NCBI GenBank assembly: GCA_019873685.1 | Contig: JAIOAT010000007.1 | Coordinates: forward strand, 66,281-128,660 | Direction: 5' to 3' | Length of the DNA: 62,380 nt | From: Chloroflexota bacterium | GTDB taxonomy: Bacteria; Chloroflexota; Anaerolineae; Aggregatilineales; Ch27 | In this document: positions 1 to 62,380 of the stretch, in pieces | Layout of the letters: the number at the start of each line of letters is the position of its first letter | Position numbering within the stretch: the stretch's first letter is position 1 | Position numbers and translations under genes: made by a program | Notes under the pieces: generated by a model | Databases searched by the model: none | The model's input: only the letters and a program-made list of their open reading frames with translations | What the model was told of the DNA's origin: nothing

Positions 1-3000
1 GCGTCGATCTGGCCCTGCAGGTCTTCGATGGTGACCACGGCCATCGGCTCGCCCCGCCGGGTGGTCAGCTGGCGGATGCCTTCCACCAGGCCCACCAGGC
101 GCACTGGTTTCTCGTGCAGTTCCTCGCCGTTGTCACGAATCTCCCGGCTCTGGCTGACGCTGGTGTACGGACTCTGGATGTAGTCCAGCACGCGGTCAAG
201 GGGGTGGCTGGTCACGTACAGCCCGACCAGTTCCTTCTCCCACTTGAGCATCTCCCGCGGGTCAGCTTCCGGAACGTCCGGCAGGTTAGTCAACAGGTCA
301 TCGACCACATCAAACCGCACGCCGGTTGCCTCCCCGAACAGGCTCAACTGGCCGACATCCGCCGCCCGGTGATGCTCCGCGCTGTAATTCAACATGCGGT
401 CAAGCAGCGCCAGCAACTGGGTGCGTGAGCCAAAGGAATCGAGTGTGCCAACCTTGATCATGCTTTCAAGGGCGCGCTTCTGCACAATGCGCAGGTCAAC
501 GCGCCGGCAAAAATCAGCCAGGTCGGTGAATGGGCCGCCCGCCGCCCGCTGCTGCAGGATGTGCTCCAGCGGTCCCGCCCCGGCGTTCTTGATCGCGCCC
601 AGCCCGTAACGGATGCCGCGCCGCCCGTCCGGCAGCTGCTCAATTGTGAAGTCCAGGTCGCTGGCGTTGACATCCGGCGGCAGGATCGGGATGCCCATCC
701 GGCGGCATTCCGCCGTGAAATGGGAGACTTTGGAGGTATCGTCGCGCCAGACGGTCAGCAGGGCGGTCATGTACTCGACCGGGTAGTGCGCTTTGAGGAA
801 GGCCGTCTGGCAGGTGATCACAGCGTAGTCGGCGGCGTGCGACTTATTGAACCCATACCGGGCGAAATACTCGATGTCGTTGAAGATCGCCTCGGCGGTT
901 TCCGGGTCGACGCCGTACTGCGGCCCACGCTCCATGAAGATGGCTTTGTGCTCCAGCAGGTCCTTTTCCTTCTTCTTGGAGACCGCCCGGCGCATCAGGT
1001 CAGCGTCGCCCAGTGAGTAGCCAAACAGTTCTGAAGCGATCTGCATGATCTGTTCCTGGTAGACGATGATGCCGTACGTCTCTTCCAGGATCGGGATCAG
1101 CTTGGGGTGCTTGTATTCGACCGGCTCTTCCCCATGCAGCCGCCGGTTGTACATCGGGATGTACTCCATCGGCCCGGGGCGGTAGAGGGAGATGGCCGCA
1201 ACGATGTTCTCAAAGGTCTTGGGGCGCATCTCCGTCAGCATCTTGCGCATCCCGGCGCTTTCCACCTGAAAGACGCCGATCGTCTCGCCTCGTCCAATCA
1301 GGTCGAACATCTCCTCAACCATGCGCGTCTTGACCGGGTCGTTCGGGTCAGGCCGGTAAGGGATGTTCTCCATCGTGTAGCGTACACCGTGATACTTCTC
1401 GATCAGCTCGCACGCCTTGCGCATGATCGTCAGCGTGGCCAGCCCCAGAAAGTCCACCTTGAGCAGCCCGATCGATTCGCAGGTCTCCATATCGAACTGC
1501 GTCACCAGCTTGACCGGGGCGTCTTCTGCTGAGCCTTTAGTCGGGCGGTGCAGGGGGATGTACTCGTCCAGCGGACGGTCGGCCACAATCACGCCGGCGG
1601 CGTGGGTGCTGGCGTGGCGCACCACCCCTTCCAGGCTACGCGCTGTGTCGATCAGCTTCTTGACTTCCGGGTTGGAGGCATAAAGTTGCTTGAGTTCGGC
1701 AACCGCCTTGGTCGGATCGTCGCCCAGTACGTCGCTGAACTTGGCCGGTTTGGCCCCGCCGGGCACCAGCCCGGCGATCCGGTTGATGTCCGTCTGCTCC
1801 ATGTCCAGGGCGCGGCCCACATCACGGATGGCTGCCTTGGAGCCGAGCGTCCCGAACGTGATGATCGCGGCGACTTTGTCCTCACCGTACTTGTGCGCGG
1901 TATAGGCGATCATCTCTGCCCGGCGGTCATCCGGGAAGTCCAGGTCGATATCGGGCATGGACACGCGGCCCGGATTGAGGAAGCGCTCGAAGATCAGACT
2001 GTTGCGTAGCGGGTCGATGCTGGTGATGCCCAGGCAATAGGCCGCCACACTGCCCGCGCCGCTGCCGCGCACATTCCACCAGATGTCCGCGTGGCGGGCG
2101 AACTCACACAGGTCCCACACGATCAGGAAATACGTGTCGAACCCCATGCGGTGGATGATCTCCAGCTCGTAATTCAGGCGCTCCACAATCCGCGGATCAG
2201 TGGCCTGTTCTCCGTAGCGCCAGGGCAACCCCTTCTCGCAAAGATAGCGCAGGTAGGACTGCTCGTCGTACCCCTCCGGCACAGGGAATACCGGCAGGTG
2301 GTAACCGTCATACTCAAGCTCGACCTCACACTGCTCGGCAATGGCCAGCGTGTTGGTCAGCGCCTCCGGGACTTCGGCGAAAAGTTGCCACATCTCTTCC
2401 GGCGTGCGGAGGTGGTAGCTGGGATCGGTCATGCGCATCCGGTTTGGCTCGCTCTTCACGCTGCCGGTCTGGATGCACAGCAGGGTATCATGCGGATCGA
2501 AGTCTTCCGGCATGATGTAGTGCGTGTCGTTGGTTGCCACCAGCGGCACCCCGTTGTACTTGCTGTTGGCCACCAGCCAGCGGTTCAACACCCGGAGCTG
2601 ATCGATGTCGTGTTCCTGCAGCTCCAGGTAGAAGTTCTCCGGGCCAAAGACATCCTGGTACCAGCCGATCAGATCGCGCAGGGTGCGGTCATCTTTGCCT
2701 TCTTCCAGCAGGCGCGGAATTTCCGCCGCCAGGCAGCCACTGGTCGCGATCAGCCCCTCCGCATGACGGGCAAGCAGTTCTTTGTCCACCCGCGGGCGGT
2801 AGTAGTAACCGCGGATCTGGGATTCGCTGGCCAGCTTAAGCAGGTTGCGGTAGCCCGTCTGGTTGCGGGCCAGCAGCAGCAGATGGTACGGCTTGGAATC
2901 CAGGGTCGGATCGCGGTCATCCATGCTGCGCCGGGCCAGGTACGCCTCCATGCCAATCACGGGTTTAATTCCCGCCTTCCGGGCGGCCCGGAAGAACTCG

Positions 3001-3155
3001 ATCACGCCAAACATCGTGCCGTGATCGGTGATCGCCAGCGCCGGCATGCCCAGTTCTTTGGTGCGCGCCACCAGCCGGTCGATCTTGCTCAGGCCGTCCA
3101 GCAGGGAGTATTCGGTATGGACATGCAGATGGACGAAGGGTTTATCCGCGCTCAT
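1..3155 (-). CDS. dnaE: DNA polymerase III alpha subunit, C-terminus beyond window
   Basis: Catalytic subunit of the replicative polymerase (family C). The frame opens leftward with MSADKPFVHLHVHTEYS, the N-terminal PHP domain whose H-x-H metal ligands are intact, so a PHP nuclease activity is possible. The palm motif PDIDLDFPDDRR lies near residue 400 and supplies two catalytic aspartates. Helix-hairpin-helix-like and OB-fold (VRLVGLVEG, TRRGEPMAVVTIED) regions follow. About 1,050 residues are inside the window and the frame is still open at base 1; DnaE proteins usually run 1,100-1,200 residues, so only the extreme C-terminus is missing. The ATG is placed immediately before the PHP domain. 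It is divergent from mutM, with a TATAAT about 70 bp upstream. Confidence 0.96.
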   Translation of the reverse strand, partial: MSADKPFVHLHVHTEYSLLDGLSKIDRLVARTKELGMPALAITDHGTMFGVIEFFRAARKAGIKPVIGMEAYLARRSMDDRDPTLDSKPYHLLLLARNQTGYRNLLKLASESQIRGYYYRPRVDKELLARHAEGLIATSGCLAAEIPRLLEEGKDDRTLRDLIGWYQDVFGPENFYLELQEHDIDQLRVLNRWLVANSKYNGVPLVATNDTHYIMPEDFDPHDTLLCIQTGSVKSEPNRMRMTDPSYHLRTPEEMWQLFAEVPEALTNTLAIAEQCEVELEYDGYHLPVFPVPEGYDEQSYLRYLCEKGLPWRYGEQATDPRIVERLNYELEIIHRMGFDTYFLIVWDLCEFARHADIWWNVRGSGAGSVAAYCLGITSIDPLRNSLIFERFLNPGRVSMPDIDLDFPDDRRAEMIAYTAHKYGEDKVAAIITFGTLGSKAAIRDVGRALDMEQTDINRIAGLVPGGAKPAKFSDVLGDDPTKAVAELKQLYASNPEVKKLIDTARSLEGVVRHASTHAAGVIVADRPLDEYIPLHRPTKGSAEDAPVKLVTQFDMETCESIGLLKVDFLGLATLTIMRKACELIEKYHGVRYTMENIPYRPDPNDPVKTRMVEEMFDLIGRGETIGVFQVESAGMRKMLTEMRPKTFENIVAAISLYRPGPMEYIPMYNRRLHGEEPVEYKHPKLIPILEETYGIIVYQEQIMQIASELFGYSLGDADLMRRAVSKKKEKDLLEHKAIFMERGPQYGVDPETAEAIFNDIEYFARYGFNKSHAADYAVITCQTAFLKAHYPVEYMTALLTVWRDDTSKVSHFTAECRRMGIPILPPDVNASDLDFTIEQLPDGRRGIRYGLGAIKNAGAGPLEHILQQRAAGGPFTDLADFCRRVDLRIVQKRALESMIKVGTLDSFGSRTQLLALLDRMLNYSAEHHRAADVGQLSLFGEATGVRFDVVDDLLTNLPDVPEADPREMLKWEKELVGLYVTSHPLDRVLDYIQSPYTSVSQSREIRDNGEELHEKPVRLVGLVEGIRQLTTRRGEPMAVVTIEDLQGQID

Positions 3156-3225
3156 GACCGCTTCCAGTACACGCGCTCAGCCATTCAGGAGGGGAACAGC
3201 GGGCCAGGCCGCCTGCCTGCCGGCC

Positions 3226-3231
3226 ATTATA
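3226..3231 (-). promoter_or_regulatory. -10 element for dnaE
   Basis: A consensus TATAAT on the minus strand about 70 bp upstream of the dnaE ATG. No convincing -35 is seen at 16-18 bp, so only the -10 is called. Confidence 0.4.
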
Positions 3232-3285
3232 GCACAGACGGTCGCCCGACCGCCCGGATTTTAAGGTGCGGCGTCACATTCGGCG

Positions 3286-3314
3286 TTGTCCAACCGGCGC
3301 CGAACGCCCATAAT
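3286..3314 (+). promoter_or_regulatory. sigma70-type promoter of mutM
   Basis: TTGTCC (3286-3291), 17 bp spacer, CATAAT (3309-3314). Transcription would begin near 3321, leaving a leader of about 34 nt before the mutM ATG. Confidence 0.55.
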
Positions 3315-3354
3315 AGAGGTCGAAGGTCAACATTCTGGCACTCTCGGAGCAAGC

Positions 3355-4182
3355 ATGCCTGAACTCCCCGAAGTCGAAACGGTAGTGCGCGGGCTGCGTC
3401 CGGCTCTCAGCGGGCGCGTGATCACCGGCGTCTGGCTGGACTGGCCCAACTGTCTGGTCTTTCCGCCCGTGGAGGACTTTGCCGCGCAGATCGCGGGGCA
3501 GGCCATCCGCCATCTGTGGCGGCGGGGCAAGTACATCCTGGCCGATCTGGATTCCGCTACGCTGATCATCCACCTCAAGATGACCGGGCGGCTTTACGTC
3601 GTCCCGGACGCCGCCCACAACGAGGGCGACCGCTGGGTGCATTTCCGCTTCCAGCTGGACAACGCTCACCAGCTGCGCTTTTCCGACGCGCGTAAGTTCG
3701 GGCGTGTCTACCTGACACCTGATCCGGGCCTGGTGATCGGCAGGCTTGGCCCGGAACCGCTGGCCGACGATTTCACGCTTGACCGCTTTGTAGAACGTCT
3801 GGCCGGGAGGCGCGGCGCGCTCAAACCGTTGCTGCTTGATCAGGCATTTGTCGCCGGGATCGGCAACATCTACGCGGACGAAGCACTCTTCCGCGCTGGC
3901 CTCCCCCCCCGGCGGGAGGCTGACTCCCTGAATACCGACGAGCAGGCCCGCCTGTACGACAGCATCCGCGCCGCCCTGGCCACGGGCATCGATCACGAAG
4001 GCGCCAGCGTCAACTGGTACCGCAAACCGGATGGCACGCCCGGCGAATCGCAGGAACATTTCTACGTCTACGGGCGTACCGGCCAGCCCTGCCTGCGCTG
4101 CGGGACGCCTATCGAGCGCCTTATCATTGGCGGGCGCTCCACGCATATCTGTCCGGCTTGCCAGCCGCCTCATTCCGGTTGA
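3355..4182 (+). CDS. mutM: formamidopyrimidine-DNA glycosylase
   Basis: Fpg/MutM, a bifunctional DNA glycosylase/AP lyase that removes 8-oxoguanine and formamidopyrimidines. The start is fixed by chemistry: the family needs proline directly after the initiator Met as Schiff-base nucleophile, and ATG 3355 gives MPELPEVETV. An in-frame upstream ATG (3286) would bury it. The core has HLKMTGRL with the conserved lysine and VAGIGNIYADEAL (the helix-two-turn-helix), and the C-terminus is the CLRC...CPAC zinc finger. At 275 residues it is the usual length. A C8 tract (3903-3910) lies in the coding sequence but the frame is intact. A membrane protein gene follows after 39 bp. Confidence 0.97.
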   Translation: MPELPEVETVVRGLRPALSGRVITGVWLDWPNCLVFPPVEDFAAQIAGQAIRHLWRRGKYILADLDSATLIIHLKMTGRLYVVPDAAHNEGDRWVHFRFQLDNAHQLRFSDARKFGRVYLTPDPGLVIGRLGPEPLADDFTLDRFVERLAGRRGALKPLLLDQAFVAGIGNIYADEALFRAGLPPRREADSLNTDEQARLYDSIRAALATGIDHEGASVNWYRKPDGTPGESQEHFYVYGRTGQPCLRCGTPIERLIIGGRSTHICPACQPPHSG

Positions 4183-4221
4183 CAATGCAGATGCAGGACA
4201 AACCCATCGAGGCTCCAGACC

Positions 4222-5172
4222 ATGGAAAACCGGATCACTCTTGAACAGATCGTGCCCCTGATGTTCGCCCTCAGCGCGGTAAGCGTGCTCTTTCTGCTGG
4301 GCGCGCTCTTCCTCTGGCGGCGCAACCGGCAGAGCCGCCGCGCACCACGTCCCCCCGCCGGTGCGCGGCAAGTTGCGCCTTTGCCACAGAGCAGCCAGCC
4401 CACGCCAGGCGTGCTGGCCCGCATCTGGCACTTCTTCTTCTACACGGAAGAGGAGAAAGCCGCCATGGAAACGAAGCGCGCACGCCCCGCTTCATCCGCG
4501 CCGTCACCCGCGGGGGTACGCGGCGCGGCGGCGCCCCGGCCCGCCAGTGTGCCGCCCGACGCGGTAGAAGTGATGCAGCTCTGGCGCGATGTCACCGATG
4601 GATCGCTGATCGTCCAGATCGGGCATCAGAGCTTCCGCAGCCTGGCAGAAATTCGGGTCTCCGGGCATGAGCGCCGCTTCATGGCCGCCTTGCGCGAACT
4701 GGCCATCATCGCCCGCACCGACCCCGCTGAGGCTCCGCCCGCGCCGGAACCACCGCCTGCGCCGGTAGAACAGCCCGCCCCCCCGACAGCGCAGCCCACC
4801 CCACAGGTTGAAGCGCCTCCGGCCCCGCCGATCGCGCCGCCGCCTGACCTCATCACTGATGTCGCGCCGCCAGCGGAGCCGATCGGCTCGTTCTTTGACA
4901 ATGTGAGAAAGCTGGTGCAGAGCGGTGGACGGGTCCCCGGGGGCGCCCCCGTGCCATTGAGCATCCCGGAGCAGATCGACGCCGTGCTCCAGCAAATGCT
5001 GCTGCGCACGCCGGAATTCGCCGGGCGCCGGATTCACATCAGGCAGTCCAGCGCAGGGGGTGTGCTGATCGAGGTGGATGACGACTCCTACGAAGCTGTC
5101 GCCGATATTACCGACGAGGCTGTGCGCGCTTTTGTGCAGGAAGCCATCCGCGAGTGGGAACTGCGCAGCTAG
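4222..5172 (+). CDS. hypothetical single-pass membrane protein with Pro-rich linker
   Basis: Not recognised as a named family. Residues about 8-30 form one hydrophobic helix (IVPLMFALSAVSVLFLLGAL), followed by RRNRQSRR, so most of the protein is likely cytoplasmic. Residues about 110-160 form a small folded segment around VMQLWRDVTDGSLIVQIGHQ. A long Pro/Ala-rich linker follows (about 165-215), then a C-terminal domain of about 80 residues (SIPEQIDAVLQQML ... VRAFVQEAIREWELRS). It follows mutM by 39 bp and is probably co-transcribed. Its TAG stop shares the tetranucleotide CTAG (5169-5172) with the stop of the convergent hydrolase gene, so there is no room for a terminator between them. Confidence 0.8.
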   Translation: MENRITLEQIVPLMFALSAVSVLFLLGALFLWRRNRQSRRAPRPPAGARQVAPLPQSSQPTPGVLARIWHFFFYTEEEKAAMETKRARPASSAPSPAGVRGAAAPRPASVPPDAVEVMQLWRDVTDGSLIVQIGHQSFRSLAEIRVSGHERRFMAALRELAIIARTDPAEAPPAPEPPPAPVEQPAPPTAQPTPQVEAPPAPPIAPPPDLITDVAPPAEPIGSFFDNVRKLVQSGGRVPGGAPVPLSIPEQIDAVLQQMLLRTPEFAGRRIHIRQSSAGGVLIEVDDDSYEAVADITDEAVRAFVQEAIREWELRS

Positions 5173-6032
5173 GCGCAGGGAAACGGCACCGGGGCGATCT
5201 CCGGCAGGCCATCGCCCGCCTGGACCAGCCGTCCAGCGGCGATCTGACTGTCGTGAGAGAAGATCAGCAGGGCATTATTCTCCAGCGCCCAGCGCGTCCA
5301 GCGCCGTTTGGTTTCCAGCGTGACCAGCGGCTCCACATCGTAGGCGGTCATCCAGCCCAGCCGGACAAAGTGAACGGCAAGCGTCGCCAGATCACAGACG
5401 AACAGAGCCTGCTCGCCGCCGCTTTCCAGGCGCACGCACATATGGCCGGGCGTATGCCCTGGCGTCCGTACGGCGAACACCCCTGGCGCCAGTTCCTCTT
5501 CTTCGCGCTCCAGCAGGCGTAGCTGCCCGGCGGCGGCCAGCGGCTGGTAGTTGACCGGGAAGTATGTCGCCCGTGTGCGCTCGTTGGGCTGCATGGCATC
5601 CTCGTATTCACGCCGCTGCACCACATACTCCGCATTGGGGAACACTGGCACGACAGCGCCGGATTCGTCCAGGCGTGTGTTGCCGCCGCAGTGATCGGCG
5701 TGCAGATGCGTATTGATCACCAGATCGACCGTTTCCGGGCGCATGCCCAGTCGAGCCAGCCCGTCCAGCAACCCGCCCTCTGGCCGCTCAAGATGCCAGA
5801 TCGCGCGCATCCTGGCCGAGAGCTTATCGCCCAGGCCGGTATCCACAATGATGGTCTTGCCGCTGGTTCGCACCGCCAGACAGCGCAGCGTCATCGGCAC
5901 CAGATTGTGCTCATCCGCGGTAATCACCTGGCTCCACAGGACACGCGGCACCAGCCCGAAGGCTCCGCCAGCGTCCAACCGCATCAGCCCATCGTTGATC
6001 AGGTGCACTTCCAGATCGCCCATTCGCAACAT
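5169..6032 (-). CDS. MBL-fold metallo-hydrolase
   Basis: Metallo-beta-lactamase-fold hydrolase with a complete dinuclear metal site: THLHADHCGG (HxHxDH) near residue 108, TPGHTPGH, CDLAT (bridging Asp) and FSHD near the end. At 287 residues it resembles lactonase/esterase-like stand-alone MBL proteins; the substrate cannot be read from sequence. It is the last gene of a seven-gene leftward operon. Its ATG overlaps the stop of the adenosine deaminase gene as TAATG (6030-6034), which suggests translational coupling. A second in-frame Met (MGDLEV) lies three residues in. The product is predicted cytoplasmic, with no signal peptide. Confidence 0.9.
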   Translation of the reverse strand: MLRMGDLEVHLINDGLMRLDAGGAFGLVPRVLWSQVITADEHNLVPMTLRCLAVRTSGKTIIVDTGLGDKLSARMRAIWHLERPEGGLLDGLARLGMRPETVDLVINTHLHADHCGGNTRLDESGAVVPVFPNAEYVVQRREYEDAMQPNERTRATYFPVNYQPLAAAGQLRLLEREEEELAPGVFAVRTPGHTPGHMCVRLESGGEQALFVCDLATLAVHFVRLGWMTAYDVEPLVTLETKRRWTRWALENNALLIFSHDSQIAAGRLVQAGDGLPEIAPVPFPCA

Positions 6033-7126
6033 TACGTCTCACCTGTATCTTGTGCTGTCTCCGGATAGGGCTGTACGGCGGCATGGCGCGCCAGCGCCTC
6101 GCGGAGTTCGCTCAGCAGTTGCGCCTTTTCCTGCGCGGGCAAGAACGATACCTGCGCTGCCGTCATGATGCTATGTCGCAGGTCAGCCAGGCTAAATCCG
6201 AGCTGCCCCAGCGCCAGCGCATACTCATCGGTGAGCGTGACACCGCTGACCGCCGGATCGTCCGTATTGATAGTCACGGGCAAACCCAGATCGCGCAGAT
6301 CGCGCAGGGGATGCTGCCCGGCGCTGCGTACCGAACCGGTCTGCAGGTTGCTGGTCGGGCAGATTTCAAAGGCCACCCCGCGCTGGCGGGCCAGTTGCAC
6401 CACCCCTGAATCCTCGATAATGCACACCCCGTGCCCGATGCGCTCGGCGTGCATGTGCTCGATGGCATCACGGACGTTCTCCGGCCCGTGCCATTCCCCG
6501 GCGTGGATGGTGATTCCCAGCCCGGCTGCTCTGGCCTCCAGGAACAGCGGGCCAAAGGGCCGCGCCGGGAAGTCAGCATTCTCATACCCTGCCAGGTCCA
6601 GACCGACCACACCCCGGTCACGGCAGGCCAGCGCCGCCTCGACCGTCTGCAATCCCAGCTCGATCGGCTCGTGTCGGCTGAGCGAGACTACCAGCCCGAC
6701 CCGGATCGCCTGGCTGCGGGCTGCTTCCGCCGCGGCGTCGGCGACCCATTCGACCACATCCCTGAGGCGGTAGCCCATCTGGCTGGCCAGCGCCCAGGGC
6801 GTAAAGCGCAACTCCAGATAGCGCACCTGATCCGCCGCCGCGTCGGCGATCGCCTCCGCCGTGATCCGCCTGATGATTTCCGGCGAGCGGTAAAAGCGCC
6901 GCAACATATCGAACTTACTCAGGAAGCATGCCACCGTGCGGGGGTCCGCAGGCATCATCTGGACATACGGCCGCAGTCCCTCCGGGTCAAGCGCCGGGAC
7001 ATCCAGCCGGCAGGTGCGGGCGATCTCCGCCAGCGTTTGCAGGCGGATTGCCCCTTCCAGGTGGCGGTGCAAATCCACCTTGGGCATGGCCGCCAGCCAG
7101 TGGAGACGCTCAGCGATCATGCTCAT
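6032..7126 (-). CDS. add: adenosine deaminase family protein
   Basis: Amidohydrolase-superfamily deaminase converting adenosine (or a related purine nucleoside) to inosine and ammonia. Visible motifs in order: KVDLHRHLEGA (H-x-H zinc ligands), HAGEWHGP (zinc His and proton-donor Glu), ERIGHG, and NTDDPAVSG (zinc Asp plus neighbouring Asp). The length is about 364 residues, typical for Add. The frame is open far upstream, but that part lies inside the kinase gene. The start is ATG 7126 (MSMIAERLHWL) with GGAG four bases upstream, or ATG 7120. Either way it overlaps the end of the sensor-kinase gene. mtnA, a methylthioadenosine-salvage gene, lies nearby, so action on methylthioadenosine is also conceivable. 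Confidence 0.92.
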   Translation of the reverse strand: MSMIAERLHWLAAMPKVDLHRHLEGAIRLQTLAEIARTCRLDVPALDPEGLRPYVQMMPADPRTVACFLSKFDMLRRFYRSPEIIRRITAEAIADAAADQVRYLELRFTPWALASQMGYRLRDVVEWVADAAAEAARSQAIRVGLVVSLSRHEPIELGLQTVEAALACRDRGVVGLDLAGYENADFPARPFGPLFLEARAAGLGITIHAGEWHGPENVRDAIEHMHAERIGHGVCIIEDSGVVQLARQRGVAFEICPTSNLQTGSVRSAGQHPLRDLRDLGLPVTINTDDPAVSGVTLTDEYALALGQLGFSLADLRHSIMTAAQVSFLPAQEKAQLLSELREALARHAAVQPYPETAQDTGET

Positions 7127-9701
7127 GCTGCTCCGGGTACGGCAGCACCAGCGTAAAGCAGCTGCCACGCCCCTTCTGGCTCTCCACCCGGACCTGCCCG
7201 CCGTGCGCCTCCATGATCCGCCGGACCAGCGCCAGGCCGATGCCTGACCCACCGGTTTGCGGGTGCGCCGGGTCCCTGGCCTGGAAGAAACGTTCGAAAA
7301 GATGGGGCAGATGCTCCGGCGCGATCCCGATTCCGGTATCGGCGACGCTGATCTCCGCCGTGCGTTCATCATCGTTCAGGCGCGTCGCTACGATGATCTT
7401 GCCGCCCCTGGGTGTGAACTTAACGGCATTACTCAACAGGTTATCGATCGCCTGGTTGAGCCGACGGCGATCCGCTTCCACCCGGATCGGCTTCTTCGCC
7501 AGGCGTAGTTCAAAGACCAGTCCCGCCGCCTCATAGGTCACCTGTGCAGCCTGCAAAGCCTGGCGGGCAAGCTGATTGATCTCCACCGACTCGCGCTCCA
7601 GCGTTGCCTCAGAAATCTGCTCCAGCCGGACCACATCGCTGATCAGACGTTCGATGGCCTCTGCCCTGTCCATGATGATCTGCACAGCTTCCTGTTGCGG
7701 GGGTTGCAGGGTGCCCAGGTCGCCTTCCTGCAACAGGCTGCCATAGCCCTTGATGTAGGTTAGCGGCGTGCGCAATTCATGGGAAAGGTTCTGCAGCAAC
7801 TCCTGGCGCAGCTTCTCCAGGCGCTGCAACTCGGCATTGGCCGCCGCCAGGCTGCGACTGCGCTCAGCTTCCTGGCGGTAAAGCCGCGAGATTTCCAGCG
7901 CGGCAGCGACCTGGGCTGCCGCGATAGTCAGCACATGCTCATGTTCAGGCAAGAAAGCGTCAACCTGGGCGCTGTCCAGATTCAGGGAGCCAATCACCCG
8001 CCCCTGAGTGGCGATCGGCACAGCCATCACGCTGTGCACCTCCGGATCAAAAACCTGCACGCCAGCCGCAGCGTGAACATCGGGTACATAGATCGGCTGG
8101 CCAGTGGCCACCACCCGCCCGGCGATCCCTTCGCCAACCGGAAAGCTCACCCGTCCCAGCCACTCCGGCTTGATTCCTGCCGCTGCCCGGATCGTCAACT
8201 GTTTGCCATCAGGATCACACAGGGCAATTGCACAGGCCCGGCAGCGGAAGATATCGCGCAGGGTGTTGACCACCAGCGTCAGAATCTCCTCGCTGTTCAG
8301 CTGGCCGGTGATCCGCTGCGCCAGTGCATACAGCGCCGAGACCTGTTCCAACCGGCGAGCCAGCGAATCGTGGTACTGGTTTCTGTCCAGCGTGGCAGCG
8401 GCCTGGCGAACGATCAGATCAAGGGCGCGTTGCTCGTCCTGACTCCAGTGATGCGCCGACCGGTACAGCACCGCCAGAAGACCGAATCTCTGCTCACCCC
8501 GGCGGATGGGCAGCAGCGCCAGCGCTTCCGGAGACCAGCCCAGATCCGCCGCCAGCGCCGGATCGTCGCCCGCCATGCCGATGAAGCGCGGCTCTGCCTG
8601 CTGGCTGGCCCGGCTCAGCAGGCCATTGCTGGCCGGATCGCCGAGCAGCTCAACCGTCCCGGCAGGAGTCCAGCCGCCGACAGGGCGAAGTTGCCCGGTC
8701 AGGCGATCGGTAAAATACAGCAGCACTTCCTCTGGCTGAAACACGCGCAGGACGGCCTGCCCCACCGCCTCGGCCACCTGCCGATCCTCAAGGGCCGTGC
8801 TCAGCCGCATGGAGAAATCCTGCAGGGCAACCAGGGTCTCCAGGCGCGCCGCTGTCTCGCTGTACAGGCGGGCGTTGGCCAGCGCCACCGCCGTCTGTGC
8901 GGCAATCGCTTCCAGCATCCACAGGTCTTCTTCAGTGTAGGTGTCCGGCTGGTAACTCTGGATGGAGAGGACGCCGACTACCTGCTCATGTGCGATCAGG
9001 GGCGCCAGCATCAGAGAGCGAGATAGCGGCTGTGCTTTATGGCGGATATAAGCCACCGGCAGTGGATCGCGCAATACATCGCGGACAAACAGCGTCTTAC
9101 GGTTGTCCACCACCCAGCCGGTCAGCCCCTGATGCGGCGGTAGAGTCGGGCCGTCCTCGCACTGGCCGTCGCTGAAAAACTCCCGCAACCGGGTCTGGCC
9201 TGTCTCGTGGTCATACAGCCCGACCAGGAACACGTCCAGGGGCATCAGGCCGGCGATACCCTCGCGCACCGTGCGCAGCACATCATCCAGGTCCAGCCGG
9301 GAAATAACCACGCCAATCCGGTACAACGCGCTGAGGAACAGCAGGCGGCGATACCCCATCGGCTGGCACACTATGATAAAGCCGCCCGCATCAACCCTTG
9401 CTGCGACCACGGTGACTGGCAATAGCTCGCCGCCTGCTTTTAGCAGCGCCGCCGCCCGACCTTCCGGCTGCTCACCCGCCTCCTGCTTGAGCGCTGCCCA
9501 CCAGGCAGGGAACGGGCGGCTGTCGTATGGCTGCAATAATTCCCGCAGGTGCAACGGACCGGGCGGGCCTCCCGGCGCCGACCGCAACACTGGCGGCAGG
9601 ATGCCGCCGCGAACCCACCCATCAGCATCGACAAGCACAGAGACCAGCGCGGAATCCGGCTGGCCTGGGGAGATCATGGATACTGGATCAGGGGGAATCA
9701 T
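7110..9701 (-). CDS. sensor histidine kinase with three GAF domains
   Basis: Soluble histidine kinase of 863 residues. After a PAS-like N-terminus (about 1-130) come three GAF-type domains (about 150-295, 305-455, 470-615), each ending in characteristic VGVLSIQS or GSLNLDSA strands. The dimerisation/phosphoacceptor helix follows, with LSHELRTPLTYIKG near residue 640. The HATPase domain has an N-box (NAVKFTPRGG), a G1 box (DTGIGIAPEHL) and a G2 box (GGSGIGLALV). No membrane helix is seen, so a cytoplasmic ligand or a partner membrane protein probably supplies the signal. No response regulator is encoded beside it. It lies 19 bp after two small membrane-protein genes and overlaps the deaminase gene. 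Confidence 0.93.
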   Translation of the reverse strand: MIPPDPVSMISPGQPDSALVSVLVDADGWVRGGILPPVLRSAPGGPPGPLHLRELLQPYDSRPFPAWWAALKQEAGEQPEGRAAALLKAGGELLPVTVVAARVDAGGFIIVCQPMGYRRLLFLSALYRIGVVISRLDLDDVLRTVREGIAGLMPLDVFLVGLYDHETGQTRLREFFSDGQCEDGPTLPPHQGLTGWVVDNRKTLFVRDVLRDPLPVAYIRHKAQPLSRSLMLAPLIAHEQVVGVLSIQSYQPDTYTEEDLWMLEAIAAQTAVALANARLYSETAARLETLVALQDFSMRLSTALEDRQVAEAVGQAVLRVFQPEEVLLYFTDRLTGQLRPVGGWTPAGTVELLGDPASNGLLSRASQQAEPRFIGMAGDDPALAADLGWSPEALALLPIRRGEQRFGLLAVLYRSAHHWSQDEQRALDLIVRQAAATLDRNQYHDSLARRLEQVSALYALAQRITGQLNSEEILTLVVNTLRDIFRCRACAIALCDPDGKQLTIRAAAGIKPEWLGRVSFPVGEGIAGRVVATGQPIYVPDVHAAAGVQVFDPEVHSVMAVPIATQGRVIGSLNLDSAQVDAFLPEHEHVLTIAAAQVAAALEISRLYRQEAERSRSLAAANAELQRLEKLRQELLQNLSHELRTPLTYIKGYGSLLQEGDLGTLQPPQQEAVQIIMDRAEAIERLISDVVRLEQISEATLERESVEINQLARQALQAAQVTYEAAGLVFELRLAKKPIRVEADRRRLNQAIDNLLSNAVKFTPRGGKIIVATRLNDDERTAEISVADTGIGIAPEHLPHLFERFFQARDPAHPQTGGSGIGLALVRRIMEAHGGQVRVESQKGRGSCFTLVLPYPEQHEHDR

Positions 9702-9720
9702 AGCGCGTCAGGCCGTCTCC

Positions 9721-10026
9721 TCAGCGCTGGCGCTCGCCAAAGAGCCAGCTCCAGTAACGCCAGGCAACCACCAGGCCAAGCATTACCCCCAGCGTAAAGA
9801 GCAGGTTATTGAGCAAAGTCAGGCGGTCATCCACATAGCCGACGCTCACCAGGCGGCCCAGCGTGCTCAGGCCCACCAGTACGGCGGCGACATAGCACCA
9901 GCGGTAATACGGCGGCGTCCGGGTCACCGCGCCCAGGCGCTGGCTGAGCAGGCCGATAACGACCAGCGTCACCGCAACGCTGGCCGGGCCAACCACACCC
10001 AACGAGGCCAGTACCGCAAAAGTCAT
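9721..10026 (-). CDS. small three-helix membrane protein B
   Basis: Unrecognised protein of 101 residues. Three hydrophobic stretches are visible (about 8-28, 45-62, 76-95), with QRLGAVTRTPPYYRW between the first and second. The start is ATG 10026 (MTFAVLASLG), eight bases after the stop of the preceding small gene and behind AGGA; the upstream open frame overlaps that gene and is not used. It looks like a paralogue of the neighbouring small protein: both have one helix, then QRL-x(4-5)-TR-x-P, then two helices and a final aromatic/basic end. The position between a KaiC-like ATPase and a soluble sensor kinase suggests a membrane anchor or input module for them (inference). Confidence 0.78.
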   Translation of the reverse strand: MTFAVLASLGVVGPASVAVTLVVIGLLSQRLGAVTRTPPYYRWCYVAAVLVGLSTLGRLVSVGYVDDRLTLLNNLLFTLGVMLGLVVAWRYWSWLFGERQR

Positions 10027-10034
10027 GGCGCATC

Positions 10035-10328
10035 CTACCGTCCCGCCGTCATCTGGCGGTAAAGCGACAGGCACAGGCCCAGCAGTATCGCGCCACCGGC
10101 GAACATCAGGCCATCCCCCAGCAGCGCTTCCCTGCCCTGGGCGGCAATAGCATAGTCCGCGGCAGCCAGCCCGAATAACACCATGGGCAACACAAACAGC
10201 GGATAGCGGGTTTTCTCGCCGGTCAGCCGCTGGTAGAACCGGGCGATCAATAACAGGATCGCCAGCAACGCCACCAGCGGAAACCATGCAAAGATCGTCA
10301 GTATCTGGTTGAGCCGGGCCACATCCAT
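10035..10328 (-). CDS. small three-helix membrane protein A
   Basis: Unrecognised protein of 97 residues with three predicted membrane helices (about 12-33, 45-64, 73-90) and the inter-helix segment FYQRLTGEKTRYPLF. The start is ATG 10328 (MDVARLNQ), chosen because AGGGGG lies five to six bases upstream and because an earlier start would run into the KaiC-like gene. It shows the same topology and QRL...TR.P signature as the next gene, so the pair looks like a tandem duplication. It begins 16 bp after the ATPase gene in the same operon. Confidence 0.77.
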   Translation of the reverse strand: MDVARLNQILTIFAWFPLVALLAILLLIARFYQRLTGEKTRYPLFVLPMVLFGLAAADYAIAAQGREALLGDGLMFAGGAILLGLCLSLYRQMTAGR

Positions 10329-10344
10329 AATAGCCCCCTGGCGG

Positions 10345-11145
10345 TCAGTCCCGGCGCGGGCGGCCAAACGCCCGGTCAAACGCCTGGGCCATACTCGGCA
10401 CAGCATTGCCGCTCATGATCCCCTGCCGCCCCTCAAACCGCGATTCCACAACCAGCCCGTGCGGCGTGATTTCATATTGGCGGATGTCTTTGGCGTGGTC
10501 GGAACCGCGCAGCTTGAGCACGAGCATCGCCTTGCGCATCACGCTGTCAATCTCGACATAACGCAGCAGGATGTAACCATCGACCAGGTAGGCCACGGGC
10601 TTGCCCCCCGGTTCGCCGGCCAGCCCACCCAGCAGCGTCGCGGTCTCCCAGGTCAGAATTGCCGTCAGCCCCAGCCGTTTGAGCGCGTTGATGAACGTAA
10701 ATACAGTCTCCCGGAAGGCCAGCCGATCGTGTTCCCCGCGCTGGTCAAGGGCAATGCGCTCGAAGTGCGACAGGCTGTCCACCAGGATGCGCCGCGCGCC
10801 GATCGCCTGCGCCTGCTGTTCCAGCAAACCACCGGTCCGTTTGAGATCGGCCAGCGTCACTTCCGGACTGGTCATGATCACCCGTAGCTTGTCCTGCGCT
10901 TCCAGCGCGCGCAGGTCCCAGCCAAAACCCGCCGCGTCCCGGTAGTACTGCTGTGGAAATTCCTCAAAGGTCAGGATCAGCCCTGGCTCATCGCAGGCGG
11001 TGATCCCGTTGATGATGAACTGCAGGCCAAGCGTAGTCTTGCCGGTGCCCGGAGCTCCTTCCACCAGGATCGCCGACTCCGGCAGGAAGCCGCCGTTCAA
11101 CATGGCGTCCAGACCGGCGATGCCGGTCGCTTTGCGCTCGATCAT
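10345..11145 (-). CDS. KaiC-like RecA-superfamily ATPase
   Basis: Single-domain KaiC/RadA-type ATPase of 266 residues. It begins with the family opening KATGIAGLDAMLNGGFLPES, then Walker A GAPGTGKTTL (about 30-39), the paired glutamates of TFEEFPQQ that activate water in KaiC, Walker B RRILVDSLSHF, and the KaiC-type C-terminal strand LRGSDHAKDIRQYEIT. Cyanobacterial KaiC has two such domains; this has one, like the KaiC-like proteins of archaea and other bacteria that work in signalling or as hexameric switches. The ATG overlaps the winged-helix gene's stop (ATGA, 11142-11145), so the two are probably translated together. Confidence 0.9.
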   Translation of the reverse strand: MIERKATGIAGLDAMLNGGFLPESAILVEGAPGTGKTTLGLQFIINGITACDEPGLILTFEEFPQQYYRDAAGFGWDLRALEAQDKLRVIMTSPEVTLADLKRTGGLLEQQAQAIGARRILVDSLSHFERIALDQRGEHDRLAFRETVFTFINALKRLGLTAILTWETATLLGGLAGEPGGKPVAYLVDGYILLRYVEIDSVMRKAMLVLKLRGSDHAKDIRQYEITPHGLVVESRFEGRQGIMSGNAVPSMAQAFDRAFGRPRRD

Positions 11146-11516
11146 GCCATCCCCCGAACCATGTAGTACATCGCCTTCACCCGGAACTGCCGGTCCTCGC
11201 AGGCCAGGATGAAGCGCTGAATGAGAGCGCGTGTTGCCTCGTCGCTCGTCAGCATATACACGGTGATGCCGGAGACATCCTGTTTGTTCAGGACGTTCGC
11301 TTCCACCAGCTCCTGTAGCGCTGGGGCAATAGCGGACACATCACGACCGGTATAACGGGCGATGTTCTCGGCAGTGTCAACCGTATTGACGTTCTCATGA
11401 AAGAAGCGCACCAGGTCCCACTTGATGAACGAGTTCACCCTGGTTCGGAGAAACGCCAGCAGGTGTGGATCGATATCCGCTGCCGGACGTGAAGGTTGAT
11501 CGTCCTGGTCGGCCAT
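11142..11516 (-). CDS. winged-helix-domain protein
   Basis: Protein of 124 residues. The segment from about residue 15 to 90 (FLRTRVNSFIKWDLVRFFHEN ... ENIARYTGRDVSAIAPALQELVEANVLNKQ) reads as a winged helix-turn-helix: a helix, the T-A-x-x-I-A-R recognition region, then a wing ending in VYMLT. An amphipathic C-terminus follows. The start is ATG 11516 because AAAAGGAAG lies just upstream; a GTG seven codons earlier sits on top of that ribosome site. It is the first gene of the KaiC-like operon and overlaps the ATPase gene by four bases, so it may be either the operon's regulator or a protein-binding adaptor for the ATPase. Confidence 0.82.
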   Translation of the reverse strand: MADQDDQPSRPAADIDPHLLAFLRTRVNSFIKWDLVRFFHENVNTVDTAENIARYTGRDVSAIAPALQELVEANVLNKQDVSGITVYMLTSDEATRALIQRFILACEDRQFRVKAMYYMVRGMA

Positions 11517-11634
11517 CTTCCACTTCCTTTTTCCCACGCAATCCGTCGCGCCGTTTCTCTATCCACACCACCCTGCCGGCGCGCGCAGGCAAAGGCACCA
11601 GCCTGGCGTCCTACTCACCCATCCGGACAGACGC

Positions 11635-14430
<2,796 letters not shown>

Positions 14431-14485
14431 GGTTTCTTTTACCCAGCCCAACCGTTACCAGAGAGAAGTACCATTCCCTGGCGAG

Positions 14486-14491
14486 GATTAT
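14486..14491 (-). promoter_or_regulatory. -10 element for secA
   Basis: Consensus TATAAT on the minus strand, about 56 bp upstream of the secA ATG. No matching -35 at normal spacing is seen. Confidence 0.35.
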
Positions 14492-14539
14492 AGCACACCG
14501 CCTCTACGCCCGGATGCAAGAACCGCGTTGGAAAGCGCG

Positions 14540-15241
14540 TCAGGCCAGGATGCCCGTATAAAGCCCACGCCCGGTCAAACCCTGTTCGTCGAACGTCACC
14601 GCCACGCCTGCCGCCCGGAAGGCGCCCAGGTACTCCTCATGGGTGAACAGCATCAACTCATGACGCTCCACGAAGGTCTGGACGCCTTCCAGCGTTGCCA
14701 CCATGTGATGCATGTCGATCACCGCGCAGCGACCTTCCAACCCGTTGAACGAGAAGCGGGCGATCTTGAGGTCGGGCTGATCGACAAAGTGGGCGCCCAG
14801 CGTCCCCGTCCGGTAGACCTGCGGGGCCAGCCACGGCTCGATAACCAGCACGCCGCCCGGTTCCAGGTGGCGGGCCATGTTCTGCACAGCGGCGTTCATC
14901 CGCTCGACCGTACGCAGGTAGCCGATTGAACTGAACAGGCAGACAATCGCGCTGTAGCGCCCCGGCAGAGCGAAGTCCACCATATCGGCGACGTAGTAGG
15001 TCGCTTCGGGGTTGCGCTGGCGGGCGATGGCGATCATATCCGGGTTGATATCGAGTCCCTCCAGGCGATAGTACGCCTTCAGGTGCTCATCGTGCTTGCC
15101 CGTGCCACAGGCGACATCCAGCAGCGCCGCCCCATCAGGACAACCTGCCGCTTGCAGCAGTGTATGGAGGTGGGCCGCTTCCCCTGCATAGTCCTTGAAG
15201 CCATAGATCGCGTCATAGTAACGCACTGAATGGCTGAACAT
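14540..15241 (-). CDS. class I SAM-dependent methyltransferase
   Basis: Rossmann-fold methyltransferase of 233 residues. Motif I is LLDVACGTGKHDEHL (about 44-58), followed by GLDINPDMIAIAR (ribose-binding acidic strand end), VADMVDF and the strand IVCLFSSIGYL. It belongs to the YdaC/UbiE-like small-molecule methyltransferases; the substrate is not readable. The start is ATG 15241 (MFSHSVRYYDAIYG) because GAGGGGAAACG precedes it; the seven codons upstream are dropped. It lies 30 bp after mtnA and is probably co-transcribed, so it may be linked to S-adenosylmethionine/methylthioadenosine turnover, although that is only a context argument. Confidence 0.88.
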   Translation of the reverse strand: MFSHSVRYYDAIYGFKDYAGEAAHLHTLLQAAGCPDGAALLDVACGTGKHDEHLKAYYRLEGLDINPDMIAIARQRNPEATYYVADMVDFALPGRYSAIVCLFSSIGYLRTVERMNAAVQNMARHLEPGGVLVIEPWLAPQVYRTGTLGAHFVDQPDLKIARFSFNGLEGRCAVIDMHHMVATLEGVQTFVERHELMLFTHEEYLGAFRAAGVAVTFDEQGLTGRGLYTGILA

Positions 15242-15271
15242 CGTTTCCCCTCTTTCAGGCAACAGCCCCGC

Positions 15272-16339
15272 CTACCCGGACTGGCCTCTGATCTCAGCGG
15301 CCAGCCGGGCCAGGTTAACGCTGAATGGCGGGCGAATCACGCCGTATTCCGTCACAATCCCGGTGATGTAGTGATTCGGCGTCACGTCAAAGGCCGGGTT
15401 GCCGGCTGGAGAGCCGGCAGGCGCGATCGGTTGCCCTTGAATGACTTTGACCTCATCTGCGTCGCGCTCCTCGATCTCGATCAGGTCGCCGTGCAGGATG
15501 GTCATGTCGATCGTCGAGTACGGCGCCACCACGTAGAACGGTACGCCGTTCTCCCGCGCCACCACTGCCAGGTTGTACGTCCCGATCTTGTTGGCCGTAT
15601 CGCCATTAGCGGCGATGCGATCCGCGCCGACCAAACACAGGTCAACGCCGTGCCGCCGCATGTAATGGCCGGACGCGCTGTCGGCGATGATCGTGTGCGG
15701 AATGCCCGCCTGCAATAGCTCCCAGGCCGTCAGGCGCGCGCCCTGCAAGCGAGGCCGCGTCTCATCCACGAGCACATGCACCCGCTTGCCCTGTAGCAGC
15801 GCCGCTGTGCGGATGATGCCCAGCGCTGTGCCCCAGCCGACCGTGGCCAGGCTGCCAGTGTTGCAGTGATGGATGATTGTCGCCCCGTCCGGGACGAGTT
15901 CCGCCCCGTGCTGGCCGATGCGCCGGTTGATGGCAATATCTTCGTCGGCAATGCGCTGGGCTTCCGCCAGCAGCGCCGCCCGCAGCGCGTCCGCTGATTC
16001 CCAGGCGCTCCCTTCAGCCAGGCGCATCATCCGATCCAGCGCCCAGAACAGGTTGACCGCCGTCGGACGGGAACGGGCCAGCACCTCCCGCGCTGAGCGC
16101 AGATCGTCCAGCAGCCCTTCAACCGACCCGGCCCGGCTCTGGCGGGCGGCAAGCGCCACGCCAAAGGCAGCGGCAGCGCCGATCGCCGGCGCTCCGCGCA
16201 CGACCATCGTCCGGATCGCGTCGGCGACGCCCTCAACCGTGTCATAGCGCGCCACCTCGAATTCAAAAGGAATGCGGCGCTGGTCAATCAGGCAGACCTG
16301 GCCATCCTGCCAGAACACGGTGCGGGTTTCTTCGGTCAT
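15272..16339 (-). CDS. mtnA: S-methyl-5-thioribose-1-phosphate isomerase
   Basis: MtnA of the methionine salvage pathway, converting methylthioribose-1-phosphate to methylthioribulose-1-phosphate; homologous to eIF2B alpha-type subunits. Visible family signatures: [16 protein letters not shown] (about 45-60), [18 protein letters not shown] (catalytic Cys within HCNTG), [37 protein letters not shown] (catalytic Asp) and VAPYSTID. It has 355 residues, the usual size. The start is ATG 16339 ([10 protein letters not shown]), with AAAAGGAG about eleven bases upstream. mtnP/mtnK-type partners are not in the window. Confidence 0.95.
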
Positions 16340-16412
16340 GATCAGGGTTCTCCTTTTCACTTGTCCATCAGTACTCTGCCGCCATACTGGCGGGCTAACA
16401 CACAGAGCCGCT

Positions 16413-16418
16413 ATTGTA
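16413..16418 (-). promoter_or_regulatory. -10 element for mtnA
   Basis: TACAAT on the minus strand, 74 bp upstream of the mtnA ATG. The position 17 bp further upstream is occupied by the -35 of the divergent miaB promoter and gives no good -35 for this direction. The two promoters are back-to-back within about 50 bp. Confidence 0.4.
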
Positions 16419-16435
16419 ACGCACCCGCCCCGCCA

Positions 16436-16464
16436 TTGACGCCCCCTCTCCCCGCCGTTACAAT
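16436..16464 (+). promoter_or_regulatory. sigma70-type promoter of miaB
   Basis: TTGACG (16436-16441), a 17-bp spacer and TACAAT (16459-16464). One of the best promoters in the window. It gives a start near 16471 and a 40-nt leader. Confidence 0.7.
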
Positions 16465-16510
16465 ACAGGGCCGATTAACTCATATTTAGACGGGATTAAG
16501 GCGGCACACC

Positions 16511-17917
16511 ATGCACTACTACATCTGGACACTGGGCTGCCAAATGAATACCGCCGACTCCCAGCTGCTGGCTTCCGAGCTGGAGAAGCATGGCCACCAT
16601 GCCACCGAGAACTGGGAAGATGCGGACATCTGGGTAATCAACACCTGTGTGGTGCGCCAGTCCGCGGAAGACAAAGCCTACGGGCGGCTGTACCAGCTGC
16701 ATGCCCTCAAACAGCGCGATCCTTCGCGCATCATCGGTTTGATGGGTTGTCTGGTCGGCGTGCGCGATCCACTGCGGTTGCGCCAGAAGCTGCCGTTCGT
16801 CGATGTCTTCATGCCGCCTTCCGACCCGCGCCCGCTGCTAACCTTCCTCGCCGATCGGGGCGCCGAAGCCGAGGCGCTGGCGGCTGACGCTGTCGCCCGC
16901 GCTCACCGCGATGCCCTGCAGGACGAGGACGACATCGCCAGCGGCGACCTGGTGCTGCCCGTGCATGAGCGCAATAGCCTGGTCAGCGCCCATGTGCCGG
17001 TTGTTTACGGCTGCTCCTTCGCCTGCACGTACTGCATCATTCCCTTCCGCCGCGGCGTGGAGCGCAGCCGCCCGGTGGGCGAGATTGTGGCCCACGTGCG
17101 CAGCCTGGCCCGCCAGGGTGTGCGTGAGATCACGCTGCTCGGCCAGATCGTTGACCGCTACGGCAAGGATATTCCCGACGGCCCCGACCTCTCCGACCTC
17201 CTGCATATCGTTCACGACGTGGCCGAGGAAGAGGGCGTGGCCCGCATTCGCTTCCTGACCAGCCACCCCAACTGGATGACCGACCGCCTGCTCGACACAG
17301 TGGCCGCTTTGCCACGGGTCATGCCGCACATCGAAGTACCCAACCAGGCCGGCGATGACGAAGTGCTGGCGCGGATGAAACGCGGCTACACCGCCGAAGA
17401 TTACCGTCGCCTGATCGCCCGCATCCGCGAGCGCATCCCCGGCGTGGCCATTCACACCGATATCATCGTCGGCTTCCCCGGCGAAACCGAGGCACAGTTC
17501 CAGCGCACCTACGACCTGCTGGCCGAGTTGCGGCTGGATAAGGCCCACATCGCCAAGTACAGTCCGCGTCCCGGCACAGTCAGCGCCCGCCGTATGATCG
17601 ACGATGTACCGCCGGAGGAAAAGGAACGCCGCCGCAAGGCGCTGGACGACCTGCAGAGCCAGATCGTAGCGGAGATCAACGCCCGTAGCCTTGGCGCGAC
17701 CGTGCCCGTGCTCTTTGAGGATCGCCACCGCGACAAGTGGCGCGGTCGCACCCCGCAGAACAAGCTCGTCTTTGTGGAAAGCGACCGCGACCTGCGCGGT
17801 CGGGTGGAAGACGTCCAGATCACCTGGACCGGCCCCTGGAGCATGCAGGGCCGCCTGCTGAGCGATGTGCTTGCTACTGCGTCAGGAGACACGATCACGC
17901 TGGCAGTCACCCGCTGA
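16511..17917 (+). CDS. miaB: tRNA methylthiotransferase, MiaB type
   Basis: Radical-SAM methylthiotransferase that adds a methylthio group to N6-isopentenyl-adenosine-37 of tRNA. The N-terminal UPF0004 domain binds the second iron-sulfur cluster through Cys10 (TLGCQMN), Cys46 (NTCVVR) and a third Cys in GLMGCLVG. The radical-SAM triad is in YGCSFACTYCIIPFRRG near residue 170. A C-terminal TRAM domain (VPVLFEDRHRDKWRGRT ... TWTGPWSMQGRL) closes the 468-residue protein. MtaB or RimO are alternatives, but the CTYCIIPFRRG string and general layout favour MiaB. It has its own strong promoter and is followed by an intrinsic terminator. Confidence 0.93.
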   Translation: MHYYIWTLGCQMNTADSQLLASELEKHGHHATENWEDADIWVINTCVVRQSAEDKAYGRLYQLHALKQRDPSRIIGLMGCLVGVRDPLRLRQKLPFVDVFMPPSDPRPLLTFLADRGAEAEALAADAVARAHRDALQDEDDIASGDLVLPVHERNSLVSAHVPVVYGCSFACTYCIIPFRRGVERSRPVGEIVAHVRSLARQGVREITLLGQIVDRYGKDIPDGPDLSDLLHIVHDVAEEEGVARIRFLTSHPNWMTDRLLDTVAALPRVMPHIEVPNQAGDDEVLARMKRGYTAEDYRRLIARIRERIPGVAIHTDIIVGFPGETEAQFQRTYDLLAELRLDKAHIAKYSPRPGTVSARRMIDDVPPEEKERRRKALDDLQSQIVAEINARSLGATVPVLFEDRHRDKWRGRTPQNKLVFVESDRDLRGRVEDVQITWTGPWSMQGRLLSDVLATASGDTITLAVTR

Positions 17918-17940
17918 TTGCCCCCACGCGGCGAACATCG

Positions 17941-17971
17941 CGGCGGCCTGCACCGGCCGCCGTTGTTTTTT
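17941..17971 (+). terminator. intrinsic terminator of miaB
   Basis: Perfect 8-bp stem CGGCGGCC / GGCCGCCG with a six-base loop, followed by TTGTTTTTT. It lies 24 bp after the miaB stop. Confidence 0.85.
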
Positions 17972-17975
17972 GGGC

Positions 17976-17981
17976 TATAAT
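17976..17981 (+). promoter_or_regulatory. -10 element for the Ser/Thr kinase gene
   Basis: Consensus TATAAT starting only five bases after the miaB terminator's T-run. The expected -35 region falls inside the terminator stem and has no TTGACA-like hexamer, so promoter strength is uncertain. Confidence 0.4.
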
Positions 17982-18038
17982 GGGCGCATCACCGCCGCCG
18001 ATCGATACCTGTGACCGGCATGCTGGAGGGCACCCGCG

Positions 18039-19601
18039 ATGACCGCTGTCGATATCCGTCGGCTGGCCAGCCGCCGGCTCGGCCAGTACGTCCTTGAGGA
18101 GTTGATCGGCCTGGGCGGGATGAGCGCCGTTTACCGCGCTCACCAGCCTGCCCTGGCGCGCGAGGTCGCCATCAAGGTTCTGGCCACGCAACTGGCCACC
18201 GACTCCGATTACCAGCAGCGCTTCGCCCTGGAAGCCCGCACCGCCGCTGCGCTGGAACATCCACACATCGTCCCCATCTACGACTACGGCGCCCAGGATG
18301 GCCTGCTGTATGTGGTCATGCGGCTGCTACCGGGCGGCTCCTTGGCCCAGCGTCTGCGCTACAGCCAGGAGACCGGCCACCCGCTCCCTTCCGTCGGCGA
18401 AGTTGCTGATCTGCTGGACGCCCTGGCGGACGCGCTGGCTTACGCTCACGGGCGCGGGATCATCCACCGCGACATCAAGCCGAGCAATGTCGTCTTTGAC
18501 CACCAGGGCGCGCCGCACCTGGTGGACTTCGGCATCGCCCGGATCATGAATGCCGACCTCAGCCTGACCGCCGCCGGGACAACCATCGGCACGCCTAATT
18601 ACATGGCCCCTGAACAATGGCGCGACGAGCCGCTCACCCCGGCTGTCGATCAGTACGCGCTGGGCATCCTGATCTTCAACACCCTGACCGGCCGCCTGCC
18701 CTTTGAAGCCACCACCGCCCACATCCTGATGCACAAGCATCTCAATGAACCACCGCCGCCCGTGCACACCCTGCGCCCTGACCTGCCGGAGGCACTCTCG
18801 CCAGCTGTGGAGCGGGCGCTGGCCAAGCTCCCGGCAGAGCGTTACCCGGCAATCGGCGACTTTGCTGCGGCTTTTCGCGCTGCCGCAGGCGCGAGTCTCG
18901 GCGAACCGACAGGCTTCTTCACCTTTCCCCTGCCGGCCAGCGCCCTGGCCCTGCAACCGACTCCTCCTGCCGACGCTGTCGCCGCGCCCGCGGCATCCAT
19001 GGCGCAGGCGGTGCCGCTGGCTGCGCCCGGCGGTGTGACCATGGCCGCTGATGTCCCTCCCCTGCCGGAAGACTCGCTGGCCGCCGTGCCGGGCCAGGCG
19101 GAACCTCCTTCCCTGCCGGAATGGTCGCGGGCAATGGCCGCGCCCCCACAGGCCGCCCCGGTGCGCCAGCCTGCTGGCAGCCGTGCCCGGCCCGCCACCC
19201 CACCCATGGCGCCTGTTGTCGCGCCCGCTGCTGCGCCCGCTGCTGCACCACCGCCTCGCCAGCAGGCGGCACGCCATGCCCTCGGCGCCACGCCACCCCA
19301 CCCCCGGCGCAGACCAGCCACAACCCTCAACCGGGTCGCCTTGCTCGTCTGGCTGCTGGCCCTGGCCGCGATTGTCGCCCTGATCGTCTTCATCCTCACC
19401 ATCCGGACAATCAATGCGGAGCGACTGATCGGCCTTGTACCGAACGCGCTGCCAATCGCGCAGGGCGTCGTCGCCGCATGCAGCATTGTCCCGGCAACCG
19501 GGCATCTCTGCACCGGTCACCTTCGCCTGGCGATGGTTACTCCCCCTGATCTGCTCACGGATCAAAAACAGCCGGGCAGGTTCCCGGCTGTCGGGGTATG
19601 A
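18039..19601 (+). CDS. transmembrane Ser/Thr protein kinase (PknB family)
   Basis: Hanks-type kinase of 520 residues. Kinase domain about 16-275: glycine loop LIGLGGMSAVYRA, VAIKVL (ATP Lys), HRDIKPSNVV catalytic loop, DFGIARI and APEQWRDEPLTPAVDQYALG. A Pro/Ala-rich juxtamembrane linker (about 300-425) leads to one membrane helix (VALLVWLLALAAIVALIVFIL). An outside tail of about 65 residues follows; it has two cysteines and no PASTA repeats. The start ATG has TGGAGGGC ten bases upstream. The last codons overlap a stem-loop that reads as the terminator of the convergent DUF4388 gene. Confidence 0.94.
   Translation: MTAVDIRRLASRRLGQYVLEELIGLGGMSAVYRAHQPALAREVAIKVLATQLATDSDYQQRFALEARTAAALEHPHIVPIYDYGAQDGLLYVVMRLLPGGSLAQRLRYSQETGHPLPSVGEVADLLDALADALAYAHGRGIIHRDIKPSNVVFDHQGAPHLVDFGIARIMNADLSLTAAGTTIGTPNYMAPEQWRDEPLTPAVDQYALGILIFNTLTGRLPFEATTAHILMHKHLNEPPPPVHTLRPDLPEALSPAVERALAKLPAERYPAIGDFAAAFRAAAGASLGEPTGFFTFPLPASALALQPTPPADAVAAPAASMAQAVPLAAPGGVTMAADVPPLPEDSLAAVPGQAEPPSLPEWSRAMAAPPQAAPVRQPAGSRARPATPPMAPVVAPAAAPAAAPPPRQQAARHALGATPPHPRRRPATTLNRVALLVWLLALAAIVALIVFILTIRTINAERLIGLVPNALPIAQGVVAACSIVPATGHLCTGHLRLAMVTPPDLLTDQKQPGRFPAVGV
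19564..19591 (-). terminator. intrinsic terminator of the DUF4388 gene, inside the kinase coding sequence
   Basis: Read leftward: nine-bp perfect stem ACAGCCGGG / CCCGGCTGT with a six-base loop, then TTTTT. It lies 26 bp after the DUF4388 gene's stop and within the final codons of the convergent kinase gene. In the rightward direction there is no T-run, so it should act one way only. Confidence 0.75.
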
Positions 19602-19616
19602 AACCTGACGTTCCGC

Positions 19617-20534
19617 TCAGGCGGACTGGCCGTCATCCTGCAGTGAATCGGTGTCAATCAGCCGCTCAGCAGCGCTCTGGATGCCTTCGATCAACGTGTC
19701 AAAGATTGACGGATCGGTGCTTTCAAGAGCAAAGTCGCTGGGCGGAAGCGCTTCAACTTCCTCGCCCTTGACCGGATCACCCAGTTCCACGACCCCGGCC
19801 TGCAGCAGGCTGATCACCACCCGGCGGACTTCCATCGCATCCATCTGGTTCTGCCGGGCAATCTGGCGGATGCTAACGCCCGGCTTGATCGACGAGATCA
19901 CGCGCCAGGCCCGCGCGCTGAGCCGGGTGTGCTGCAGCCGCTCGTCCACATCCGGGGTAAAGCGCAGGGTTGCGCTCAGGTTGGGCAATTCCTGAGTCAT
20001 GCGCAGCACTTCCCGAACATGCGAGCCGTGTTCCACCAGCACATCGCCCAGGTCAACCGAGACGGTGATGTGATCGTCCAGCGTGGGTGTCTGTTCCTCA
20101 AACAGGAAGGAGCCGTCCGTCCACATCAGCACGGTGTGGATGTCTTCTTTGAGTTGCTCGGTGAAAGCCTCCAGAATGTCCGCTTTGGTCACAAAATCGC
20201 CCTCGATCAGCAGCAGAGCCTGGGCTTTCTCGTTCACGTCCTTGAGCCGGTTCTGAATCCAGTGCGCCTGCATGGGGCTGAGTTTGCCCGTCCGCCGCAG
20301 CAGGGCCACCAGATCGCGCACCTCCACCATGCTAAGCACGGGTTTGCCCTGCTGGAAGACTATCCGCGCTCGCTTGAGCGAGGTGCTGGTGGTAACCGAG
20401 GTCGGCTGGCCAATCTCCTCAGGATTGTCCGGCACATTGGCAAAGATGGTTAACGTGCCAGACTTCTGAGCCAGGTTGATCAGGTTGAGGATCTGGCTGG
20501 TACTGAAGTCTTTGAGATTGCCCTGGAGTGTCAC
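19617..20534 (-). CDS. DUF4388 (PATAN) domain protein
   Basis: Protein of about 305 residues. The N-terminus LQGNLKDFSTSQILNLINLAQKSGTLTI is the PATAN/DUF4388 signature, a domain found in signalling proteins of Chloroflexota, cyanobacteria and deltaproteobacteria. A helical middle follows (VRDLVALLRRTGKLSP ... ALLLIEGDFVTKADI), resembling the helical linker common after PATAN. Then comes a possible winged-helix region (RAWRVISSIKPGVSIRQIARQNQMDAMEVRRVVISLLQAGVVEL), which suggests DNA or protein binding. The start is taken as GTG 20534 because GGAGG lies eight bases upstream; the earlier GTG overlaps that ribosome site. Its role is unknown; the kinase and the receiver/roadblock protein nearby suggest signalling. 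Confidence 0.85.
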   Translation of the reverse strand: MTLQGNLKDFSTSQILNLINLAQKSGTLTIFANVPDNPEEIGQPTSVTTSTSLKRARIVFQQGKPVLSMVEVRDLVALLRRTGKLSPMQAHWIQNRLKDVNEKAQALLLIEGDFVTKADILEAFTEQLKEDIHTVLMWTDGSFLFEEQTPTLDDHITVSVDLGDVLVEHGSHVREVLRMTQELPNLSATLRFTPDVDERLQHTRLSARAWRVISSIKPGVSIRQIARQNQMDAMEVRRVVISLLQAGVVELGDPVKGEEVEALPPSDFALESTDPSIFDTLIEGIQSAAERLIDTDSLQDDGQSA

Positions 20535-20890
20535 GCGAGCCACCTCCGATAATCACATCGTCTTCACATAAACTGATGAATAGCGTTTACCCGCCATAAC
20601 GGCGGGCGCCTGGAGCGCTGGCTTGCCGATAAAGTGCATCGCCGTTGCTCCCTGCAAACGTATAACCATACTATACACAAAAACCGCCGTGGTGTAGATA
20701 AAAAGAGTGAAAATTAGCCTTACCTGTCCCTCCACGCTACTTCTATATTAGCACACAGGTCAAGCCCGCGCTCGGAAGACTCGCCCCGCCCCGCCGCGCC
20801 ATGATAGAATCAGGTCAGCAAACATCAACCATTCTCCCGGCAGGTTCGTCGCCGGGGATAGCCGATCAGGCGGCGAATGAGGAGCATTCC
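20535..20890. other. divergent intergenic region, AT-richer, no gene supported
   Basis: About 350 bp between the leftward DUF4388 gene and the rightward lipoprotein gene. Leftward it holds TATAGT and TATACG boxes (around 20665-20680) as candidate -10s, with a weak TCTACA -35. Rightward there are TATATT (20744-20749) and TAGAAT (20805-20810), each with poor -35s. The string TTCTATATTAGCACA (20741-20755) resembles the palindrome at the polA promoter. A 60-codon leftward frame here is not believed to be a gene. Confidence 0.5.
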
Positions 20891-22111
20891 GTGAACCAAC
20901 AGCAGCGGTGGCGGCGTATGCTGGTGATACTCGCGGTGCTGATGGCCGGGTCGCTGGGCTGCAACCTGACGGCCCTGCTGCCGGGCGCAGGTGGCCTGGC
21001 TACGCCAACCTCCCCCCTCGGCGTGCCCAATGTGGTGATCAACAGCCCGCCGAATGGCAGTGAAGCGGTGATCGGCCAGGAAGTCCTGGTGCAATCGACA
21101 GCCCAGGACAGCATCGGAGTCACCCGCGTTGAGTTGCGCGTCAACAGCTTCATCGTCAATACGGTCAGCGCCCAGTCAAGCAATGGCGAGCGGTTGTTCT
21201 CCGTCATTCAGTCCTGGATTCCAAACGAAGCCGGTGTGGCCAATCTGGAGGTCATCGCCTACCGCGGTCTGATCGCCAGCGTGCCAGCGCGGATCACACT
21301 GCTGGTGCGGCAGAGCGCGGCTCAGGTCACGGCCACGCTGCCGCCGCCAAGCGGCGTCACCCTGCCCCCGCCTGAAGATCGCACCTGCCGCGCCCGCGTG
21401 GAAGTCTCCGGCCTTAACTTCCGTACCGGCCCCGGCACCAACTACCCCATCCTGCGCGTCCTGGAAGCTGGCACACTGGTAGATATCATTGGCCGGCTGG
21501 GGGACAATAGCTGGTGGCAGGTACGCACCGGCCTGGAAATCGGCTGGCTGAGCGCCACCTACACCAGCGAATCAGGCGATTGCAGCCTGATTCCGGTGGC
21601 GGTGCCGCCGCCCAGCCCCACCCCGCGTCCGGCTACCGCTACACCCACGGCGACCTTCACCCTCAGCCCGATCCCCGGCTCGCCCACGCCGACCTTCTCG
21701 CCCACGCCCACCATCCCCGATCTGGTCGTGAGCGCCATCACCGGCCCGGAGGTGCTTCAGCTGAATGCCACGGGCACCGTCGGCGCGCGCTATACCGTCC
21801 GCGTCTACAACCAGGGTACTGGCAACAGCGGGCAATTCACCACCAGCTTCCGCCAGCCAGACGGCTCGGTCATCCAGTTGCCCATCGTCGTCAACCTGGC
21901 CCCGGCGCAGTATGCCGACCTGGGCGTGGATGTGCTGTTCACCGCTTCTAATACCTACCGCCTGGAGGCCTTTGTGGACAGCGGCGCGCAGGTAGCGGAA
22001 TCCGACGAAGGCAACAACATCCGCACGTTGAACGTAGTCGTCACCACGCTGCCCGGCCTGCTGATCACCCTGCCGGGCGGCGGACTGGCCCTGACGCCGG
22101 TAGGGCCATGA
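20891..22111 (+). CDS. lipoprotein with Ig-like, SH3 and CARDB-type domains
   Basis: Surface lipoprotein of 406 residues. Signal peptide with lipobox ILAVLMAGSLGC; the Cys would be lipidated. An Ig-like domain (VINSPPNGSEAVIGQEV ... AYRGLIASVPARITLLVRQ) is followed by a bacterial SH3 domain (CRARVEVSGLNFRTGPGTNY ... GWLSATY), a Pro/Thr-rich spacer, and a C-terminal CARDB-like beta domain (PDLVVSAITGPEVL ... DEGNNIRTLNV). The start is GTG 20891 (MNQQQRWRRM), preceded by GAGGAG; the frame is open 30 codons further but with no ribosome site. The function is likely cell-wall or glycan binding. A shorter paralogue follows with ATGA overlap. Confidence 0.87.
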   Translation: MNQQQRWRRMLVILAVLMAGSLGCNLTALLPGAGGLATPTSPLGVPNVVINSPPNGSEAVIGQEVLVQSTAQDSIGVTRVELRVNSFIVNTVSAQSSNGERLFSVIQSWIPNEAGVANLEVIAYRGLIASVPARITLLVRQSAAQVTATLPPPSGVTLPPPEDRTCRARVEVSGLNFRTGPGTNYPILRVLEAGTLVDIIGRLGDNSWWQVRTGLEIGWLSATYTSESGDCSLIPVAVPPPSPTPRPATATPTATFTLSPIPGSPTPTFSPTPTIPDLVVSAITGPEVLQLNATGTVGARYTVRVYNQGTGNSGQFTTSFRQPDGSVIQLPIVVNLAPAQYADLGVDVLFTASNTYRLEAFVDSGAQVAESDEGNNIRTLNVVVTTLPGLLITLPGGGLALTPVGP

Positions 22112-22857
22112 CCCGCGCCGCCCCGGATAGCCGGCGCTGTGGCCGGCAGGTGGGAATCGCTCTGGCGCTGCTGATCCTGCTATCCAGCCTGGCCTGCAAT
22201 CTGGTCGGCGGCGGCCCTGCCGCAACACCCGCCCGCGCCCCGACAGTCGTCCCAGAAGGCCGCCCACAGGTGGTGGTGTTGTGGCCGCCCAGCGGTAGCG
22301 AGTTCGTCGTGCGCAGCGAGGTGACCGTGCGCGTCAACGCCACCGACAGCGTGGGGATCACCCGCCTGGAATTGCGTTCGGCCACCGCGATGCTCAGCAG
22401 CGTACCTTCGCCGGAGCGCAACGGCCAGCAAGTCATGGACGCCATCCTCTCCTGGACGCCCACCCGCGCCGGACAGCATGATCTGGAAGTGGTTGCCTAC
22501 CGGCGCAACGTGGCCAGCGAGCCGGTACCGCTGACGCTGATCATCCGCCAGCGCCGCGCTGACGTGCTGGCTACACCCGTCCCCTTCGGCGCGGAGCCAG
22601 CGGCGGCTCCGGCGGAACCAGGGACGGCCTGCCAGGTGCGCGTGAACATCGGCAACCTGCGTTACCGCAGCGGACCGGGTACGACCTATCCCGTGCTCGG
22701 CCTGCTGGATCTGGGCGAGGTCCTGGCCGTCACCGGTCAGAACGCCGCCCGCACCTGGTACCGTATCAACCGGGGTGGTCAGGTTGCCTGGGTCTCGGCG
22801 GATCCAGCCTACAGCACTGCGCTGACTGCTTGCACAGCCGCGCCGATCGTCGACTGA
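22108..22857 (+). CDS. lipoprotein with Ig-like and SH3 domains
   Basis: Paralogue of the preceding gene, 249 residues. Signal peptide ending in the lipobox LLSSLAC, then the same Ig-like domain (VVLWPPSGSEFVVRSEV ... TDSVGITRLELR ... LEVVAYRRNVASEP) and the same SH3 domain (CQVRVNIGNLRYRSGPGTTY ... VAWVSADP). It lacks the spacer and CARDB-like domain of its neighbour. The ATG overlaps the upstream TGA (22108-22111), so it is co-translated. It probably binds cell-wall glycan or peptide outside the membrane. The pair arose by tandem duplication with loss or gain of the C-terminal domain. Confidence 0.86.
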   Translation: MTRAAPDSRRCGRQVGIALALLILLSSLACNLVGGGPAATPARAPTVVPEGRPQVVVLWPPSGSEFVVRSEVTVRVNATDSVGITRLELRSATAMLSSVPSPERNGQQVMDAILSWTPTRAGQHDLEVVAYRRNVASEPVPLTLIIRQRRADVLATPVPFGAEPAAAPAEPGTACQVRVNIGNLRYRSGPGTTYPVLGLLDLGEVLAVTGQNAARTWYRINRGGQVAWVSADPAYSTALTACTAAPIVD

Positions 22858-22870
22858 ACACGCATCTGCG

Positions 22871-22899
22871 TTGACGCTGCCTTGGCGCAGGACTACAAT
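22871..22899 (+). promoter_or_regulatory. sigma70-type promoter of the receiver/roadblock gene
   Basis: TTGACG (22871-22876), 17-bp spacer, TACAAT (22894-22899). Both hexamers and spacing are identical to the miaB promoter. The start would be near 22906, 21 bp before the ATG, just leaving room for the GGGGGAG ribosome site. Confidence 0.7.
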
Positions 22900-22926
22900 G
22901 AGTTCGGCACAGGGATGGGGGAGCAC

Positions 22927-24723
22927 ATGTTCAGCCGGATACTTTTCGTCGATAGCGAAGCCGCGGCCCTGGCCCGTATCACGCGGGCGATTGAGCGCAC
23001 CGGTCTGTACGAGGCGGATGCCTTTGTCACCGGTCAGGCTGCTCTGGAGCACGCGGCGCTCCATCCGCCCGACCTGGCGGTCATCGCGCTCAACCTGGGC
23101 GATATGCCGCCGGTGGCGCTGGCCATGCGCCTTCGGGAAATGCGCCCCGGTCTGCCTATTGTGCTGCGGGCGACGACCGAGCCGGACGCCGAAACCATGC
23201 GCCTGGTCAGCCCACAGGGAGTCGTGCGCGGCAACTATGCCGCCCGCGAGGTGCTCCCACTGCTGGAATACGCCCTGACCGAAGGGCAGTCCCTGGCAAC
23301 TCAGTCATTCCTCGCCCCGGAACCAGCCATGCCGGATAGCACCGCCAGGATTGAGGCGAACTTCGGCGAAGCGCTGGCTCCGCTGGAGCAGAAACCCCCT
23401 GACATACCGGACGATTTTGACCGTCTGGTGGACTCTTTGCGTGCACCAGAAGAGAAGCCGTCACTGCTGAAGCGTGGCGAGTCGCTGGCCGCCCCACCCG
23501 GAGACCAGCCGATCACCCCTGTTGAGGGGCCTCCCCCGGCGGATGACAGCTTCTACCGCCTGGCAGCAGAGGAGCCGCCCCTGCCGGGCCTGGAGGATAC
23601 CGGCACCATCAGCGACCTGATTGCCGTCGCCAGTGCCGCCACACCGCAGGAGCGCGCTGGCGTGATTGATATTCCCGAAGAAATGATCGAAGACACGCCC
23701 TCCACCGTCCTTGCTGACACCGCCGAACTTGTCACCAGCGCTGCGCCCCCCGGCCATGCTGGCCCCGGTCCACTGCCGCATCTGCCTGCCGCCAGGACGC
23801 GCCCGGTCGGCCAGGAAGCCGAACCGGCCAGCGCCGATGTCCGGGCTGCTGCCCTGGCGCTGGAACTGACCCAGCACACCCTCGAATCAGCGGCGCAGGC
23901 CAGTGTGCTGATCCAGCAGGGCCAGGTCATCGCGGTGGCCGGTCAACTCCCCCCTGAAGAGGTGCGCCAACTGGTCGCGGTCATTGATTGGCAGGCGGTG
24001 CTGGCTGAAGGCACCACCAAGATCAAGTTCGCGACGCTGCCGGAGTCGCGGGTCAACTACATGATTGTGGCGGCCCCGACGGTCGAAGACATGGTGCTGA
24101 TGACGGTCTACCCGGAAAACATGCACCTGCGCACCATCCGCCAGCAGACGCGGGCGATCGTGGAGGCACTGGCGCGCGCCGCGGAGACACCGCTACAAGA
24201 GCAGCCGTCCGCCGCTGCACAGGAAGCCGTCCCGCCGCCAGAACCCCCTCCCGCACCTCAGTCCTCCGCTGCTACGCCAGAACCGCCCGCCCCGCCACGG
24301 GACGAGGCTCCCCAACCAGCTCGTACTCCGGCTGGCCCCCACCCCCAGCCGCAAGCCAGCAAACTGGAATCGCTCGCCTGCGCCTGGATTCTGCGCAACC
24401 CGACTGGCGAACTTGACCCGGACACCATACGGGCGTTAGCAGCGACCCTGAACGGTGTCCTGGCTGACCGTAACTGGACCGCCGGGCAGGTCGAAATCCA
24501 GCCGGATTACGTGAGCGTCGTGCTCAGCGTCCCGGCGGAGGAAGCGCTATCCCGCGTCATTCAGACGCTGATGGGTGAGACTGCCCGCTGCGTGGCGGCC
24601 CTGCGCCCGGAACTGGGACCAGCGGCGGATGTCTGGGCTGACGCCTACTATGTAGTCACGCCGGGCCGCCCCCTGACCGCCCTGGAAGTCGCCCAGTTCA
24701 TCAGCTATCAGCGCCAGACCTGA
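22927..24723 (+). CDS. pseudo-receiver / roadblock / inactivated TnpA-like three-part protein
   Basis: Protein of 598 residues with unusual architecture. (1) Residues 1-120 look like a response-regulator receiver (RILFVDSEAAAL ... PDLAVIALNLGDMPP), but the phosphoacceptor Asp position is Ala and the conserved Lys is missing. (2) A long acidic/Pro-rich linker. (3) A roadblock/LC7-like segment (about 300-420: ALELTQHTLESAAQASVLIQ ... VNYMIVAAPTVEDMVLMTVY). (4) A second Pro-rich linker. (5) A C-terminal 120 residues that align by eye along their length with IS200/IS605 TnpA: QPDYVSVVLSVP for the HUH strand and EVAQFISYQ for the catalytic-Tyr helix, with both His and the Tyr replaced. ATG 22927 is chosen for GGGGGAG upstream. 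Likely a signalling scaffold. Confidence 0.82.
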   Translation: MFSRILFVDSEAAALARITRAIERTGLYEADAFVTGQAALEHAALHPPDLAVIALNLGDMPPVALAMRLREMRPGLPIVLRATTEPDAETMRLVSPQGVVRGNYAAREVLPLLEYALTEGQSLATQSFLAPEPAMPDSTARIEANFGEALAPLEQKPPDIPDDFDRLVDSLRAPEEKPSLLKRGESLAAPPGDQPITPVEGPPPADDSFYRLAAEEPPLPGLEDTGTISDLIAVASAATPQERAGVIDIPEEMIEDTPSTVLADTAELVTSAAPPGHAGPGPLPHLPAARTRPVGQEAEPASADVRAAALALELTQHTLESAAQASVLIQQGQVIAVAGQLPPEEVRQLVAVIDWQAVLAEGTTKIKFATLPESRVNYMIVAAPTVEDMVLMTVYPENMHLRTIRQQTRAIVEALARAAETPLQEQPSAAAQEAVPPPEPPPAPQSSAATPEPPAPPRDEAPQPARTPAGPHPQPQASKLESLACAWILRNPTGELDPDTIRALAATLNGVLADRNWTAGQVEIQPDYVSVVLSVPAEEALSRVIQTLMGETARCVAALRPELGPAADVWADAYYVVTPGRPLTALEVAQFISYQRQT

Positions 24724-24742
24724 CCGTGTGTACCTTCAGCGC

Positions 24743-24777
24743 TTGCTTAACCGGAACACCTGTTCTATATTAGAACA
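24743..24777 (+). promoter_or_regulatory. polA promoter with perfect palindromic operator
   Basis: TTGCTT (24743-24748), 17-bp spacer and TATATT (24766-24771). The -10 lies inside the perfect inverted repeat TGTTCTATATTAGAACA (24761-24777; seven-base arms, three-base centre). A protein bound there would cover the -10 and start site, so repression is the likely effect. The leader to the polA ATG is about 75 nt. Confidence 0.6.
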
Positions 24778-24853
24778 AAAGGCAATGCGGCGTCCACGTC
24801 CCTGACCGTGCCCGTGCCGCGCCGGAAGCGCCAGACCCGGAGAGTGATTGCTC

Positions 24854-27718
24854 ATGCCAAGCGCAGCCAAACGCCCAACCCTGATCATGATTGACGGGCA
24901 TGCCCTGGCTTACCGCCAGTTCTTCGCCCTGCCCCTGGAATCTTTCAGCACCCATGGCGGCGAGCCAACCAACGCTACCTTCGGCTTCGCCCGCACCCTG
25001 CTGGACATTCTGGAAAAGGATCGCCCGGATTACCTGCTGGCCACCTTCGATCGCGGGCTGAGCGGTCGTAATCAACTCTATCCCGACTACAAAGCCACCC
25101 GCGACAAAATGCCCGACGAGTTGCGCATCCAGATGCAGCGCATCCACGAACTGGTAGAAGCGTTCAATATCCCGCTGCTGAGCATCAACGGCTACGAAGC
25201 GGACGACCTGCTCGGCACGCTCAGCGATCAGGCTGCCGCCCGGGACCTTGATGTGCTGATCGTCACTGGCGACCGGGACCTGCTCCAGCTCGTCACCGAA
25301 CGCATCCACGTCCGCCTGCCGGCTGCCCGCCGCGCAGGGAATGGCGACCAGGTCTTCGACCCGGCGGCCTTCCGCGAAGCCTATGAGGGCCTTGAGCCAC
25401 CGCAACTGGTCGACCTGAAAGCTCTGATGGGCGATCCTTCCGACAACATCCCCGGCGTCAAGGGCATTGGCGAAAAAGGCGGGATCAAGCTGCTCAAGGC
25501 TTACGGCTCGCTGGAAGGCATCTTCGCGCATCTGGCCGAATTGCCCGCCGGGCAGCGCCAGAAACTGGAAGAAGGCCGCGAGATGGCTTTCCTCAGCCGG
25601 GAGCTGGCCCGCATCCGCCACGACGCGCCAGTGACGCTGGACCTGCCTGCCTGCGTCGCTCAGGATTATGACCGTGATCGCGTCGCCGAGTTATTCCGTA
25701 CGCTGCAGTTCCGCAGCCTGATCGGTCGGCTGGCCCCGGTGGGCGAAGCGCATGCTACCCCCGGCGTCGCCAGGCAACTCAGCATGTTCGCCACCGCCGA
25801 GGAAGCCGCGCCGGCAGCCCCCCACACCGGGGCAAGCGCAGCCATTGCCGCCACCGTCATCATCCAGGACGAGAAGGCCCTCGCTAACCTGGTCAACAGG
25901 CTCAACGCCGCCTCCGCCATCAGCTTCGACACAGAAACGACCAGCACCGACCAGATGCAGGCTGAGCTTGTGGGCATCTCCCTCTCCACAGATGGCGAGA
26001 CCGGCTACTACATCCCGGTCGGTCATACCCCGCCACCCGGCGCCGGGCAGGAGCCACTGCTGGAGGAGGCAGCGCTGCGCCAGCTATCGCTGGAACAGGT
26101 GATCGCCGCGCTGCGCGGCCCGCTGACCGACCCGCGCATCCCCAAGTACGGGCACAATGCCAAGTACGACCTGATTGTTCTGCGCCGCTACGGGCTGGAT
26201 GTGACGCCGATCCGCTTCGACACAATGGTAGCGGAGTGGTTGTGTGACCCGGACAGCCGCAACAAGGGCCTCAAGAACCTGGCCTGGATCCGGCTGGGGT
26301 TGGAGATGACGCCGATCACCGATCTGATCGGCAGCGGCAAGAACCAGATCACCATGGATCGCGTGTCCATCCCCGCGGCGGCCTCCTATGCCGCCGCCGA
26401 CGCCGCTGTGACCTTCCGCCTGGTGGCGCCGCTGCGCGCTGAACTGGAGGAGAAGCGCGTCCTCAAGCTCTACGACGATCTGGAGATGCCCCTCCTGCCC
26501 GTCCTGGCCGACATGGAAATGGCCGGCATCCGTCTGGATACCGCTTACCTGGCCCAGATCAGCGCCGAACTGAGCGCGCGCCTGGCGGCGTTGGAACAGG
26601 AGATTTACGACCAGGCGGGCGGTTACGGGCCGTTTAATATCAACAGCCCCAAGCAGCTGAACGATGTACTCTTCGGCAAGCTTCAGCTTCCGGCGGAAGG
26701 CGTCCGCAAGACCACACACGGCCTCTCCACTTCCGCCGACGTGCTGGAAGACCTGCGCGACCTGCATCCCATCGTTGGCCTGATCCTGGAACACCGCGAA
26801 CTGACCAAACTCAAAGGCACTTACGTCGATGCGCTGCCGGAGCTGGTCAACCCGCGCACCGGGCGGCTGCACACCAGCTTCAACCAGACCGGCACAGTCA
26901 CCGGGCGGATCAGCAGCGACAACCCTAACCTGCAGAACATCCCGGTGCGGACGGAACAGGGCCGCCAGATCCGGCGGGCTTTTGTCGCCCCGGAAGGGCA
27001 CTATCTGCTATCGGTCGATTACAGTCAAGTCGAATTGCGCGTGCTGGCGCATATCAGCCAGGACCCCACCCTGCTGGAAGCCTTCCGCCAGGGGCAGGAC
27101 ATCCACCGCACGACAGCTGCTACTGTCTACGGCATCCCGTTTGAGGCAGTGACTTATGACCAGAGGCGCTTTGCCAAGAGTGTCAACTTTGGCCTGCTGT
27201 ACGGCATGGGCGCTTTCCGGCTGGCCCGGGATAGCAACCTGACGCTGGCCCAGGCGGAAGCCTTCATCCAGGCCTATTTTGAGCGCTTCCCGCGCGTCCG
27301 CGCCTACCTGGATGAGACCAAACGCCTGGCGGCGTCGCAGGGCTACCTGGAGACGCTGCTGGGCCGCCGCCGCTACTTCCCGGAATTGCAGGCTTCTGCC
27401 AGCAGCCGGGCCAGCGCCGTCGCCCGCCAGCGGGCCGAGCGCCAGGCGATCAACATGCCCATCCAGGGCACAGCAGCGGACATCATGAAGCTGGCCATGA
27501 TCCAGGTTCAGGAGCGCCTGAAGGCCGGCAGGTATCCGGCGCGGATGCTCCTGCAGGTACATGACGAACTGGTGCTGGAGGTGGCCGAAGACGCCCTGGA
27601 GTCGGTGACCCGGCTGGTGATCGAGACCATGGAAGGGGCCTTCGCCCTGGATGCGCCGCTCCGCGCCGACGCCCGTTATGGCGCTAACTGGCTGGATATG
27701 CAGGACTTCACGGCATAG
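24854..27718 (+). CDS. polA: DNA polymerase I
   Basis: Family A polymerase of 954 residues for Okazaki-fragment processing and repair. The N-terminal 5'-3' exonuclease (about 1-300) has IDGHALAYR, GYEADDLLG, VTGDRDLLQL and GDPSDNIPGVKGIGEKG. The 3'-5' proofreading site looks intact: FDTET near 358, GHNAKYDL and YAAADA. Polymerase motifs: A DYSQVELR near 721, B RRFAKSVNFGLLYG near 775 (Phe at the sugar-discriminating position), C VHDEL near 902. The start is ATG 24854 (MPSAAKRPTL) with GGAGAG nine bases upstream; a TTG two codons earlier is less likely. The promoter carries a palindrome, and an intrinsic terminator follows. Confidence 0.97.
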   Translation: MPSAAKRPTLIMIDGHALAYRQFFALPLESFSTHGGEPTNATFGFARTLLDILEKDRPDYLLATFDRGLSGRNQLYPDYKATRDKMPDELRIQMQRIHELVEAFNIPLLSINGYEADDLLGTLSDQAAARDLDVLIVTGDRDLLQLVTERIHVRLPAARRAGNGDQVFDPAAFREAYEGLEPPQLVDLKALMGDPSDNIPGVKGIGEKGGIKLLKAYGSLEGIFAHLAELPAGQRQKLEEGREMAFLSRELARIRHDAPVTLDLPACVAQDYDRDRVAELFRTLQFRSLIGRLAPVGEAHATPGVARQLSMFATAEEAAPAAPHTGASAAIAATVIIQDEKALANLVNRLNAASAISFDTETTSTDQMQAELVGISLSTDGETGYYIPVGHTPPPGAGQEPLLEEAALRQLSLEQVIAALRGPLTDPRIPKYGHNAKYDLIVLRRYGLDVTPIRFDTMVAEWLCDPDSRNKGLKNLAWIRLGLEMTPITDLIGSGKNQITMDRVSIPAAASYAAADAAVTFRLVAPLRAELEEKRVLKLYDDLEMPLLPVLADMEMAGIRLDTAYLAQISAELSARLAALEQEIYDQAGGYGPFNINSPKQLNDVLFGKLQLPAEGVRKTTHGLSTSADVLEDLRDLHPIVGLILEHRELTKLKGTYVDALPELVNPRTGRLHTSFNQTGTVTGRISSDNPNLQNIPVRTEQGRQIRRAFVAPEGHYLLSVDYSQVELRVLAHISQDPTLLEAFRQGQDIHRTTAATVYGIPFEAVTYDQRRFAKSVNFGLLYGMGAFRLARDSNLTLAQAEAFIQAYFERFPRVRAYLDETKRLAASQGYLETLLGRRRYFPELQASASSRASAVARQRAERQAINMPIQGTAADIMKLAMIQVQERLKAGRYPARMLLQVHDELVLEVAEDALESVTRLVIETMEGAFALDAPLRADARYGANWLDMQDFTA

Positions 27719-27724
27719 CTATCT

Positions 27725-27778
27725 GCCCGGCGCTGCCTGTACACGGTGGATTTGTCCAATCCGCCGGGCTGAATTTTT
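27725..27778 (+). terminator. intrinsic terminator of polA
   Basis: Outer stem GCCCGGCG (27725-27732) with CGCCGGGC (27762-27769), enclosing a small hairpin GGATT/AATCC, followed four bases later by TTTTT. Confidence 0.7.
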
Positions 27779-27790
27779 GTACATCTGTGT

Positions 27791-27819
27791 TTGTTTAATG
27801 GTCTGTTTCTGTCTATAAT
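27791..27819 (+). promoter_or_regulatory. sigma70-type promoter of the peptide-binding protein gene
   Basis: TTGTTT (27791-27796), 17-bp spacer, TATAAT (27814-27819). It predicts a start near 27826 and therefore an unusually long leader of about 235 nt. Confidence 0.7.
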
Positions 27820-27825
27820 GAGCGT

Positions 27826-28062
27826 ATCCGCTTTCGGCTGGCGGAGAAGCAAGCGTCACAGGCCGTGTCGCGCGCGCGGGGGAACCTGTGGCCGCCAGAT
27901 AGATGTTCTCTCCAAAGAGTGTTAAGCGCGTTCTGCGGGCACGGAAAGGAGAGCGCTACCGCCGAGATCACCCCCTCACCCATGCTTGCCGGGGCGCAGG
28001 CTGGCCGGCGCCGGGCTGTTTTGCCTCTGTTCCGTACATAAAGCTTCTGGGAGGAGCAATAC
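27826..28062 (+). other. long structured 5' leader of the peptide-binding protein gene
   Basis: Starting about 12 nt after the predicted transcription start, two nested helices can form: CTGGCGG (27838-27844) with CCGCCAG (27892-27898), and CACAGG (27857-27862) with CCTGTG (27885-27890). The rest of the leader holds a GC-rich segment near 27990-28020 followed by TGTTTT, which could attenuate, then GGGAGGAG before the ATG. I do not recognise a known riboswitch core. An 81-codon frame inside is not supported as a gene. Confidence 0.45.
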
Positions 28063-29853
28063 ATGTTCAAGAGAAGCCTCCGGGTTCTTCCCGCAGTGGT
28101 GATCATCGTGACGATGATCGTGGGCGCGCTGCCTACTTTCGCTTCTGACGCCGAGATCACCTTGACCGGCCTGCTGCAGCAGGAAAAAGAGTACATCACC
28201 CATTACACCGCGGAACACAGCGGCTCCCTGATCTCCTCGCTCGACCCTCAGGTGGCGACCGACAGCGTCTCGATTGACTACATCGAGAACCTGTTCCTGG
28301 GCCTCACCAACAACAATCCCCTCACCGGGCAGATTGAGCCGGAACTGGCAACGTCCTGGTCCTATGATGAAGCGACTTACACCTGGACGTTCACCCTCCG
28401 CGATGATGTGCCCTGGGTAAAGTGGGACCCGGCGACTGACACCGCCACCGAGCTGCGCAAGGTCGTGGCCGGCGACTTTGTCACCGGCATCCGTCGCGCC
28501 TGCGACCCCAACAACCCCTCGCTGTACGCTGAGGTCGTTGGCTCCACCATCGCTGGCTGCCTGGAAGTCTACAAGATGGACCCGGCCAGCGTCACGCCGG
28601 AAAGCTTCGAGGCAATCGGCGTTGAAGCGCCCGATGACACCACGCTGAAGATCACCCTCTCCGGCCCCATCGGCTACTTCTTCTCGATGAGCGGCATGTG
28701 GGTGCTGCGTGCGGTCCCCGGCGAGGTCATTGAGCAGTTCGGCGAGCCGGTTGGCGGCAGCACGTGGACTCAGCCCGGCAACATCGTCACCAATGGCCCG
28801 TTCGTCCTGGACGAGTGGGAAAGCGGCGTCCGCCAGGTGCTCATCCGCAACCCGCTCCTGCCCGCTGACCTGCAGGGTCCCGGCAACATCGAGCGCTTTG
28901 TGGATATCAACGTGGAAGATGCGGGCACGATCTACGCCCTCTTCCAGGACGGCCAGATCGACTTCTCCGGCGTCCCCTCAGCCGAGTTGCAGAATGTCCT
29001 GGCCGACCCCGAACTGTCCAAGCAGGTTGTGCAGGTGCTCAGCCTGTCCGTCTTCTACTTCGGCTTTGCCCATGACAAACCGCCGTTTGACAACGTGCAT
29101 GCCCGTCGCGCCTTCAGCGCTTCGATTAATCGCGAACTGCTGGTCTCCGAGGTTCGCGGCGGTCGCGGCGTCCCGATGATGCACTTCGTCCCGCCCGGCA
29201 TGTTCGGCGCGGTCAACGTCAACGAGGTTGGCATCAACGGGGAAGGCATCGGCTACGATCCGGCCTACGCTCAGGCGGAGATGGAAGCCGCCGGTTATCC
29301 TAACTGCCAGGGCTTCCCGGAGCTGAGCGTGGTCACCTACCAGGGCTGGGCGCCCTACGCCGAGTTCCTGCAGGCTGAGATCGAGAACGTCCTGGGCTGC
29401 GACCCAAGCCTGTTCACGATCGAGCAGCAGGAATTCTCCGTCCTGCTGCAGACCACCCGCGCTGAAACGCCTACCGAAGAGCGCCCGAATCTGTGGTCGC
29501 TGGGCTGGGCGCCGGACTACGCGGACGCCAACAACTGGTTCTTCGATGCTGGCCTGCACTGCGAATCCAGCAACGACTTCATGCGCCCGTGCGATGAGGT
29601 CGATAACAAGATCATCCAGGCCCAGACCGAAAGTGATCCGGAAGTTCGCGCTGCCCTCTACCGCGAGATCGAGGAAGACTTCTTCGGCTACGACGGTCTG
29701 CACCCGATCATGCCGCTGTTCATGCCCGCCTCCTTCTATCAGCTTGCGCCCTGGCTGGACAAGCCGATCGAGACAGACGGCCTCTTCGGCGGCAACCACT
29801 ACGACTGGATCAGCATCGATCCTGAGCTGCAGGCAGCGGGTCGCGGCGGCTAA
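28063..29853 (+). CDS. family 5 extracellular solute-binding protein (peptide/oligopeptide type)
   Basis: ABC-transporter binding protein of 596 residues. Sec signal peptide (VVIIVTMIVGALPTFAS), then the SBP_bac_5 pattern: SLDPQVATDSVSIDYIENLFLGL, IEPELATSWSYDEATYTWTFTLR, VTNGPFVLDEW, FDNVHARRAFSASINRELL, and a late EERPNLWSLGWAPDYADANNW. There is no lipobox Cys at the end of the signal peptide, unusual for a membrane-tethered binding protein in a monoderm. No permease or ATPase genes adjoin it, so it is an orphan. Very strong ribosome site (GGGAGGAG), own promoter with long leader, and own terminator suggest high independent expression. Confidence 0.92.
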   Translation: MFKRSLRVLPAVVIIVTMIVGALPTFASDAEITLTGLLQQEKEYITHYTAEHSGSLISSLDPQVATDSVSIDYIENLFLGLTNNNPLTGQIEPELATSWSYDEATYTWTFTLRDDVPWVKWDPATDTATELRKVVAGDFVTGIRRACDPNNPSLYAEVVGSTIAGCLEVYKMDPASVTPESFEAIGVEAPDDTTLKITLSGPIGYFFSMSGMWVLRAVPGEVIEQFGEPVGGSTWTQPGNIVTNGPFVLDEWESGVRQVLIRNPLLPADLQGPGNIERFVDINVEDAGTIYALFQDGQIDFSGVPSAELQNVLADPELSKQVVQVLSLSVFYFGFAHDKPPFDNVHARRAFSASINRELLVSEVRGGRGVPMMHFVPPGMFGAVNVNEVGINGEGIGYDPAYAQAEMEAAGYPNCQGFPELSVVTYQGWAPYAEFLQAEIENVLGCDPSLFTIEQQEFSVLLQTTRAETPTEERPNLWSLGWAPDYADANNWFFDAGLHCESSNDFMRPCDEVDNKIIQAQTESDPEVRAALYREIEEDFFGYDGLHPIMPLFMPASFYQLAPWLDKPIETDGLFGGNHYDWISIDPELQAAGRGG

Positions 29854-29882
29854 GCTGCGCCCGATTGCGGCAATAGATCAGC

Positions 29883-29919
29883 GCCCGGCGGTTCGCCCGA
29901 ATCGCCGGGCGTTTCGCTT
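29883..29919 (+). terminator. intrinsic terminator of the peptide-binding protein gene
   Basis: Perfect 8-bp stem GCCCGGCG (29883-29890) / CGCCGGGC (29903-29910) with a 12-base loop, then GTTTCGCTTT. It lies 30 bp after the stop codon. Confidence 0.75.
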
Positions 29920-29940
29920 TCGTGCGGCCGCCGTTCATGC

Positions 29941-29946
29941 TATACT
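29941..29946 (+). promoter_or_regulatory. -10 element for argF
   Basis: TATACT 51 bp upstream of the argF ATG. No good -35 is found; the expected site lies just after the preceding terminator. Confidence 0.35.
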
Positions 29947-29996
29947 CGCCCGTGTCTCTTACACCCTTTCATCCGGAGAATCAACCCACTACCCCT

Positions 29997-30920
29997 ATGA
30001 AACCCAATCACTTCATCGACCTGACCGATTGGTCTCCGCAGGACCTGCTGGAAATGCTCGATCTGGCCGTCTTCCTCAAGAAGGAATGGAAGAGCGGCGG
30101 CAACCGTCCGGTGCTCAAGGGCAAGGTACTGGGCATGATCTTCCAGAAGCCCTCTCTGCGCACCCGTGTCTCCTTCGAGGTCGGCATGAAGCACCTCGGC
30201 GGCGATGCGCTCTACCTCAGCCCGGCGGAGATCGGCCTGGGCCAGCGGGAAAGCATCGCCGACGTGGCCCGCGTTATGGCCGGATACGTCCAGGGCATCA
30301 TGGCCCGCGTCTTCGCCCACGAGCATGTGGTCGAACTGGCGCGCTGGTCGAGCGTGCCGGTCATCAATGGCCTGAGCGACTACAACCACCCCTGCCAGGC
30401 GCTGGCCGATATGCTGACCATCTACGAGCACTTTGGCCGCCTCAAGGGGCTTAAGCTGGCCTTTATCGGGGATGGCAACAACGTGGCTACCTCGCTGTTG
30501 ATGGCCAGCGCCATGCTCGGCCTCAACTACAGCATCGCCTCCCCGCCCGGTTACGAGCTGGCGCAGGAGACCCTGGCCAAGGCGGCACCACTGGCCAAAG
30601 CCAGCCAGATCACGGTAGAGACACACGAAGACCCGGTTGCAGCGGTCGCTGATGCCGACATCATCTACACGGACACCTGGACCAGCATGGGCCAGGAGGC
30701 TGAGGCCGCCGTGCGCCGCCAGAAGTTCCAGCGCTATCAGGTCAACGACGAGTTGCTCAGCCGGGCTGGCCGCGGCGCGGTGGTGATGCATTGCCTGCCG
30801 GCCCACCGTGGCGAGGAGATCACCGACAGTGTGGCTGATGGCCCGCAGTCGCTGCTCTTCCCGCAGGCGGAAAACCGGATGCACGCGCAAAAGGCGTTGC
30901 TCGTCACCCTGATGGCTTAG
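29997..30920 (+). CDS. argF: ornithine carbamoyltransferase
   Basis: Cytoplasmic OTC: carbamoyl phosphate plus ornithine gives citrulline (arginine biosynthesis). Diagnostic sites: [13 protein letters not shown] (the S-x-R-T-R carbamoyl-phosphate loop), the [11 protein letters not shown] box, DTWTSMGQE (ornithine-binding, the OTC-specific SMG) and MHCLPAHRG. The length is 307 residues. ATG 29997 (MKPNHFIDL) is chosen because OTCs start here; an in-frame ATG 25 codons upstream precedes the -10 element. The gene stands alone, without other arginine genes. Confidence 0.95.
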
Positions 30921-30977
30921 CGCCGTCGGCAACAGCGTTCGTCGCCGGGTACGTGAGCACAGGCAGCGGAAGCACCT

Positions 30978-33218
30978 ATGGCCGGAGATCGCACGATTTA
31001 CGAGAAGGCAATGAACGCCGGGCACAGCGCGGCCTGGGATCAACAGTGGGATCGCGCCATCGCTGCCTATGGGCGGGCTGTCCAGGAGTTCCCGGAAGAC
31101 CCTGATGCGCACCGCAGCCTGGGCCTGGCCCTGTTCCAGGCCCAGCGCCTTGAGGAGGCGCTTAAGGTTTACACCCGCGCGCATCAACTGGCCCCTGACG
31201 ATCCGATCCCGCTGGAAAAGAGCGCCGACATCCTGGAGCGCATGGGCCGCCTGCGGGAAGCCGCACAGCTCTACATCCAGGTCGCCGACGTGTACATCGC
31301 CCAGCGCGACCTGGACAAAGCGATCGCCAACTGGGAGCGGGCTACGTACCTGACCCCCGGCCTGATCCCCATCCATGCCAAACTGGCCACCGCTTACGAA
31401 CGCACCGGCGCCAACAAGAAAGCCATCCGTGAATACCTGACGCTGGCCTTCAACTTCCAGCGGCTGAACGATACTGAAAAAGCGATCCAGGCCGTGCAGC
31501 GTGCCCTGCGGCTGGAACGGGACAACCCCCAGGCGCTCAACACCCTGCAGGCGCTGCAATCCGGTACGCTGATCCCCCGCCCGCCGGTCGAGGAGGAGCC
31601 TCCTGAAGCCATGAAGCGTCAGGATTCCTTCGACCTGCCGATCCGGCAGGCCGACCGGACAGTCGGCGAAGCAGACGCACGCGGCCCGCTGGGCGAGGCG
31701 GAGGAGATCGCGCTGAGCGGCCTGGCAACCTATCTCTTTGACACTGGCGAGCTTGGCGGCGGGGGCGCTTATGTCCTGCAGGCTATTGAACTGCATCGCC
31801 AGCGGGAGATTGGCCCGGCCATCCAGGCCTACCGCCAGGCCCTCAACGCCCGCTTCAGCCATCCCAGCCTGCACCTGTGCCTGGGCCTGCTCCTGCTGGA
31901 ACAGGATCAGCCGCAGGCGGCCATTGAGCAGTTCAGCCGCATCACCAGCAACTCGGCCCTGGCCGCCGGGGCCAATCATGGCCTGGGCCAGGCTTACATG
32001 AAGCTCAAAGAGCCAAAGAAAGCGGCCAGTCACCTGGTCGAAACGTTGCGCCTGGTTGACCTCAGCCTGGCCATTGACGAATCGGAGCGCGTCCAGCTCA
32101 ACGCAATCTACAACGACCTGCAGGCGACCATCCCGCAGAGCGACGACAAACAGCTCACTGCCATGAATCAGCGGTTCTTCAGCCTGCTGACCGGGCCGGA
32201 CTGGAAGCAGCGGGTGGCCGAAACACGTCGCCAGCTTGAGGATACCGCCCATGCGGAAGGCGCCACCGGCATGGTGGAGCAGCTTGCCGAAGGCGGCGAG
32301 GAACTGACCGAATCGATCGCCCGTGTGGATCGCTATCTGCGCAACGGCCAGCTGACGCTGGCGATGGACGAGGTCTATCATGCCATTGAGTTGGCGCCGA
32401 CTTACCTGCCCGCGCACATCCGCATGGCCCAGATTCTGCTGGCAGATAACAACATCGAGAACGCGGTCGAAAAGTACCGGGTGGTGGCGGAAACGTACAT
32501 GATCCGCAACCAGACGGACCGCGCTGCCCAGATCCTCAACGAAGTCCTGCGCGTCGCCCCGGTTGACCTGAGCATCCGGGCTACCTTGATCGAACTGCTG
32601 GAGAAGGAAGAACGCTGGCCGGAAGTGCTGGAGCAGTACATCGACATGGCTGACGCCTACTACCAGCTGGCCGACTTTGATGCCGCCCGGAAGACCTACG
32701 AGCAGGCCAACCAGCTGGCCCAGCGGCTCAACGCCGACCCGCAGACGATCGTCCGCCTGTTGCACCGTATCGCTGACATCGATATCACCCGGCTTGACCT
32801 GCGGCAGTCCCTGCGCACCTACGAGCAGATCAAGAGCATCGCGCCGGAGGATGAACGCGCCCGCCACGCGCTGATGGAACTTTACTACCGCCAGAACAAC
32901 CGCGTGGAGGCCATCCGCGAACTGGATGAGTTGCTGCAATTGTACGCCCGGCAACGACGATTCGATCAGATCGTCCGGATACTGGAGGAACAGGTCGCGC
33001 TGTACCCGAAAGAGATGGCGCTCCGTTCCCGGCTGGCTACCGTCTACCGGCGGCTGGGACGCATTGAGCAGGCGGTGGAGCAACTGGACGCCCTGGGCGA
33101 GTTGCAGCTGGAAGCGAATATGCGCAGCGCCGCCGCCGAGACCATCCGCCAGATCATCAGCCTTAATCCGCCCAATGCGGATGAATACCGTAAGCTGCTG
33201 AGCACCCTGGGGGGATGA
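30978..33218 (+). CDS. large TPR-repeat protein
   Basis: Protein of 746 residues made mainly of tetratricopeptide repeats, recognisable as W/Y-x(2)-A-x(3)-Y ... P units such as WDRAIAAYGRAVQEFPEDPDAH, LEEALKVYTRAHQLAPDDP and IENAVEKYRVVAETY. Three blocks are visible (about 15-190, 260-365, 455-745), separated by polar linkers. There is no signal peptide or membrane helix, so it is a cytoplasmic scaffold. It begins 57 bp after argF and ends 15 bp before cdaA, so it is probably in one transcript with cdaA-cdaR. Its job is not known; the consistent TPR content suggests binding to a partner, possibly of the c-di-AMP machinery (context only). Confidence 0.88.
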   Translation: MAGDRTIYEKAMNAGHSAAWDQQWDRAIAAYGRAVQEFPEDPDAHRSLGLALFQAQRLEEALKVYTRAHQLAPDDPIPLEKSADILERMGRLREAAQLYIQVADVYIAQRDLDKAIANWERATYLTPGLIPIHAKLATAYERTGANKKAIREYLTLAFNFQRLNDTEKAIQAVQRALRLERDNPQALNTLQALQSGTLIPRPPVEEEPPEAMKRQDSFDLPIRQADRTVGEADARGPLGEAEEIALSGLATYLFDTGELGGGGAYVLQAIELHRQREIGPAIQAYRQALNARFSHPSLHLCLGLLLLEQDQPQAAIEQFSRITSNSALAAGANHGLGQAYMKLKEPKKAASHLVETLRLVDLSLAIDESERVQLNAIYNDLQATIPQSDDKQLTAMNQRFFSLLTGPDWKQRVAETRRQLEDTAHAEGATGMVEQLAEGGEELTESIARVDRYLRNGQLTLAMDEVYHAIELAPTYLPAHIRMAQILLADNNIENAVEKYRVVAETYMIRNQTDRAAQILNEVLRVAPVDLSIRATLIELLEKEERWPEVLEQYIDMADAYYQLADFDAARKTYEQANQLAQRLNADPQTIVRLLHRIADIDITRLDLRQSLRTYEQIKSIAPEDERARHALMELYYRQNNRVEAIRELDELLQLYARQRRFDQIVRILEEQVALYPKEMALRSRLATVYRRLGRIEQAVEQLDALGELQLEANMRSAAAETIRQIISLNPPNADEYRKLLSTLGG

Positions 33219-33233
33219 TCCCCAGCTGCCGCG

Positions 33234-34079
33234 ATGGAAATTCTGTGGGCCTTCGACAACTTCAACCTGATTTCGCTGCTGGATATCCTGCTGGTGGCGG
33301 GGTTGTTCTTCGCTGCCAGCCTGTTGATTCGCGGCACACAGGCGACGGCCCTGCTGCGCGGCACCCTGCTCGTGCTGATCCTGATCGGTTTGTTCACCAG
33401 CGTGGTGCAGCTGGTAGCCCTGCGCTGGTTACTCAGCCACATCGTCACCGGTGCGGCCATCGCCATCCCCGTGATCTTCCAGCAGGAATTGCGCCGCGCC
33501 CTCAGCCAGCTGGGCGAAACCGCGATCTTCGGGCGGCAGCGGGGCAGGTCCCAGGCGCAGCACATCATCGAGCAGGTCTGCACCGCCGCTGAGCGCCTGG
33601 CGGAACGCCGGCATGGCGCGCTGATCGTCCTGGAGCGCAGCACCAGCCTGGAGGAGTACATCAAGACCGGCGTGGCGCTTAACAGTGAGGTCACGCCGCA
33701 GCTGTTGCTGACCATCTTCTGGCCTAAGACCGAACTGCATGACGGCGCGGCGATTCTCTCCGGAACGCGGATCGCAGCGGCGGCGTGCGTGTTGCCCCTC
33801 TCCTCCGGCCACCGCATCACCGAGCGCAAACTGGGCACCCGCCACCGCGCCGCGCTGGGCATCAGCGAGGTCAGCGATGCGATCTGCGTGGTTGTCTCCG
33901 AGGAAACCGGCCAGATTTCCGTCGCCAACAGCGGACGCATGATCCGCCGCCTGGACGGAAACCGTCTGCGGACGATCCTCAGCGCCTTCTACGAAGATGA
34001 GCGGCATGCCACGCCGCGCAGCTGGTTCGCCTGGTTACGTGATCTGCGGGATCGGCTGACCCGCAGCCAACCGGATTGA
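33234..34079 (+). CDS. cdaA: diadenylate cyclase CdaA
   Basis: Membrane-bound c-di-AMP synthase: two ATP to cyclic di-AMP. Three N-terminal membrane helices (about 10-30, 38-58, 62-85) lead into the DAC domain (about 95-255), which has VIFQQELRRALSQLG, the active motif LHDGAAILS (DGA) and TRHRAALG (RHR). The length of 281 residues is standard. The next gene is its usual regulator CdaR. glmM, which often follows in Firmicutes, is absent here; der follows instead. The second messenger governs osmolyte and cell-wall homeostasis in many monoderm bacteria. Confidence 0.95.
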   Translation: MEILWAFDNFNLISLLDILLVAGLFFAASLLIRGTQATALLRGTLLVLILIGLFTSVVQLVALRWLLSHIVTGAAIAIPVIFQQELRRALSQLGETAIFGRQRGRSQAQHIIEQVCTAAERLAERRHGALIVLERSTSLEEYIKTGVALNSEVTPQLLLTIFWPKTELHDGAAILSGTRIAAAACVLPLSSGHRITERKLGTRHRAALGISEVSDAICVVVSEETGQISVANSGRMIRRLDGNRLRTILSAFYEDERHATPRSWFAWLRDLRDRLTRSQPD

Positions 34080-34087
34080 CGTCGATC

Positions 34088-35386
34088 ATGCGCCCACCCG
34101 CCTGGCTCCGCTTTCTGAGCGCTAACCTGAGCTGGCTGGCGGCATCGCTGCTGCTGGCCATGTTCGTCTGGATCGCGGCCACCATCCAGCAGAATCCGGT
34201 AGAAGCGCGGCGCTTCCCGGAACGGCTGCCCATCCAGATTCTGACCGACGAAGGCATGATCGTCACCAACAATCCGATTACCACCGCGCAGGTCGTCCTG
34301 CGTGCTCAGGCGGATGTCTGGGCGGTGCTGGAAGCGCAGGACATCGTGGTGACCGCTGATCTGCGCGGCAAGCCGCCTGGCACGTATACGGTCGATTTGA
34401 ACATCACCTTCGCTACGTTCAGCCGCATTGTGCTGGAGGATTGGCTGCCGCGGCAGGTCACCGTCTCGATCGACCGCGCCGCCGAAATCCTGGTCCCGAT
34501 CAACGCCGACATCCGCAGCGGACCACAAACCGGCTTTGAGATCGCCGCCATCACCTTCAGCGCCCAGGAGGCGCGGGTGACCGGCCCCGCCTCCCAGGTG
34601 GAGCGGGTCGTCAGCGCCGATGTCCGGCTAAACCTGGCTGATGAGCGCAACCCCTTCACCCGCAATTACCGCCTGTATGCCATGGACGCGCAGGGGCAGA
34701 CCGTCCCCGGTGTGACGCTCATCCCGGACAACACCGATGTCACGGTCGACATCCAGCCGCAGGAGAACTTCCGCGAGGTGTTTGTCACGCCCAATATCAT
34801 CGGAGAACCAGCCAGCGGCTATGTGGTCTTTGCCATCACCTATGAGCCGCAGACCGTCCTGGTCAGCGGCCGGCCCGGCGCCCTGGAACAGATCACCGGC
34901 ACGATTCAGACCGCGCCCATTGACCTGACCGGCCAGACCGCCAGCTTCAGCCGGACGGTGCCGCTGGAGCTGCCGGCGGGTGTCTTCCTGCCTATCGAGC
35001 AGAACGTGACCGTCAGCGTCGTCATCGATACCCTGCCCGCCAGCCGCCGCTTCGAGCATCTGCCGGTGCAGGTGCAGGGCCTGGACCCGAACGCCAACCT
35101 GGAAGCGGTGATTATGCCGACTGAAGTCACCATGCTGATCACCGGCCCTCAGCCCATTCTTGATACCCTGACGCCGGCGGATATCACCATTGTGGCCGAC
35201 CTGACCGGCCTGGCGCCCGGCGGGCACCAGGTCCCGTTGCAGGCCATTGTCAGCCGCGATGGGCTGCAATCGGCGAACATCTCTGTGCTGCCGCCGGTGC
35301 TGGATGTGCAGATTACCGCGCGGACACCTGTCACGGAGACTCCGGCGCCTGAAGCCGCGCCAGCAACCCCCACAGCAGCGCCATAG
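34088..35386 (+). CDS. cdaR: CdaR, YbbR-domain regulator of CdaA
   Basis: CdaR-type protein of 432 residues. One N-terminal membrane helix (LSWLAASLLLAMFVWIA) is followed by about four YbbR beta-domains outside the membrane; the repeat cue is visible as V-x-V-x-G/T-P (ITTAQVVLRA, ITFSAQEARVTGPASQV, ITYEPQTVLVSGRPGAL, IMPTEVTMLITGPQPIL). A Pro/Thr-rich end follows. It interacts with and modulates CdaA in other bacteria. The start is ATG 34088. An alternative TTG 34076 overlapping the cdaA stop (TTGA) cannot be excluded, because neither start has a clear ribosome site. Confidence 0.9.
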   Translation: MRPPAWLRFLSANLSWLAASLLLAMFVWIAATIQQNPVEARRFPERLPIQILTDEGMIVTNNPITTAQVVLRAQADVWAVLEAQDIVVTADLRGKPPGTYTVDLNITFATFSRIVLEDWLPRQVTVSIDRAAEILVPINADIRSGPQTGFEIAAITFSAQEARVTGPASQVERVVSADVRLNLADERNPFTRNYRLYAMDAQGQTVPGVTLIPDNTDVTVDIQPQENFREVFVTPNIIGEPASGYVVFAITYEPQTVLVSGRPGALEQITGTIQTAPIDLTGQTASFSRTVPLELPAGVFLPIEQNVTVSVVIDTLPASRRFEHLPVQVQGLDPNANLEAVIMPTEVTMLITGPQPILDTLTPADITIVADLTGLAPGGHQVPLQAIVSRDGLQSANISVLPPVLDVQITARTPVTETPAPEAAPATPTAAP

Positions 35387-35409
35387 CGACCGGGAGCCTG
35401 AGACCGGGC

Positions 35410-35437
35410 TTGATTACCCCGGCGACGATGCTACAAT
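35410..35437 (+). promoter_or_regulatory. sigma70-type promoter of der
   Basis: TTGATT (35410-35415), 16-bp spacer, TACAAT (35432-35437). Start near 35444, 30 bp before the der ATG. Confidence 0.6.
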
Positions 35438-35473
35438 CGCCCGGTGTCCAGACAGTGAAATGTATAGAAAACC

Positions 35474-36853
35474 ATGAAACCGAAACCGATGGTGGCGCTC
35501 GTCGGGCGCCCCAATGTTGGCAAATCCACCCTGTTTAACCGCCTGGCCGGGTCGCAGCTGGCGGTAGTCCACGAGATGCCGGGTACAACCCGTGACCGCC
35601 TGCAGGCCGATACGGAATGGAACGGCGTCGCCTTCACCGTGGTCGATACCGGCGGCATCGAGGTCTACCAGCCCAAAGGATCGCGCGATGTTTCGCCGCT
35701 GGCCGAGGGTAGTATTGACTTCGTCCCGCAGATTCGCGCTCAGGCCCTGATCGCTGTTGAAGAGGCGGAAGTTATCATCATGCTGGTCGACGCGATTCAG
35801 GGTCTGACCGCCGCTGACGAGTACATCGCCGAGATTCTGCGCCGCACCAACAAGCCAGTATTCATCGCCGCCAACAAGGCTGACAACGCTGAACGCCGTG
35901 AGGCAGCAGTCGAATTCTACAGCCTGAACCTGGGCGAAGTCTTCCCCATCAGCGCCCTGCATGGCACCGGCACCGGCGACCTGCTGGACGCGGTGGTCAG
36001 CGCGCTACGGCGCGCGCCAGCGCCGGACTACGAGACTGATCAGGACGAAGAGGCGCTCAAGATCGCCATTGTGGGGCGGCCTAATGTCGGCAAGAGCAGT
36101 CTGGTCAATCGCCTGCTGGGTGAAGAACGGGCCATCGTCAGCCCGCTGGCGGGGACAACCCGCGACGCCATCGACACCCGACTGGTCTGGGAAGGCATGC
36201 CCGTCATCCTGATCGACACAGCGGGCATCCGGCGGCGCGGCAAGATCGCCCCCGGGGTGGAAAAATACAGCGTCCTGCGGGCCATGAAGGCTATCAAACG
36301 CGCTGACGTCGTGCTCCTGTTACTGGACGCCACAGAAGGCATCACCGCCCAGGACACGCACATCGCCGGCATGATCATCGAGGAGATGAAAAGTGTGGCG
36401 GTCATCGTCAACAAGTGGGACGCCGTCACCAAAGACACCTATACAATGAATGTCTTCACGGAGAAAATCCGGGAGCAACTCAACTTCCTGCCCTATGTGC
36501 CAATCCTGTTCATCAGCGCCAAGACCGGCCAGCGGATCGGCCAGATCATCCCGCTGGCGGCGCAGATGCAGGAGGAGCGCCTGGTGCGCATTCCCACCAG
36601 TGAGCTGAACCGGATCGTTCGCGACGCGGTGGAACGCCATGCCCCGCCCTCCAAAGCGGGCAAGCGCCTCAAGATCTACCTGGCCCAGCAGGTGCGCACC
36701 GACCCGCCCACCTTCCTGTTCCACGTCAATGACACGCGGTTGGTGCACTTTAGCTACGAGCGCTACCTGGAAAACCAGATCCGCCAGGAATACCCGTTCA
36801 CCGGTACGCCGGTGCGCCTGTCCTTCCGACCGCGCGAGGGACGCCTGACATGA
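35474..36853 (+). CDS. der: ribosome biogenesis GTPase Der (EngA)
   Basis: Double-GTPase required for 50S subunit maturation. The two G domains each start with GRPNVGKS (residue 11 and again near 202), each with a DTxG switch (VVDTGGIEV; LIDTAGIRRRG) and NKxD (ANKADN; VNKWDA). The C-terminal KH-like domain (about 375-459) ends LSFRPREGRLT. The length is 459 residues. The stop overlaps the next gene's start (ATGA, 36850-36853), so the GT-C-like membrane protein is co-translated with it. Confidence 0.96.
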   Translation: MKPKPMVALVGRPNVGKSTLFNRLAGSQLAVVHEMPGTTRDRLQADTEWNGVAFTVVDTGGIEVYQPKGSRDVSPLAEGSIDFVPQIRAQALIAVEEAEVIIMLVDAIQGLTAADEYIAEILRRTNKPVFIAANKADNAERREAAVEFYSLNLGEVFPISALHGTGTGDLLDAVVSALRRAPAPDYETDQDEEALKIAIVGRPNVGKSSLVNRLLGEERAIVSPLAGTTRDAIDTRLVWEGMPVILIDTAGIRRRGKIAPGVEKYSVLRAMKAIKRADVVLLLLDATEGITAQDTHIAGMIIEEMKSVAVIVNKWDAVTKDTYTMNVFTEKIREQLNFLPYVPILFISAKTGQRIGQIIPLAAQMQEERLVRIPTSELNRIVRDAVERHAPPSKAGKRLKIYLAQQVRTDPPTFLFHVNDTRLVHFSYERYLENQIRQEYPFTGTPVRLSFRPREGRLT

Positions 36854-38745
36854 ACAAAGCGGGCCTGCTCCCACGTGGCCGTGGAGCATGGTCGGATTGG
36901 CTACGGCTACGTCGAACCGGTCTGGCCGCCCTGCTGGTCTCGCTGACGGTGCTGCTGGCCATCACGCTACAGCCGGAAAACGATCGCCAGATTCTGGAAC
37001 GTGACTACGGAATCCGCGTCACTGACGCCCAGTTACTGTTTGGCGGCCTGGCGCTGGCCAGCGCCCTGTGGTTTGCCCGTGAGCCAGCCATCCGCGCTGA
37101 ACTGAGCGACGGCCGGGCGACAGCGCTGATCGTCGCCATTGCTGGCAGTGTCAGCTTCATGGCCGCGCGCCTGGCCGTGCCCGACCAGGCGTACCGACTA
37201 TTTCGCTACCCCTCCAGTCTGGCCTGGATCAGCGCCGGGCTAATCGTGCTGGCGGCGCTGGCCATCCTGCCGGTCACCCTCAACCCGCATGCCCCACCCG
37301 GTCGCCGGCTGAGCCGCTATGCCGCGCTGACGCTGGCGGTCGGGGGCACAGCGCTGGCCGTGATGCATGTGCTATCGGTCGGCCACTTTATGCGCCTGGA
37401 CCTGCCGGATGAGCCAATCCTGGGCAGCATCGCCACGAATTACGCCCTGACCGGCGACTTCAGCACTGCCTATGATGGTTCAATCTACGGCAGTCCCGAT
37501 CCCTCGGCAGCCCGCTACTACCTGCTGATGGGGCTGTGGTTGCGCGCCCTGGGCCACACCGATCTCGTCGCGTTGCGAGCGTTTCCGTTGCTGGTCGGCG
37601 CGGCGGCGCTGGCGCTGGTCGCGCTGGCGCTGTGGCGCGCGTCGGGGCTGTCCCGGCTGGGGCGGCTGGCCGGAATCGTCACCTTCATGAGCCTGACAGC
37701 GGTGGTACGCACCTCGCACAACCTGCGGGCTGATATCGGTCTGGCGCTCTACGGGGCGCTGGTGTTGCTCAGCGTCGTGCAGTATCAGCGCGACGAACGG
37801 CAATCGGGGCGCTGGCTGTTCGTGGCCGGGCTGGGGCTGCTGATCGGCCTGGAAAGCCTCCCCACCTACGCCCTGAGCTTCGCCGCCGCGCTGGGCCTGC
37901 TCCTGATCGCCGCCGCGATCCGCCGGCCTCTGCGCCGGACACTCTGGCGGCAGCCCGTCCTGTATGCGGTGGGCTGCGCCCTGGCCTGCGCCGCCTTTGC
38001 CGCCCTGCATTTCCTGCCGGACCCCGCGGCCCAGTGGCAGGGCCTGCGAACCTTCGCCGCCAGCTATGCTGCTGAAAACGCCGGTCGGCTGGCTGCCAAC
38101 CCGCTCGATGCCCTGGTCGGCTACTTCTTCAGCTTCAGCCACAAGCTTTCGCCCGCGGAATGGCTGCTGGTCACGCCAGCGGTCGGGGCGCTGTTCTGGC
38201 ACGGCACAGGTCGCGAGCGCTGGATCGGCGCGATCATTGTGGCCGGTCTGGTGACGCTGGTCTTCCCGTGGAGTGGCAGCTACGGTTATCTGGCCCTGCT
38301 GGCGCCTTTCTTCGCCTATGCTGTGGGCTACTTCCTCCGCACTGAGCGAACCGTGATGGTTGGCGTGTTTGTGCTGCTGGTCGCCCAGCTCTCCGCCCCG
38401 ATCCACGATCTGAGCGCGGAACGGCTGGCGCGTTACAATGTGCAAACCCTGGCTGAAGCCGATCTGCTCACGTGGCAGATTCCGGAGGGCGTGACCGTCC
38501 TGGGGGATGACAAGTTCTGGTTCACCCTGCACGCTGGTCGCCGCTTCATCGGCTGGCATGGTCTGAACGCAGCCATGCGCATCTACCAGGTAAACGCACA
38601 GGAAGCGCTTGAACAGCTGGGCGTGGATATCGTGATCTGTCGGGAGGATGATCCCCGCTGCCCGGCAACAGACGACGCACGTTTCGCCCCGCCGACGGAC
38701 TTCACCATCACCGACGGTAACTACCTGGTCTACCGTCGCCGCTAA
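36850..38745 (+). CDS. multi-spanning GT-C-like membrane protein
   Basis: Integral membrane protein of 631 residues with roughly eleven or more hydrophobic helices. The loop after the third or fourth helix (MRLDLPDEPILGSIATNYALTG ... DPSAARYYLLMGLWLRALG) resembles the acidic DE-type first extracytoplasmic loop of ArnT/PMT-family (GT-C fold) glycosyltransferases that use lipid-linked sugars. The C-terminal domain of about 120 residues (WQIPEGVTVLGDDKFWFTLH ... CREDDPRCPATDDARF) lies outside the helices. The donor and acceptor are unknown. Translational coupling to der looks incidental. It is convergent with the cyclase gene, with only 13 bp between the stops. Confidence 0.78.
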   Translation: MNKAGLLPRGRGAWSDWLRLRRTGLAALLVSLTVLLAITLQPENDRQILERDYGIRVTDAQLLFGGLALASALWFAREPAIRAELSDGRATALIVAIAGSVSFMAARLAVPDQAYRLFRYPSSLAWISAGLIVLAALAILPVTLNPHAPPGRRLSRYAALTLAVGGTALAVMHVLSVGHFMRLDLPDEPILGSIATNYALTGDFSTAYDGSIYGSPDPSAARYYLLMGLWLRALGHTDLVALRAFPLLVGAAALALVALALWRASGLSRLGRLAGIVTFMSLTAVVRTSHNLRADIGLALYGALVLLSVVQYQRDERQSGRWLFVAGLGLLIGLESLPTYALSFAAALGLLLIAAAIRRPLRRTLWRQPVLYAVGCALACAAFAALHFLPDPAAQWQGLRTFAASYAAENAGRLAANPLDALVGYFFSFSHKLSPAEWLLVTPAVGALFWHGTGRERWIGAIIVAGLVTLVFPWSGSYGYLALLAPFFAYAVGYFLRTERTVMVGVFVLLVAQLSAPIHDLSAERLARYNVQTLAEADLLTWQIPEGVTVLGDDKFWFTLHAGRRFIGWHGLNAAMRIYQVNAQEALEQLGVDIVICREDDPRCPATDDARFAPPTDFTITDGNYLVYRRR

Positions 38746-38758
38746 TGGCCGGGCGTTG

Positions 38759-40339
38759 CTAGGAAAGCACCTCGTACACAGTCACCGGCTGCTGACGCCC
38801 CTTGACCTGCATCACCCCCAGCGAACGCGCCCGGATCGTATCGCCCAGCGCGATCAGCACGCGGTCAGTGATCAGAATCTGCCCCGGCGCGGCGTTCTCC
38901 TGCAGACGCTTGGCGACGTTGACGGCGTCGCCGATGGCGGTGTAATTCATGGCACGGGCAGCGCCGATATTGCCGACCACCGCTTCCCCGGTATGCACGC
39001 CGATGCCAAAGGTCAGGCCAGCCCGTCCCTGGCGGTTATTCCAGGCGGTCACAGCATCGCGCAGGGCAACCGCTGCATCCACCGCCCGCCGGACATGATC
39101 CGCCTGCGGTTGCGGCGCGTTGAAGAAAGCCATCACGCCATCGCCCAGGAACTTGTCCAGCGTCCCCTCGCGGGCCATGATGACATCCGTCGCAATCTGG
39201 AAGTAGGTGTTCAGCAGTTCTACCACCTGCTCCGGCTGGGCACGCTCACTGAAGGCAGTGTAGCCGCGAATGTCGGCGAACATGATCGAGATCGGCTGAC
39301 GCTGGCCGCCCAGCTGCAACGCTTCCGGGCGCTCCAGCACGCGATCCACCACCGAGGGCGCGACATACCGCTCGAACATCTGGCGGATCTGCCGCTTTTC
39401 GCGCTCTTTCGCGGCCTGCAGCTGGCTGAAGTTGTTGGCGTTCTCGATGGCGATCGCGGCGTAGTCAGCCAGGGCGCTGAGCAACCCCTGATCGTGACCG
39501 GTGAAAACCCTTCCGCGCTCGTTAACACTGTTGACTCCCAGCGCGCCCAGTACCCGATCCTTGATGATTAATGGGACCGCCAGCGCCACACAGGGGAACG
39601 CCAGTCGCTTAACCCGCAGCCGCTCCTGTTCCTCTGGCGCCAGTGCCAGCGGACGCCCGGTCTCCACCACCCGCTGCGCCAGAGGATCAACGCCCACCAC
39701 ACACATGGGCTGAGCCTGTTCCTCGCCGGCCCGGCGCGCCGCGCGGCATACCAGTCCCTCCCCTTCCCGCAGAAAGAGCGCCCCCTCCTCCGTCCCGGTC
39801 ACGGTGACCGCTGCGTCCACCACGCGCGGGGCCAGTTGCTCCAGTTCAAGCTGGGCGGCCACATTCTTGCCCATCCGGTAGAGCACATTCAGTTCGCGCA
39901 CGCGCTGCTGCAATTCCCGGTTGGCCGCCAGCACGCGCTGCATCAGGGCTTCTTTTTCATGACGCAGACGGGTTTCGGTCAGGCTGCGTTCGATGGCCGC
40001 CAGCATCTCGTCAATCGTATACGGCTTCTTGACGTAATCCTTGACGCCCAGCCGGAAGACCTCAACGGCGATCTCCTCTGAGCCGTGAAAGGTCATCAGG
40101 ATTACGGGGATGTTGGCCTGGGCCTCCGCCAGCGCCTTGAGGACGGCCACGCCATCCATATAAGGCATTTGCAGGTCGAGCAGAATCAGGTCCGGGCGCT
40201 CGTTCAGAGCTTTGCTCAGTCCCTCACGGCCATCGCGGGCCACGCTAACCCGGAAGCCATTGGGCTTGAGGACATAATCCACAACGAATTCACGGTTCTC
40301 CCGGCCATCATCCACGACCAGGACATGCTCACCGGCCAC
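38759..40339 (-). CDS. receiver-GAF-adenylyl cyclase
   Basis: Protein of 526 residues. The receiver domain (1-120) has VLVVDDG, ILLDLQMPYMDG phosphoacceptor Asp and KDYVKKPY. A coiled linker, a GAF domain (about 160-310), and a class III nucleotide cyclase (about 340-526) follow. Cyclase metal aspartates are visible in FADIRGYTAFSER and GDGVMAFF. The LDKFLGDG lysine indicates ATP rather than GTP, and IGDAVNVAKRL carries the transition-state Asn/Arg. It therefore likely makes cAMP when phosphorylated by a kinase such as those at 41.8-45.4 kb. The start is GTG 40339, with AGAGAGGG five bases upstream. Confidence 0.93.
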   Translation of the reverse strand: MAGEHVLVVDDGRENREFVVDYVLKPNGFRVSVARDGREGLSKALNERPDLILLDLQMPYMDGVAVLKALAEAQANIPVILMTFHGSEEIAVEVFRLGVKDYVKKPYTIDEMLAAIERSLTETRLRHEKEALMQRVLAANRELQQRVRELNVLYRMGKNVAAQLELEQLAPRVVDAAVTVTGTEEGALFLREGEGLVCRAARRAGEEQAQPMCVVGVDPLAQRVVETGRPLALAPEEQERLRVKRLAFPCVALAVPLIIKDRVLGALGVNSVNERGRVFTGHDQGLLSALADYAAIAIENANNFSQLQAAKEREKRQIRQMFERYVAPSVVDRVLERPEALQLGGQRQPISIMFADIRGYTAFSERAQPEQVVELLNTYFQIATDVIMAREGTLDKFLGDGVMAFFNAPQPQADHVRRAVDAAVALRDAVTAWNNRQGRAGLTFGIGVHTGEAVVGNIGAARAMNYTAIGDAVNVAKRLQENAAPGQILITDRVLIALGDTIRARSLGVMQVKGRQQPVTVYEVLS

Positions 40340-40375
40340 GCGATCCCTCTCTGCTTGCTGTCGTCATGCGGGGCC

Positions 40376-40381
40376 AGTATA
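40376..40381 (-). promoter_or_regulatory. -10 element for the cyclase gene
   Basis: TATACT on the minus strand, 37 bp upstream of the GTG start. A good -35 is not evident. The region 40385-40600 upstream contains no supported gene. Confidence 0.35.
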
Positions 40382-40604
40382 GCCCACAACCGCGCCGCTC
40401 ACCATATTCACGCGCAAACGCACGCAGGCGAGACCTTTTTCGATTAATGGAGCGATAAACAAACGCCAGAAAGCCAGGAGACCTGGAGGCCGCCGGTTGC
40501 TCATGGCAACTACATTCTGCCTCCAGAGCAAGGCAGAAGCCAGGACATCCCCCGCAGTGACGCCCGCGCCGTGTAAGAATCGGAGTAAATCGGTAAATTG
40601 AGAA

Positions 40605-40633
40605 TTGCCCTCTCCCCGCCGCGCCTCTATAAT
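40605..40633 (+). promoter_or_regulatory. sigma70-type promoter upstream of the YgiT-type zinc-finger gene
   Basis: TTGCCC (40605-40610), 17-bp spacer, TATAAT (40628-40633). Start near 40640, giving a leader of about 120 nt that contains a short reading frame and a perfect palindrome. Confidence 0.6.
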
Positions 40634-40646
40634 CAGGAGCAGTGTC

Positions 40647-40697
40647 ATGAGAAGCGCCGCTGGCGATGCGAGTCCGGCGGTTGCTGCGGCGGGTTAA
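40647..40697 (+). CDS. candidate 16-codon leader peptide
   Basis: ATG 40647 has AGGAGC six bases upstream and opens a 16-codon frame (MRSAAGDASPAVAAAG) ending in TAA at the centre of the palindrome at 40688-40703. It sits in the leader of the zinc-finger gene. No regulatory amino-acid run is obvious, so a translational leader role is only a suggestion. Confidence 0.3.
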   Translation: MRSAAGDASPAVAAAG

Positions 40698-40703
40698 CCC
40701 GCC
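40688..40703. repeat. perfect 16-bp palindrome in the zinc-finger gene leader
   Basis: GGCGGGTTAACCCGCC, eight-base arms without a spacer, about 50 bp after the predicted transcription start. It could be a dimeric operator or the base of an RNA hairpin. There is no T-run, so it is not a terminator. Confidence 0.55.
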
Positions 40704-40758
40704 TGACTCCAACAGCGTTTGGCGTCCCGCTGCGTTGAGGATGCCCCTGGAGAACCTG

Positions 40759-41031
40759 ATGCCCCACAACGAGAATGACCTGTGTCCGGTCTGTCATGTA
40801 GGCCGCCTGCGCCTGCGTCCGGTCACCTATACCCAGGTCTACTATGGCCTGCTGGTCAGCGTGCCCAACACGCCGGCCTGGGTCTGTGACGTGTGCCACA
40901 CGGTTGAGCACGATCGCCAGTCGGTACAACGGATCGAGGCGCTCATGGAACACGCCGGGCCGCCGCACCGACGGGCCGACAGGCGGCCAGCGGAACGGGC
41001 CAGAACACGCCTCTACCCTACTGACTCCTGA
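40759..41031 (+). CDS. YgiT-type zinc-finger protein
   Basis: Small protein of 90 residues with two CxxC pairs (DLCPVCHVGRL and WVCDVCH) and the YgiT signature between them (VTYTQVYYGLLVSVPNTPAW). This zinc domain forms the N-terminus of MqsA antitoxins; here the helix-turn-helix half is missing and a basic, disordered tail follows. Similar stand-alone proteins often neighbour a small toxin-like gene of the DUF4258 type, but none is visible here. The start is ATG 40759 with CTGGAG eight bases upstream; the earlier ATG 40741 lacks spacing. It is followed by 143 bp without a gene before ppa. Confidence 0.78.
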   Translation: MPHNENDLCPVCHVGRLRLRPVTYTQVYYGLLVSVPNTPAWVCDVCHTVEHDRQSVQRIEALMEHAGPPHRRADRRPAERARTRLYPTDS

Positions 41032-41174
41032 GCCGCAACTACCCGGCGCGCTCACTCGACCCCGGCCCGGCTGGCAGCAGTGAAGATCGGCTATGCTGGC
41101 CGGGCCGGAGAACCGCCATCACCGAAGTCATGACACTCCACACCGCCGCAACACAAGTTTGATGAGACTGCACT

Positions 41175-41723
41175 ATGACCATCAATCTCTGGCACGGCCT
41201 GCCGCCCGGCCCCAAAGTCCCCGATATCGTGTACTGCATCGTGGAAATCCCCAAAGGCAGCCGCAACAAGTACGAATACAGCAAGACAGCCGGCGTGATC
41301 AAGCTGGACCGCGTGCTCTATAGCCCGCTGCATTACCCCAGCGACTACGGCCTGATCCCGCGCACCTTCTACCCGGATGGCGACCCGCTGGACATCATGG
41401 TCATGATCAACGAACCCACCTACCCCGGCTGTGTGATCGAGGCGCGGCCTATCGGCATGTTCCGGATGATCGACCGCGACATGCCTGACGACAAGATTCT
41501 GGCCGTCCCTGCCACTGATCCTATCTTCGACGATTATCACGATCTCGCTGATGTCCCCCGCCATTTCCTGGCGGAAGTCGCTCACTTCTTTGCCACGTAC
41601 AAGCAGCTTGAAGCCGATGGCAACATCCAGCCGATTGGCTGGATCGGCGCTGCCGAAGCCAAAGAGCACATCCTGCAGGCCGTCCGGCTGTACGAAGAGA
41701 AGTATCCGCTGGCTGGCGTCTAG
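41175..41723 (+). CDS. ppa: inorganic pyrophosphatase
   Basis: Family I soluble pyrophosphatase of 182 residues: PPi plus water gives two phosphates, pulling biosynthetic reactions forward. Signatures: VEIPKGSRNKYEY with the substrate Lys/Arg, YPSDYGLIPRTFYPDGDPLDIMV (the DxDPxD metal site) and DDKILAVPATDP. The C-terminal helix FFATYKQLEADG is typical. The start is ATG 41175 (MTINLWHGL). No strong promoter is seen immediately upstream. Confidence 0.95.
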   Translation: MTINLWHGLPPGPKVPDIVYCIVEIPKGSRNKYEYSKTAGVIKLDRVLYSPLHYPSDYGLIPRTFYPDGDPLDIMVMINEPTYPGCVIEARPIGMFRMIDRDMPDDKILAVPATDPIFDDYHDLADVPRHFLAEVAHFFATYKQLEADGNIQPIGWIGAAEAKEHILQAVRLYEEKYPLAGV

Positions 41724-41817
41724 GGGCCGTTGCTACTATGCTTATAAGCGCGGGGATGCGGACGACGCTCCTTGCGCGTCTTTGGCTTGGAAGTCCAGCG
41801 CAATGTGAACAGGCTGC

Positions 41818-43071
41818 ATGACCACGCCCGAACTGCTCTCCCCCGACCTGCTGGAGCTGCTGGGGCGTATCATTGCCCGTGCGCGGGCCGCCCTGTCCTT
41901 CGATTACGGCGGCATTGCTCTGAGCGCTGCTGCGGAGGAGACGTTGACGCTCCACCTGGCATATCCTGCTCCGGCCACCTATCCCATCCAGGCGGGCTTG
42001 TTGCGTCGGGCGGCAGTGCAGCGCCAGCCGATCCTGTTGCCAGACATTCAGCCTGGCTCGCCCGACTGGGCGTTCCGGCCAGCACTGCGTGCAGCGCTGC
42101 TGATCCCGCTGGCGCTGGAAGGGCAGCTGTCGGGCGTGCTTCTGTTCGGCAGCGACACCCCGGGAGCTTACGACGCCGAAGACCTGCGCCTGGCCACCGC
42201 CCTGGCAGACCAGGCGGCGCTGGCGCTGGATACCGCCTTACGTGCAACTGCTGCCCGGAGCATCGCGGCGGAAAACGTCACCCTGATCGCAGCCCTTGAG
42301 CAGCATGCCGCCGAATTACGCGAAGCCAACCGTCTCAAGAGCGAGTTCCTGGCTAATATCAGCCATGAGCTACGCACCCCGATGAACGCCATCATCGGCT
42401 TCTCCGAGACGCTGCTGAGCGGACTTTACGGGGAATTGAACGCCACCGCCGCCGACCGGGTGGAGCGCATCCTGCGCAACGGGCGCGGTCTGCTGGCCCT
42501 CATCGATGACTTGCTGGATCTTTCCAGGATCGACGCCGGCAAGCTGCAACTGGCGCCGGAGCCGCTGGCACTGGAGGAAACGATCAAACCAGCGGTCGAG
42601 GCGGTGAAAACGCGACTCGCCAGCAAGAGGCTGAGCATCGCCGTTAGTGTGCCCGCTGACCTGCCCCCCGTCGAAGCGGACCCGACCCGCCTGCGCCAGG
42701 TGCTGGATAATCTGCTGGACAACGCGATCAAATTCACCCACTACGGCGGGATCACCATCTGCGCCGGGGTTGAGGAGGGCGTTGAGCCAGCCAGAGTCTG
42801 GTGCAGCGTGACCGATACAGGGATCGGGATAGCGCCGGAGAATCAGGGGATCATCTTTGACGAATTCCGCCAGGTTGACGGCACCTCGACCCGCCAGTAC
42901 GAGGGCACAGGGCTGGGATTGGCGATCTCCAGGAGGCTGTTGAGCCTGATGAACGGTCACATTGCGGTGGAAAGCAGCCCTGGCCAGGGCAGCACCTTCA
43001 CCTTCTGGCTGCCAGTCGCCCGGTTGAAGCCGCCTGAGTCCTACAGCATCCAGAGCACGGGGGGCCTATGA
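41818..43071 (+). CDS. GAF-domain sensor histidine kinase
   Basis: Soluble kinase of 417 residues. N-terminal GAF domain (about 10-145: LSFDYGGIALSA ... SGVLLFGS), phosphoacceptor helix ANISHELRTPMNAIIGFSETL near residue 180, and HATPase with DNAIKFTHYGG, DTGIGIAPENQGIIFDEF and GTGLGLAIS. Its catalytic half is very like that of the next gene (both have LLSGLYGELN or LLQGLYGDLN after the His box), so the two are recent relatives. The stop overlaps the next ATG (ATGA, 43068-43071). No membrane helix; the signal is probably small-molecule or protein. Confidence 0.92.
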   Translation: MTTPELLSPDLLELLGRIIARARAALSFDYGGIALSAAAEETLTLHLAYPAPATYPIQAGLLRRAAVQRQPILLPDIQPGSPDWAFRPALRAALLIPLALEGQLSGVLLFGSDTPGAYDAEDLRLATALADQAALALDTALRATAARSIAAENVTLIAALEQHAAELREANRLKSEFLANISHELRTPMNAIIGFSETLLSGLYGELNATAADRVERILRNGRGLLALIDDLLDLSRIDAGKLQLAPEPLALEETIKPAVEAVKTRLASKRLSIAVSVPADLPPVEADPTRLRQVLDNLLDNAIKFTHYGGITICAGVEEGVEPARVWCSVTDTGIGIAPENQGIIFDEFRQVDGTSTRQYEGTGLGLAISRRLLSLMNGHIAVESSPGQGSTFTFWLPVARLKPPESYSIQSTGGL

Positions 43072-45434
43072 ACCAGGTCATCCTTGAGGACTTCATCACC
43101 ATCGCTGCGAGCATCCTGAGTCTGAGCGTTGCCATCGGGTTGATGCTTGGCATGGTACTCCAGCCACACCGGGAATCCGCCAACGGCTGGTTTGCCCTCT
43201 TTCTGGGCAGCCTGGCCCTGTGGGGCGGCGCGGCACTGTTGCTGACGCTGCCCGGCCTCGCTCACCGTCTGGACCTCACCACCGTCTTCTATCTCTATCT
43301 GGTTGGTCTGGGCCTGATCCCCGTCACCTTCTACTTCGCTGCGGTGGCCTTCTGCGGGATCAGGACGCTGCTTACACGGGCGGTCGCCCTGATCACGCCG
43401 GTGCTCCTGGTGGTGTTCCTGATCCTGCTGTGGAGCAATCGCCTGTTCATCCTGGAAGTCACTACCGCCGCCGAGTCGATCGCGTTCAGCGCCCTGGTGG
43501 ATTCGGTGCATATTACGCCAGCCGGGACCGCGGCGATTGTGCTGAGCGCGGGCTACCTGCTACTGGCGCTGGCCCTGATCTGGCGACGCCGGGGAGAACG
43601 GAGCCGCCTGCTGCGCATCCCGGCGCTACTGCTGAGCATTGGCAGCCTGGGCAATCTGGTCGGCCCGCTCAGCCGCACACCCTTTGACGCCATCCTGACC
43701 ACCCTGGCTGCCGGCTTGATCGGCTACGTCCTGATCCGCGTGCAGGTCTTTGACCCACTGACCACGATGAACCGCCAGCTTAGCGACGCCAATCAGGAAC
43801 TACGCTCCCTGATCAAAGACCTGGCCGCTGAGAAGGAACGGGCCGACGCCCTCAACGCAGAGTTGCGTACGGTCAGCCAGTACAAGTCCGAATTCCTGGC
43901 AACGATGAGCCATGAACTGCGCACGCCACTGAACTCCATTGTCGGCTACAGCGAACTATTGCTACAGGGCCTCTACGGGGATCTTAACGAGCGCCAGAGC
44001 GACCGCGTGGAAAAGATCCTGCGCAACGGACAGGCGTTGCTGGCGCTGATCAATAACATCCTCGACCTGAGCAAGATCGAAGCGGGCCGGATGGATTTCA
44101 CCTTTCAGCATGTCGCGCTTTCTGACGTGGTGGAAAATGTAGCCCCTGAGTTCACTGCTGCCGCCACAGCGAAAGGCTTGCAGCTGGAGATCAGCGTAGC
44201 GCCTGACCTGTACGCCGTTTATGGAGACGCCCAGCGCATCCAGCAGATCCTGCATAACCTGCTCAGCAACGCGGTCAAATTCACCCCGCAGGGTAGCGTC
44301 CGCCTGGAAGTCTTCAACGCCCAGGTCAAGAACGGCTACAGCCGGGCGCTGACGCTGCCCGCGCCGGGCTGGCTCAAAGACGGCAACTGGGTGATCCTCC
44401 GCGTCACTGATACCGGCATCGGCATCGCCCCGAAAGATCACGAGCGCATCTTCGATGAATTCCGCCAGCTGGACAGTTCCGCCACCCGTGAGTTTGGCGG
44501 CACAGGATTGGGCCTGGCCATTACCAGGAAGCTCGTCGCTCTCCACAGCGGCGCGATCTGGCTGACCAGTGCGCCGGGCCAGGGTAGCACGTTCTACGTA
44601 GCCCTGCCCGCCAGCAGCCGCGCTATCAGCGAGACCAGGCCACAACCCGAGGCCGGGCCAGCACGAGAACAACCGCACATCCTGGTCATCGACGATAACC
44701 AGGATGCGCTGGACATCCTGACCACCTTCCTCACCGAGGCCGGTTACCGTGTTACCCAGGCCAGCAGTGGGGCGGCGGGGCTGGAGCTGGCCCGGCAGCT
44801 ACAGCCGGACGTGATCACCACCGACCTGATGATGCCCGGTATCACCGGCTGGGAACTGATCGAGCAACTCAAGGCCGACCCGGCCACGGCAGCCATCCCG
44901 ATTGTCACGGTTAGCATCGTCGACAGCCAGCCGCTGGGCTTGTGGCCGGCGGTTGACGCGCACATCAGCAAGCCCATCGAGCGCGAGGCGCTGCTGGAAG
45001 CCGTCGCCCGCCTGCTGACGGGGCAGCCAGGCGACCGGCCCATCCTGATCGTGGACGATGATCCTTCGGCCCGGCAACTGGTGGCCGATGTGCTCAGTTC
45101 AGCCGGTCACGCCAGCGTGACGGTTGACAGCGGCCAGGCGGCCATGGACTGGCTGGCTCATAACCGGGCCAGCGCGGTTGTGCTTGACCTGTTGATGCCG
45201 GATATCAACGGTTTCCAGGTGCTGGAGTATATCCGCCAGCAGGAATACCTGGCTGACCTGCCGGTGCTTGTCGTCACCGCCAAGACCCTGACCGTCCAGG
45301 AACGTCTCTTCCTGCAGCAGCACCTGGCGACGCTGGTTCGCAAGCAGGGGCTGCAACGCAGCGATCTGCTGGCCCTGATCGAGCAGGCGTTAGGCGGCGC
45401 ATCTGACGGCAGGCCAGCAGGCACGATACAATAA
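43068..45434 (+). CDS. seven-helix hybrid histidine kinase with two receivers
   Basis: Hybrid kinase of 788 residues. Seven hydrophobic helices (about 10-225) form a 7TM-type sensor. A short coiled coil (LIKDLAAEKERADALNAEL), the His box ATMSHELRTPLNSIVGYSELL near residue 285 and an HATPase (NAVKFTPQGS, DTGIGIAPKDH, GTGLGLAITR) follow. Two receiver domains come after: ILVIDDNQDAL ... ITTDLMMPGITGW and ILIVDDDPSARQL ... VVLDLLMPDINGF, both with intact phosphoacceptor Asp. It is co-translated with the preceding kinase and followed by a single receiver protein, making a phosphorelay-like cluster. Confidence 0.93.
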   Translation: MNQVILEDFITIAASILSLSVAIGLMLGMVLQPHRESANGWFALFLGSLALWGGAALLLTLPGLAHRLDLTTVFYLYLVGLGLIPVTFYFAAVAFCGIRTLLTRAVALITPVLLVVFLILLWSNRLFILEVTTAAESIAFSALVDSVHITPAGTAAIVLSAGYLLLALALIWRRRGERSRLLRIPALLLSIGSLGNLVGPLSRTPFDAILTTLAAGLIGYVLIRVQVFDPLTTMNRQLSDANQELRSLIKDLAAEKERADALNAELRTVSQYKSEFLATMSHELRTPLNSIVGYSELLLQGLYGDLNERQSDRVEKILRNGQALLALINNILDLSKIEAGRMDFTFQHVALSDVVENVAPEFTAAATAKGLQLEISVAPDLYAVYGDAQRIQQILHNLLSNAVKFTPQGSVRLEVFNAQVKNGYSRALTLPAPGWLKDGNWVILRVTDTGIGIAPKDHERIFDEFRQLDSSATREFGGTGLGLAITRKLVALHSGAIWLTSAPGQGSTFYVALPASSRAISETRPQPEAGPAREQPHILVIDDNQDALDILTTFLTEAGYRVTQASSGAAGLELARQLQPDVITTDLMMPGITGWELIEQLKADPATAAIPIVTVSIVDSQPLGLWPAVDAHISKPIEREALLEAVARLLTGQPGDRPILIVDDDPSARQLVADVLSSAGHASVTVDSGQAAMDWLAHNRASAVVLDLLMPDINGFQVLEYIRQQEYLADLPVLVVTAKTLTVQERLFLQQHLATLVRKQGLQRSDLLALIEQALGGASDGRPAGTIQ

Positions 45435-45451
45435 ACGGTACACGGTGCAGC

Positions 45452-45480
45452 TTGCAGGCTGCCCGCCGTACGATAATAAT
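45452..45480 (+). promoter_or_regulatory. candidate promoter of the single-receiver gene
   Basis: TTGCAG (45452-45457), 17-bp spacer, AATAAT (45475-45480), or TAATAA with 16 bp. It lies in the 129-bp gap after the hybrid kinase gene. Confidence 0.45.
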
Positions 45481-45563
45481 GATGCTTGGGTAACGGTTAG
45501 TCGCGGGGATCACCGCCCGACCGGGGGCAAGATGACCGTGATTCGATCAAGGAGTGGGCCTGT

Positions 45564-45938
45564 ATGGGCAGTCGTCGTGTCCTGATCGTTGAGGACAATT
45601 CCGATAGCCGCACCCTGCTCACCGACATCCTGTCCACGCTGGATTGCACCGTCCTGGCTGCCAGGGACGGCGCTCAGGGCATCGCCCTTGCCGCCAGCGA
45701 GAAGCCAGACCTGATCCTGATGGACCTCTCCCTGCCGCAGGTGGATGGCTGGACAGCGACCAGCCGCATCAAAGCAGATGAGCGCCTGCGGCACATCCCC
45801 ATCATTGCGCTGACCGCCCACGCGATGGTCGGTGACCGGGAGAAAGCCCTGGCCGCCGGTTGCGACGATTACATCTCCAAGCCCATCGACCTGCGCGAAC
45901 TGCAGCAAAAACTGACCAAGTACCTCGGCCAGCCGTGA
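45564..45938 (+). CDS. single-domain response regulator
   Basis: Stand-alone receiver of 124 residues, DivK/Spo0F-like. It has VLIVEDNSDS (acidic pair), LILMDLSLPQVDG (phosphoacceptor Asp near residue 54), IIALTAHAM (Thr switch) and DDYISKPID (conserved Lys). No output domain, so it probably shuttles phosphate between the upstream hybrid kinase and another protein. AAGGAG lies nine bases upstream of the ATG. Confidence 0.92.
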   Translation: MGSRRVLIVEDNSDSRTLLTDILSTLDCTVLAARDGAQGIALAASEKPDLILMDLSLPQVDGWTATSRIKADERLRHIPIIALTAHAMVGDREKALAAGCDDYISKPIDLRELQQKLTKYLGQP

Positions 45939-45991
45939 GAGCCGTTCGCCGGCGCCCGGCAATGGCCAGCGCAGGGCGCCAGAAATCAACC

Positions 45992-46020
45992 TTGACCGGG
46001 CCTGACCGGCATGGTACACT
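45992..46020 (+). promoter_or_regulatory. promoter of tRNA-Glu
   Basis: TTGACC (45992-45997), 17-bp spacer, TACACT (46015-46020). Start near 46027, seven bases before the mature tRNA 5' end. Confidence 0.7.
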
Positions 46021-46033
46021 AACGCCCGTCAAC

Positions 46034-46106
46034 GCCCCCATCGTCTAGAGGCCCAGGACGTGGCCCTTTCAAGGCTAAGACAGGAGTTCGAATCTCCTTG
46101 GGGGCA
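46034..46106 (+). tRNA. tRNA-Glu (anticodon TTC)
   Basis: 73-nt cloverleaf. Acceptor GCCCCCA pairs with TGGGGGC, with discriminator A46106. The D-arm region GTCTAGAGGCCCAGGAC is typical of bacterial tRNA-Glu. The anticodon stem TGGCC/GGCTA contains one G-T pair around loop CTTTCAA, giving anticodon TTC. The T-arm is AGGAG-TTCGAAT-CTCCT. CCA is not encoded. A strong promoter precedes it and an intrinsic terminator follows eight bases later, so it is a monocistronic tRNA transcript. Confidence 0.95.
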
Positions 46107-46114
46107 CAGAGCAA

Positions 46115-46147
46115 CCATGCCCGCTTAAGCAGCGGGCATGGTTTTTT
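46115..46147 (+). terminator. intrinsic terminator of tRNA-Glu
   Basis: Perfect 10-bp stem CCATGCCCGC / GCGGGCATGG with a seven-base loop followed by TTTTTT. Confidence 0.9.
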
Positions 46148-46179
46148 GTTGCCTGGTTGTCACACACCCTGACGCGATC

Positions 46180-46371
46180 CTACGTCACTGCCGCAGGATC
46201 ATCCTCCAGCCCTTCGAGCGGGAACCGCCGCAGCTTGAGGAGTTGCAGGATCACCAGCGCCACGAACAGCGGGTTGTTGACCAGGTAGCGCTTCCACAGG
46301 CGGCGCGGCTCCGTGAGCAGGCGGAAAAGCCACTCCAGGCCGCTGCGCTGCATCCAGCGCGGAGCCTGCCT
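46180..46371 (-). pseudogene. 3' remnant of a second wecG/tagA-type glycosyltransferase gene
   Basis: Leftward frame of 63 codons with no start of its own; an in-frame TAA lies immediately upstream (46372-46374). It reads [36 protein letters not shown] and so on to a normal TAG. This is the C-terminal signature of the WecG/TagA/CpsF family. It matches the end of the intact neighbour (46380-47186) at about two thirds of residues over 46 positions. It is GC-rich, unlike the intact gene, so it is most simply the tail of the original resident gene, left when the AT-richer copy replaced it. Confidence 0.8.
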
Positions 46372-46379
46372 TTAGAGTA

Positions 46380-47186
46380 CTAGCCGTAACGTAGTTCACG
46401 GACAGGGAACGCCCCGCTGGGAATCTCGCGTGTGTACAAACGTGTTAGCTGCAGAAGAAGAAGAAAAAGAAACAAAGGATTGAGAAGCAGGTAGCGGCGC
46501 CACAGACGTCGGGGTTCTACGACAAGTCGAAACAACCACTCAAGTCCAAACTTTTGTAGTAGTGAAGGCGCTTGTGGAACTGTTCCCGCGTGGAAGTCAA
46601 ATGCGGCCCCGACAGCGATTATTGGAATAGAGAGATAATCGGAATACTCGTAGACCCAGACTTCCTGCCTTGGACAGCCAAGACCAACCAGGACGATTCT
46701 GGCCCCACTATCACGAATGGTCTCGATTATTTCCGCCTTCTCTTCAGTGGTTGTCTGGCGGAACAACGACGGTCTTGCTCCAGCAATTTTCAAGTGCGGA
46801 AACCGCTCCGTTAGGTTCTTGATCAGTCTCTGCAATACAACGTGCTTGCTACCATACAAGTAGATGGGCAGTCCTTCCTCTGCCGCCTTTTCGCAAACGC
46901 GCAGAGTCAGGATCGGCCCGTATACCCTATCAGGCAAATGGGTATTGTACAGAAGATTAAGCGACCACCTAACCGGCTGACCATCAGGAACGATAAGCTC
47001 AAAACTATTGAGACGACGTTGATGTTCTTTGTCAAGCACTCCTGTCATCACACCATGAACAGCCAAAGCGGAGACTGCCATCCTCTGTTTGGCATGGGCT
47101 GCAGAAATGATCTTTGCCACAGCACTGTCATAGTCAACTGCATCTACTCCAATCCCAAGCAAGTTCTTCTTACCTTTGTCAATCAT
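46380..47186 (-). CDS. WecG/TagA/CpsF-family glycosyltransferase
   Basis: GT26-family sugar transferase of 268 residues acting at the cytoplasmic membrane face on undecaprenyl-linked acceptors. Cues: [16 protein letters not shown], a [14 protein letters not shown] motif with the conserved Asp, [37 protein letters not shown], and the C-terminal [20 protein letters not shown]. The start is ATG 47186, overlapping the epimerase stop (ATGA); an earlier GTG is not needed. The gene is visibly AT-richer than its surroundings and is followed by the tail of a GC-rich homologue. Sugar specificity (ManNAc or other) cannot be read. Confidence 0.9.
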
Positions 47187-48259
47187 CTCTTGAGCTCCAA
47201 CCAACGCTCCACATTACACTGGTAGATTTCTTCGAGGATACGTTGAACATCGTATTTCTGCTGCCAATTAGGGTAATGAGACCGAAACTTACTTAGGTCG
47301 CTAATATACCAAATGTGATCACCTACCCGATTTCGATCGGTATACACTGTTTTCATCTTTTTTCCAGTGATCTGCTCACACATGCTAATGGCTTCCATCA
47401 TCGAGCAATTGCTGAAGCGTCCACCTCCAATGTTGTAGACCTCAGCAATGCGAGGTGCCTTGTAGAATTCATACATCGCATTGATGAGATCTGAACTGTG
47501 GATGTTGTCCCGCACTTGTTTTCCCTTGTACCCGAAAACAGTATATTCAGTATCTGTGACCGCACACTTCATCAGGTAGGCCAGAAAGCCATGGAGTTGT
47601 GCTCCGGAGTGGTTGGGGCCTGTCAGGCAGCCACCGCGCAGGCAGACTGTATACATTCCAAAGTACCGGCCATATTCCTGCACCATGATGTCAGCGGCAA
47701 CTTTCGAGGCACCAAACACACTATGCAGTGAAGCATCAATCGACATGTCCTCTGGAATGCCGTTACTATATGGATGTTCAGGAATGATCTCCCAGCGAGT
47801 CGGAAGTTCCTCCAGGGGCAGCCTATTGGGCGTATCGCCATATACCTTGTTAGTAGATGTGAAGATAAAAACGGCATTAGGGCAGTATTGCCTGGTCAAC
47901 TCCAGCAAGTTCAGCGTTCCGGTTGCGTTGATCCCAAAGTCCGTCAATGGTTCCTTGGCCGCCCAATCATGTGAAGGCTGAGCCGCAGTGTGCACTATCA
48001 GGCTGATATCCTTGCCGTAGTGGCGGAATTGTTTTTCCAAGGCATCATAATCTCGTATGTCGATTGACTCATGATGGTAACTTTTTCCCAGACGCTGTTC
48101 TAGAAGCTGCGCACGCCATGTTGTAGATGCCTCGTTACCAAAGAAGTAACTGCGCATGTCATTGTCTATACCGACAACTTCTAGACCAAGTTGCGCAAAG
48201 AACTCAGCAGCCTCTGAACCAATCAGACCAGCAGACCCTGTGATAATGGCGACGGACAT
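47183..48259 (-). CDS. NAD-dependent epimerase/dehydratase, CDP-tyvelose epimerase-like
   Basis: Extended short-chain dehydrogenase of 358 residues. The NAD site is [17 protein letters not shown] with IDNDM, the Ser/Thr strand is [10 protein letters not shown], then [16 protein letters not shown] and [13 protein letters not shown]. The STNKVYGD and GKQVRD strings and the [21 protein letters not shown] helix are those of the CDP-paratose 2-epimerase (RfbE/Tyv) branch. The catalytic Tyr of YxxxK is Phe here (FGASK), so the acid/base step must differ or use another residue. ATG 48259 has TTGGAGGG five bases upstream. It probably makes a nucleotide sugar for this locus. Confidence 0.86.
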
Positions 48260-48274
48260 ATTCCCTCCAAGGAA

Positions 48275-48322
48275 TTCAGACTTTATGTCTGAAATATATA
48301 ACCAAGACAGCTACCTGCAAAG
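48275..48322 (-). promoter_or_regulatory. candidate promoter and palindromic site of the epimerase-wecG pair
   Basis: Read leftward: TTTGCA (48317-48322), then TATATA (16 bp) or TATATT (18 bp; 48293-48298). The perfect inverted repeat TTCAGAC-ATAAA-GTCTGAA (48275-48293) overlaps the expected transcription start and precedes the ribosome site. It could be an operator or a leader hairpin. Confidence 0.45.
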
Positions 48323-48384
48323 GAAAATTATCATAATATTGTAGTGATACAAATGACACTCTAATATTCCAAAATCTACTCACA

Positions 48385-49569
48385 TCATGAACAAGCTTTC
48401 GCCCGCGCGATCGCCGTGCGGTAGATCGCCATCAGCATCTCGTAGTTGCGCTCCGGGGTGTACTTGGCCTCGTATTCGGCCCGCGCGTTCCTGCCCATCG
48501 CCGCCATCTCCTCCGGATGCTCCCACGCCCAGGCCACCTTCGCCGCCAGGTCCGCCGCATCCCCCGGCGTGAAGTGCAACCCCGTCCGGCCATCGGCCAC
48601 GATCTCCGCCAGCGCCCCCAGCCGCGATGCGATCACCGGCGTCCCACACGCGAAGGCTTCTACAACAACCATTGGAAAACTCTCATACCATGTCGAAGGC
48701 ACCACGACAAAACGGGCCTGCCGGAGCAGGTTGAGCACCGCCGCATGCGGTTGCTGCCCAAGCAGCGTGACAGTCCCCTGCCGGGGAGGCGTCATCTGCG
48801 CCGCCAGCGTAGCCCGAAGCGGGCCATCCCCGGCAATCTTCAGCGGCACATTCAGCTTCTCCCAGGCAGCGGCAAGAACATCCAGCCCCTTTTCCACGGA
48901 GAGCCGCCCCACGAACAGCGCAAACGGTTCGCGGCCCAGACCTTCGCCCGGATCTGGCTGAAAATTCGGCTTGACGGCGATCTTCTCCGCCGGCAGCCCG
49001 CCCTGGATGAACTTCTGGCGGGCGAACTCGGTCAGGGCAATGTAGCAGTCCACCTGCTCCTGCCATGTCCTGCGCCAGCGATGGAAGGTGAGCATGGCCG
49101 CCATCCCCGCTGTCTGCAGGCGCGAGCCGCGGTAGCAGCCATAGCGCACGCCGGGCCAGGGCGGAGTCCGGCCCAGGCACAGCTCGCAAACGGCCCCACC
49201 ACGCAGGAAGAGCGCGTTCGGGCACAGCAGCCGGTAATTGTGTAGCGTCTGCACGACCGGCACGCCCGCTTCCCGGCAGGCATAATAGGCGGCGGGCGAG
49301 ATCATGAAGTGCGTGTTGTGGAAGTGCGCCACGTCCGGCTTCTCGCGGGCGATGAGCTGCCGCAGCGCCCGCACGCTATCCCCTGCCCAGACCCAGCGCG
49401 CCGGAAGCGTCAGCCTGCCCCACGCGCCAAGCGCCCGCACCTCGTCATTGGAGCGGGTGTAGGTGATAACGTGGTGGCCCGCCTCCCGCAGCAGGGCGCC
49501 CTCCGCGGAAAAAACCGCGTCCTCACCGCCGGGCTGCTGATAGTGGTTATGGATGAGAAGGATGTTCAT
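48385..49569 (-). CDS. GT4-family glycosyltransferase
   Basis: GT-B glycosyltransferase of 394 residues. The N-terminal half has ILLIHNHYQQPGGEDAVFSAE (acceptor-side loop common to this GT4 subgroup), HFHNTHFMISPAAYYACRE and a Cys-rich insert (CELCLGRTPPWPGVRYGCYR). The donor half has FALFVGRLSVEKGLDVL, LKIAGDGPL and the E-x7-E site ESFPMVVVEAFACGTPVIAS. The gene is GC-rich from end to end, in contrast to the AT-rich genes on both sides. The start is ATG 49569 (MNILLIHNH), one base after the upstream stop; in-frame codons before it lie within the upstream gene. The product would extend the repeat unit on the lipid carrier. Confidence 0.92.
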   Translation of the reverse strand: MNILLIHNHYQQPGGEDAVFSAEGALLREAGHHVITYTRSNDEVRALGAWGRLTLPARWVWAGDSVRALRQLIAREKPDVAHFHNTHFMISPAAYYACREAGVPVVQTLHNYRLLCPNALFLRGGAVCELCLGRTPPWPGVRYGCYRGSRLQTAGMAAMLTFHRWRRTWQEQVDCYIALTEFARQKFIQGGLPAEKIAVKPNFQPDPGEGLGREPFALFVGRLSVEKGLDVLAAAWEKLNVPLKIAGDGPLRATLAAQMTPPRQGTVTLLGQQPHAAVLNLLRQARFVVVPSTWYESFPMVVVEAFACGTPVIASRLGALAEIVADGRTGLHFTPGDAADLAAKVAWAWEHPEEMAAMGRNARAEYEAKYTPERNYEMLMAIYRTAIARAKACS

Positions 49570-49570
49570 C

Positions 49571-51016
49571 TCAACAAACTTCTTCAGGAACCTGAATACC
49601 TCTTCTGAGAAGTGTCGCAAAGCCCAAGATCAATAACGAGTCAAGTGCAGGGTGCCAGACAAACATCCCGGCGGTGAACATAGAACGTATGAGCAATACA
49701 GTGAACACGGCAGTAGCTTCTGTTCTCAGTGACTGGCACAGATTGGAAGTGGGCTTACTCTTCCACAGAATCCATACAGTTCTGGCGATTCCAACCAATA
49801 GCGGAGTAGCACCTAGCATGCCACCTCCTAGAAGTGCCTCCACAAATGCGTTGTCAGCCCCGGAAATCAGTCCACCAACATAAACGTTTTCGGGCTTAGC
49901 CATCCGTAACATGAACCTAGTGGCAGCGTAAGCACCATAACCCAAGAGCGGCCGATCTGTGATAAGGCTCCAGCTCACATTCCACAGATAAACACGCCCG
50001 GTGAGCGTGGCAAACTGCCGGTCTGATTGCCCACGCCTGAAATAGGCCCAAAGAACATCGCCCAGATTAGTTACTGTAAGCAAAAGGAATAACGCGATTG
50101 TGAGGAATCCCAAGATACCAAGGCGACGGGAGAGCACAAGTAAGAGCAGCGTCGCGAGCAAGAAAGCAACAATCGGTGATCGACTTTGGGCAAAAACCAG
50201 TGTAACCATACTAACTGCGAAGACAAAGAGATAGGTTCGTTCAGTCCTATAGCGTGTTAGCATCCGACTTACTGAAACCACCCCCAGTGTTGCTCCCAAC
50301 TGTCCTACGACATTTGCATCAACCAGTGGGATGAACCCATGTATCTGGACACCGAGCAAACCAACAGCAGTAATTGTTTGACTAGGCCAGACAATTACCT
50401 GAATCCACACTGAGACCATAAGTGTGCCATACAGCGTCCAGACTAGGTCAAAGAAGGTCTTGTACTCGTGCGCACTTCTGACCGAGGCTAAGATGCTTGC
50501 TAGCAGGGCAACATCAACTAGATACTCCACCGATTTATAGAGCGTCCAAAACGGCTGAACAGACCACAAGGTAGAGAAAACACCAACGATTCCGAAGCCA
50601 GTGAACCAAACCACCGGATCCGCGAAAAGGTATTGCAGCCAGTTTGTTTGCCCGCTGATTAATCTTGTTATCAGTACAAAGGCTACGATAGCCACAAGAC
50701 CAGCACGATAGATGGTCCAAATGTCGAGCAGGTTGTTCTCTATCGTCTCAATGTCGCGTACGCGAAAGATTAATGCGCTGAGGAATAATAGGACACAACA
50801 AACGTGCCACCAGCGAATCTGACTCAAGAGATGACGAAGTTTACGCCACAATTCCGGGATTACGACGATGCTGGACACTACCACAGTGCTGCCCGCCAAC
50901 CCAGCTAGGAGTCTTGTAGCGCTGGAATCCAGAGCGCCAATGAAGAATCCAGCCAGGCTGGACATCAGAGCTACTGCTATGAAGATGCTTACCGTCTTCT
51001 CAGATCTGATTGTCAT
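49571..51016 (-). CDS. O-antigen ligase/polymerase-like membrane protein
   Basis: Integral membrane protein of 481 residues with about eleven to twelve hydrophobic helices. The large outside loop carries the Wzy_C/O-antigen-ligase pattern: LTGRVYLWNVSWSLITDRPL, LGYGAYAATRF and DNAFVEALLGGGMLG. Such proteins polymerise or transfer undecaprenyl-linked glycan outside the membrane. With the flippase nearby this is a Wzx/Wzy-type pathway. AT-richer than the genome; no clear ribosome site before ATG 51016. In a monoderm host, ligation to a protein or teichoic acid is as likely as repeat polymerisation. Confidence 0.83.
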   Translation of the reverse strand: MTIRSEKTVSIFIAVALMSSLAGFFIGALDSSATRLLAGLAGSTVVVSSIVVIPELWRKLRHLLSQIRWWHVCCVLLFLSALIFRVRDIETIENNLLDIWTIYRAGLVAIVAFVLITRLISGQTNWLQYLFADPVVWFTGFGIVGVFSTLWSVQPFWTLYKSVEYLVDVALLASILASVRSAHEYKTFFDLVWTLYGTLMVSVWIQVIVWPSQTITAVGLLGVQIHGFIPLVDANVVGQLGATLGVVSVSRMLTRYRTERTYLFVFAVSMVTLVFAQSRSPIVAFLLATLLLLVLSRRLGILGFLTIALFLLLTVTNLGDVLWAYFRRGQSDRQFATLTGRVYLWNVSWSLITDRPLLGYGAYAATRFMLRMAKPENVYVGGLISGADNAFVEALLGGGMLGATPLLVGIARTVWILWKSKPTSNLCQSLRTEATAVFTVLLIRSMFTAGMFVWHPALDSLLILGFATLLRRGIQVPEEVC

Positions 51017-51045
51017 TGGCCAACAAAACCCTTGCGTATGTCACG

Positions 51046-51190
51046 TCAACTCCCCTTTTCATCCCACGTAAAGTGCTCCTGAACCCCCCGCCGCCCTGCC
51101 GCGCCCAGATCCCACGCCGCCTGTTCGAGCGATAGCCGCCACCCGCGGCGTCGGCCCGCCCAGATCGTAGTGATCAGTTCCGGCCGACTG
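51046..51190 (-). pseudogene. stub of a GC-rich glycosyltransferase gene (C-terminal end)
   Basis: Leftward GC-rich stretch whose frame reads WRLSLEQAAWDLGAAG then RRGVQEHFTWDEKGS and a stop. The last helix (x-R-R-x-V-x-E-x-F-T-W-D/E) is the usual end of GT4-type glycosyltransferases, which normally continue about fifteen residues further. Both flanks are AT-richer, and the upstream end overlaps the 3' end of the kinase gene in another frame. It looks like a resident-gene fragment stranded between two imported pieces. The right boundary is approximate. Confidence 0.5.
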
Positions 51191-52259
51191 CCTTCGAACA
51201 CATATTTATCCTGCGAAGGAACATCTCCATGTTCGTACTGGCCAACCGTCTTTCAAACAGCTGCTCATAAAATCTCCTCAGTATCCACTGCAAAAGCGGC
51301 TGTTTCGTGGTCCTATCCGCAATTCGGGGCAAGAACCAGTGATAGATCCAGGCGCTGGCAAGAACCTCGATGACAATCTTGAGTTCCTTCTGTGGATTGT
51401 ACCCCGACCAAAAGGCTTCTTCCCATTTCCACACAACTTCGCACGGGATCAATGGATTGAATAGCTTAGCTCGCAAGTTGGAGACCAGGACGACCGGGTC
51501 GTGAACCACGGTGCGTATAGCTGTATGTTCAAAATCAACGATAGCAGGCTGGTTGGTGTCTTCGCACCAAAGAATATTGGGCAAAGAGAGATCACCATGA
51601 CTAAGTGTTGTGGGGAGCAATATTCTCTCTCTACCCAGAGCCTCAATGCCCTGCGTCACAATCTGTAGAGCGAATTGGTAGAAAGGCCTTAGTGCGACAT
51701 GCACATCCCTCTGTTGTGCAAGAATATTCCGCACGTGAGCGAGATCAAGGAATGTTTGTTCGACCTCATGCGCTTTCTGCGAGTCCTTTAGCCATGCACC
51801 CACTCTCCAAAGAGCACTAATGCCGATCTCTCCCGTACGATCTGCCCCAATTGCACGTTTGATGATCTGCGCTAACGGCCTGCTGTTACTTAGGGCTTGC
51901 CAGATCATAGTCCGATTGATTTCTGAGCATGCAAGTTGCCTGGGCATAAGAACAAGGGCATTAGGCTGCTGGAGACGACTTGCGACTACCCACTCAGCCC
52001 GAATTTGATCTTTCGCTGACCTCATCCTATCTGAGTAGTCCGAGCAAGAGGCTTCAGGCACAAGCACAGGTGCCAGATATGGAAATTCGTCAGCCAAGAG
52101 GAGCTTGGCAAAAAACATCTTCCCATTAGCCCTGCCAATACAATGGAGACTCGAACCGCTGGTGCTCGTACCAATATGGGAGAGATTCACCTCCCCTACA
52201 GGGATACCCAATGTATCAGCTATTCGGCATAGTATTGTTCCGCGATCTAGCACATTCAT
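51174..52259 (-). CDS. APH-like (aminoglycoside/sugar phosphotransferase fold) protein
   Basis: Protein-kinase-fold phosphotransferase of 361 residues. The catalytic loop is LSHGDLSLPNILW and the metal strand AIVDFEHTAI, matching the HGDxxxxN...DxE/D pattern of APH/choline-kinase-type enzymes. The N-lobe contains a lysine in KMFFAKLLL. In a glycan locus it may phosphorylate a sugar or a glycan end, or modify an aglycone; the substrate is unknown. AT-richer. It starts nine bases after the methyltransferase stop with no obvious ribosome site, so translational coupling is likely. Confidence 0.78.
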   Translation of the reverse strand: MNVLDRGTILCRIADTLGIPVGEVNLSHIGTSTSGSSLHCIGRANGKMFFAKLLLADEFPYLAPVLVPEASCSDYSDRMRSAKDQIRAEWVVASRLQQPNALVLMPRQLACSEINRTMIWQALSNSRPLAQIIKRAIGADRTGEIGISALWRVGAWLKDSQKAHEVEQTFLDLAHVRNILAQQRDVHVALRPFYQFALQIVTQGIEALGRERILLPTTLSHGDLSLPNILWCEDTNQPAIVDFEHTAIRTVVHDPVVLVSNLRAKLFNPLIPCEVVWKWEEAFWSGYNPQKELKIVIEVLASAWIYHWFLPRIADRTTKQPLLQWILRRFYEQLFERRLASTNMEMFLRRINMCSKAVGRN

Positions 52260-52268
52260 GATCAGTCG

Positions 52269-53153
52269 TTAAGACAGTGGTTTTCTACTGACCAGCAGAA
52301 AAGACCCCGCACCTAGGCCGAGTAATCCTAACAACGCAAGCAAGCGATAGTAGTTCTTGCGAATAGCAGGCATTCTGGAAGCCTCGCTTGCTTGAAGCGC
52401 TGCGGTTGACAGTTGGCTGGTCGACTTCATCATCTCTTTGTCCAGGCACACGGACTGCCAAGGACCAAGCAGTACCCTAGGATACTGATAGGTGAATAGA
52501 GGGACATACACTTGAGGCAACTCAAATCCAGCGTCAGATAGCAGCCTTCGCCATCCCCAATAGCTGTAGACAAACCCTCGATAGCGGTAACCCCACAACC
52601 TCGTTGACACAAAATCTGCCCAGCGACGAGGCAAGACGTTCACCAAGGGCTTGTTGAGTTGGGCATCTCTCCAAAGGTATCGAGGAAATAGCCGATTCTT
52701 GGTGCCAACAATCAGATATCCCCCCGGTCGCAACACACGGAAGACCTCTTTCAGCGCATCGACTTGAAGTGCTTGAACAGGCTTCTCGTAACTAGTGAAA
52801 CCGATCCACTCAATAACTCCGATCATCAATGCTGTATCGGCAATGTCACCTTCAAGAGGAATTTTAAGCGCAGAACACTGTAGCGGAACAACTTGCCCAG
52901 GTGATGCCTCCCCCGCAAGAACTCGACCCCGAACGACCTCAATATTTGCGGAGTCTTTGTCTATTGCATACACTGTCTTACCAGTCTGCGCAAACGCAAA
53001 CGAGAGACCGCCGTACCCGCAACCGACATCGAGTATTACTGCACCGAGGTCTATTGCCAGTTCACCCAATCGATCTAGAAGGAGCTTTCCTCGTTCACTC
53101 CCTTCTGTCAATGGGTCAGTCTGCGAATAGTCACGTAGTTGTTTCGGTTCCAC
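52269..53153 (-). CDS. SAM-dependent methyltransferase with C-terminal membrane helix
   Basis: Class I methyltransferase of 294 residues. Motif I ILDVGCGYGGLSFAFAQ, acidic strand end VYAIDKDSANI, post-I LQCSALKIPLE, motif III VLRPGGYLIVGTKN. The segment after about 160 (RYLWRDAQLNKPL ... WGWRRLLSDAGFELPQVY) is typical of methyltransferases in polysaccharide loci. The last 30 residues contain one hydrophobic helix (LLALLGLLGLGAGSFLLV) that would tether it to the inner membrane face, where lipid-linked glycan is built. The start is GTG 53153 with GGAG seven bases upstream. AT-richer composition. Confidence 0.85.
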   Translation of the reverse strand: MEPKQLRDYSQTDPLTEGSERGKLLLDRLGELAIDLGAVILDVGCGYGGLSFAFAQTGKTVYAIDKDSANIEVVRGRVLAGEASPGQVVPLQCSALKIPLEGDIADTALMIGVIEWIGFTSYEKPVQALQVDALKEVFRVLRPGGYLIVGTKNRLFPRYLWRDAQLNKPLVNVLPRRWADFVSTRLWGYRYRGFVYSYWGWRRLLSDAGFELPQVYVPLFTYQYPRVLLGPWQSVCLDKEMMKSTSQLSTAALQASEASRMPAIRKNYYRLLALLGLLGLGAGSFLLVSRKPLS

Positions 53154-53194
53154 AAACAGACTCCATTCCTTATGCTAGAAGTCAGCTTCAGCAG

Positions 53195-54499
53195 TCAAGC
53201 CACATCTGATTTGTACTTAGGTCTGTCAATATAGAAAATAATCATAGTTAATCCTGTTATAATAGCTGTAAGGGTCTGGCTCAAGATTGCACCAAGCAGT
53301 CCAATTAACACGATCAGTGCAACCCCAATAGTCAGCGAAAACAAGCTAGAAACAAGATAGCTACGAAAAATCAGATCAGGACGCTCCAAGGCTCTAAGTG
53401 CGCCCCCCATGATGACATACGCACTTGAGGCGAGAGGAATAAAGCCTACTACAACCAGTAGATCTGCATAGGCGTCATACCGTCCTTTATATAGCCAGTG
53501 CAGCAATTCTGTGTGCACCACCGCAAGTAAAAGGCCATATACAAGAGCGAGGCTGAATAGTAAGGAGACTGATTTGAGAACAACGTTGTCGAGCTTTGAC
53601 TTCCCATGAGTCCTAAGAATTCTGACATATTCAGGAACCAGAACCAGGGTTACTGCTGAGATCGTGAGCAAGACAGGCATTATGAAATTCTGCATGGCCT
53701 TGAGCGCGGCACTACCCTGAAAGCCGATCCATGCCGGGACAAGGATGTAGTTGATGTTACCCGGCAGCCACATCAGCCCGGCGGTGGCCGTTGACCAGCG
53801 GCCGTACGTCCAGTGGTCGCGCAGCATCTCCCGCCACGCCACGCCGCCCCACTGCGGGCGCAGGATGGTGGTATACAGGGCGCAGGTCAGCAGCGCAGCG
53901 GCGCCCATCACGACGAAGGCTGCCAGCGACGACAGCGCTCCCAGCTGGTTCACGCCAGCTAAGCCGACCAGCATGACCGCCAGGTAGATCGCCCCACCGG
54001 CGGCTGCCCACTGCGGCCGGGCAACAATGTAGAACACCTGCCGCAACAGCCAGAGCAGCATGATAAACGGCGCGGCCAGGGCCAGCCCCAGCAGCGCCAA
54101 CCCCAGCGCCCCCGATCCAAAGCGCAGCACGAGCGCCCCGCCCAGCAGCAGGATGGCGCTGGCCGCCAGGCTGATCACCGCGTGGCTGGTGTAGCCGAAG
54201 GCCAGGTAGCGGCGGAAGTGCGACGCATACTTGCCGGAGCCGAAGACCATCATCGGCTCGGCCAGCATCGCACTGTGGAAGGTGTTCAGCAGCAGGAAGA
54301 GCGAATAGGCGGTGGCGAACGCCCCGTATTCCTCCGGGGGCATCCATCGTGCCAGCACAACATTGGCCAGGAAGTTGGTGGCCGCGAACAGCCCGCGATC
54401 GGCTACCGCAAACCCGCCCTTTTGCAGCCAGGGCCACCAGCGCGCCAGCGCCTGGCGGATAGAGCGTCTCTCAGCGATCGGCACGGTTTTCACGTCCAT
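53195..54499 (-). CDS. Wzx-type polysaccharide flippase, compositionally chimeric
   Basis: MATE/PST-superfamily flippase of about 434 residues with some twelve hydrophobic helices, opening with the family cue GLFAATNFLANVVLARWMPPEEYGAF. It would flip undecaprenyl-linked repeat units. Codons for about residues 1-248 are GC-rich like the genome, while those from about residue 250 on (from near 53750 leftward) are visibly AT-richer, so the gene is a recombinant of two alleles. The frame is intact across the junction. The start is ATG 54499; a GTG three codons upstream is an alternative, and neither has a good ribosome site. First gene of the leftward locus. Confidence 0.87.
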   Translation of the reverse strand: MDVKTVPIAERRSIRQALARWWPWLQKGGFAVADRGLFAATNFLANVVLARWMPPEEYGAFATAYSLFLLLNTFHSAMLAEPMMVFGSGKYASHFRRYLAFGYTSHAVISLAASAILLLGGALVLRFGSGALGLALLGLALAAPFIMLLWLLRQVFYIVARPQWAAAGGAIYLAVMLVGLAGVNQLGALSSLAAFVVMGAAALLTCALYTTILRPQWGGVAWREMLRDHWTYGRWSTATAGLMWLPGNINYILVPAWIGFQGSAALKAMQNFIMPVLLTISAVTLVLVPEYVRILRTHGKSKLDNVVLKSVSLLFSLALVYGLLLAVVHTELLHWLYKGRYDAYADLLVVVGFIPLASSAYVIMGGALRALERPDLIFRSYLVSSLFSLTIGVALIVLIGLLGAILSQTLTAIITGLTMIIFYIDRPKYKSDVA

Positions 54500-54739
54500 C
54501 GTCGGCACACACTACAGAGCGCCCCACCCCACAGCAGCGGACGCTTCCTGGTCTCACATCGCGCTTCAGAACTTGCGGCTTCAGCTTGTAGCGGCTCGAC
54601 AGTCGGGGTCTTCGGATCAGGCGACCTTTCAGCGGAGTGATAACAGCCACAATGAACCCGGTCGCTACAGCGACGCGCACACGCCGCACCGCAGCATCAC
54701 CGGGGGTCACCTGAATGGCTATCGATTGCTACCCTCGCT

Positions 54740-54768
54740 AACATACCACCTTACCCGGACTTACGCAA
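54740..54768 (-). promoter_or_regulatory. candidate promoter of the polysaccharide operon
   Basis: Read leftward: TTGCGT (54763-54768), 17-bp spacer, TATGTT (54740-54745). The -35 overlaps a perfect palindrome GCAATGCATTGC (54765-54776). The transcript would have a leader of roughly 230 nt before the flippase gene (54500-54733), in which I see no supported gene. Confidence 0.45.
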
Positions 54769-54823
54769 TGCATTGCCCGGGCAGATTCCCACCCTCTTTC
54801 GCGCCCGCGAGCACCGACAAGCA

Positions 54824-54856
54824 GGAGAGGGCCTCAACCTGCGCGAAGCCCTCTCC
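54824..54856 (-). terminator. candidate hairpin terminator of the secreted SH3-like gene
   Basis: Nine-bp perfect stem GGAGAGGGC / GCCCTCTCC with a 15-base loop, 24 bp after the stop at 54880. There is no T-run, so it may be a weak terminator or an mRNA 3' end structure. Confidence 0.4.
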
Positions 54857-54879
54857 TCGATCAACGCATTGTCCTTGTA

Positions 54880-56187
54880 CTATCCACCCGCGGGGTAGTA
54901 GCCGGTCAGATGCTGGCAGACCGCCGGCGGGATACGCCCCAGGTCACAGTTGCGGATGATCTCGTCATAGGCCGGGCTGTCCGGCGGAATCTCAATCTTG
55001 TCAATCGGGCCGCCGACGCCGGAGGCGCGGGTCACCCGCGGGACGCGGAAATCATAGCGGAACAGGTTGTCGGGCAGACGTTCCAGCACCTGGAGTTCCT
55101 GGCGCTCCGGGTTGCTGAAGGGCACGGGCAGGCCGCCCTCGCAGAAAGCGATCTGGTCGTTCGGGTCGTCGTCCCAGCCATCAAGCAGGTCTGGCGGCGT
55201 GAGCTGGCAGGCGGAATAAGAGAAGCCCGCCGGGATGATCACCTCATTGGGCGTATCCGGATACAGCGTCAAGAAGCCGCTGATGACCTGGAACTTGAGC
55301 ACATCGCCGGGGAGAATCCGCGCGAAGACGGTCGCCGAGTTCAGCCGCAGCGGCACGCCATCGAGGATCAGGTCGGCGCGGACGCCAGCTGGCGCCTGCA
55401 TCAACAGCCCGGCTGGGGTCGCCTGGTTGCACTGCGGCGCGCCGGAGCCGGTGCGCAGGTAGAACGATTGCATCGGGCTGAGGCTGTCCGGGCCGATCTC
55501 CGGCAACCCGGTCACATCGACAGCGAACAGATCGCCCAGCGGGACCCAGCCTGCCTGCATCTCAAAAGCCACGCGCACCCATTCCCCGTCCGGGCTGATT
55601 CCGTCCGCATACAGGGTCAAGCCAGCGGCTGCGGAACCGAGCGTTTCCGCCGCCGTGTCGGGCGCGGCCTTGACAGCCGTCTCGGTCTCAACCGTGACCG
55701 GGAGGAGCGCCTCCGTCGGAACATAAAGCGCATCTTCCGGCACAGCGCTCTCTACGGTTGCCTCGCCAAAGAGCAGGAACAATACACTCGGGTCAACCGG
55801 CAATTCCTCAGCCAGCCCGCGCGGGATATTCGCCTGCACATTCAGCGCGGCCAGCCCCCATACCGCCTTGGCGACATCCATCGCTGCGGCGCTGAAGCTG
55901 CTGTAATCCTGCAGCACAACCCACGAACCGGGCAGGAAATCCTCATCGACCGGATGGGCCGGGTCGGCTGCAAAACGAGCGACTACCTCCTGGTACCCGT
56001 AACAGGCGGTATTCCCGGTCAGGTTAGCGCAATTCAGGGCCAGATCATCCTCAGCCGCGCGAACCAGCTGCGGGCAGTTGCGCGGCTGGTTGCCCTGAGC
56101 CGATACAACGGTCCAGCCGGGCAGCCCTGCCAGAACCAGCGGCAGCGCCAGCAGACCCACAAGGACAAGATGAAAACGACGGTTCAT
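54880..56187 (-). CDS. secreted protein with SH3-like segment, function unknown
   Basis: Exported protein of 435 residues. Signal peptide LVLVGLLALPLVLAGLPGWTVVSAQ. The segment about 165-230 (VTVETETAVKAAPDTAAETL ... GEWVRVAFEMQAGWVPLGDL) follows the bacterial SH3 pattern. A beta-rich region about 230-330 has an FECR-like turn (DLILDGVPLRLNSATVFARI). It has seven or more cysteines, which suggests disulfides outside the cell. No enzyme motif is seen. ATG 56187 has AAGGAG six bases upstream; a GTG one codon earlier is too close. It lies between the polysaccharide operon and the divergent BY-kinase gene, so a role in surface assembly is plausible. Confidence 0.8.
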   Translation of the reverse strand: MNRRFHLVLVGLLALPLVLAGLPGWTVVSAQGNQPRNCPQLVRAAEDDLALNCANLTGNTACYGYQEVVARFAADPAHPVDEDFLPGSWVVLQDYSSFSAAAMDVAKAVWGLAALNVQANIPRGLAEELPVDPSVLFLLFGEATVESAVPEDALYVPTEALLPVTVETETAVKAAPDTAAETLGSAAAGLTLYADGISPDGEWVRVAFEMQAGWVPLGDLFAVDVTGLPEIGPDSLSPMQSFYLRTGSGAPQCNQATPAGLLMQAPAGVRADLILDGVPLRLNSATVFARILPGDVLKFQVISGFLTLYPDTPNEVIIPAGFSYSACQLTPPDLLDGWDDDPNDQIAFCEGGLPVPFSNPERQELQVLERLPDNLFRYDFRVPRVTRASGVGGPIDKIEIPPDSPAYDEIIRNCDLGRIPPAVCQHLTGYYPAGG

Positions 56188-56310
56188 CACAGACTCCTTA
56201 CAAGCTCTTGGCGAGACAGGCCCGTACCCAGCGCACTCACAGGATTGAGAGGAATGATGAAGCTAACATGAAACCTGTGCGGAAGTTTAAGTGGTATTTC
56301 TCTAAACATC

Positions 56311-56337
56311 AGTATAATAGTCCCCGTCTGCAATCAA
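56311..56337 (-). promoter_or_regulatory. candidate promoter of the secreted SH3-like gene
   Basis: Read leftward: TTGATT (56332-56337), 15-bp spacer, TATACT (56311-56316). The spacer is short. The remaining divergent gap (56188-56467) is AT-richer. Rightward it contains TATAGT (56420-56425) without a good -35 as the likely -10 of the BY-kinase gene. Confidence 0.35.
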
Positions 56338-56467
56338 GGCAAACGACTTTTCGGTCTCCAAACCCGGATAACGCGGTGTTTTGTGCGAATTGCCCAAACT
56401 ATAAGCGTCCCAAACACAGTATAGTGCAGAACTGCGCTTGCATACAAAGGGGGAATGGCAACTCATC

Positions 56468-58168
56468 ATGGAATTCGCCGACTATGTAAGGCTGGTACGC
56501 AAGTGGCTATGGCTCTTTGTCGTCGCAGCTGTGCTGGGCGCAGGCGTAGCCTATGTAGTCAGCAGCACACGACCGGATGTCTACCGCGCTGAGACGATGA
56601 TCTCCGTCGGCGGGTTCATCCAGTCGCCCAATCCTGACTCCGCTGATATTCGCACCGGCGTGGACCTGGCTCAAAACTACGCCGTGCTGGCCAAGACTTA
56701 CGAAATCCTTGAGGCGGCCATCCAGGCGGGCCAGTTCCCCCTGACCCCCAAGGACCTCAGCGAGATGGTGGATACGCGCGTCCTGGCCAACACCTCCATG
56801 CTGGTGCTCAGCGTCGAGTACACGGATCCGGTGCTGGCTGCTGACCTCGCCAACGAGATCGCCCGGCAGCTGATCCTCAATAGCCCGTCCAACCTGACTC
56901 CCGCCCAGCAGAGCCAGCTTGAACTGGCCAACGCGGAAATCGAAAAACTCAACATTCAGCTTCAGGACGCCCGCGCCCAGCTCCAGCTGGTCGACTCCCA
57001 GATCGCCAACGCCCAGACTCAGGGGGAGCGCAACCTGCTTCAGGTTCGGCGGGATACCCTGATGCAACAGATCAACCAGGCGTCCAGCAACCTGGCAGAG
57101 TTTTCCGCCACGGTTGCTGCCCTGCAACAACGCACCAACTCGCTTGACATCGTCGAGCGCGCCCGCATCCCCACAGAACCGAGCGGCATGAGCGTGGCGG
57201 TGATCACCCTGGTCGGCGGCATTGTTGGCCTGGGTATCGCCTGGGTAACCATCCTGGTCATCGAATATCTGGATGACACGTTGCGCGTCCCGGATCAGGT
57301 TCTGCAGGCGGTAGGGCTGCCCGTACTGGGGACTATCGCCCGCTTTGGCAAGAAAAATGATGATTACCCCAGCCGCCTGATCACCGTGCATGACCCCGGC
57401 TCGGCCATCGCTGAGAGCTACCGCACCCTGCGCACCAACCTGTTGTTCTCTGCAGGCTCCGCTAGAAAACAGGCCTACATCATCACCAGCGTTGGCCCGC
57501 AGGAGGGTAAGAGCATCACCGCTGCCAACCTTGCCGTTGTCATGGCCACAGCCGGCCTGCGCGTCCTGCTGGTGGACGCCGACCTGCGCCGTCCCAAGCT
57601 GCACCATATCTTTGAGATCTCCAACCGCACCGGGCTGACCACCCTGCTGGCTGCCAAGCCGCTGGAAAAAGAATCCGCCACCCTGGACGAGATCTTCCCC
57701 AGCGCCTCGGCCTGTGAAGAGTGTCTGCAGGATACACAGGTGAACGGCCTGCGGATCATCCCCAGCGGTTTTACTCCCTCCAACCCTACCGAAGTGCTTG
57801 GCTCCGCGTTGATGCGCCGCTGGTACGAAGCCTTCCTCTCCGCCAACAATGTGGATGTCGTGATCTTCGACGCCCCGCCCGCTCTGGCGGTCTCGGATAG
57901 CGTGGCCCTGGCCGCGGCAACCGGGGCAACCGTGCTGCTGGTTGTTGAAGCTGGCCGTACACGGCGGCGCGATGTACAGCAGGCCAAAGAGCAGTTTGCC
58001 CAACTGAACGTCGAAATCAAGGGCATCGTGCTCAACCAGGTCAACCTGCGCGAGGCAGGCTATAGCTATGGGTACTACTACTATTACTACAGCAGCGACA
58101 CCTCTTCGCCCAGCGCCAACGGCAAACAGCGCCAGCAACCAGTAGCTCAGAAGACCCGAACGGAGTAA
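56468..58168 (+). CDS. Wzz-domain bacterial tyrosine kinase (chain-length regulator)
   Basis: Polysaccharide co-polymerase fused to a BY-kinase, 566 residues. The Wzz domain has membrane helices at about 16-35 and 240-262. Between them lies a coiled-coil-prone periplasm-side stretch (LELANAEIEKLNIQLQDARAQLQLVDSQ). The kinase has a Walker A variant, GPQEGKSITAANLA (usually GPGEGKS), A' box VLLVDADLRRPKLH and Walker B VVIFDAPPAL. The C-terminus is a tyrosine cluster with six Tyr in a row, the autophosphorylation tail. It sets glycan chain length and export. ATG 56468 (MEFADYVRLVRKW) is the family start. Divergent from the secreted SH3-like gene. Confidence 0.93.
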   Translation: MEFADYVRLVRKWLWLFVVAAVLGAGVAYVVSSTRPDVYRAETMISVGGFIQSPNPDSADIRTGVDLAQNYAVLAKTYEILEAAIQAGQFPLTPKDLSEMVDTRVLANTSMLVLSVEYTDPVLAADLANEIARQLILNSPSNLTPAQQSQLELANAEIEKLNIQLQDARAQLQLVDSQIANAQTQGERNLLQVRRDTLMQQINQASSNLAEFSATVAALQQRTNSLDIVERARIPTEPSGMSVAVITLVGGIVGLGIAWVTILVIEYLDDTLRVPDQVLQAVGLPVLGTIARFGKKNDDYPSRLITVHDPGSAIAESYRTLRTNLLFSAGSARKQAYIITSVGPQEGKSITAANLAVVMATAGLRVLLVDADLRRPKLHHIFEISNRTGLTTLLAAKPLEKESATLDEIFPSASACEECLQDTQVNGLRIIPSGFTPSNPTEVLGSALMRRWYEAFLSANNVDVVIFDAPPALAVSDSVALAAATGATVLLVVEAGRTRRRDVQQAKEQFAQLNVEIKGIVLNQVNLREAGYSYGYYYYYYSSDTSSPSANGKQRQQPVAQKTRTE

Positions 58169-58186
58169 GGTCACTACCTGAACAGC

Positions 58187-58239
58187 AAGAGCCGGTATCG
58201 CGCATCATAGCAGGCACGCGCAGTACCGGCTCTTCTTTT
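58187..58239 (+). terminator. intrinsic terminator of the BY-kinase gene
   Basis: Eleven-bp perfect stem AAGAGCCGGTA / TACCGGCTCTT with an inner CGCG/CGCG helix in the loop, then CTTTTC. It separates this gene from the convergent priming transferase. Confidence 0.7.
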
Positions 58240-58242
58240 CGT

Positions 58243-59649
58243 TCAGAACGCGCCGCGCCGCTTGAGCACCGCCATCAGAGTCTTCCAGAGAATCACGATG
58301 TCGAGCAGCAGGGAGTAATTCTGAATGTAGTACAGGTCATCCTCAGTGCTCAGGTGCATCGGCTTGTTGCTGCGGCCGTTGACCTGCCACCAGCCGGTAA
58401 TACCCTGCGGCACAGCAAAGCGCTTACGCTGCCAGCTCTCGTATTTTTCCACCAGCCAGGGCAGCTCAGGCCGCGGGCCAACCAGACTCATCTCCCCTTT
58501 GAGCACATTGAAGATCTGAGGAAGCTCGTCCAGACTGGCGCGGCGGATGAACCGACCCACGCGCGTCACTCGCGGATCATCTGGCGACTTGTGCAGGATG
58601 TGGCCGTTTTCGTCCTGGCGTATAACCTCGGCCTGCCGCTTCTCAGCATCCACGTACATCGAACGAAACTTGTACATGATGAACGGTTTGCCGTTCTCGC
58701 CTATTCGTTCCTGCTTGAACAAAACCGGCCCCGGCGAATCAAGCTTGATGGCGATGGCTACCAGCGCCATCACCGGGAGACTGCACAGGCCAACCAGACT
58801 GCCCACGACCAGGTCAAAGATGCGCTTGACCAGGCGCTGCCCCCAGCTCAGCGCCGGATCGCGGAGGTTGATCAGCGGCATGCCGCCGAAGTCCTCAACA
58901 GTGGCCCGGAACAGAGCCAGGCTGAAGTAGCACGGCACCACCCGCACCCGCACCGGGAGTTCATGCAGGGTGGCCACAATCCCGTTGATCTTGTCGTACG
59001 ACTGATCCCGCAGGGCAATGATGACCTCCTCAATGCCATGATCGAGGACCACACGGCGGAGATCAGCGAGGCTGCCCAAGATGGACAGTGTCGTCTCAAC
59101 CTTGGGTGGGGGGTCATCCACCAGTCCGCGCAGGTCAAGCCCTGCCCAGGCGTACTCCCGAATATGCTCGGCGACCTGCATGGCGATTTCGGAAGAACCG
59201 ATGATGATCACCGGCCGCCTGCGCACAGGCCTGGTGTAACGAAGTAGCCGTCCCGCATAATGAACCAGCAGGCGCCAGCCCAGCATCAGCCCTGTACTGG
59301 TGAGAAAGAAGTAGATAACCAACAGACGGGAGATTTCCCTGTAAGTAAAGTACAGCGTGCCTGCCAGGGTTAGCATGGCGAAGAAGCATGCCAGCAACAG
59401 GCGCTCCACTTCGACGATCAGACGGTAGTTCTTGTCCGGCACATGGACCGAAAACATGACGAAAAAGACATTCCAGATGATCAGAACGCCGATGACCAGG
59501 AGCAGCGGAAACTTCTCCGGCGCTGCAACCGAAAAACTGAACGAGAACGTGTTACGCAGGTGCTGCGAAACCAGCATGGCAACCAGCAGACTCAGGATGT
59601 CGAGCAGAATGGCGAATAAAGCCTGATTGACGCGATGACCGTGAAGCAT
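58243..59649 (-). CDS. undecaprenyl-phosphate sugar phosphotransferase (WbaP/WcaJ type)
   Basis: Polyisoprenyl-phosphate hexose-1-phosphate transferase of 468 residues that primes glycan repeat synthesis. Four N-terminal membrane helices (about 10-125), a Rossmann-like CoA-binding-type domain (VIIIGSSEIAMQVAEHI), a re-entrant membrane helix (KRIFDLVVGSLVGLCSLPVMALVAIAIKL) and the catalytic PGT domain: GPVLFKQERIG, KFRSMYVDAE, RRASLDELPQIFNVLKGEMS and VGPRPELP. The start is ATG 59649. A run of eight Gs (59651-59658) lies one base from it and serves as the ribosome site. Leftward promoter at 59755-59782. Confidence 0.95.
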   Translation of the reverse strand: MLHGHRVNQALFAILLDILSLLVAMLVSQHLRNTFSFSFSVAAPEKFPLLLVIGVLIIWNVFFVMFSVHVPDKNYRLIVEVERLLLACFFAMLTLAGTLYFTYREISRLLVIYFFLTSTGLMLGWRLLVHYAGRLLRYTRPVRRRPVIIIGSSEIAMQVAEHIREYAWAGLDLRGLVDDPPPKVETTLSILGSLADLRRVVLDHGIEEVIIALRDQSYDKINGIVATLHELPVRVRVVPCYFSLALFRATVEDFGGMPLINLRDPALSWGQRLVKRIFDLVVGSLVGLCSLPVMALVAIAIKLDSPGPVLFKQERIGENGKPFIMYKFRSMYVDAEKRQAEVIRQDENGHILHKSPDDPRVTRVGRFIRRASLDELPQIFNVLKGEMSLVGPRPELPWLVEKYESWQRKRFAVPQGITGWWQVNGRSNKPMHLSTEDDLYYIQNYSLLLDIVILWKTLMAVLKRRGAF

Positions 59650-59650
59650 A

Positions 59651-59658
59651 CCCCCCCC
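59651..59658 (-). repeat. G8 homopolymer in the ribosome-binding region
   Basis: Eight consecutive G on the coding strand, one base before the ATG of the priming transferase. Tracts of this length can slip during replication, which would change Shine-Dalgarno spacing. Confidence 0.6.
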
Positions 59659-59754
59659 TATGAGGTAAGCAGCCCCGATGAGGCAACAACCGGAACAACA
59701 AATGAATATGGTGATCAGCAGATACAGAGAGATGCTATCTACACTAATCTATAG

Positions 59755-59782
59755 AGAATAATGCAAATTGAAGAATAGTCAA
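59755..59782 (-). promoter_or_regulatory. promoter of the priming transferase gene
   Basis: Read leftward: TTGACT (59777-59782), 16-bp spacer, TATTCT (59755-59760), about 106 bp upstream of the ATG. The gap 59650-59902 is AT-rich and holds no supported gene. Confidence 0.5.
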
Positions 59783-59902
59783 TTCGGCTACGGCATTTCA
59801 ACGGTCATTCGGGGCAGTTATGTATCATACAGGCAAAAGGAATAACCAGATTGGCGGCACCGCTAATCCATGAGCAAACGGGGCTTCCCCTCCAGCGCCT
59901 GC

Positions 59903-61936
59903 TCAGTTGGTGGTGTAGTACACCTCAATCCAGCGGTCGGTTTCCAGAGTGACGCGGAACTCCAGAATCTGCCGCTCCAGCTCGTAACTGGCCAGCACCT
60001 CGGGTGACGCGCTGACCATGCGCGCTCCCGGCGGCAACGTCACCTGTACGCTAATCGCTTCACCCCGTGTGCCGGGTTGTTTCTGGATCAACAGGCGATA
60101 GTGCCGGTACGGCCCATCCGTGCGAACAACGGGCGGGGTGTTATAGAGGAATTGAAAACGCTCGCCGCTGTTGTAGGCCACATGGGTCTTGACCACAAAG
60201 GCTGTATGCGCGTCACCGCGACTGGTGACCACCTCGTAGTCAACATTGTCGGTGCCAATCAGCGTGCTGCTGGCCGGGACAAAGACCTGTAGCAGATTGT
60301 CGTAATCAATATCCAGATAGTGGCCGTTGACGATGGCCGGGTCGCTCTCCGCAACCGTCGCGAAATAGTCGTAGGAGACAGTCAGCCGACCGGCGACAGC
60401 GCCATCCGCCTGGATATTGGCGTCATAGGTGAGATGGCGCACAACAGACTGGCCGATCTTGCTGGCCCCAATATTGGCATCCGCAACCAGCACATAATCA
60501 TGCTCGATGGCCGGCTGCTGGCGTCCTGACCAGCCCAGAATATCTACGGCCTGGTTGAGCGCCGCATCGTCCCGGAAGTAGAGCATAATATGCTTTTCCT
60601 GCAGCGCCCGCAGGACCGCCCCGACCAGTTCCACGCCACGTGTGCGATCGACCCGCTGCCAATCCCCCAGAATCTGCCGGTAGAGCGCGGCCAGGAATCG
60701 CTTATGTTCCAGGTCTGCCGCGCCCTCCGCACGGATCTTGTAGACCATCTCCCGGAAGTTCTCAGCGGTGACGATCTCCTGGTAGCCCGGCACAACCACC
60801 GTGCCCAGCCCTTCCAGGATGTATTCAAACCCCACGGTGTCAATGGCAATGACCCCATTGACCGGTGCATGGGGATTGCGTCCGCTGTCATAGTACCAGG
60901 CAGCCATCTCTGCCGTGGTGGGGAAGTCCGGCGACCAGCTACCGTCCCAGGCCGCATAGATCGGCGATTCATACTGCAACCACCAGGCTGGAACGGCGAA
61001 TTCCGTCACCGTCCGTTCAGAGGGCGGGATCGGCGAGCGTTCGGTTGTCGGGCTGTAATCATAGTCAATGATGCGCGCGTTGCGGACTTCCAGCCAGCCA
61101 TAGGTACTGATATACCCGCCAGCAGGCCGGATTTCATCGCTATTCTGGGCCAGCACCAGGTAATTGCGAGCCGCATCCAGACCCAGTGCACGGGTGAGCA
61201 ATCCCGGCCCATTCAGGAGGATGGCATTCAGGTTTTCAAGCTGGCTGGTATAAGCTCCCAGGTTGCGGACCGTGCTCAGCCATGTGACCGATGACACGTC
61301 GGAGAATTGCGCCAGGATTTCCCTGACCCGGTGCAGGTGCTGCTGCGCGCTGACAAACTGCCCCTGGCCCAGCCGCAGTTGCTCCACGATGCGTTCCCCG
61401 GCGGAAACCTGGATGGTCATGCTTTCCGCCGATTCGCCGCCAGTGAGGAAGAACAGCGTAGGCTCGACGCCAGCAAGAATGGTGCTGGCCGCCTGGCCGA
61501 GTTCCTGGGCGGCATCCAGCAACAGGAAGGTCTGCGCCCATTCCTCATTCAGACCCGCCGCAAAACGGAGGAACGACGTTTGGGCGGTAGCATTCTGCAA
61601 CGCATTGAGCAGATCATCTACTCCGGTCTGCAACCGCTCAAAATCTGCCAGCGTCAGCTCGGTTCCGGGTTTCTGGTTGATTGTGCCGATTACCCGGCTC
61701 AGGCTCTGCCAGGAATCCTCAACTTTGTTGCGGGCGTTGGTCACCACCACCAGGACGCCGACAGCCAACACAGCCAGTACCACCAGGGCTGTCAGGAAGA
61801 CCAGCCCCCATGAGGTATGGCGCACGCGCCGCAGGAGGCGCTGCCAGAACGTGCGCTTGCGCCGCCGGCGCTCCCGGTGGACTGAAGGCGCCTCGATTGA
61901 GGTTTCCGCGGGAAAGCCTGAGGGGGATTCGGACAT
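59903..61936 (-). CDS. DUF4012 membrane protein
   Basis: Protein of 677 residues with a basic cytoplasmic N-terminus (RERRRRKRTFWQRLLRR), one membrane helix (GLVFLTALVVLAVLAVGVLVVV) and a large outside region. The DUF4012 core is recognisable in ARNYLVLAQNSDEIRPAGGYIS (about residue 280), FPTTAEMAAWYYDSG and NGVIAIDTVGFEYILEGLG. This domain is common in Chloroflexota and Actinobacteria near exopolysaccharide genes, and some members belong to the LytR-CpsA-Psr-like theme of surface assembly; the activity is not established. The start is taken as ATG 61936 (MSESPSGF); GTG 61999 is an alternative, and neither has a strong ribosome site. Confidence 0.87.
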   Translation of the reverse strand: MSESPSGFPAETSIEAPSVHRERRRRKRTFWQRLLRRVRHTSWGLVFLTALVVLAVLAVGVLVVVTNARNKVEDSWQSLSRVIGTINQKPGTELTLADFERLQTGVDDLLNALQNATAQTSFLRFAAGLNEEWAQTFLLLDAAQELGQAASTILAGVEPTLFFLTGGESAESMTIQVSAGERIVEQLRLGQGQFVSAQQHLHRVREILAQFSDVSSVTWLSTVRNLGAYTSQLENLNAILLNGPGLLTRALGLDAARNYLVLAQNSDEIRPAGGYISTYGWLEVRNARIIDYDYSPTTERSPIPPSERTVTEFAVPAWWLQYESPIYAAWDGSWSPDFPTTAEMAAWYYDSGRNPHAPVNGVIAIDTVGFEYILEGLGTVVVPGYQEIVTAENFREMVYKIRAEGAADLEHKRFLAALYRQILGDWQRVDRTRGVELVGAVLRALQEKHIMLYFRDDAALNQAVDILGWSGRQQPAIEHDYVLVADANIGASKIGQSVVRHLTYDANIQADGAVAGRLTVSYDYFATVAESDPAIVNGHYLDIDYDNLLQVFVPASSTLIGTDNVDYEVVTSRGDAHTAFVVKTHVAYNSGERFQFLYNTPPVVRTDGPYRHYRLLIQKQPGTRGEAISVQVTLPPGARMVSASPEVLASYELERQILEFRVTLETDRWIEVYYTTN

Positions 61937-62001
61937 GTGATCAGATCGCCTGCCAGTTGAGGTCAAGAGGCCTGTTGCAGAACCATCCTGTATATTCACC
62001 A

Positions 62002-62030
62002 GGATAATAAAGCTACCCCGTTGATTATCC
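62002..62030. repeat. inverted repeat upstream of the DUF4012 gene
   Basis: GGATAAT (62002-62008) and ATTATCC (62024-62030), seven-base arms 15 bp apart, in the gap between the permease end and the DUF4012 gene. Possible operator; otherwise the 217-bp gap shows nothing clear. Confidence 0.35.
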
Positions 62031-62153
62031 TCGGAAACACGGCAGTGTCAATGAATCTGCCGGCGGCCGGCGCTGATGGATAATAGCCGTAGCTACCACG
62101 CACCGGGCAAAGAACCCTAGCCGGACACCCCCAGGCAACAATCCCGCTTCGTC

Positions 62154-62380
62154 TTACCCCTTCAACCCCGTAAGCTGGATGCCCTCAATGAAGTAGCGTT
62201 GCGCCAGGAAGAAGATCACCAGCATCGGCGTCATGCTCAGCACCGAGGCCGCTATCAGCCGATCATAGTAAACTGCGCCGTACTCGTCCTTGAAGAAGTT
62301 CAGGCCCACCGAGACCGGAAACAGACTCGGCGTGCTCAGGAAGATAAACGGCTCCAGAAACCTGTTCCACCCCCACCCCA
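62154..62380 (-). CDS. carbohydrate ABC transporter permease, C-terminal end only
   Basis: Leftward frame open to the window edge; the last 75 codons read WNRFLEPFIFLSTPSLFPVS ... DRLIAASVLSMTPMLVIFFLAQRYFIEGIQLTGLKG and a TAA. This is the C-terminus of MalG-type (binding-protein-dependent) sugar permeases: the W-N-x-F-x-x-P box, the extracytoplasmic loop, the final P-M-L-V-I-F-F helix and QRYFIEGI. The EAA loop and the N-terminal helices lie outside. No partner genes are visible. Confidence 0.9.
   Translation of the reverse strand, partial: GWGWNRFLEPFIFLSTPSLFPVSVGLNFFKDEYGAVYYDRLIAASVLSMTPMLVIFFLAQRYFIEGIQLTGLKG

Follow-up and report, generated by a model that had tools for sequence, protein, structure and literature searches.

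TldR proteins originate from nuclease-dead TnpB. These regulators are related to the TnpB of the IS605 family (PMC13418256), and the RAYTs are domesticated Y1 proteins that share the catalytic domain (PMC6006769, PMC8266576). Y1 proteins that were longer than expected were set aside in one of these studies (PMC6006769). Proteins in which a receiver is fused to a roadblock domain (Response_reg - Robl_LC7) are also known (PMC4316618). Here we describe a protein of the order Aggregatilineales (Chloroflexota), encoded within the window (the whole 62,380-nucleotide stretch of DNA that was analysed), in which a receiver and a roadblock-like domain are followed by a TnpA domain without its catalytic residues. 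No earlier report of a receiver-roadblock protein that ends in a dead TnpA was found in the open-access literature. A TnpA has apparently become a part of a signalling protein that has no catalytic activity and probably does not bind DNA, and that is retained across a bacterial class. It would offer a clean example of a former transposase fold put to protein-protein work.

Domain architecture of the fusion protein

The fusion gene (22927..24723, + strand; 598 aa) starts with the ATG at 22927, orthologues beginning at the equivalent Met; its mechanical ORF opens at a TTG at 22882. The protein is ordered as receiver, disordered linker, MglB-like roadblock, linker and dead TnpA, and in the full-length AlphaFold2 (AF2) model the receiver (1-130) is separated by a long linker of low confidence from a domain with roadblock topology (302-420), which is followed by linker 2 and the TnpA domain. 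In fold searches with this full-length model, the matches were all taken up by receivers and TnpAs.

The receiver (residues 1-128; 23310 being its last base from 22927, +) matches PF00072 (E 9.6e-8, 32.6 bits) and, in the AF2 model, CheY-like receivers in the PDB at a VIA Z of ~17-19. The claim of the first-pass annotation that the TnpA domain is fused to a signalling protein is supported. The window receiver has Ala54 at the phospho-Asp position and Gly102 at the Lys position. In the window's family, Ala or Ser replaces the phospho-Asp, and the Lys has been lost; most other lineages retain the Asp. Linker 1 (23311..23829, +) is of low complexity and mostly disordered, with an AF2 pLDDT mostly <50 over residues 132 to 300.

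The middle domain (residues 302-421; 23830..24189, +) was assigned from its topology in the AF2 model (alpha-beta-beta-alpha-beta-beta-beta-alpha) and from a 19-orthologue profile, whose first eight PDB matches are MglB chains, although the matches are weak (best E 0.0045). The domain did not reach the Pfam Robl_LC7 threshold, and no match to the four roadblock proteins of the window genome came out of a profile-profile comparison, perhaps because both alignments are shallow. We describe it with moderate confidence as roadblock-like and tentatively as MglB-like. The window genome encodes other roadblock proteins and a small-GTPase-like protein (G000:C1:269733-270095); no GTPase gene adjoining the fusion was identified. 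A Pro-rich disordered linker 2 (24190..24360, +; pLDDT ~40-50), the fastest-evolving part of the protein, leads to the C-terminal domain.

Origin of the C-terminal domain

The C-terminal domain (residues 479-598; 24361..24720, +) was recognised as a dead TnpA (Y1_Tnp) by Pfam and NCBIfam profiles, pairwise PDB alignment and its AF2 fold. It matches Pfam PF01797 (Y1_Tnp) at 34.5 bits (E 2.5e-8, residues 28-122 of a 125-aa query), above the cut-off of 23 bits. Against the NCBIfam model for IS200 transposases it scores 29.8 bits (E 5.9e-7), under the curated equivalog cut-off of 55. A profile built from 27 orthologous C-termini matched solved TnpAs over the whole domain at up to E 2e-15. In pairwise alignment, the best PDB match is 2xo6, the Y132F mutant of ISDra2 TnpA, and QPDYVSVV of the window domain pairs with the PDHVHLLL strand of ISDra2 TnpA. 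These searches agree with the earlier reading that the last ~120 residues align with TnpA, and the three segments on which that reading relied occur in frame in the fusion protein: QPDYVSVVLSVP (residues 525-536) at the HUH strand, ADVWADAYYVVTPGR (residues 567-581) at the LW strand, and EVAQFISYQ (residues 587-595) at the catalytic helix.

The AF2 model of the domain (mean pLDDT 95.5) has the beta-alpha-beta-beta-alpha-beta-alpha topology of TnpA and not a different fold, which would have refuted the earlier reading. When this model was searched against the PDB with Foldseek, the best 30 matches were all IS200/IS605-type TnpAs or RAYTs. In VIA-align, TnpAs score Z 14-16 and the RAYT 4er8 scores 8.8; among unrelated folds the best reaches 9.2, and unrelated ferredoxin-like folds lie at Z 7-9. 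Because the profile, pairwise and fold matches lie far above chance, the recognition of a TnpA is right, and the domain is almost certainly an IS200/IS605-type TnpA by descent that was captured into a signalling protein.

Loss of the catalytic residues and changes to the surface

In the alignment to ISDra2 TnpA, Y528 (24508..24510, +) stands in for the first HUH His, S530 (24514..24516, +) for the second, and F591 (24697..24699, +) for the nucleophilic Tyr, where it pairs with F132 of 2xo6. The substitutions H to Y, H to S and Y to F had thus been read correctly for the window protein. Judged by its residues, the window domain is without HUH/Tyr catalysis, both His and the Tyr nucleophile being replaced. 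The third class-1 metal ligand, the Gln at Tyr+4, is retained as Q595 in the window and is variable among other fusions. Residue counts were made over 87 rows of the fusion length class, which include one true TnpA in a run-on frame (L044); His-x-His occurs in none of the fusions, and the Tyr place holds Phe in 68 rows, Tyr in 12 (mostly from the Anaerolineaceae-like family f9) and Leu in 5. The second HUH His is retained in the members of family f15 that were read and the first in a few fusion lineages (THVS), so that the loss was either stepwise or repeated in detail. DR_0177 (PDB 2fyx), a solved TnpA relative from Deinococcus, also has PDYVHL, in which Tyr takes the position of the first His.

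The surface has also changed. Active TnpAs have net charges of +2 to +9, compared with 0 to -18 for the fusions of the window's order; the dead domains of family f9 are mildly basic, mostly +3 to +6. Conserved basic positions were taken as those with K/R in at least 70% of the sampled TnpAs, and are presumed DNA contacts defined by sequence only. K/R is present in 0% of the order's fusions at the equivalents of R492 and R572 (P492 and D572 in the window), in 1% at N491, in 9% at P565 and in 35% at M549 (K549). D572 (24640..24642, +) is an acidic residue where 8/10 true TnpAs have Arg, and Asp stands in place of Arg there in ~82% of the order's fusions. The fold tryptophans W570, W517 and W487 are retained at 93-100%. 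Newly conserved in the fusions, in addition to D572, are P579 (95%), R581 (97%; a position that is mostly a gap in TnpA), E587 (92%) and R596 (96%), and the lowest entropy of the dead domain is found in beta4 and the turn behind it. With so many orthologues available, both the loss of chemistry and the newly conserved residues can be tested.

These residue patterns point to an old fold with a changed surface in this order, one that probably disfavours ssDNA binding. The first-pass annotation had proposed reuse as a dimer or nucleic-acid-binding module. A dimer or protein-binding module would fit the data; since the domain is acidic and its basic positions are mostly lost or reversed in the order, nucleic-acid binding is not supported there.

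Distribution, phylogeny and selection

The full-length protein was matched in 104 of 121 genomes, all belonging to the Aggregatilineales, and a class-wide search with the domain gave a match in 33 of the 37 same-order genomes among those listed. Genome searches with the dead domain covered the Chloroflexota, and the same fusion, which was worth seeking in other members of the phylum, was found class-wide across the Anaerolineae, in at least five further families (f9, f12, f15, f20 and f123). The relatives with names (16 loci, from a query with a 10-row alignment subset) are Aggregatilineales and other Anaerolineae MAGs. Elsewhere in the Chloroflexota, most matches are genes of ordinary TnpA size (~130-190 aa), which are often multicopy. 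The window genome, by contrast, has a single copy of the dead domain, inside the 598-aa gene and not as a stand-alone multicopy element.

A tree of 55 rows was rooted on ten active TnpAs, sampled only from Chloroflexota; all fusions and stand-alone dead copies fall opposite these TnpAs with support of 98/95. The fusions thus form a single clade, separate from the active TnpAs in the sample, which fits a single domestication. When the window is compared with its congener G001, dN/dS is lowest for the receiver (0.039), followed by polA (0.062), the roadblock (0.088), the TnpA domain (0.22) and linker 2 (0.44); in five other pairs the TnpA domain has values of 0.06-0.30. As these values are well below 1, the dead domain of the window is under purifying selection. 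The proposed domestication is thereby upheld: the domain is near-universal in the order, usually single-copy, confined to one clade, maintained by selection and recurrently followed by polA. Such genes score as Y1_Tnp, yet they are not transposases, and annotation should take this into account.

Several variants and further TnpA-like genes were observed in these genomes. In family f15 (L181-L184, L192), a shorter receiver - roadblock-like - TnpA-like protein of ~380 aa, in which the second HUH His persists (e.g., PDVIHLVV), is encoded next to a gene of ~830 aa. Genomes of family f9 (L194 1-9000; L198 1-10000) contain stand-alone dead TnpA copies, with a tandem pair in G511; these are followed by genes for a Mrr-like endonuclease, a TPR protein and a histidine kinase, and in L194 a LuxR-type response regulator lies ahead. 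No common function is indicated by the neighbours of the stand-alone dead copies. The only other Y1_Tnp match in the window genome (L033; G000:C11:48798-48956) looks like a REP-type protein (NHVHG ... REYILFNP), and an ordinary IS200 TnpA is absent from that genome. Contig G068:C1 has ten TnpA-like ORFs of 153 aa with identical scores, in a genome that also carries the fusion.

Gene neighbourhood

The gene that follows the fusion in the window encodes DNA polymerase I (polA; 24854..27718, +), as identified from its own sequence. In 17 examined loci, from the window's order, f9 and f12, the fusion is directly followed by polA on the same strand. The fusion-polA order looks ancient. The gap between the two genes ranges from a 4-base overlap to >300 bp, and a promoter-like TATAAT can be seen by eye in the gap before several polA genes; co-transcription is therefore not claimed.

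The gap before polA in the window contains a LexA-box-like sequence, GAACACCTGTTC (GAAC-N4-GTTC), at 24754-24765. The box is common to the window and L080, and occurs in L064 as GAACATCTGTTC; it was not found in the other loci checked, outside the window's family. A link to the SOS response was rejected, since among the examined loci the box is restricted to that family and one match per window is about what chance would give (0.56 expected). Directly upstream of the fusion (18039-22857) are genes for a Ser/Thr kinase, a DUF4388 protein (19617-20543, -) and two SH3/Big_7 proteins, and SH3-type genes are again found upstream of the fusion in other genomes. An Rfam scan of the window returned one tRNA and nothing else.

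Proposed role and alternative explanations

We propose that a receiver-roadblock signalling protein acquired a TnpA by fusion, most likely in a single event early in the history of the Anaerolineae. The profile, model and residue counts show that this TnpA lost the HUH/Tyr chemistry and most conserved basic positions with its fold retained. The present role of the dead TnpA would most likely be that of a homodimerisation or partner-binding module. Joined by flexible linkers, this domain and the MglB-like roadblock may assemble into an oligomer that serves as a scaffold for the control of a Ras-like (MglA-type) GTPase or some other target. Phosphorylation of the receiver is a probable input in most lineages; since the phospho-Asp is gone in the window's family, the protein would act there constitutively or by binding alone. 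Taken as a whole, a captured dead TnpA that serves as the dimerisation or partner-binding part of a signalling protein is the best explanation and, in our judgement, a rather probable one. The mechanism, namely a dimeric or partner-binding scaffold with GTPase control, is more tentative, and its chance of being right is slightly below even.

A polarity role leaves the fusion-polA linkage unexplained. It is possible, although quite improbable, that the dead acidic TnpA was rebuilt as the partner-binding switch of an MglB-like GTPase regulator with a functional tie to DNA polymerase I. The newly conserved D572, P579, R581, E587 and R596 would then surround the old LW strand and catalytic helix, and polarity-type signalling would be linked to DNA repair. 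Alternatively, the dead domain might bind, but not cut, nucleic acid (an ssDNA hairpin, RNA or damaged DNA) and tether the protein to DNA, perhaps in connection with PolA. The retained TnpA fold and the position of polA would be consistent with such binding, which is possible in family f9 because the domain there is mildly basic and usually keeps the Tyr. In the window's order, however, the domain is acidic and has lost K/R wholly at the R492 and R572 equivalents, the latter mostly to Asp, and largely at K549. In addition, the gap before several polA genes seems, by eye, to hold a separate promoter-like TATAAT; we consider nucleic-acid binding unlikely.

Since TnpA acts as a dimer (PMC6006769) and the dead domain retains its fold, it could also heterodimerise with active IS200/IS605 TnpA and poison transposition in a dominant-negative manner, and the coexistence of the fusion with ten TnpA-like ORFs in G068 provides a setting for this. 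That genome, however, gives no sign of restraint, the divergence from TnpA is large, and purifying selection acts in the window genome, where the REP-type protein is the only other Y1 protein; this makes poisoning very improbable. TnpA genes are mobile and prone to decay (PMC6006769), but a recent in-frame insertion or a decaying, functionless remnant at the gene end is refuted by the presence of the fusion in the majority of the order's examined genomes and in other families of the class, and by intact frames, invariant residues and dN/dS well below 1. Likewise, ferredoxin-like folds are common, and unrelated ones do reach the Z scores given above, but a chance resemblance without TnpA descent is refuted by the profile statistics (E 2.5e-8 for Pfam, 2e-15 for the PDB TnpAs) together with the alignment of the HUH and LW strands and of the terminal helix. 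Both readings have a negligible probability.

Comparison with known systems

The window domain resembles the IS200/IS605 TnpAs (ISDra2, 2xm3/2xma; IS608, 2a6m/2vju; 2f4f; 2ec2) in its fold, the positions of the HUH and LW strands, the terminal helix and the Gln at Tyr+4. Unlike them, it lacks both His and the Tyr, has mostly lost or reversed the conserved basic positions, and is fused to a signalling protein as a single, vertically conserved copy. RAYT/TnpA-REP proteins (4er8; PMC8266576, PMC6006769) represent the same transposase family domesticated in bacteria, but they share its HUH-Y catalytic domain, and their substrates are REP hairpins, whereas the window domain is dead and, by both profile and structure, nearer to class-1 TnpA than to RAYT.

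The combination of a receiver with a putative roadblock resembles the Response_reg - Robl_LC7 fusions (PMC4316618) and the polarity module that RomR, MglB and MglA form in Myxococcus (PMC9481161, PMC12719032). Regulation of a small GTPase is presumed, the GTPase partner of the window protein being putative; in contrast to these systems, the window protein has an additional C-terminal dead TnpA and long linkers. As in TldR, a relative of an IS605-family protein has been reused for regulation without nuclease chemistry; TldR, however, derives from TnpB and is RNA-guided, whereas the window domain derives from TnpA and probably acts via proteins.

Follow-up and report, generated by a model that had tools for sequence, protein, structure and literature searches.

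A C-terminal wecG tail next to tRNA-Glu is very probably the scar of a resident gene replaced by lower-GC DNA

Introduction

Resident operon genes can be replaced in place by foreign genes of the same family, a process called in situ gene displacement that is known from mosaic operons. Foreign DNA can also be joined by homology at one end and illegitimately at the other, as described for homology-facilitated illegitimate recombination (PMC3240628). Our literature searches for gene remnants at the edges of polysaccharide loci found no report on the point.

Here we analyze a stretch of 62,380 nucleotides from a Chloroflexota bacterium (contig JAIOAT010000007.1), referred to below as the window. 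Near one end of a polysaccharide island in it, an intact wecG gene is directly followed by a short frame that resembles the end of another wecG. We conclude that this frame, hereafter the relic, is very probably the dead scar of a resident wecG that was overwritten by foreign, lower-GC DNA.

Results

The relic is a lone C-terminal appendage of the WecG family

The features around the relic are as follows, in window positions.

46034 to 46107, plus strand: tRNA-Glu (TTC), called by ARAGORN, convergent with the wecG genes
46180 to 46371, minus strand: the relic, 63 terminal codons of a GC-rich type A wecG that encode the C-terminal appendage alone (PF03808 positions 140-168)
46369 to 46380, no strand: junction between incoming DNA and old gene (breakpoint interval, placed by the start of similarity, the end of the open reading frame and the GC switch)
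46380 to 47204, minus strand: intact type B wecG, 274 aa, complete (PF03808, E 3.9e-57)
47183 to 48259, minus strand: NAD-dependent epimerase/dehydratase gene, overlapping wecG (PF01370, E 3e-36)

The relic matches positions 140-168 of the Pfam profile PF03808 (Glyco_tran_WecG) with an E value of 1.5e-10 and 41.6 bits. This score exceeds the curated cut-off of 27.4 and places the origin of the relic in the WecG/TagA/CpsF family. TIGR00696 also finds it (E 2.7e-9), at 37 bits, below the whole-protein cut-off of 69, as expected for a fragment. The intact neighbor passes both the Pfam and the TIGR00696 cut-offs, whereas the relic consists of the C-terminal appendage alone. Because the catalytic core is absent from the matched positions, it does not qualify as a working enzyme of the family.

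The relic frame opens right after a TAA and has no start codon at its 5′ end. The initial annotation had described exactly such a start-less frame of 63 codons, to which we add an in-frame ATG at codon 7 that would allow a 57-aa open reading frame. All 63 codons are free of stops and frameshifts, and their reading frame is not that of the intact wecG. Over 46 aa the relic is 65% identical to the adjacent WecG, in line with the two-thirds identity noted at the outset, and its last 16 residues do not align. The compositional contrast described there is also present: GC and GC3 are 0.67 and 0.88 in the relic, near the level of nine backbone genes in the window (GC3 0.79-0.85), whereas the intact gene has 0.51 and 0.47 in its last 64 codons and 0.50 and 0.49 over its whole length.

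Where the relic begins relative to the protein architecture is of some interest. Its second residue aligns to residue 211 of the intact WecG, so that its start corresponds to about residue 210-211, and the crystallized TagA, of 195 residues, reaches only to the counterpart of residue 207. The relic thus starts close to the point where the catalytic core gives way to the C-terminal appendage, which is suggestive of a living peptide. The TagA appendage is described as required for activity and as tethering the enzyme to the membrane (PMC6493773). A literature search found no paper combining TagA, 'C-terminal appendage' and WecG. For a lone appendage without a core, a transferase role is not expected.

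The relic and its neighbor belong to two types of wecG

We searched for the relic in 61 genomes (its own, one of the same genus, three of the same family and the rest of the same order) and obtained matches in 52. By tblastn, it finds wecG C-termini in relatives at identities of up to 75-77%; four plasmid records match it in DNA sequence at 77-80%, and in three of these the matched region is annotated as WecB/TagA/CpsF. We then built a tree from the intact WecG of the window and 24 further WecG proteins (from 22 stretches of these genomes and two named-collection loci), leaving out the relic itself. Two clades emerge, both supported at 100/100: type B, with 11 rows including the intact gene of the window, and type A, with 14.

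The ten best matches of the relic are all type A, with identities reaching 76.9% (52 aa) and 75% (56 aa); types A and B mix from rank 11, and the intact neighbor ranks only 20th of 25. The type A genes of G007, G020, G045 and G054 share 71-77% amino acid identity with the relic. These ranks argue that the relic is not a copy of its neighbor and, together with the PF03808 match, uphold the original proposal that a second, different wecG left it behind the intact one. No second tail was found beside an intact wecG in any of the 24 loci of the relatives. One frame (G056:C40; L123 4285-5045) carries a wecG core and its C-terminal appendage in different frames, with the break near the core/appendage border and a sequencing error as a possible cause. 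We rejected it as a second lone short frame, as it holds wecG parts in two frames and no lone tail. In G026, a short-frame match is situated at a contig end.

The intact WecG is 61-63% identical to six same-order WecGs over 267-269 aa and ends in RYG, as do most type B relatives. Its matches among phage sequences are distant, all below 60% identity. An epimerase gene similar to the one in the window directly precedes type B wecG in three of ten relatives: an Alphaproteobacteria MAG (L058), an Acidobacteriota MAG (L059) and a member of the same order (L072). In five others (L060-L064) no epimerase was found nearby, in L074 a wbaP gene separates the epimerase from wecG, and in L065 the contig starts inside wecG. 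From these gene orders, the epimerase-wecG(B) pair is a module that occurs in distant taxa, though not the rule. Type A wecG adjoins wbaP in 6 of its 14 loci.

The old gene was joined non-homologously and its 5′ part is gone

The relic starts to resemble type A genes at 46368-46371, and the open reading frame of the intact wecG ends at 46380. Over 31 codons across this point, GC3 rises from 0.48 to 0.94. The boundary, first placed near 46372-46380, can thus be set at about 46369-46380 by the composition switch. A homologous swap inside wecG would yield one mixed gene, which argues that the join was non-homologous. Similarly, the presence of a complete new gene with only an internal part of its predecessor behind it speaks against a clean homologous swap, as had been argued from the start. 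The bases 3′ of the type B stops in ten relatives, compared with the window by eye, share nothing with it.

In the window, tblastn for the 5′ part of the old gene with the WecG proteins of 24 relatives turned up nothing convincing: among the better matches outside wecG, stretches at 31-40% identity lie near 21.0-21.2 kb (E 4e-4 to 0.2). A 51-residue match (E 0.004) at the 3′ end of a wbaP-like gene was discounted, as the open reading frame of one relative had been extended upstream into its wbaP. Besides the intact wecG and the relic, PF03808 finds one more gene in the whole assembly, a fused one on C10, and none of the three is another full copy of the old gene. With no 5′ part in the window and no other full copy, we consider about 200 codons to have been removed, i.e., overwritten. 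The suggestion of an insertion next to the old gene therefore holds for the non-homologous joining but not for "next to". At the junction at 46369-46380, DNA was joined without homology and recipient sequence was lost.

A sister genome retains 19 codons of the old gene

One genome of the same genus (G001) was found. It is colinear with positions 31988-46239 of the window in three long alignments (88-93% identity), which leave a gap at 41.9-42.3 kb. The alignment then jumps from 46239 to 62149 with 5 unmatched bases between, and continues over 62149-62377 at 90.4% DNA identity. This comparison defines three further features.

46180 to 46239, minus strand: part of the relic kept in G001 (last 19 codons and the stop, from the alignment to G001)
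46240 to 62148, no strand: polysaccharide island of 15.9 kb, absent from G001, where its flanks are adjacent
62149 to 62377, minus strand: 3′ end of an ABC-type permease gene, the right flank of the island (97% amino acid identity to G001)

The window contig ends at 62380, within the permease gene, and this 73-residue end is, of the matches listed, the only 97%-identical permease piece in the assembly. In G001, the 19-codon tail sits between the permease stop and tRNA-Glu and agrees with the relic at 48 of 60 bases; the first 44 relic codons are lost. No other type A or B wecG was found in G001; its only PF03808 match is in a 669-residue frame elsewhere, which resembles a 637-residue one in the genome of the window.

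As expected of a pseudogene remnant, a close relative thus has the same gene at this position, in the form of its last 19 codons. The initial annotation had proposed looking for a full GC-rich wecG at this place in relatives; no full copy occurs there in the same family, and the G001 tail is what this comparison yielded. The shared tail indicates that the common ancestor of the two genomes had a type A wecG next to tRNA-Glu. Replacement in one lineage and deletion in the other may have been independent, or the deletion may have followed the replacement.

The island is compositionally mosaic

Two further island genes bear on the extent of the incoming DNA.

48385 to 49620, minus strand: GC-rich GT4-type glycosyltransferase gene between two lower-GC blocks (PF00534, E 5.7e-35, GC 0.66)
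53195 to 54508, minus strand: flippase-like (wzx-like) gene, a name inferred in the absence of any Pfam or NCBIfam match

Low GC returns beyond the glycosyltransferase gene, at about 49.5-53.65 kb. Because the GC-rich gene splits the lower-GC blocks, either the donor was itself mosaic or more than one event took place; the incoming cassette of the initial annotation is not one uniform block. The glycosyltransferase is 54.6% identical to the product of a gene near the type A wecG in G014 (L068).

The wzx-like gene changes composition within its reading frame. GC3 by codon block is 0.80-0.94 for the first 250 codons and then falls to 0.60, 0.48, 0.46 and 0.32. With this break at about codon 250-270, the gene is likely mosaic, and the composition switch makes an in-frame crossover inside it a possible other end of the exchange.

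Several other genes lie in this part of the window. The 436-aa protein encoded at 54880-56190 matches nothing in Pfam or NCBIfam and has, by eye, a secreted-like start; a 453-codon frame overlaps its gene on the other strand. A Wzc-like tyrosine autokinase gene (TIGR01007; 56438-58168) is on the strand opposite to most island genes, and a gene for a DUF4012 protein (59903-61999) adjoins the wbaP-like gene.

tRNA-Glu adjoins the relic

The relic stop lies 72 bases from the end of the tRNA-Glu(TTC) gene. The assembly has two similar tRNAs, each of them Glu(CTC), and tRNA-Glu(TTC) is apparently the sole one of its kind there. We considered a tRNA-targeted integrative island, which should carry a duplicated tRNA end at its far side. 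Direct repeats of at least 18 bases involving the tRNA were absent from 45900-62380, where one unrelated 21-base pair was present, and G001 puts the far edge at the permease gene, so that the locus lacks this hallmark of such an island.

A same-family genome (G002:C20; L048 14274-19082) has restriction-modification-like genes on the island side of tRNA-Glu (Eco57I, MmeI-type methylases, ResIII). Three genomes thus have three contents at this tRNA: the island in the window, the permease in G001 and restriction-modification-like genes in G002. A search for a further wecG tail near tRNA-Glu gave best E values of 0.02-0.05 in G002 and chance-level matches in G003 and G005.

Evidence for decay and other explanations for the relic

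To compare constraint, we counted codon differences between the window and G001. Among the 20 common tail codons, 9 differ, 7 of them nonsynonymously and 2 synonymously. In a nearby response regulator gene, 30 of 125 codons differ, with 5 nonsynonymous and 25 synonymous changes (Fisher p 0.0014 versus the tail). For the last 20 codons of intact type A genes, three in-register pairs gave synonymous-to-nonsynonymous counts of 3:3, 3:4 and 3:3; three G020 pairs, being out of register, were excluded from this control. Since intact type A tails are also loose, the comparison supports decay weakly.

The relic might instead be alive, as a free-standing appendage of 57-63 aa that binds the membrane or modulates, complements or pairs with the intact WecG. 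A start almost exactly at the appendage border would suit such a peptide, as would the open frame with its ATG at codon 7. In our reading of the alignment, it also keeps the counterparts of TagA Arg214, Arg221 and Arg224, which the model of the TagA study puts in the active site (PMC6493773). However, G001 has dispensed with the first 44 codons, none of the 24 loci has such a tail beside wecG, no start is conserved, and any stretch resembling a ribosome site looks weak by eye. We regard a living gene as very unlikely; the relic is not the conserved, independent small gene that the initial annotation had named as the outcome contrary to its view. A tandem duplication, with the relic as a degraded copy of the adjacent wecG, would account for the end-to-end arrangement, the shared orientation and the 65% identity, but the relic is nearer to the wecG of other genomes (71-77%) than to its neighbor, its GC3 is 0.88 against 0.47, and its last 16 residues find no partner there. 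A duplication is thus extremely improbable.

Nor do we give much credence to two readings that question the locus as a whole. The assembly has 109 contigs, one of which ends about 230 bases past the island, and an assembler might have fused sequences of two strains at 46372. Yet the join falls at non-matching wecG positions, which offer an assembler no evident common sequence, and G001 independently has the old wecG tail and the permease as its two flanks; an artefact of this kind would be exceedingly unlikely. Alternatively, the G001 state could be original and the whole island a gain in the lineage of the window, given that both flanks are common to the two genomes and only 5 bases apart in G001. 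An empty ancestral site is hardly credible, as G001 already has 19 wecG codons, and an ancestor like it could not have supplied the 44 additional old-gene codons that the window holds; the window therefore does not derive from a G001-like state. We retain the overwriting of a resident type A wecG as the explanation of the relic.

Discussion

The overwriting of the resident gene very probably proceeded as follows. The ancestor of the genus would have had a polysaccharide (Wzx/Wzy-type) island between the ABC-permease gene and tRNA-Glu. The tail common to the two genomes shows that a GC-rich type A wecG was the tRNA-proximal gene of that island. In the lineage of the window, the end of the island would have been replaced by foreign, lower-GC DNA ending in epimerase-wecG(type B). 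One end, as the junction and the missing 5′ part show, was joined without homology within the old wecG, which lost its first ~200 codons and kept the last 63. At the other end there may have been an ordinary crossover, possibly in wzx, where the composition switches mid-gene; if that crossover holds, the whole event would be an exchange that was homologous on one side and illegitimate on the other. As a member of the same family, the new, complete WecG would have assumed the transferase step, and the leftover would remain as spacer sequence towards tRNA-Glu, untranslated or unimportant. G001 would have lost the entire island by deletion, along with most of the old wecG, either later or independently.

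In this history, tRNA-Glu(TTC) may limit the reach of the exchange, with the tail being what lay between, and we suggest that the adjacent tRNA could set such a limit for exchanges of this sort. One breakpoint of a polysaccharide-locus exchange is fixed to about ten bases. Moreover, two sister genomes together reveal where a displaced gene formerly stood, one having replaced the gene and the other having deleted the region.

The proposed wzx and wecG ends would resemble the two joins described for homology-facilitated illegitimate recombination, with the homologous end here suggested by composition alone (PMC3240628). Overall, the relic is a clear but ordinary gene-replacement scar, a well-supported case of a known kind of event that makes a useful example and leaves the general view unchanged. 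The replacement in place is the same as in in situ gene displacement, with the difference that here the old tail persists, and a shorter stretch of it also survives in a sister genome. As a result, the former place of the resident gene is directly visible at this locus rather than inferred.
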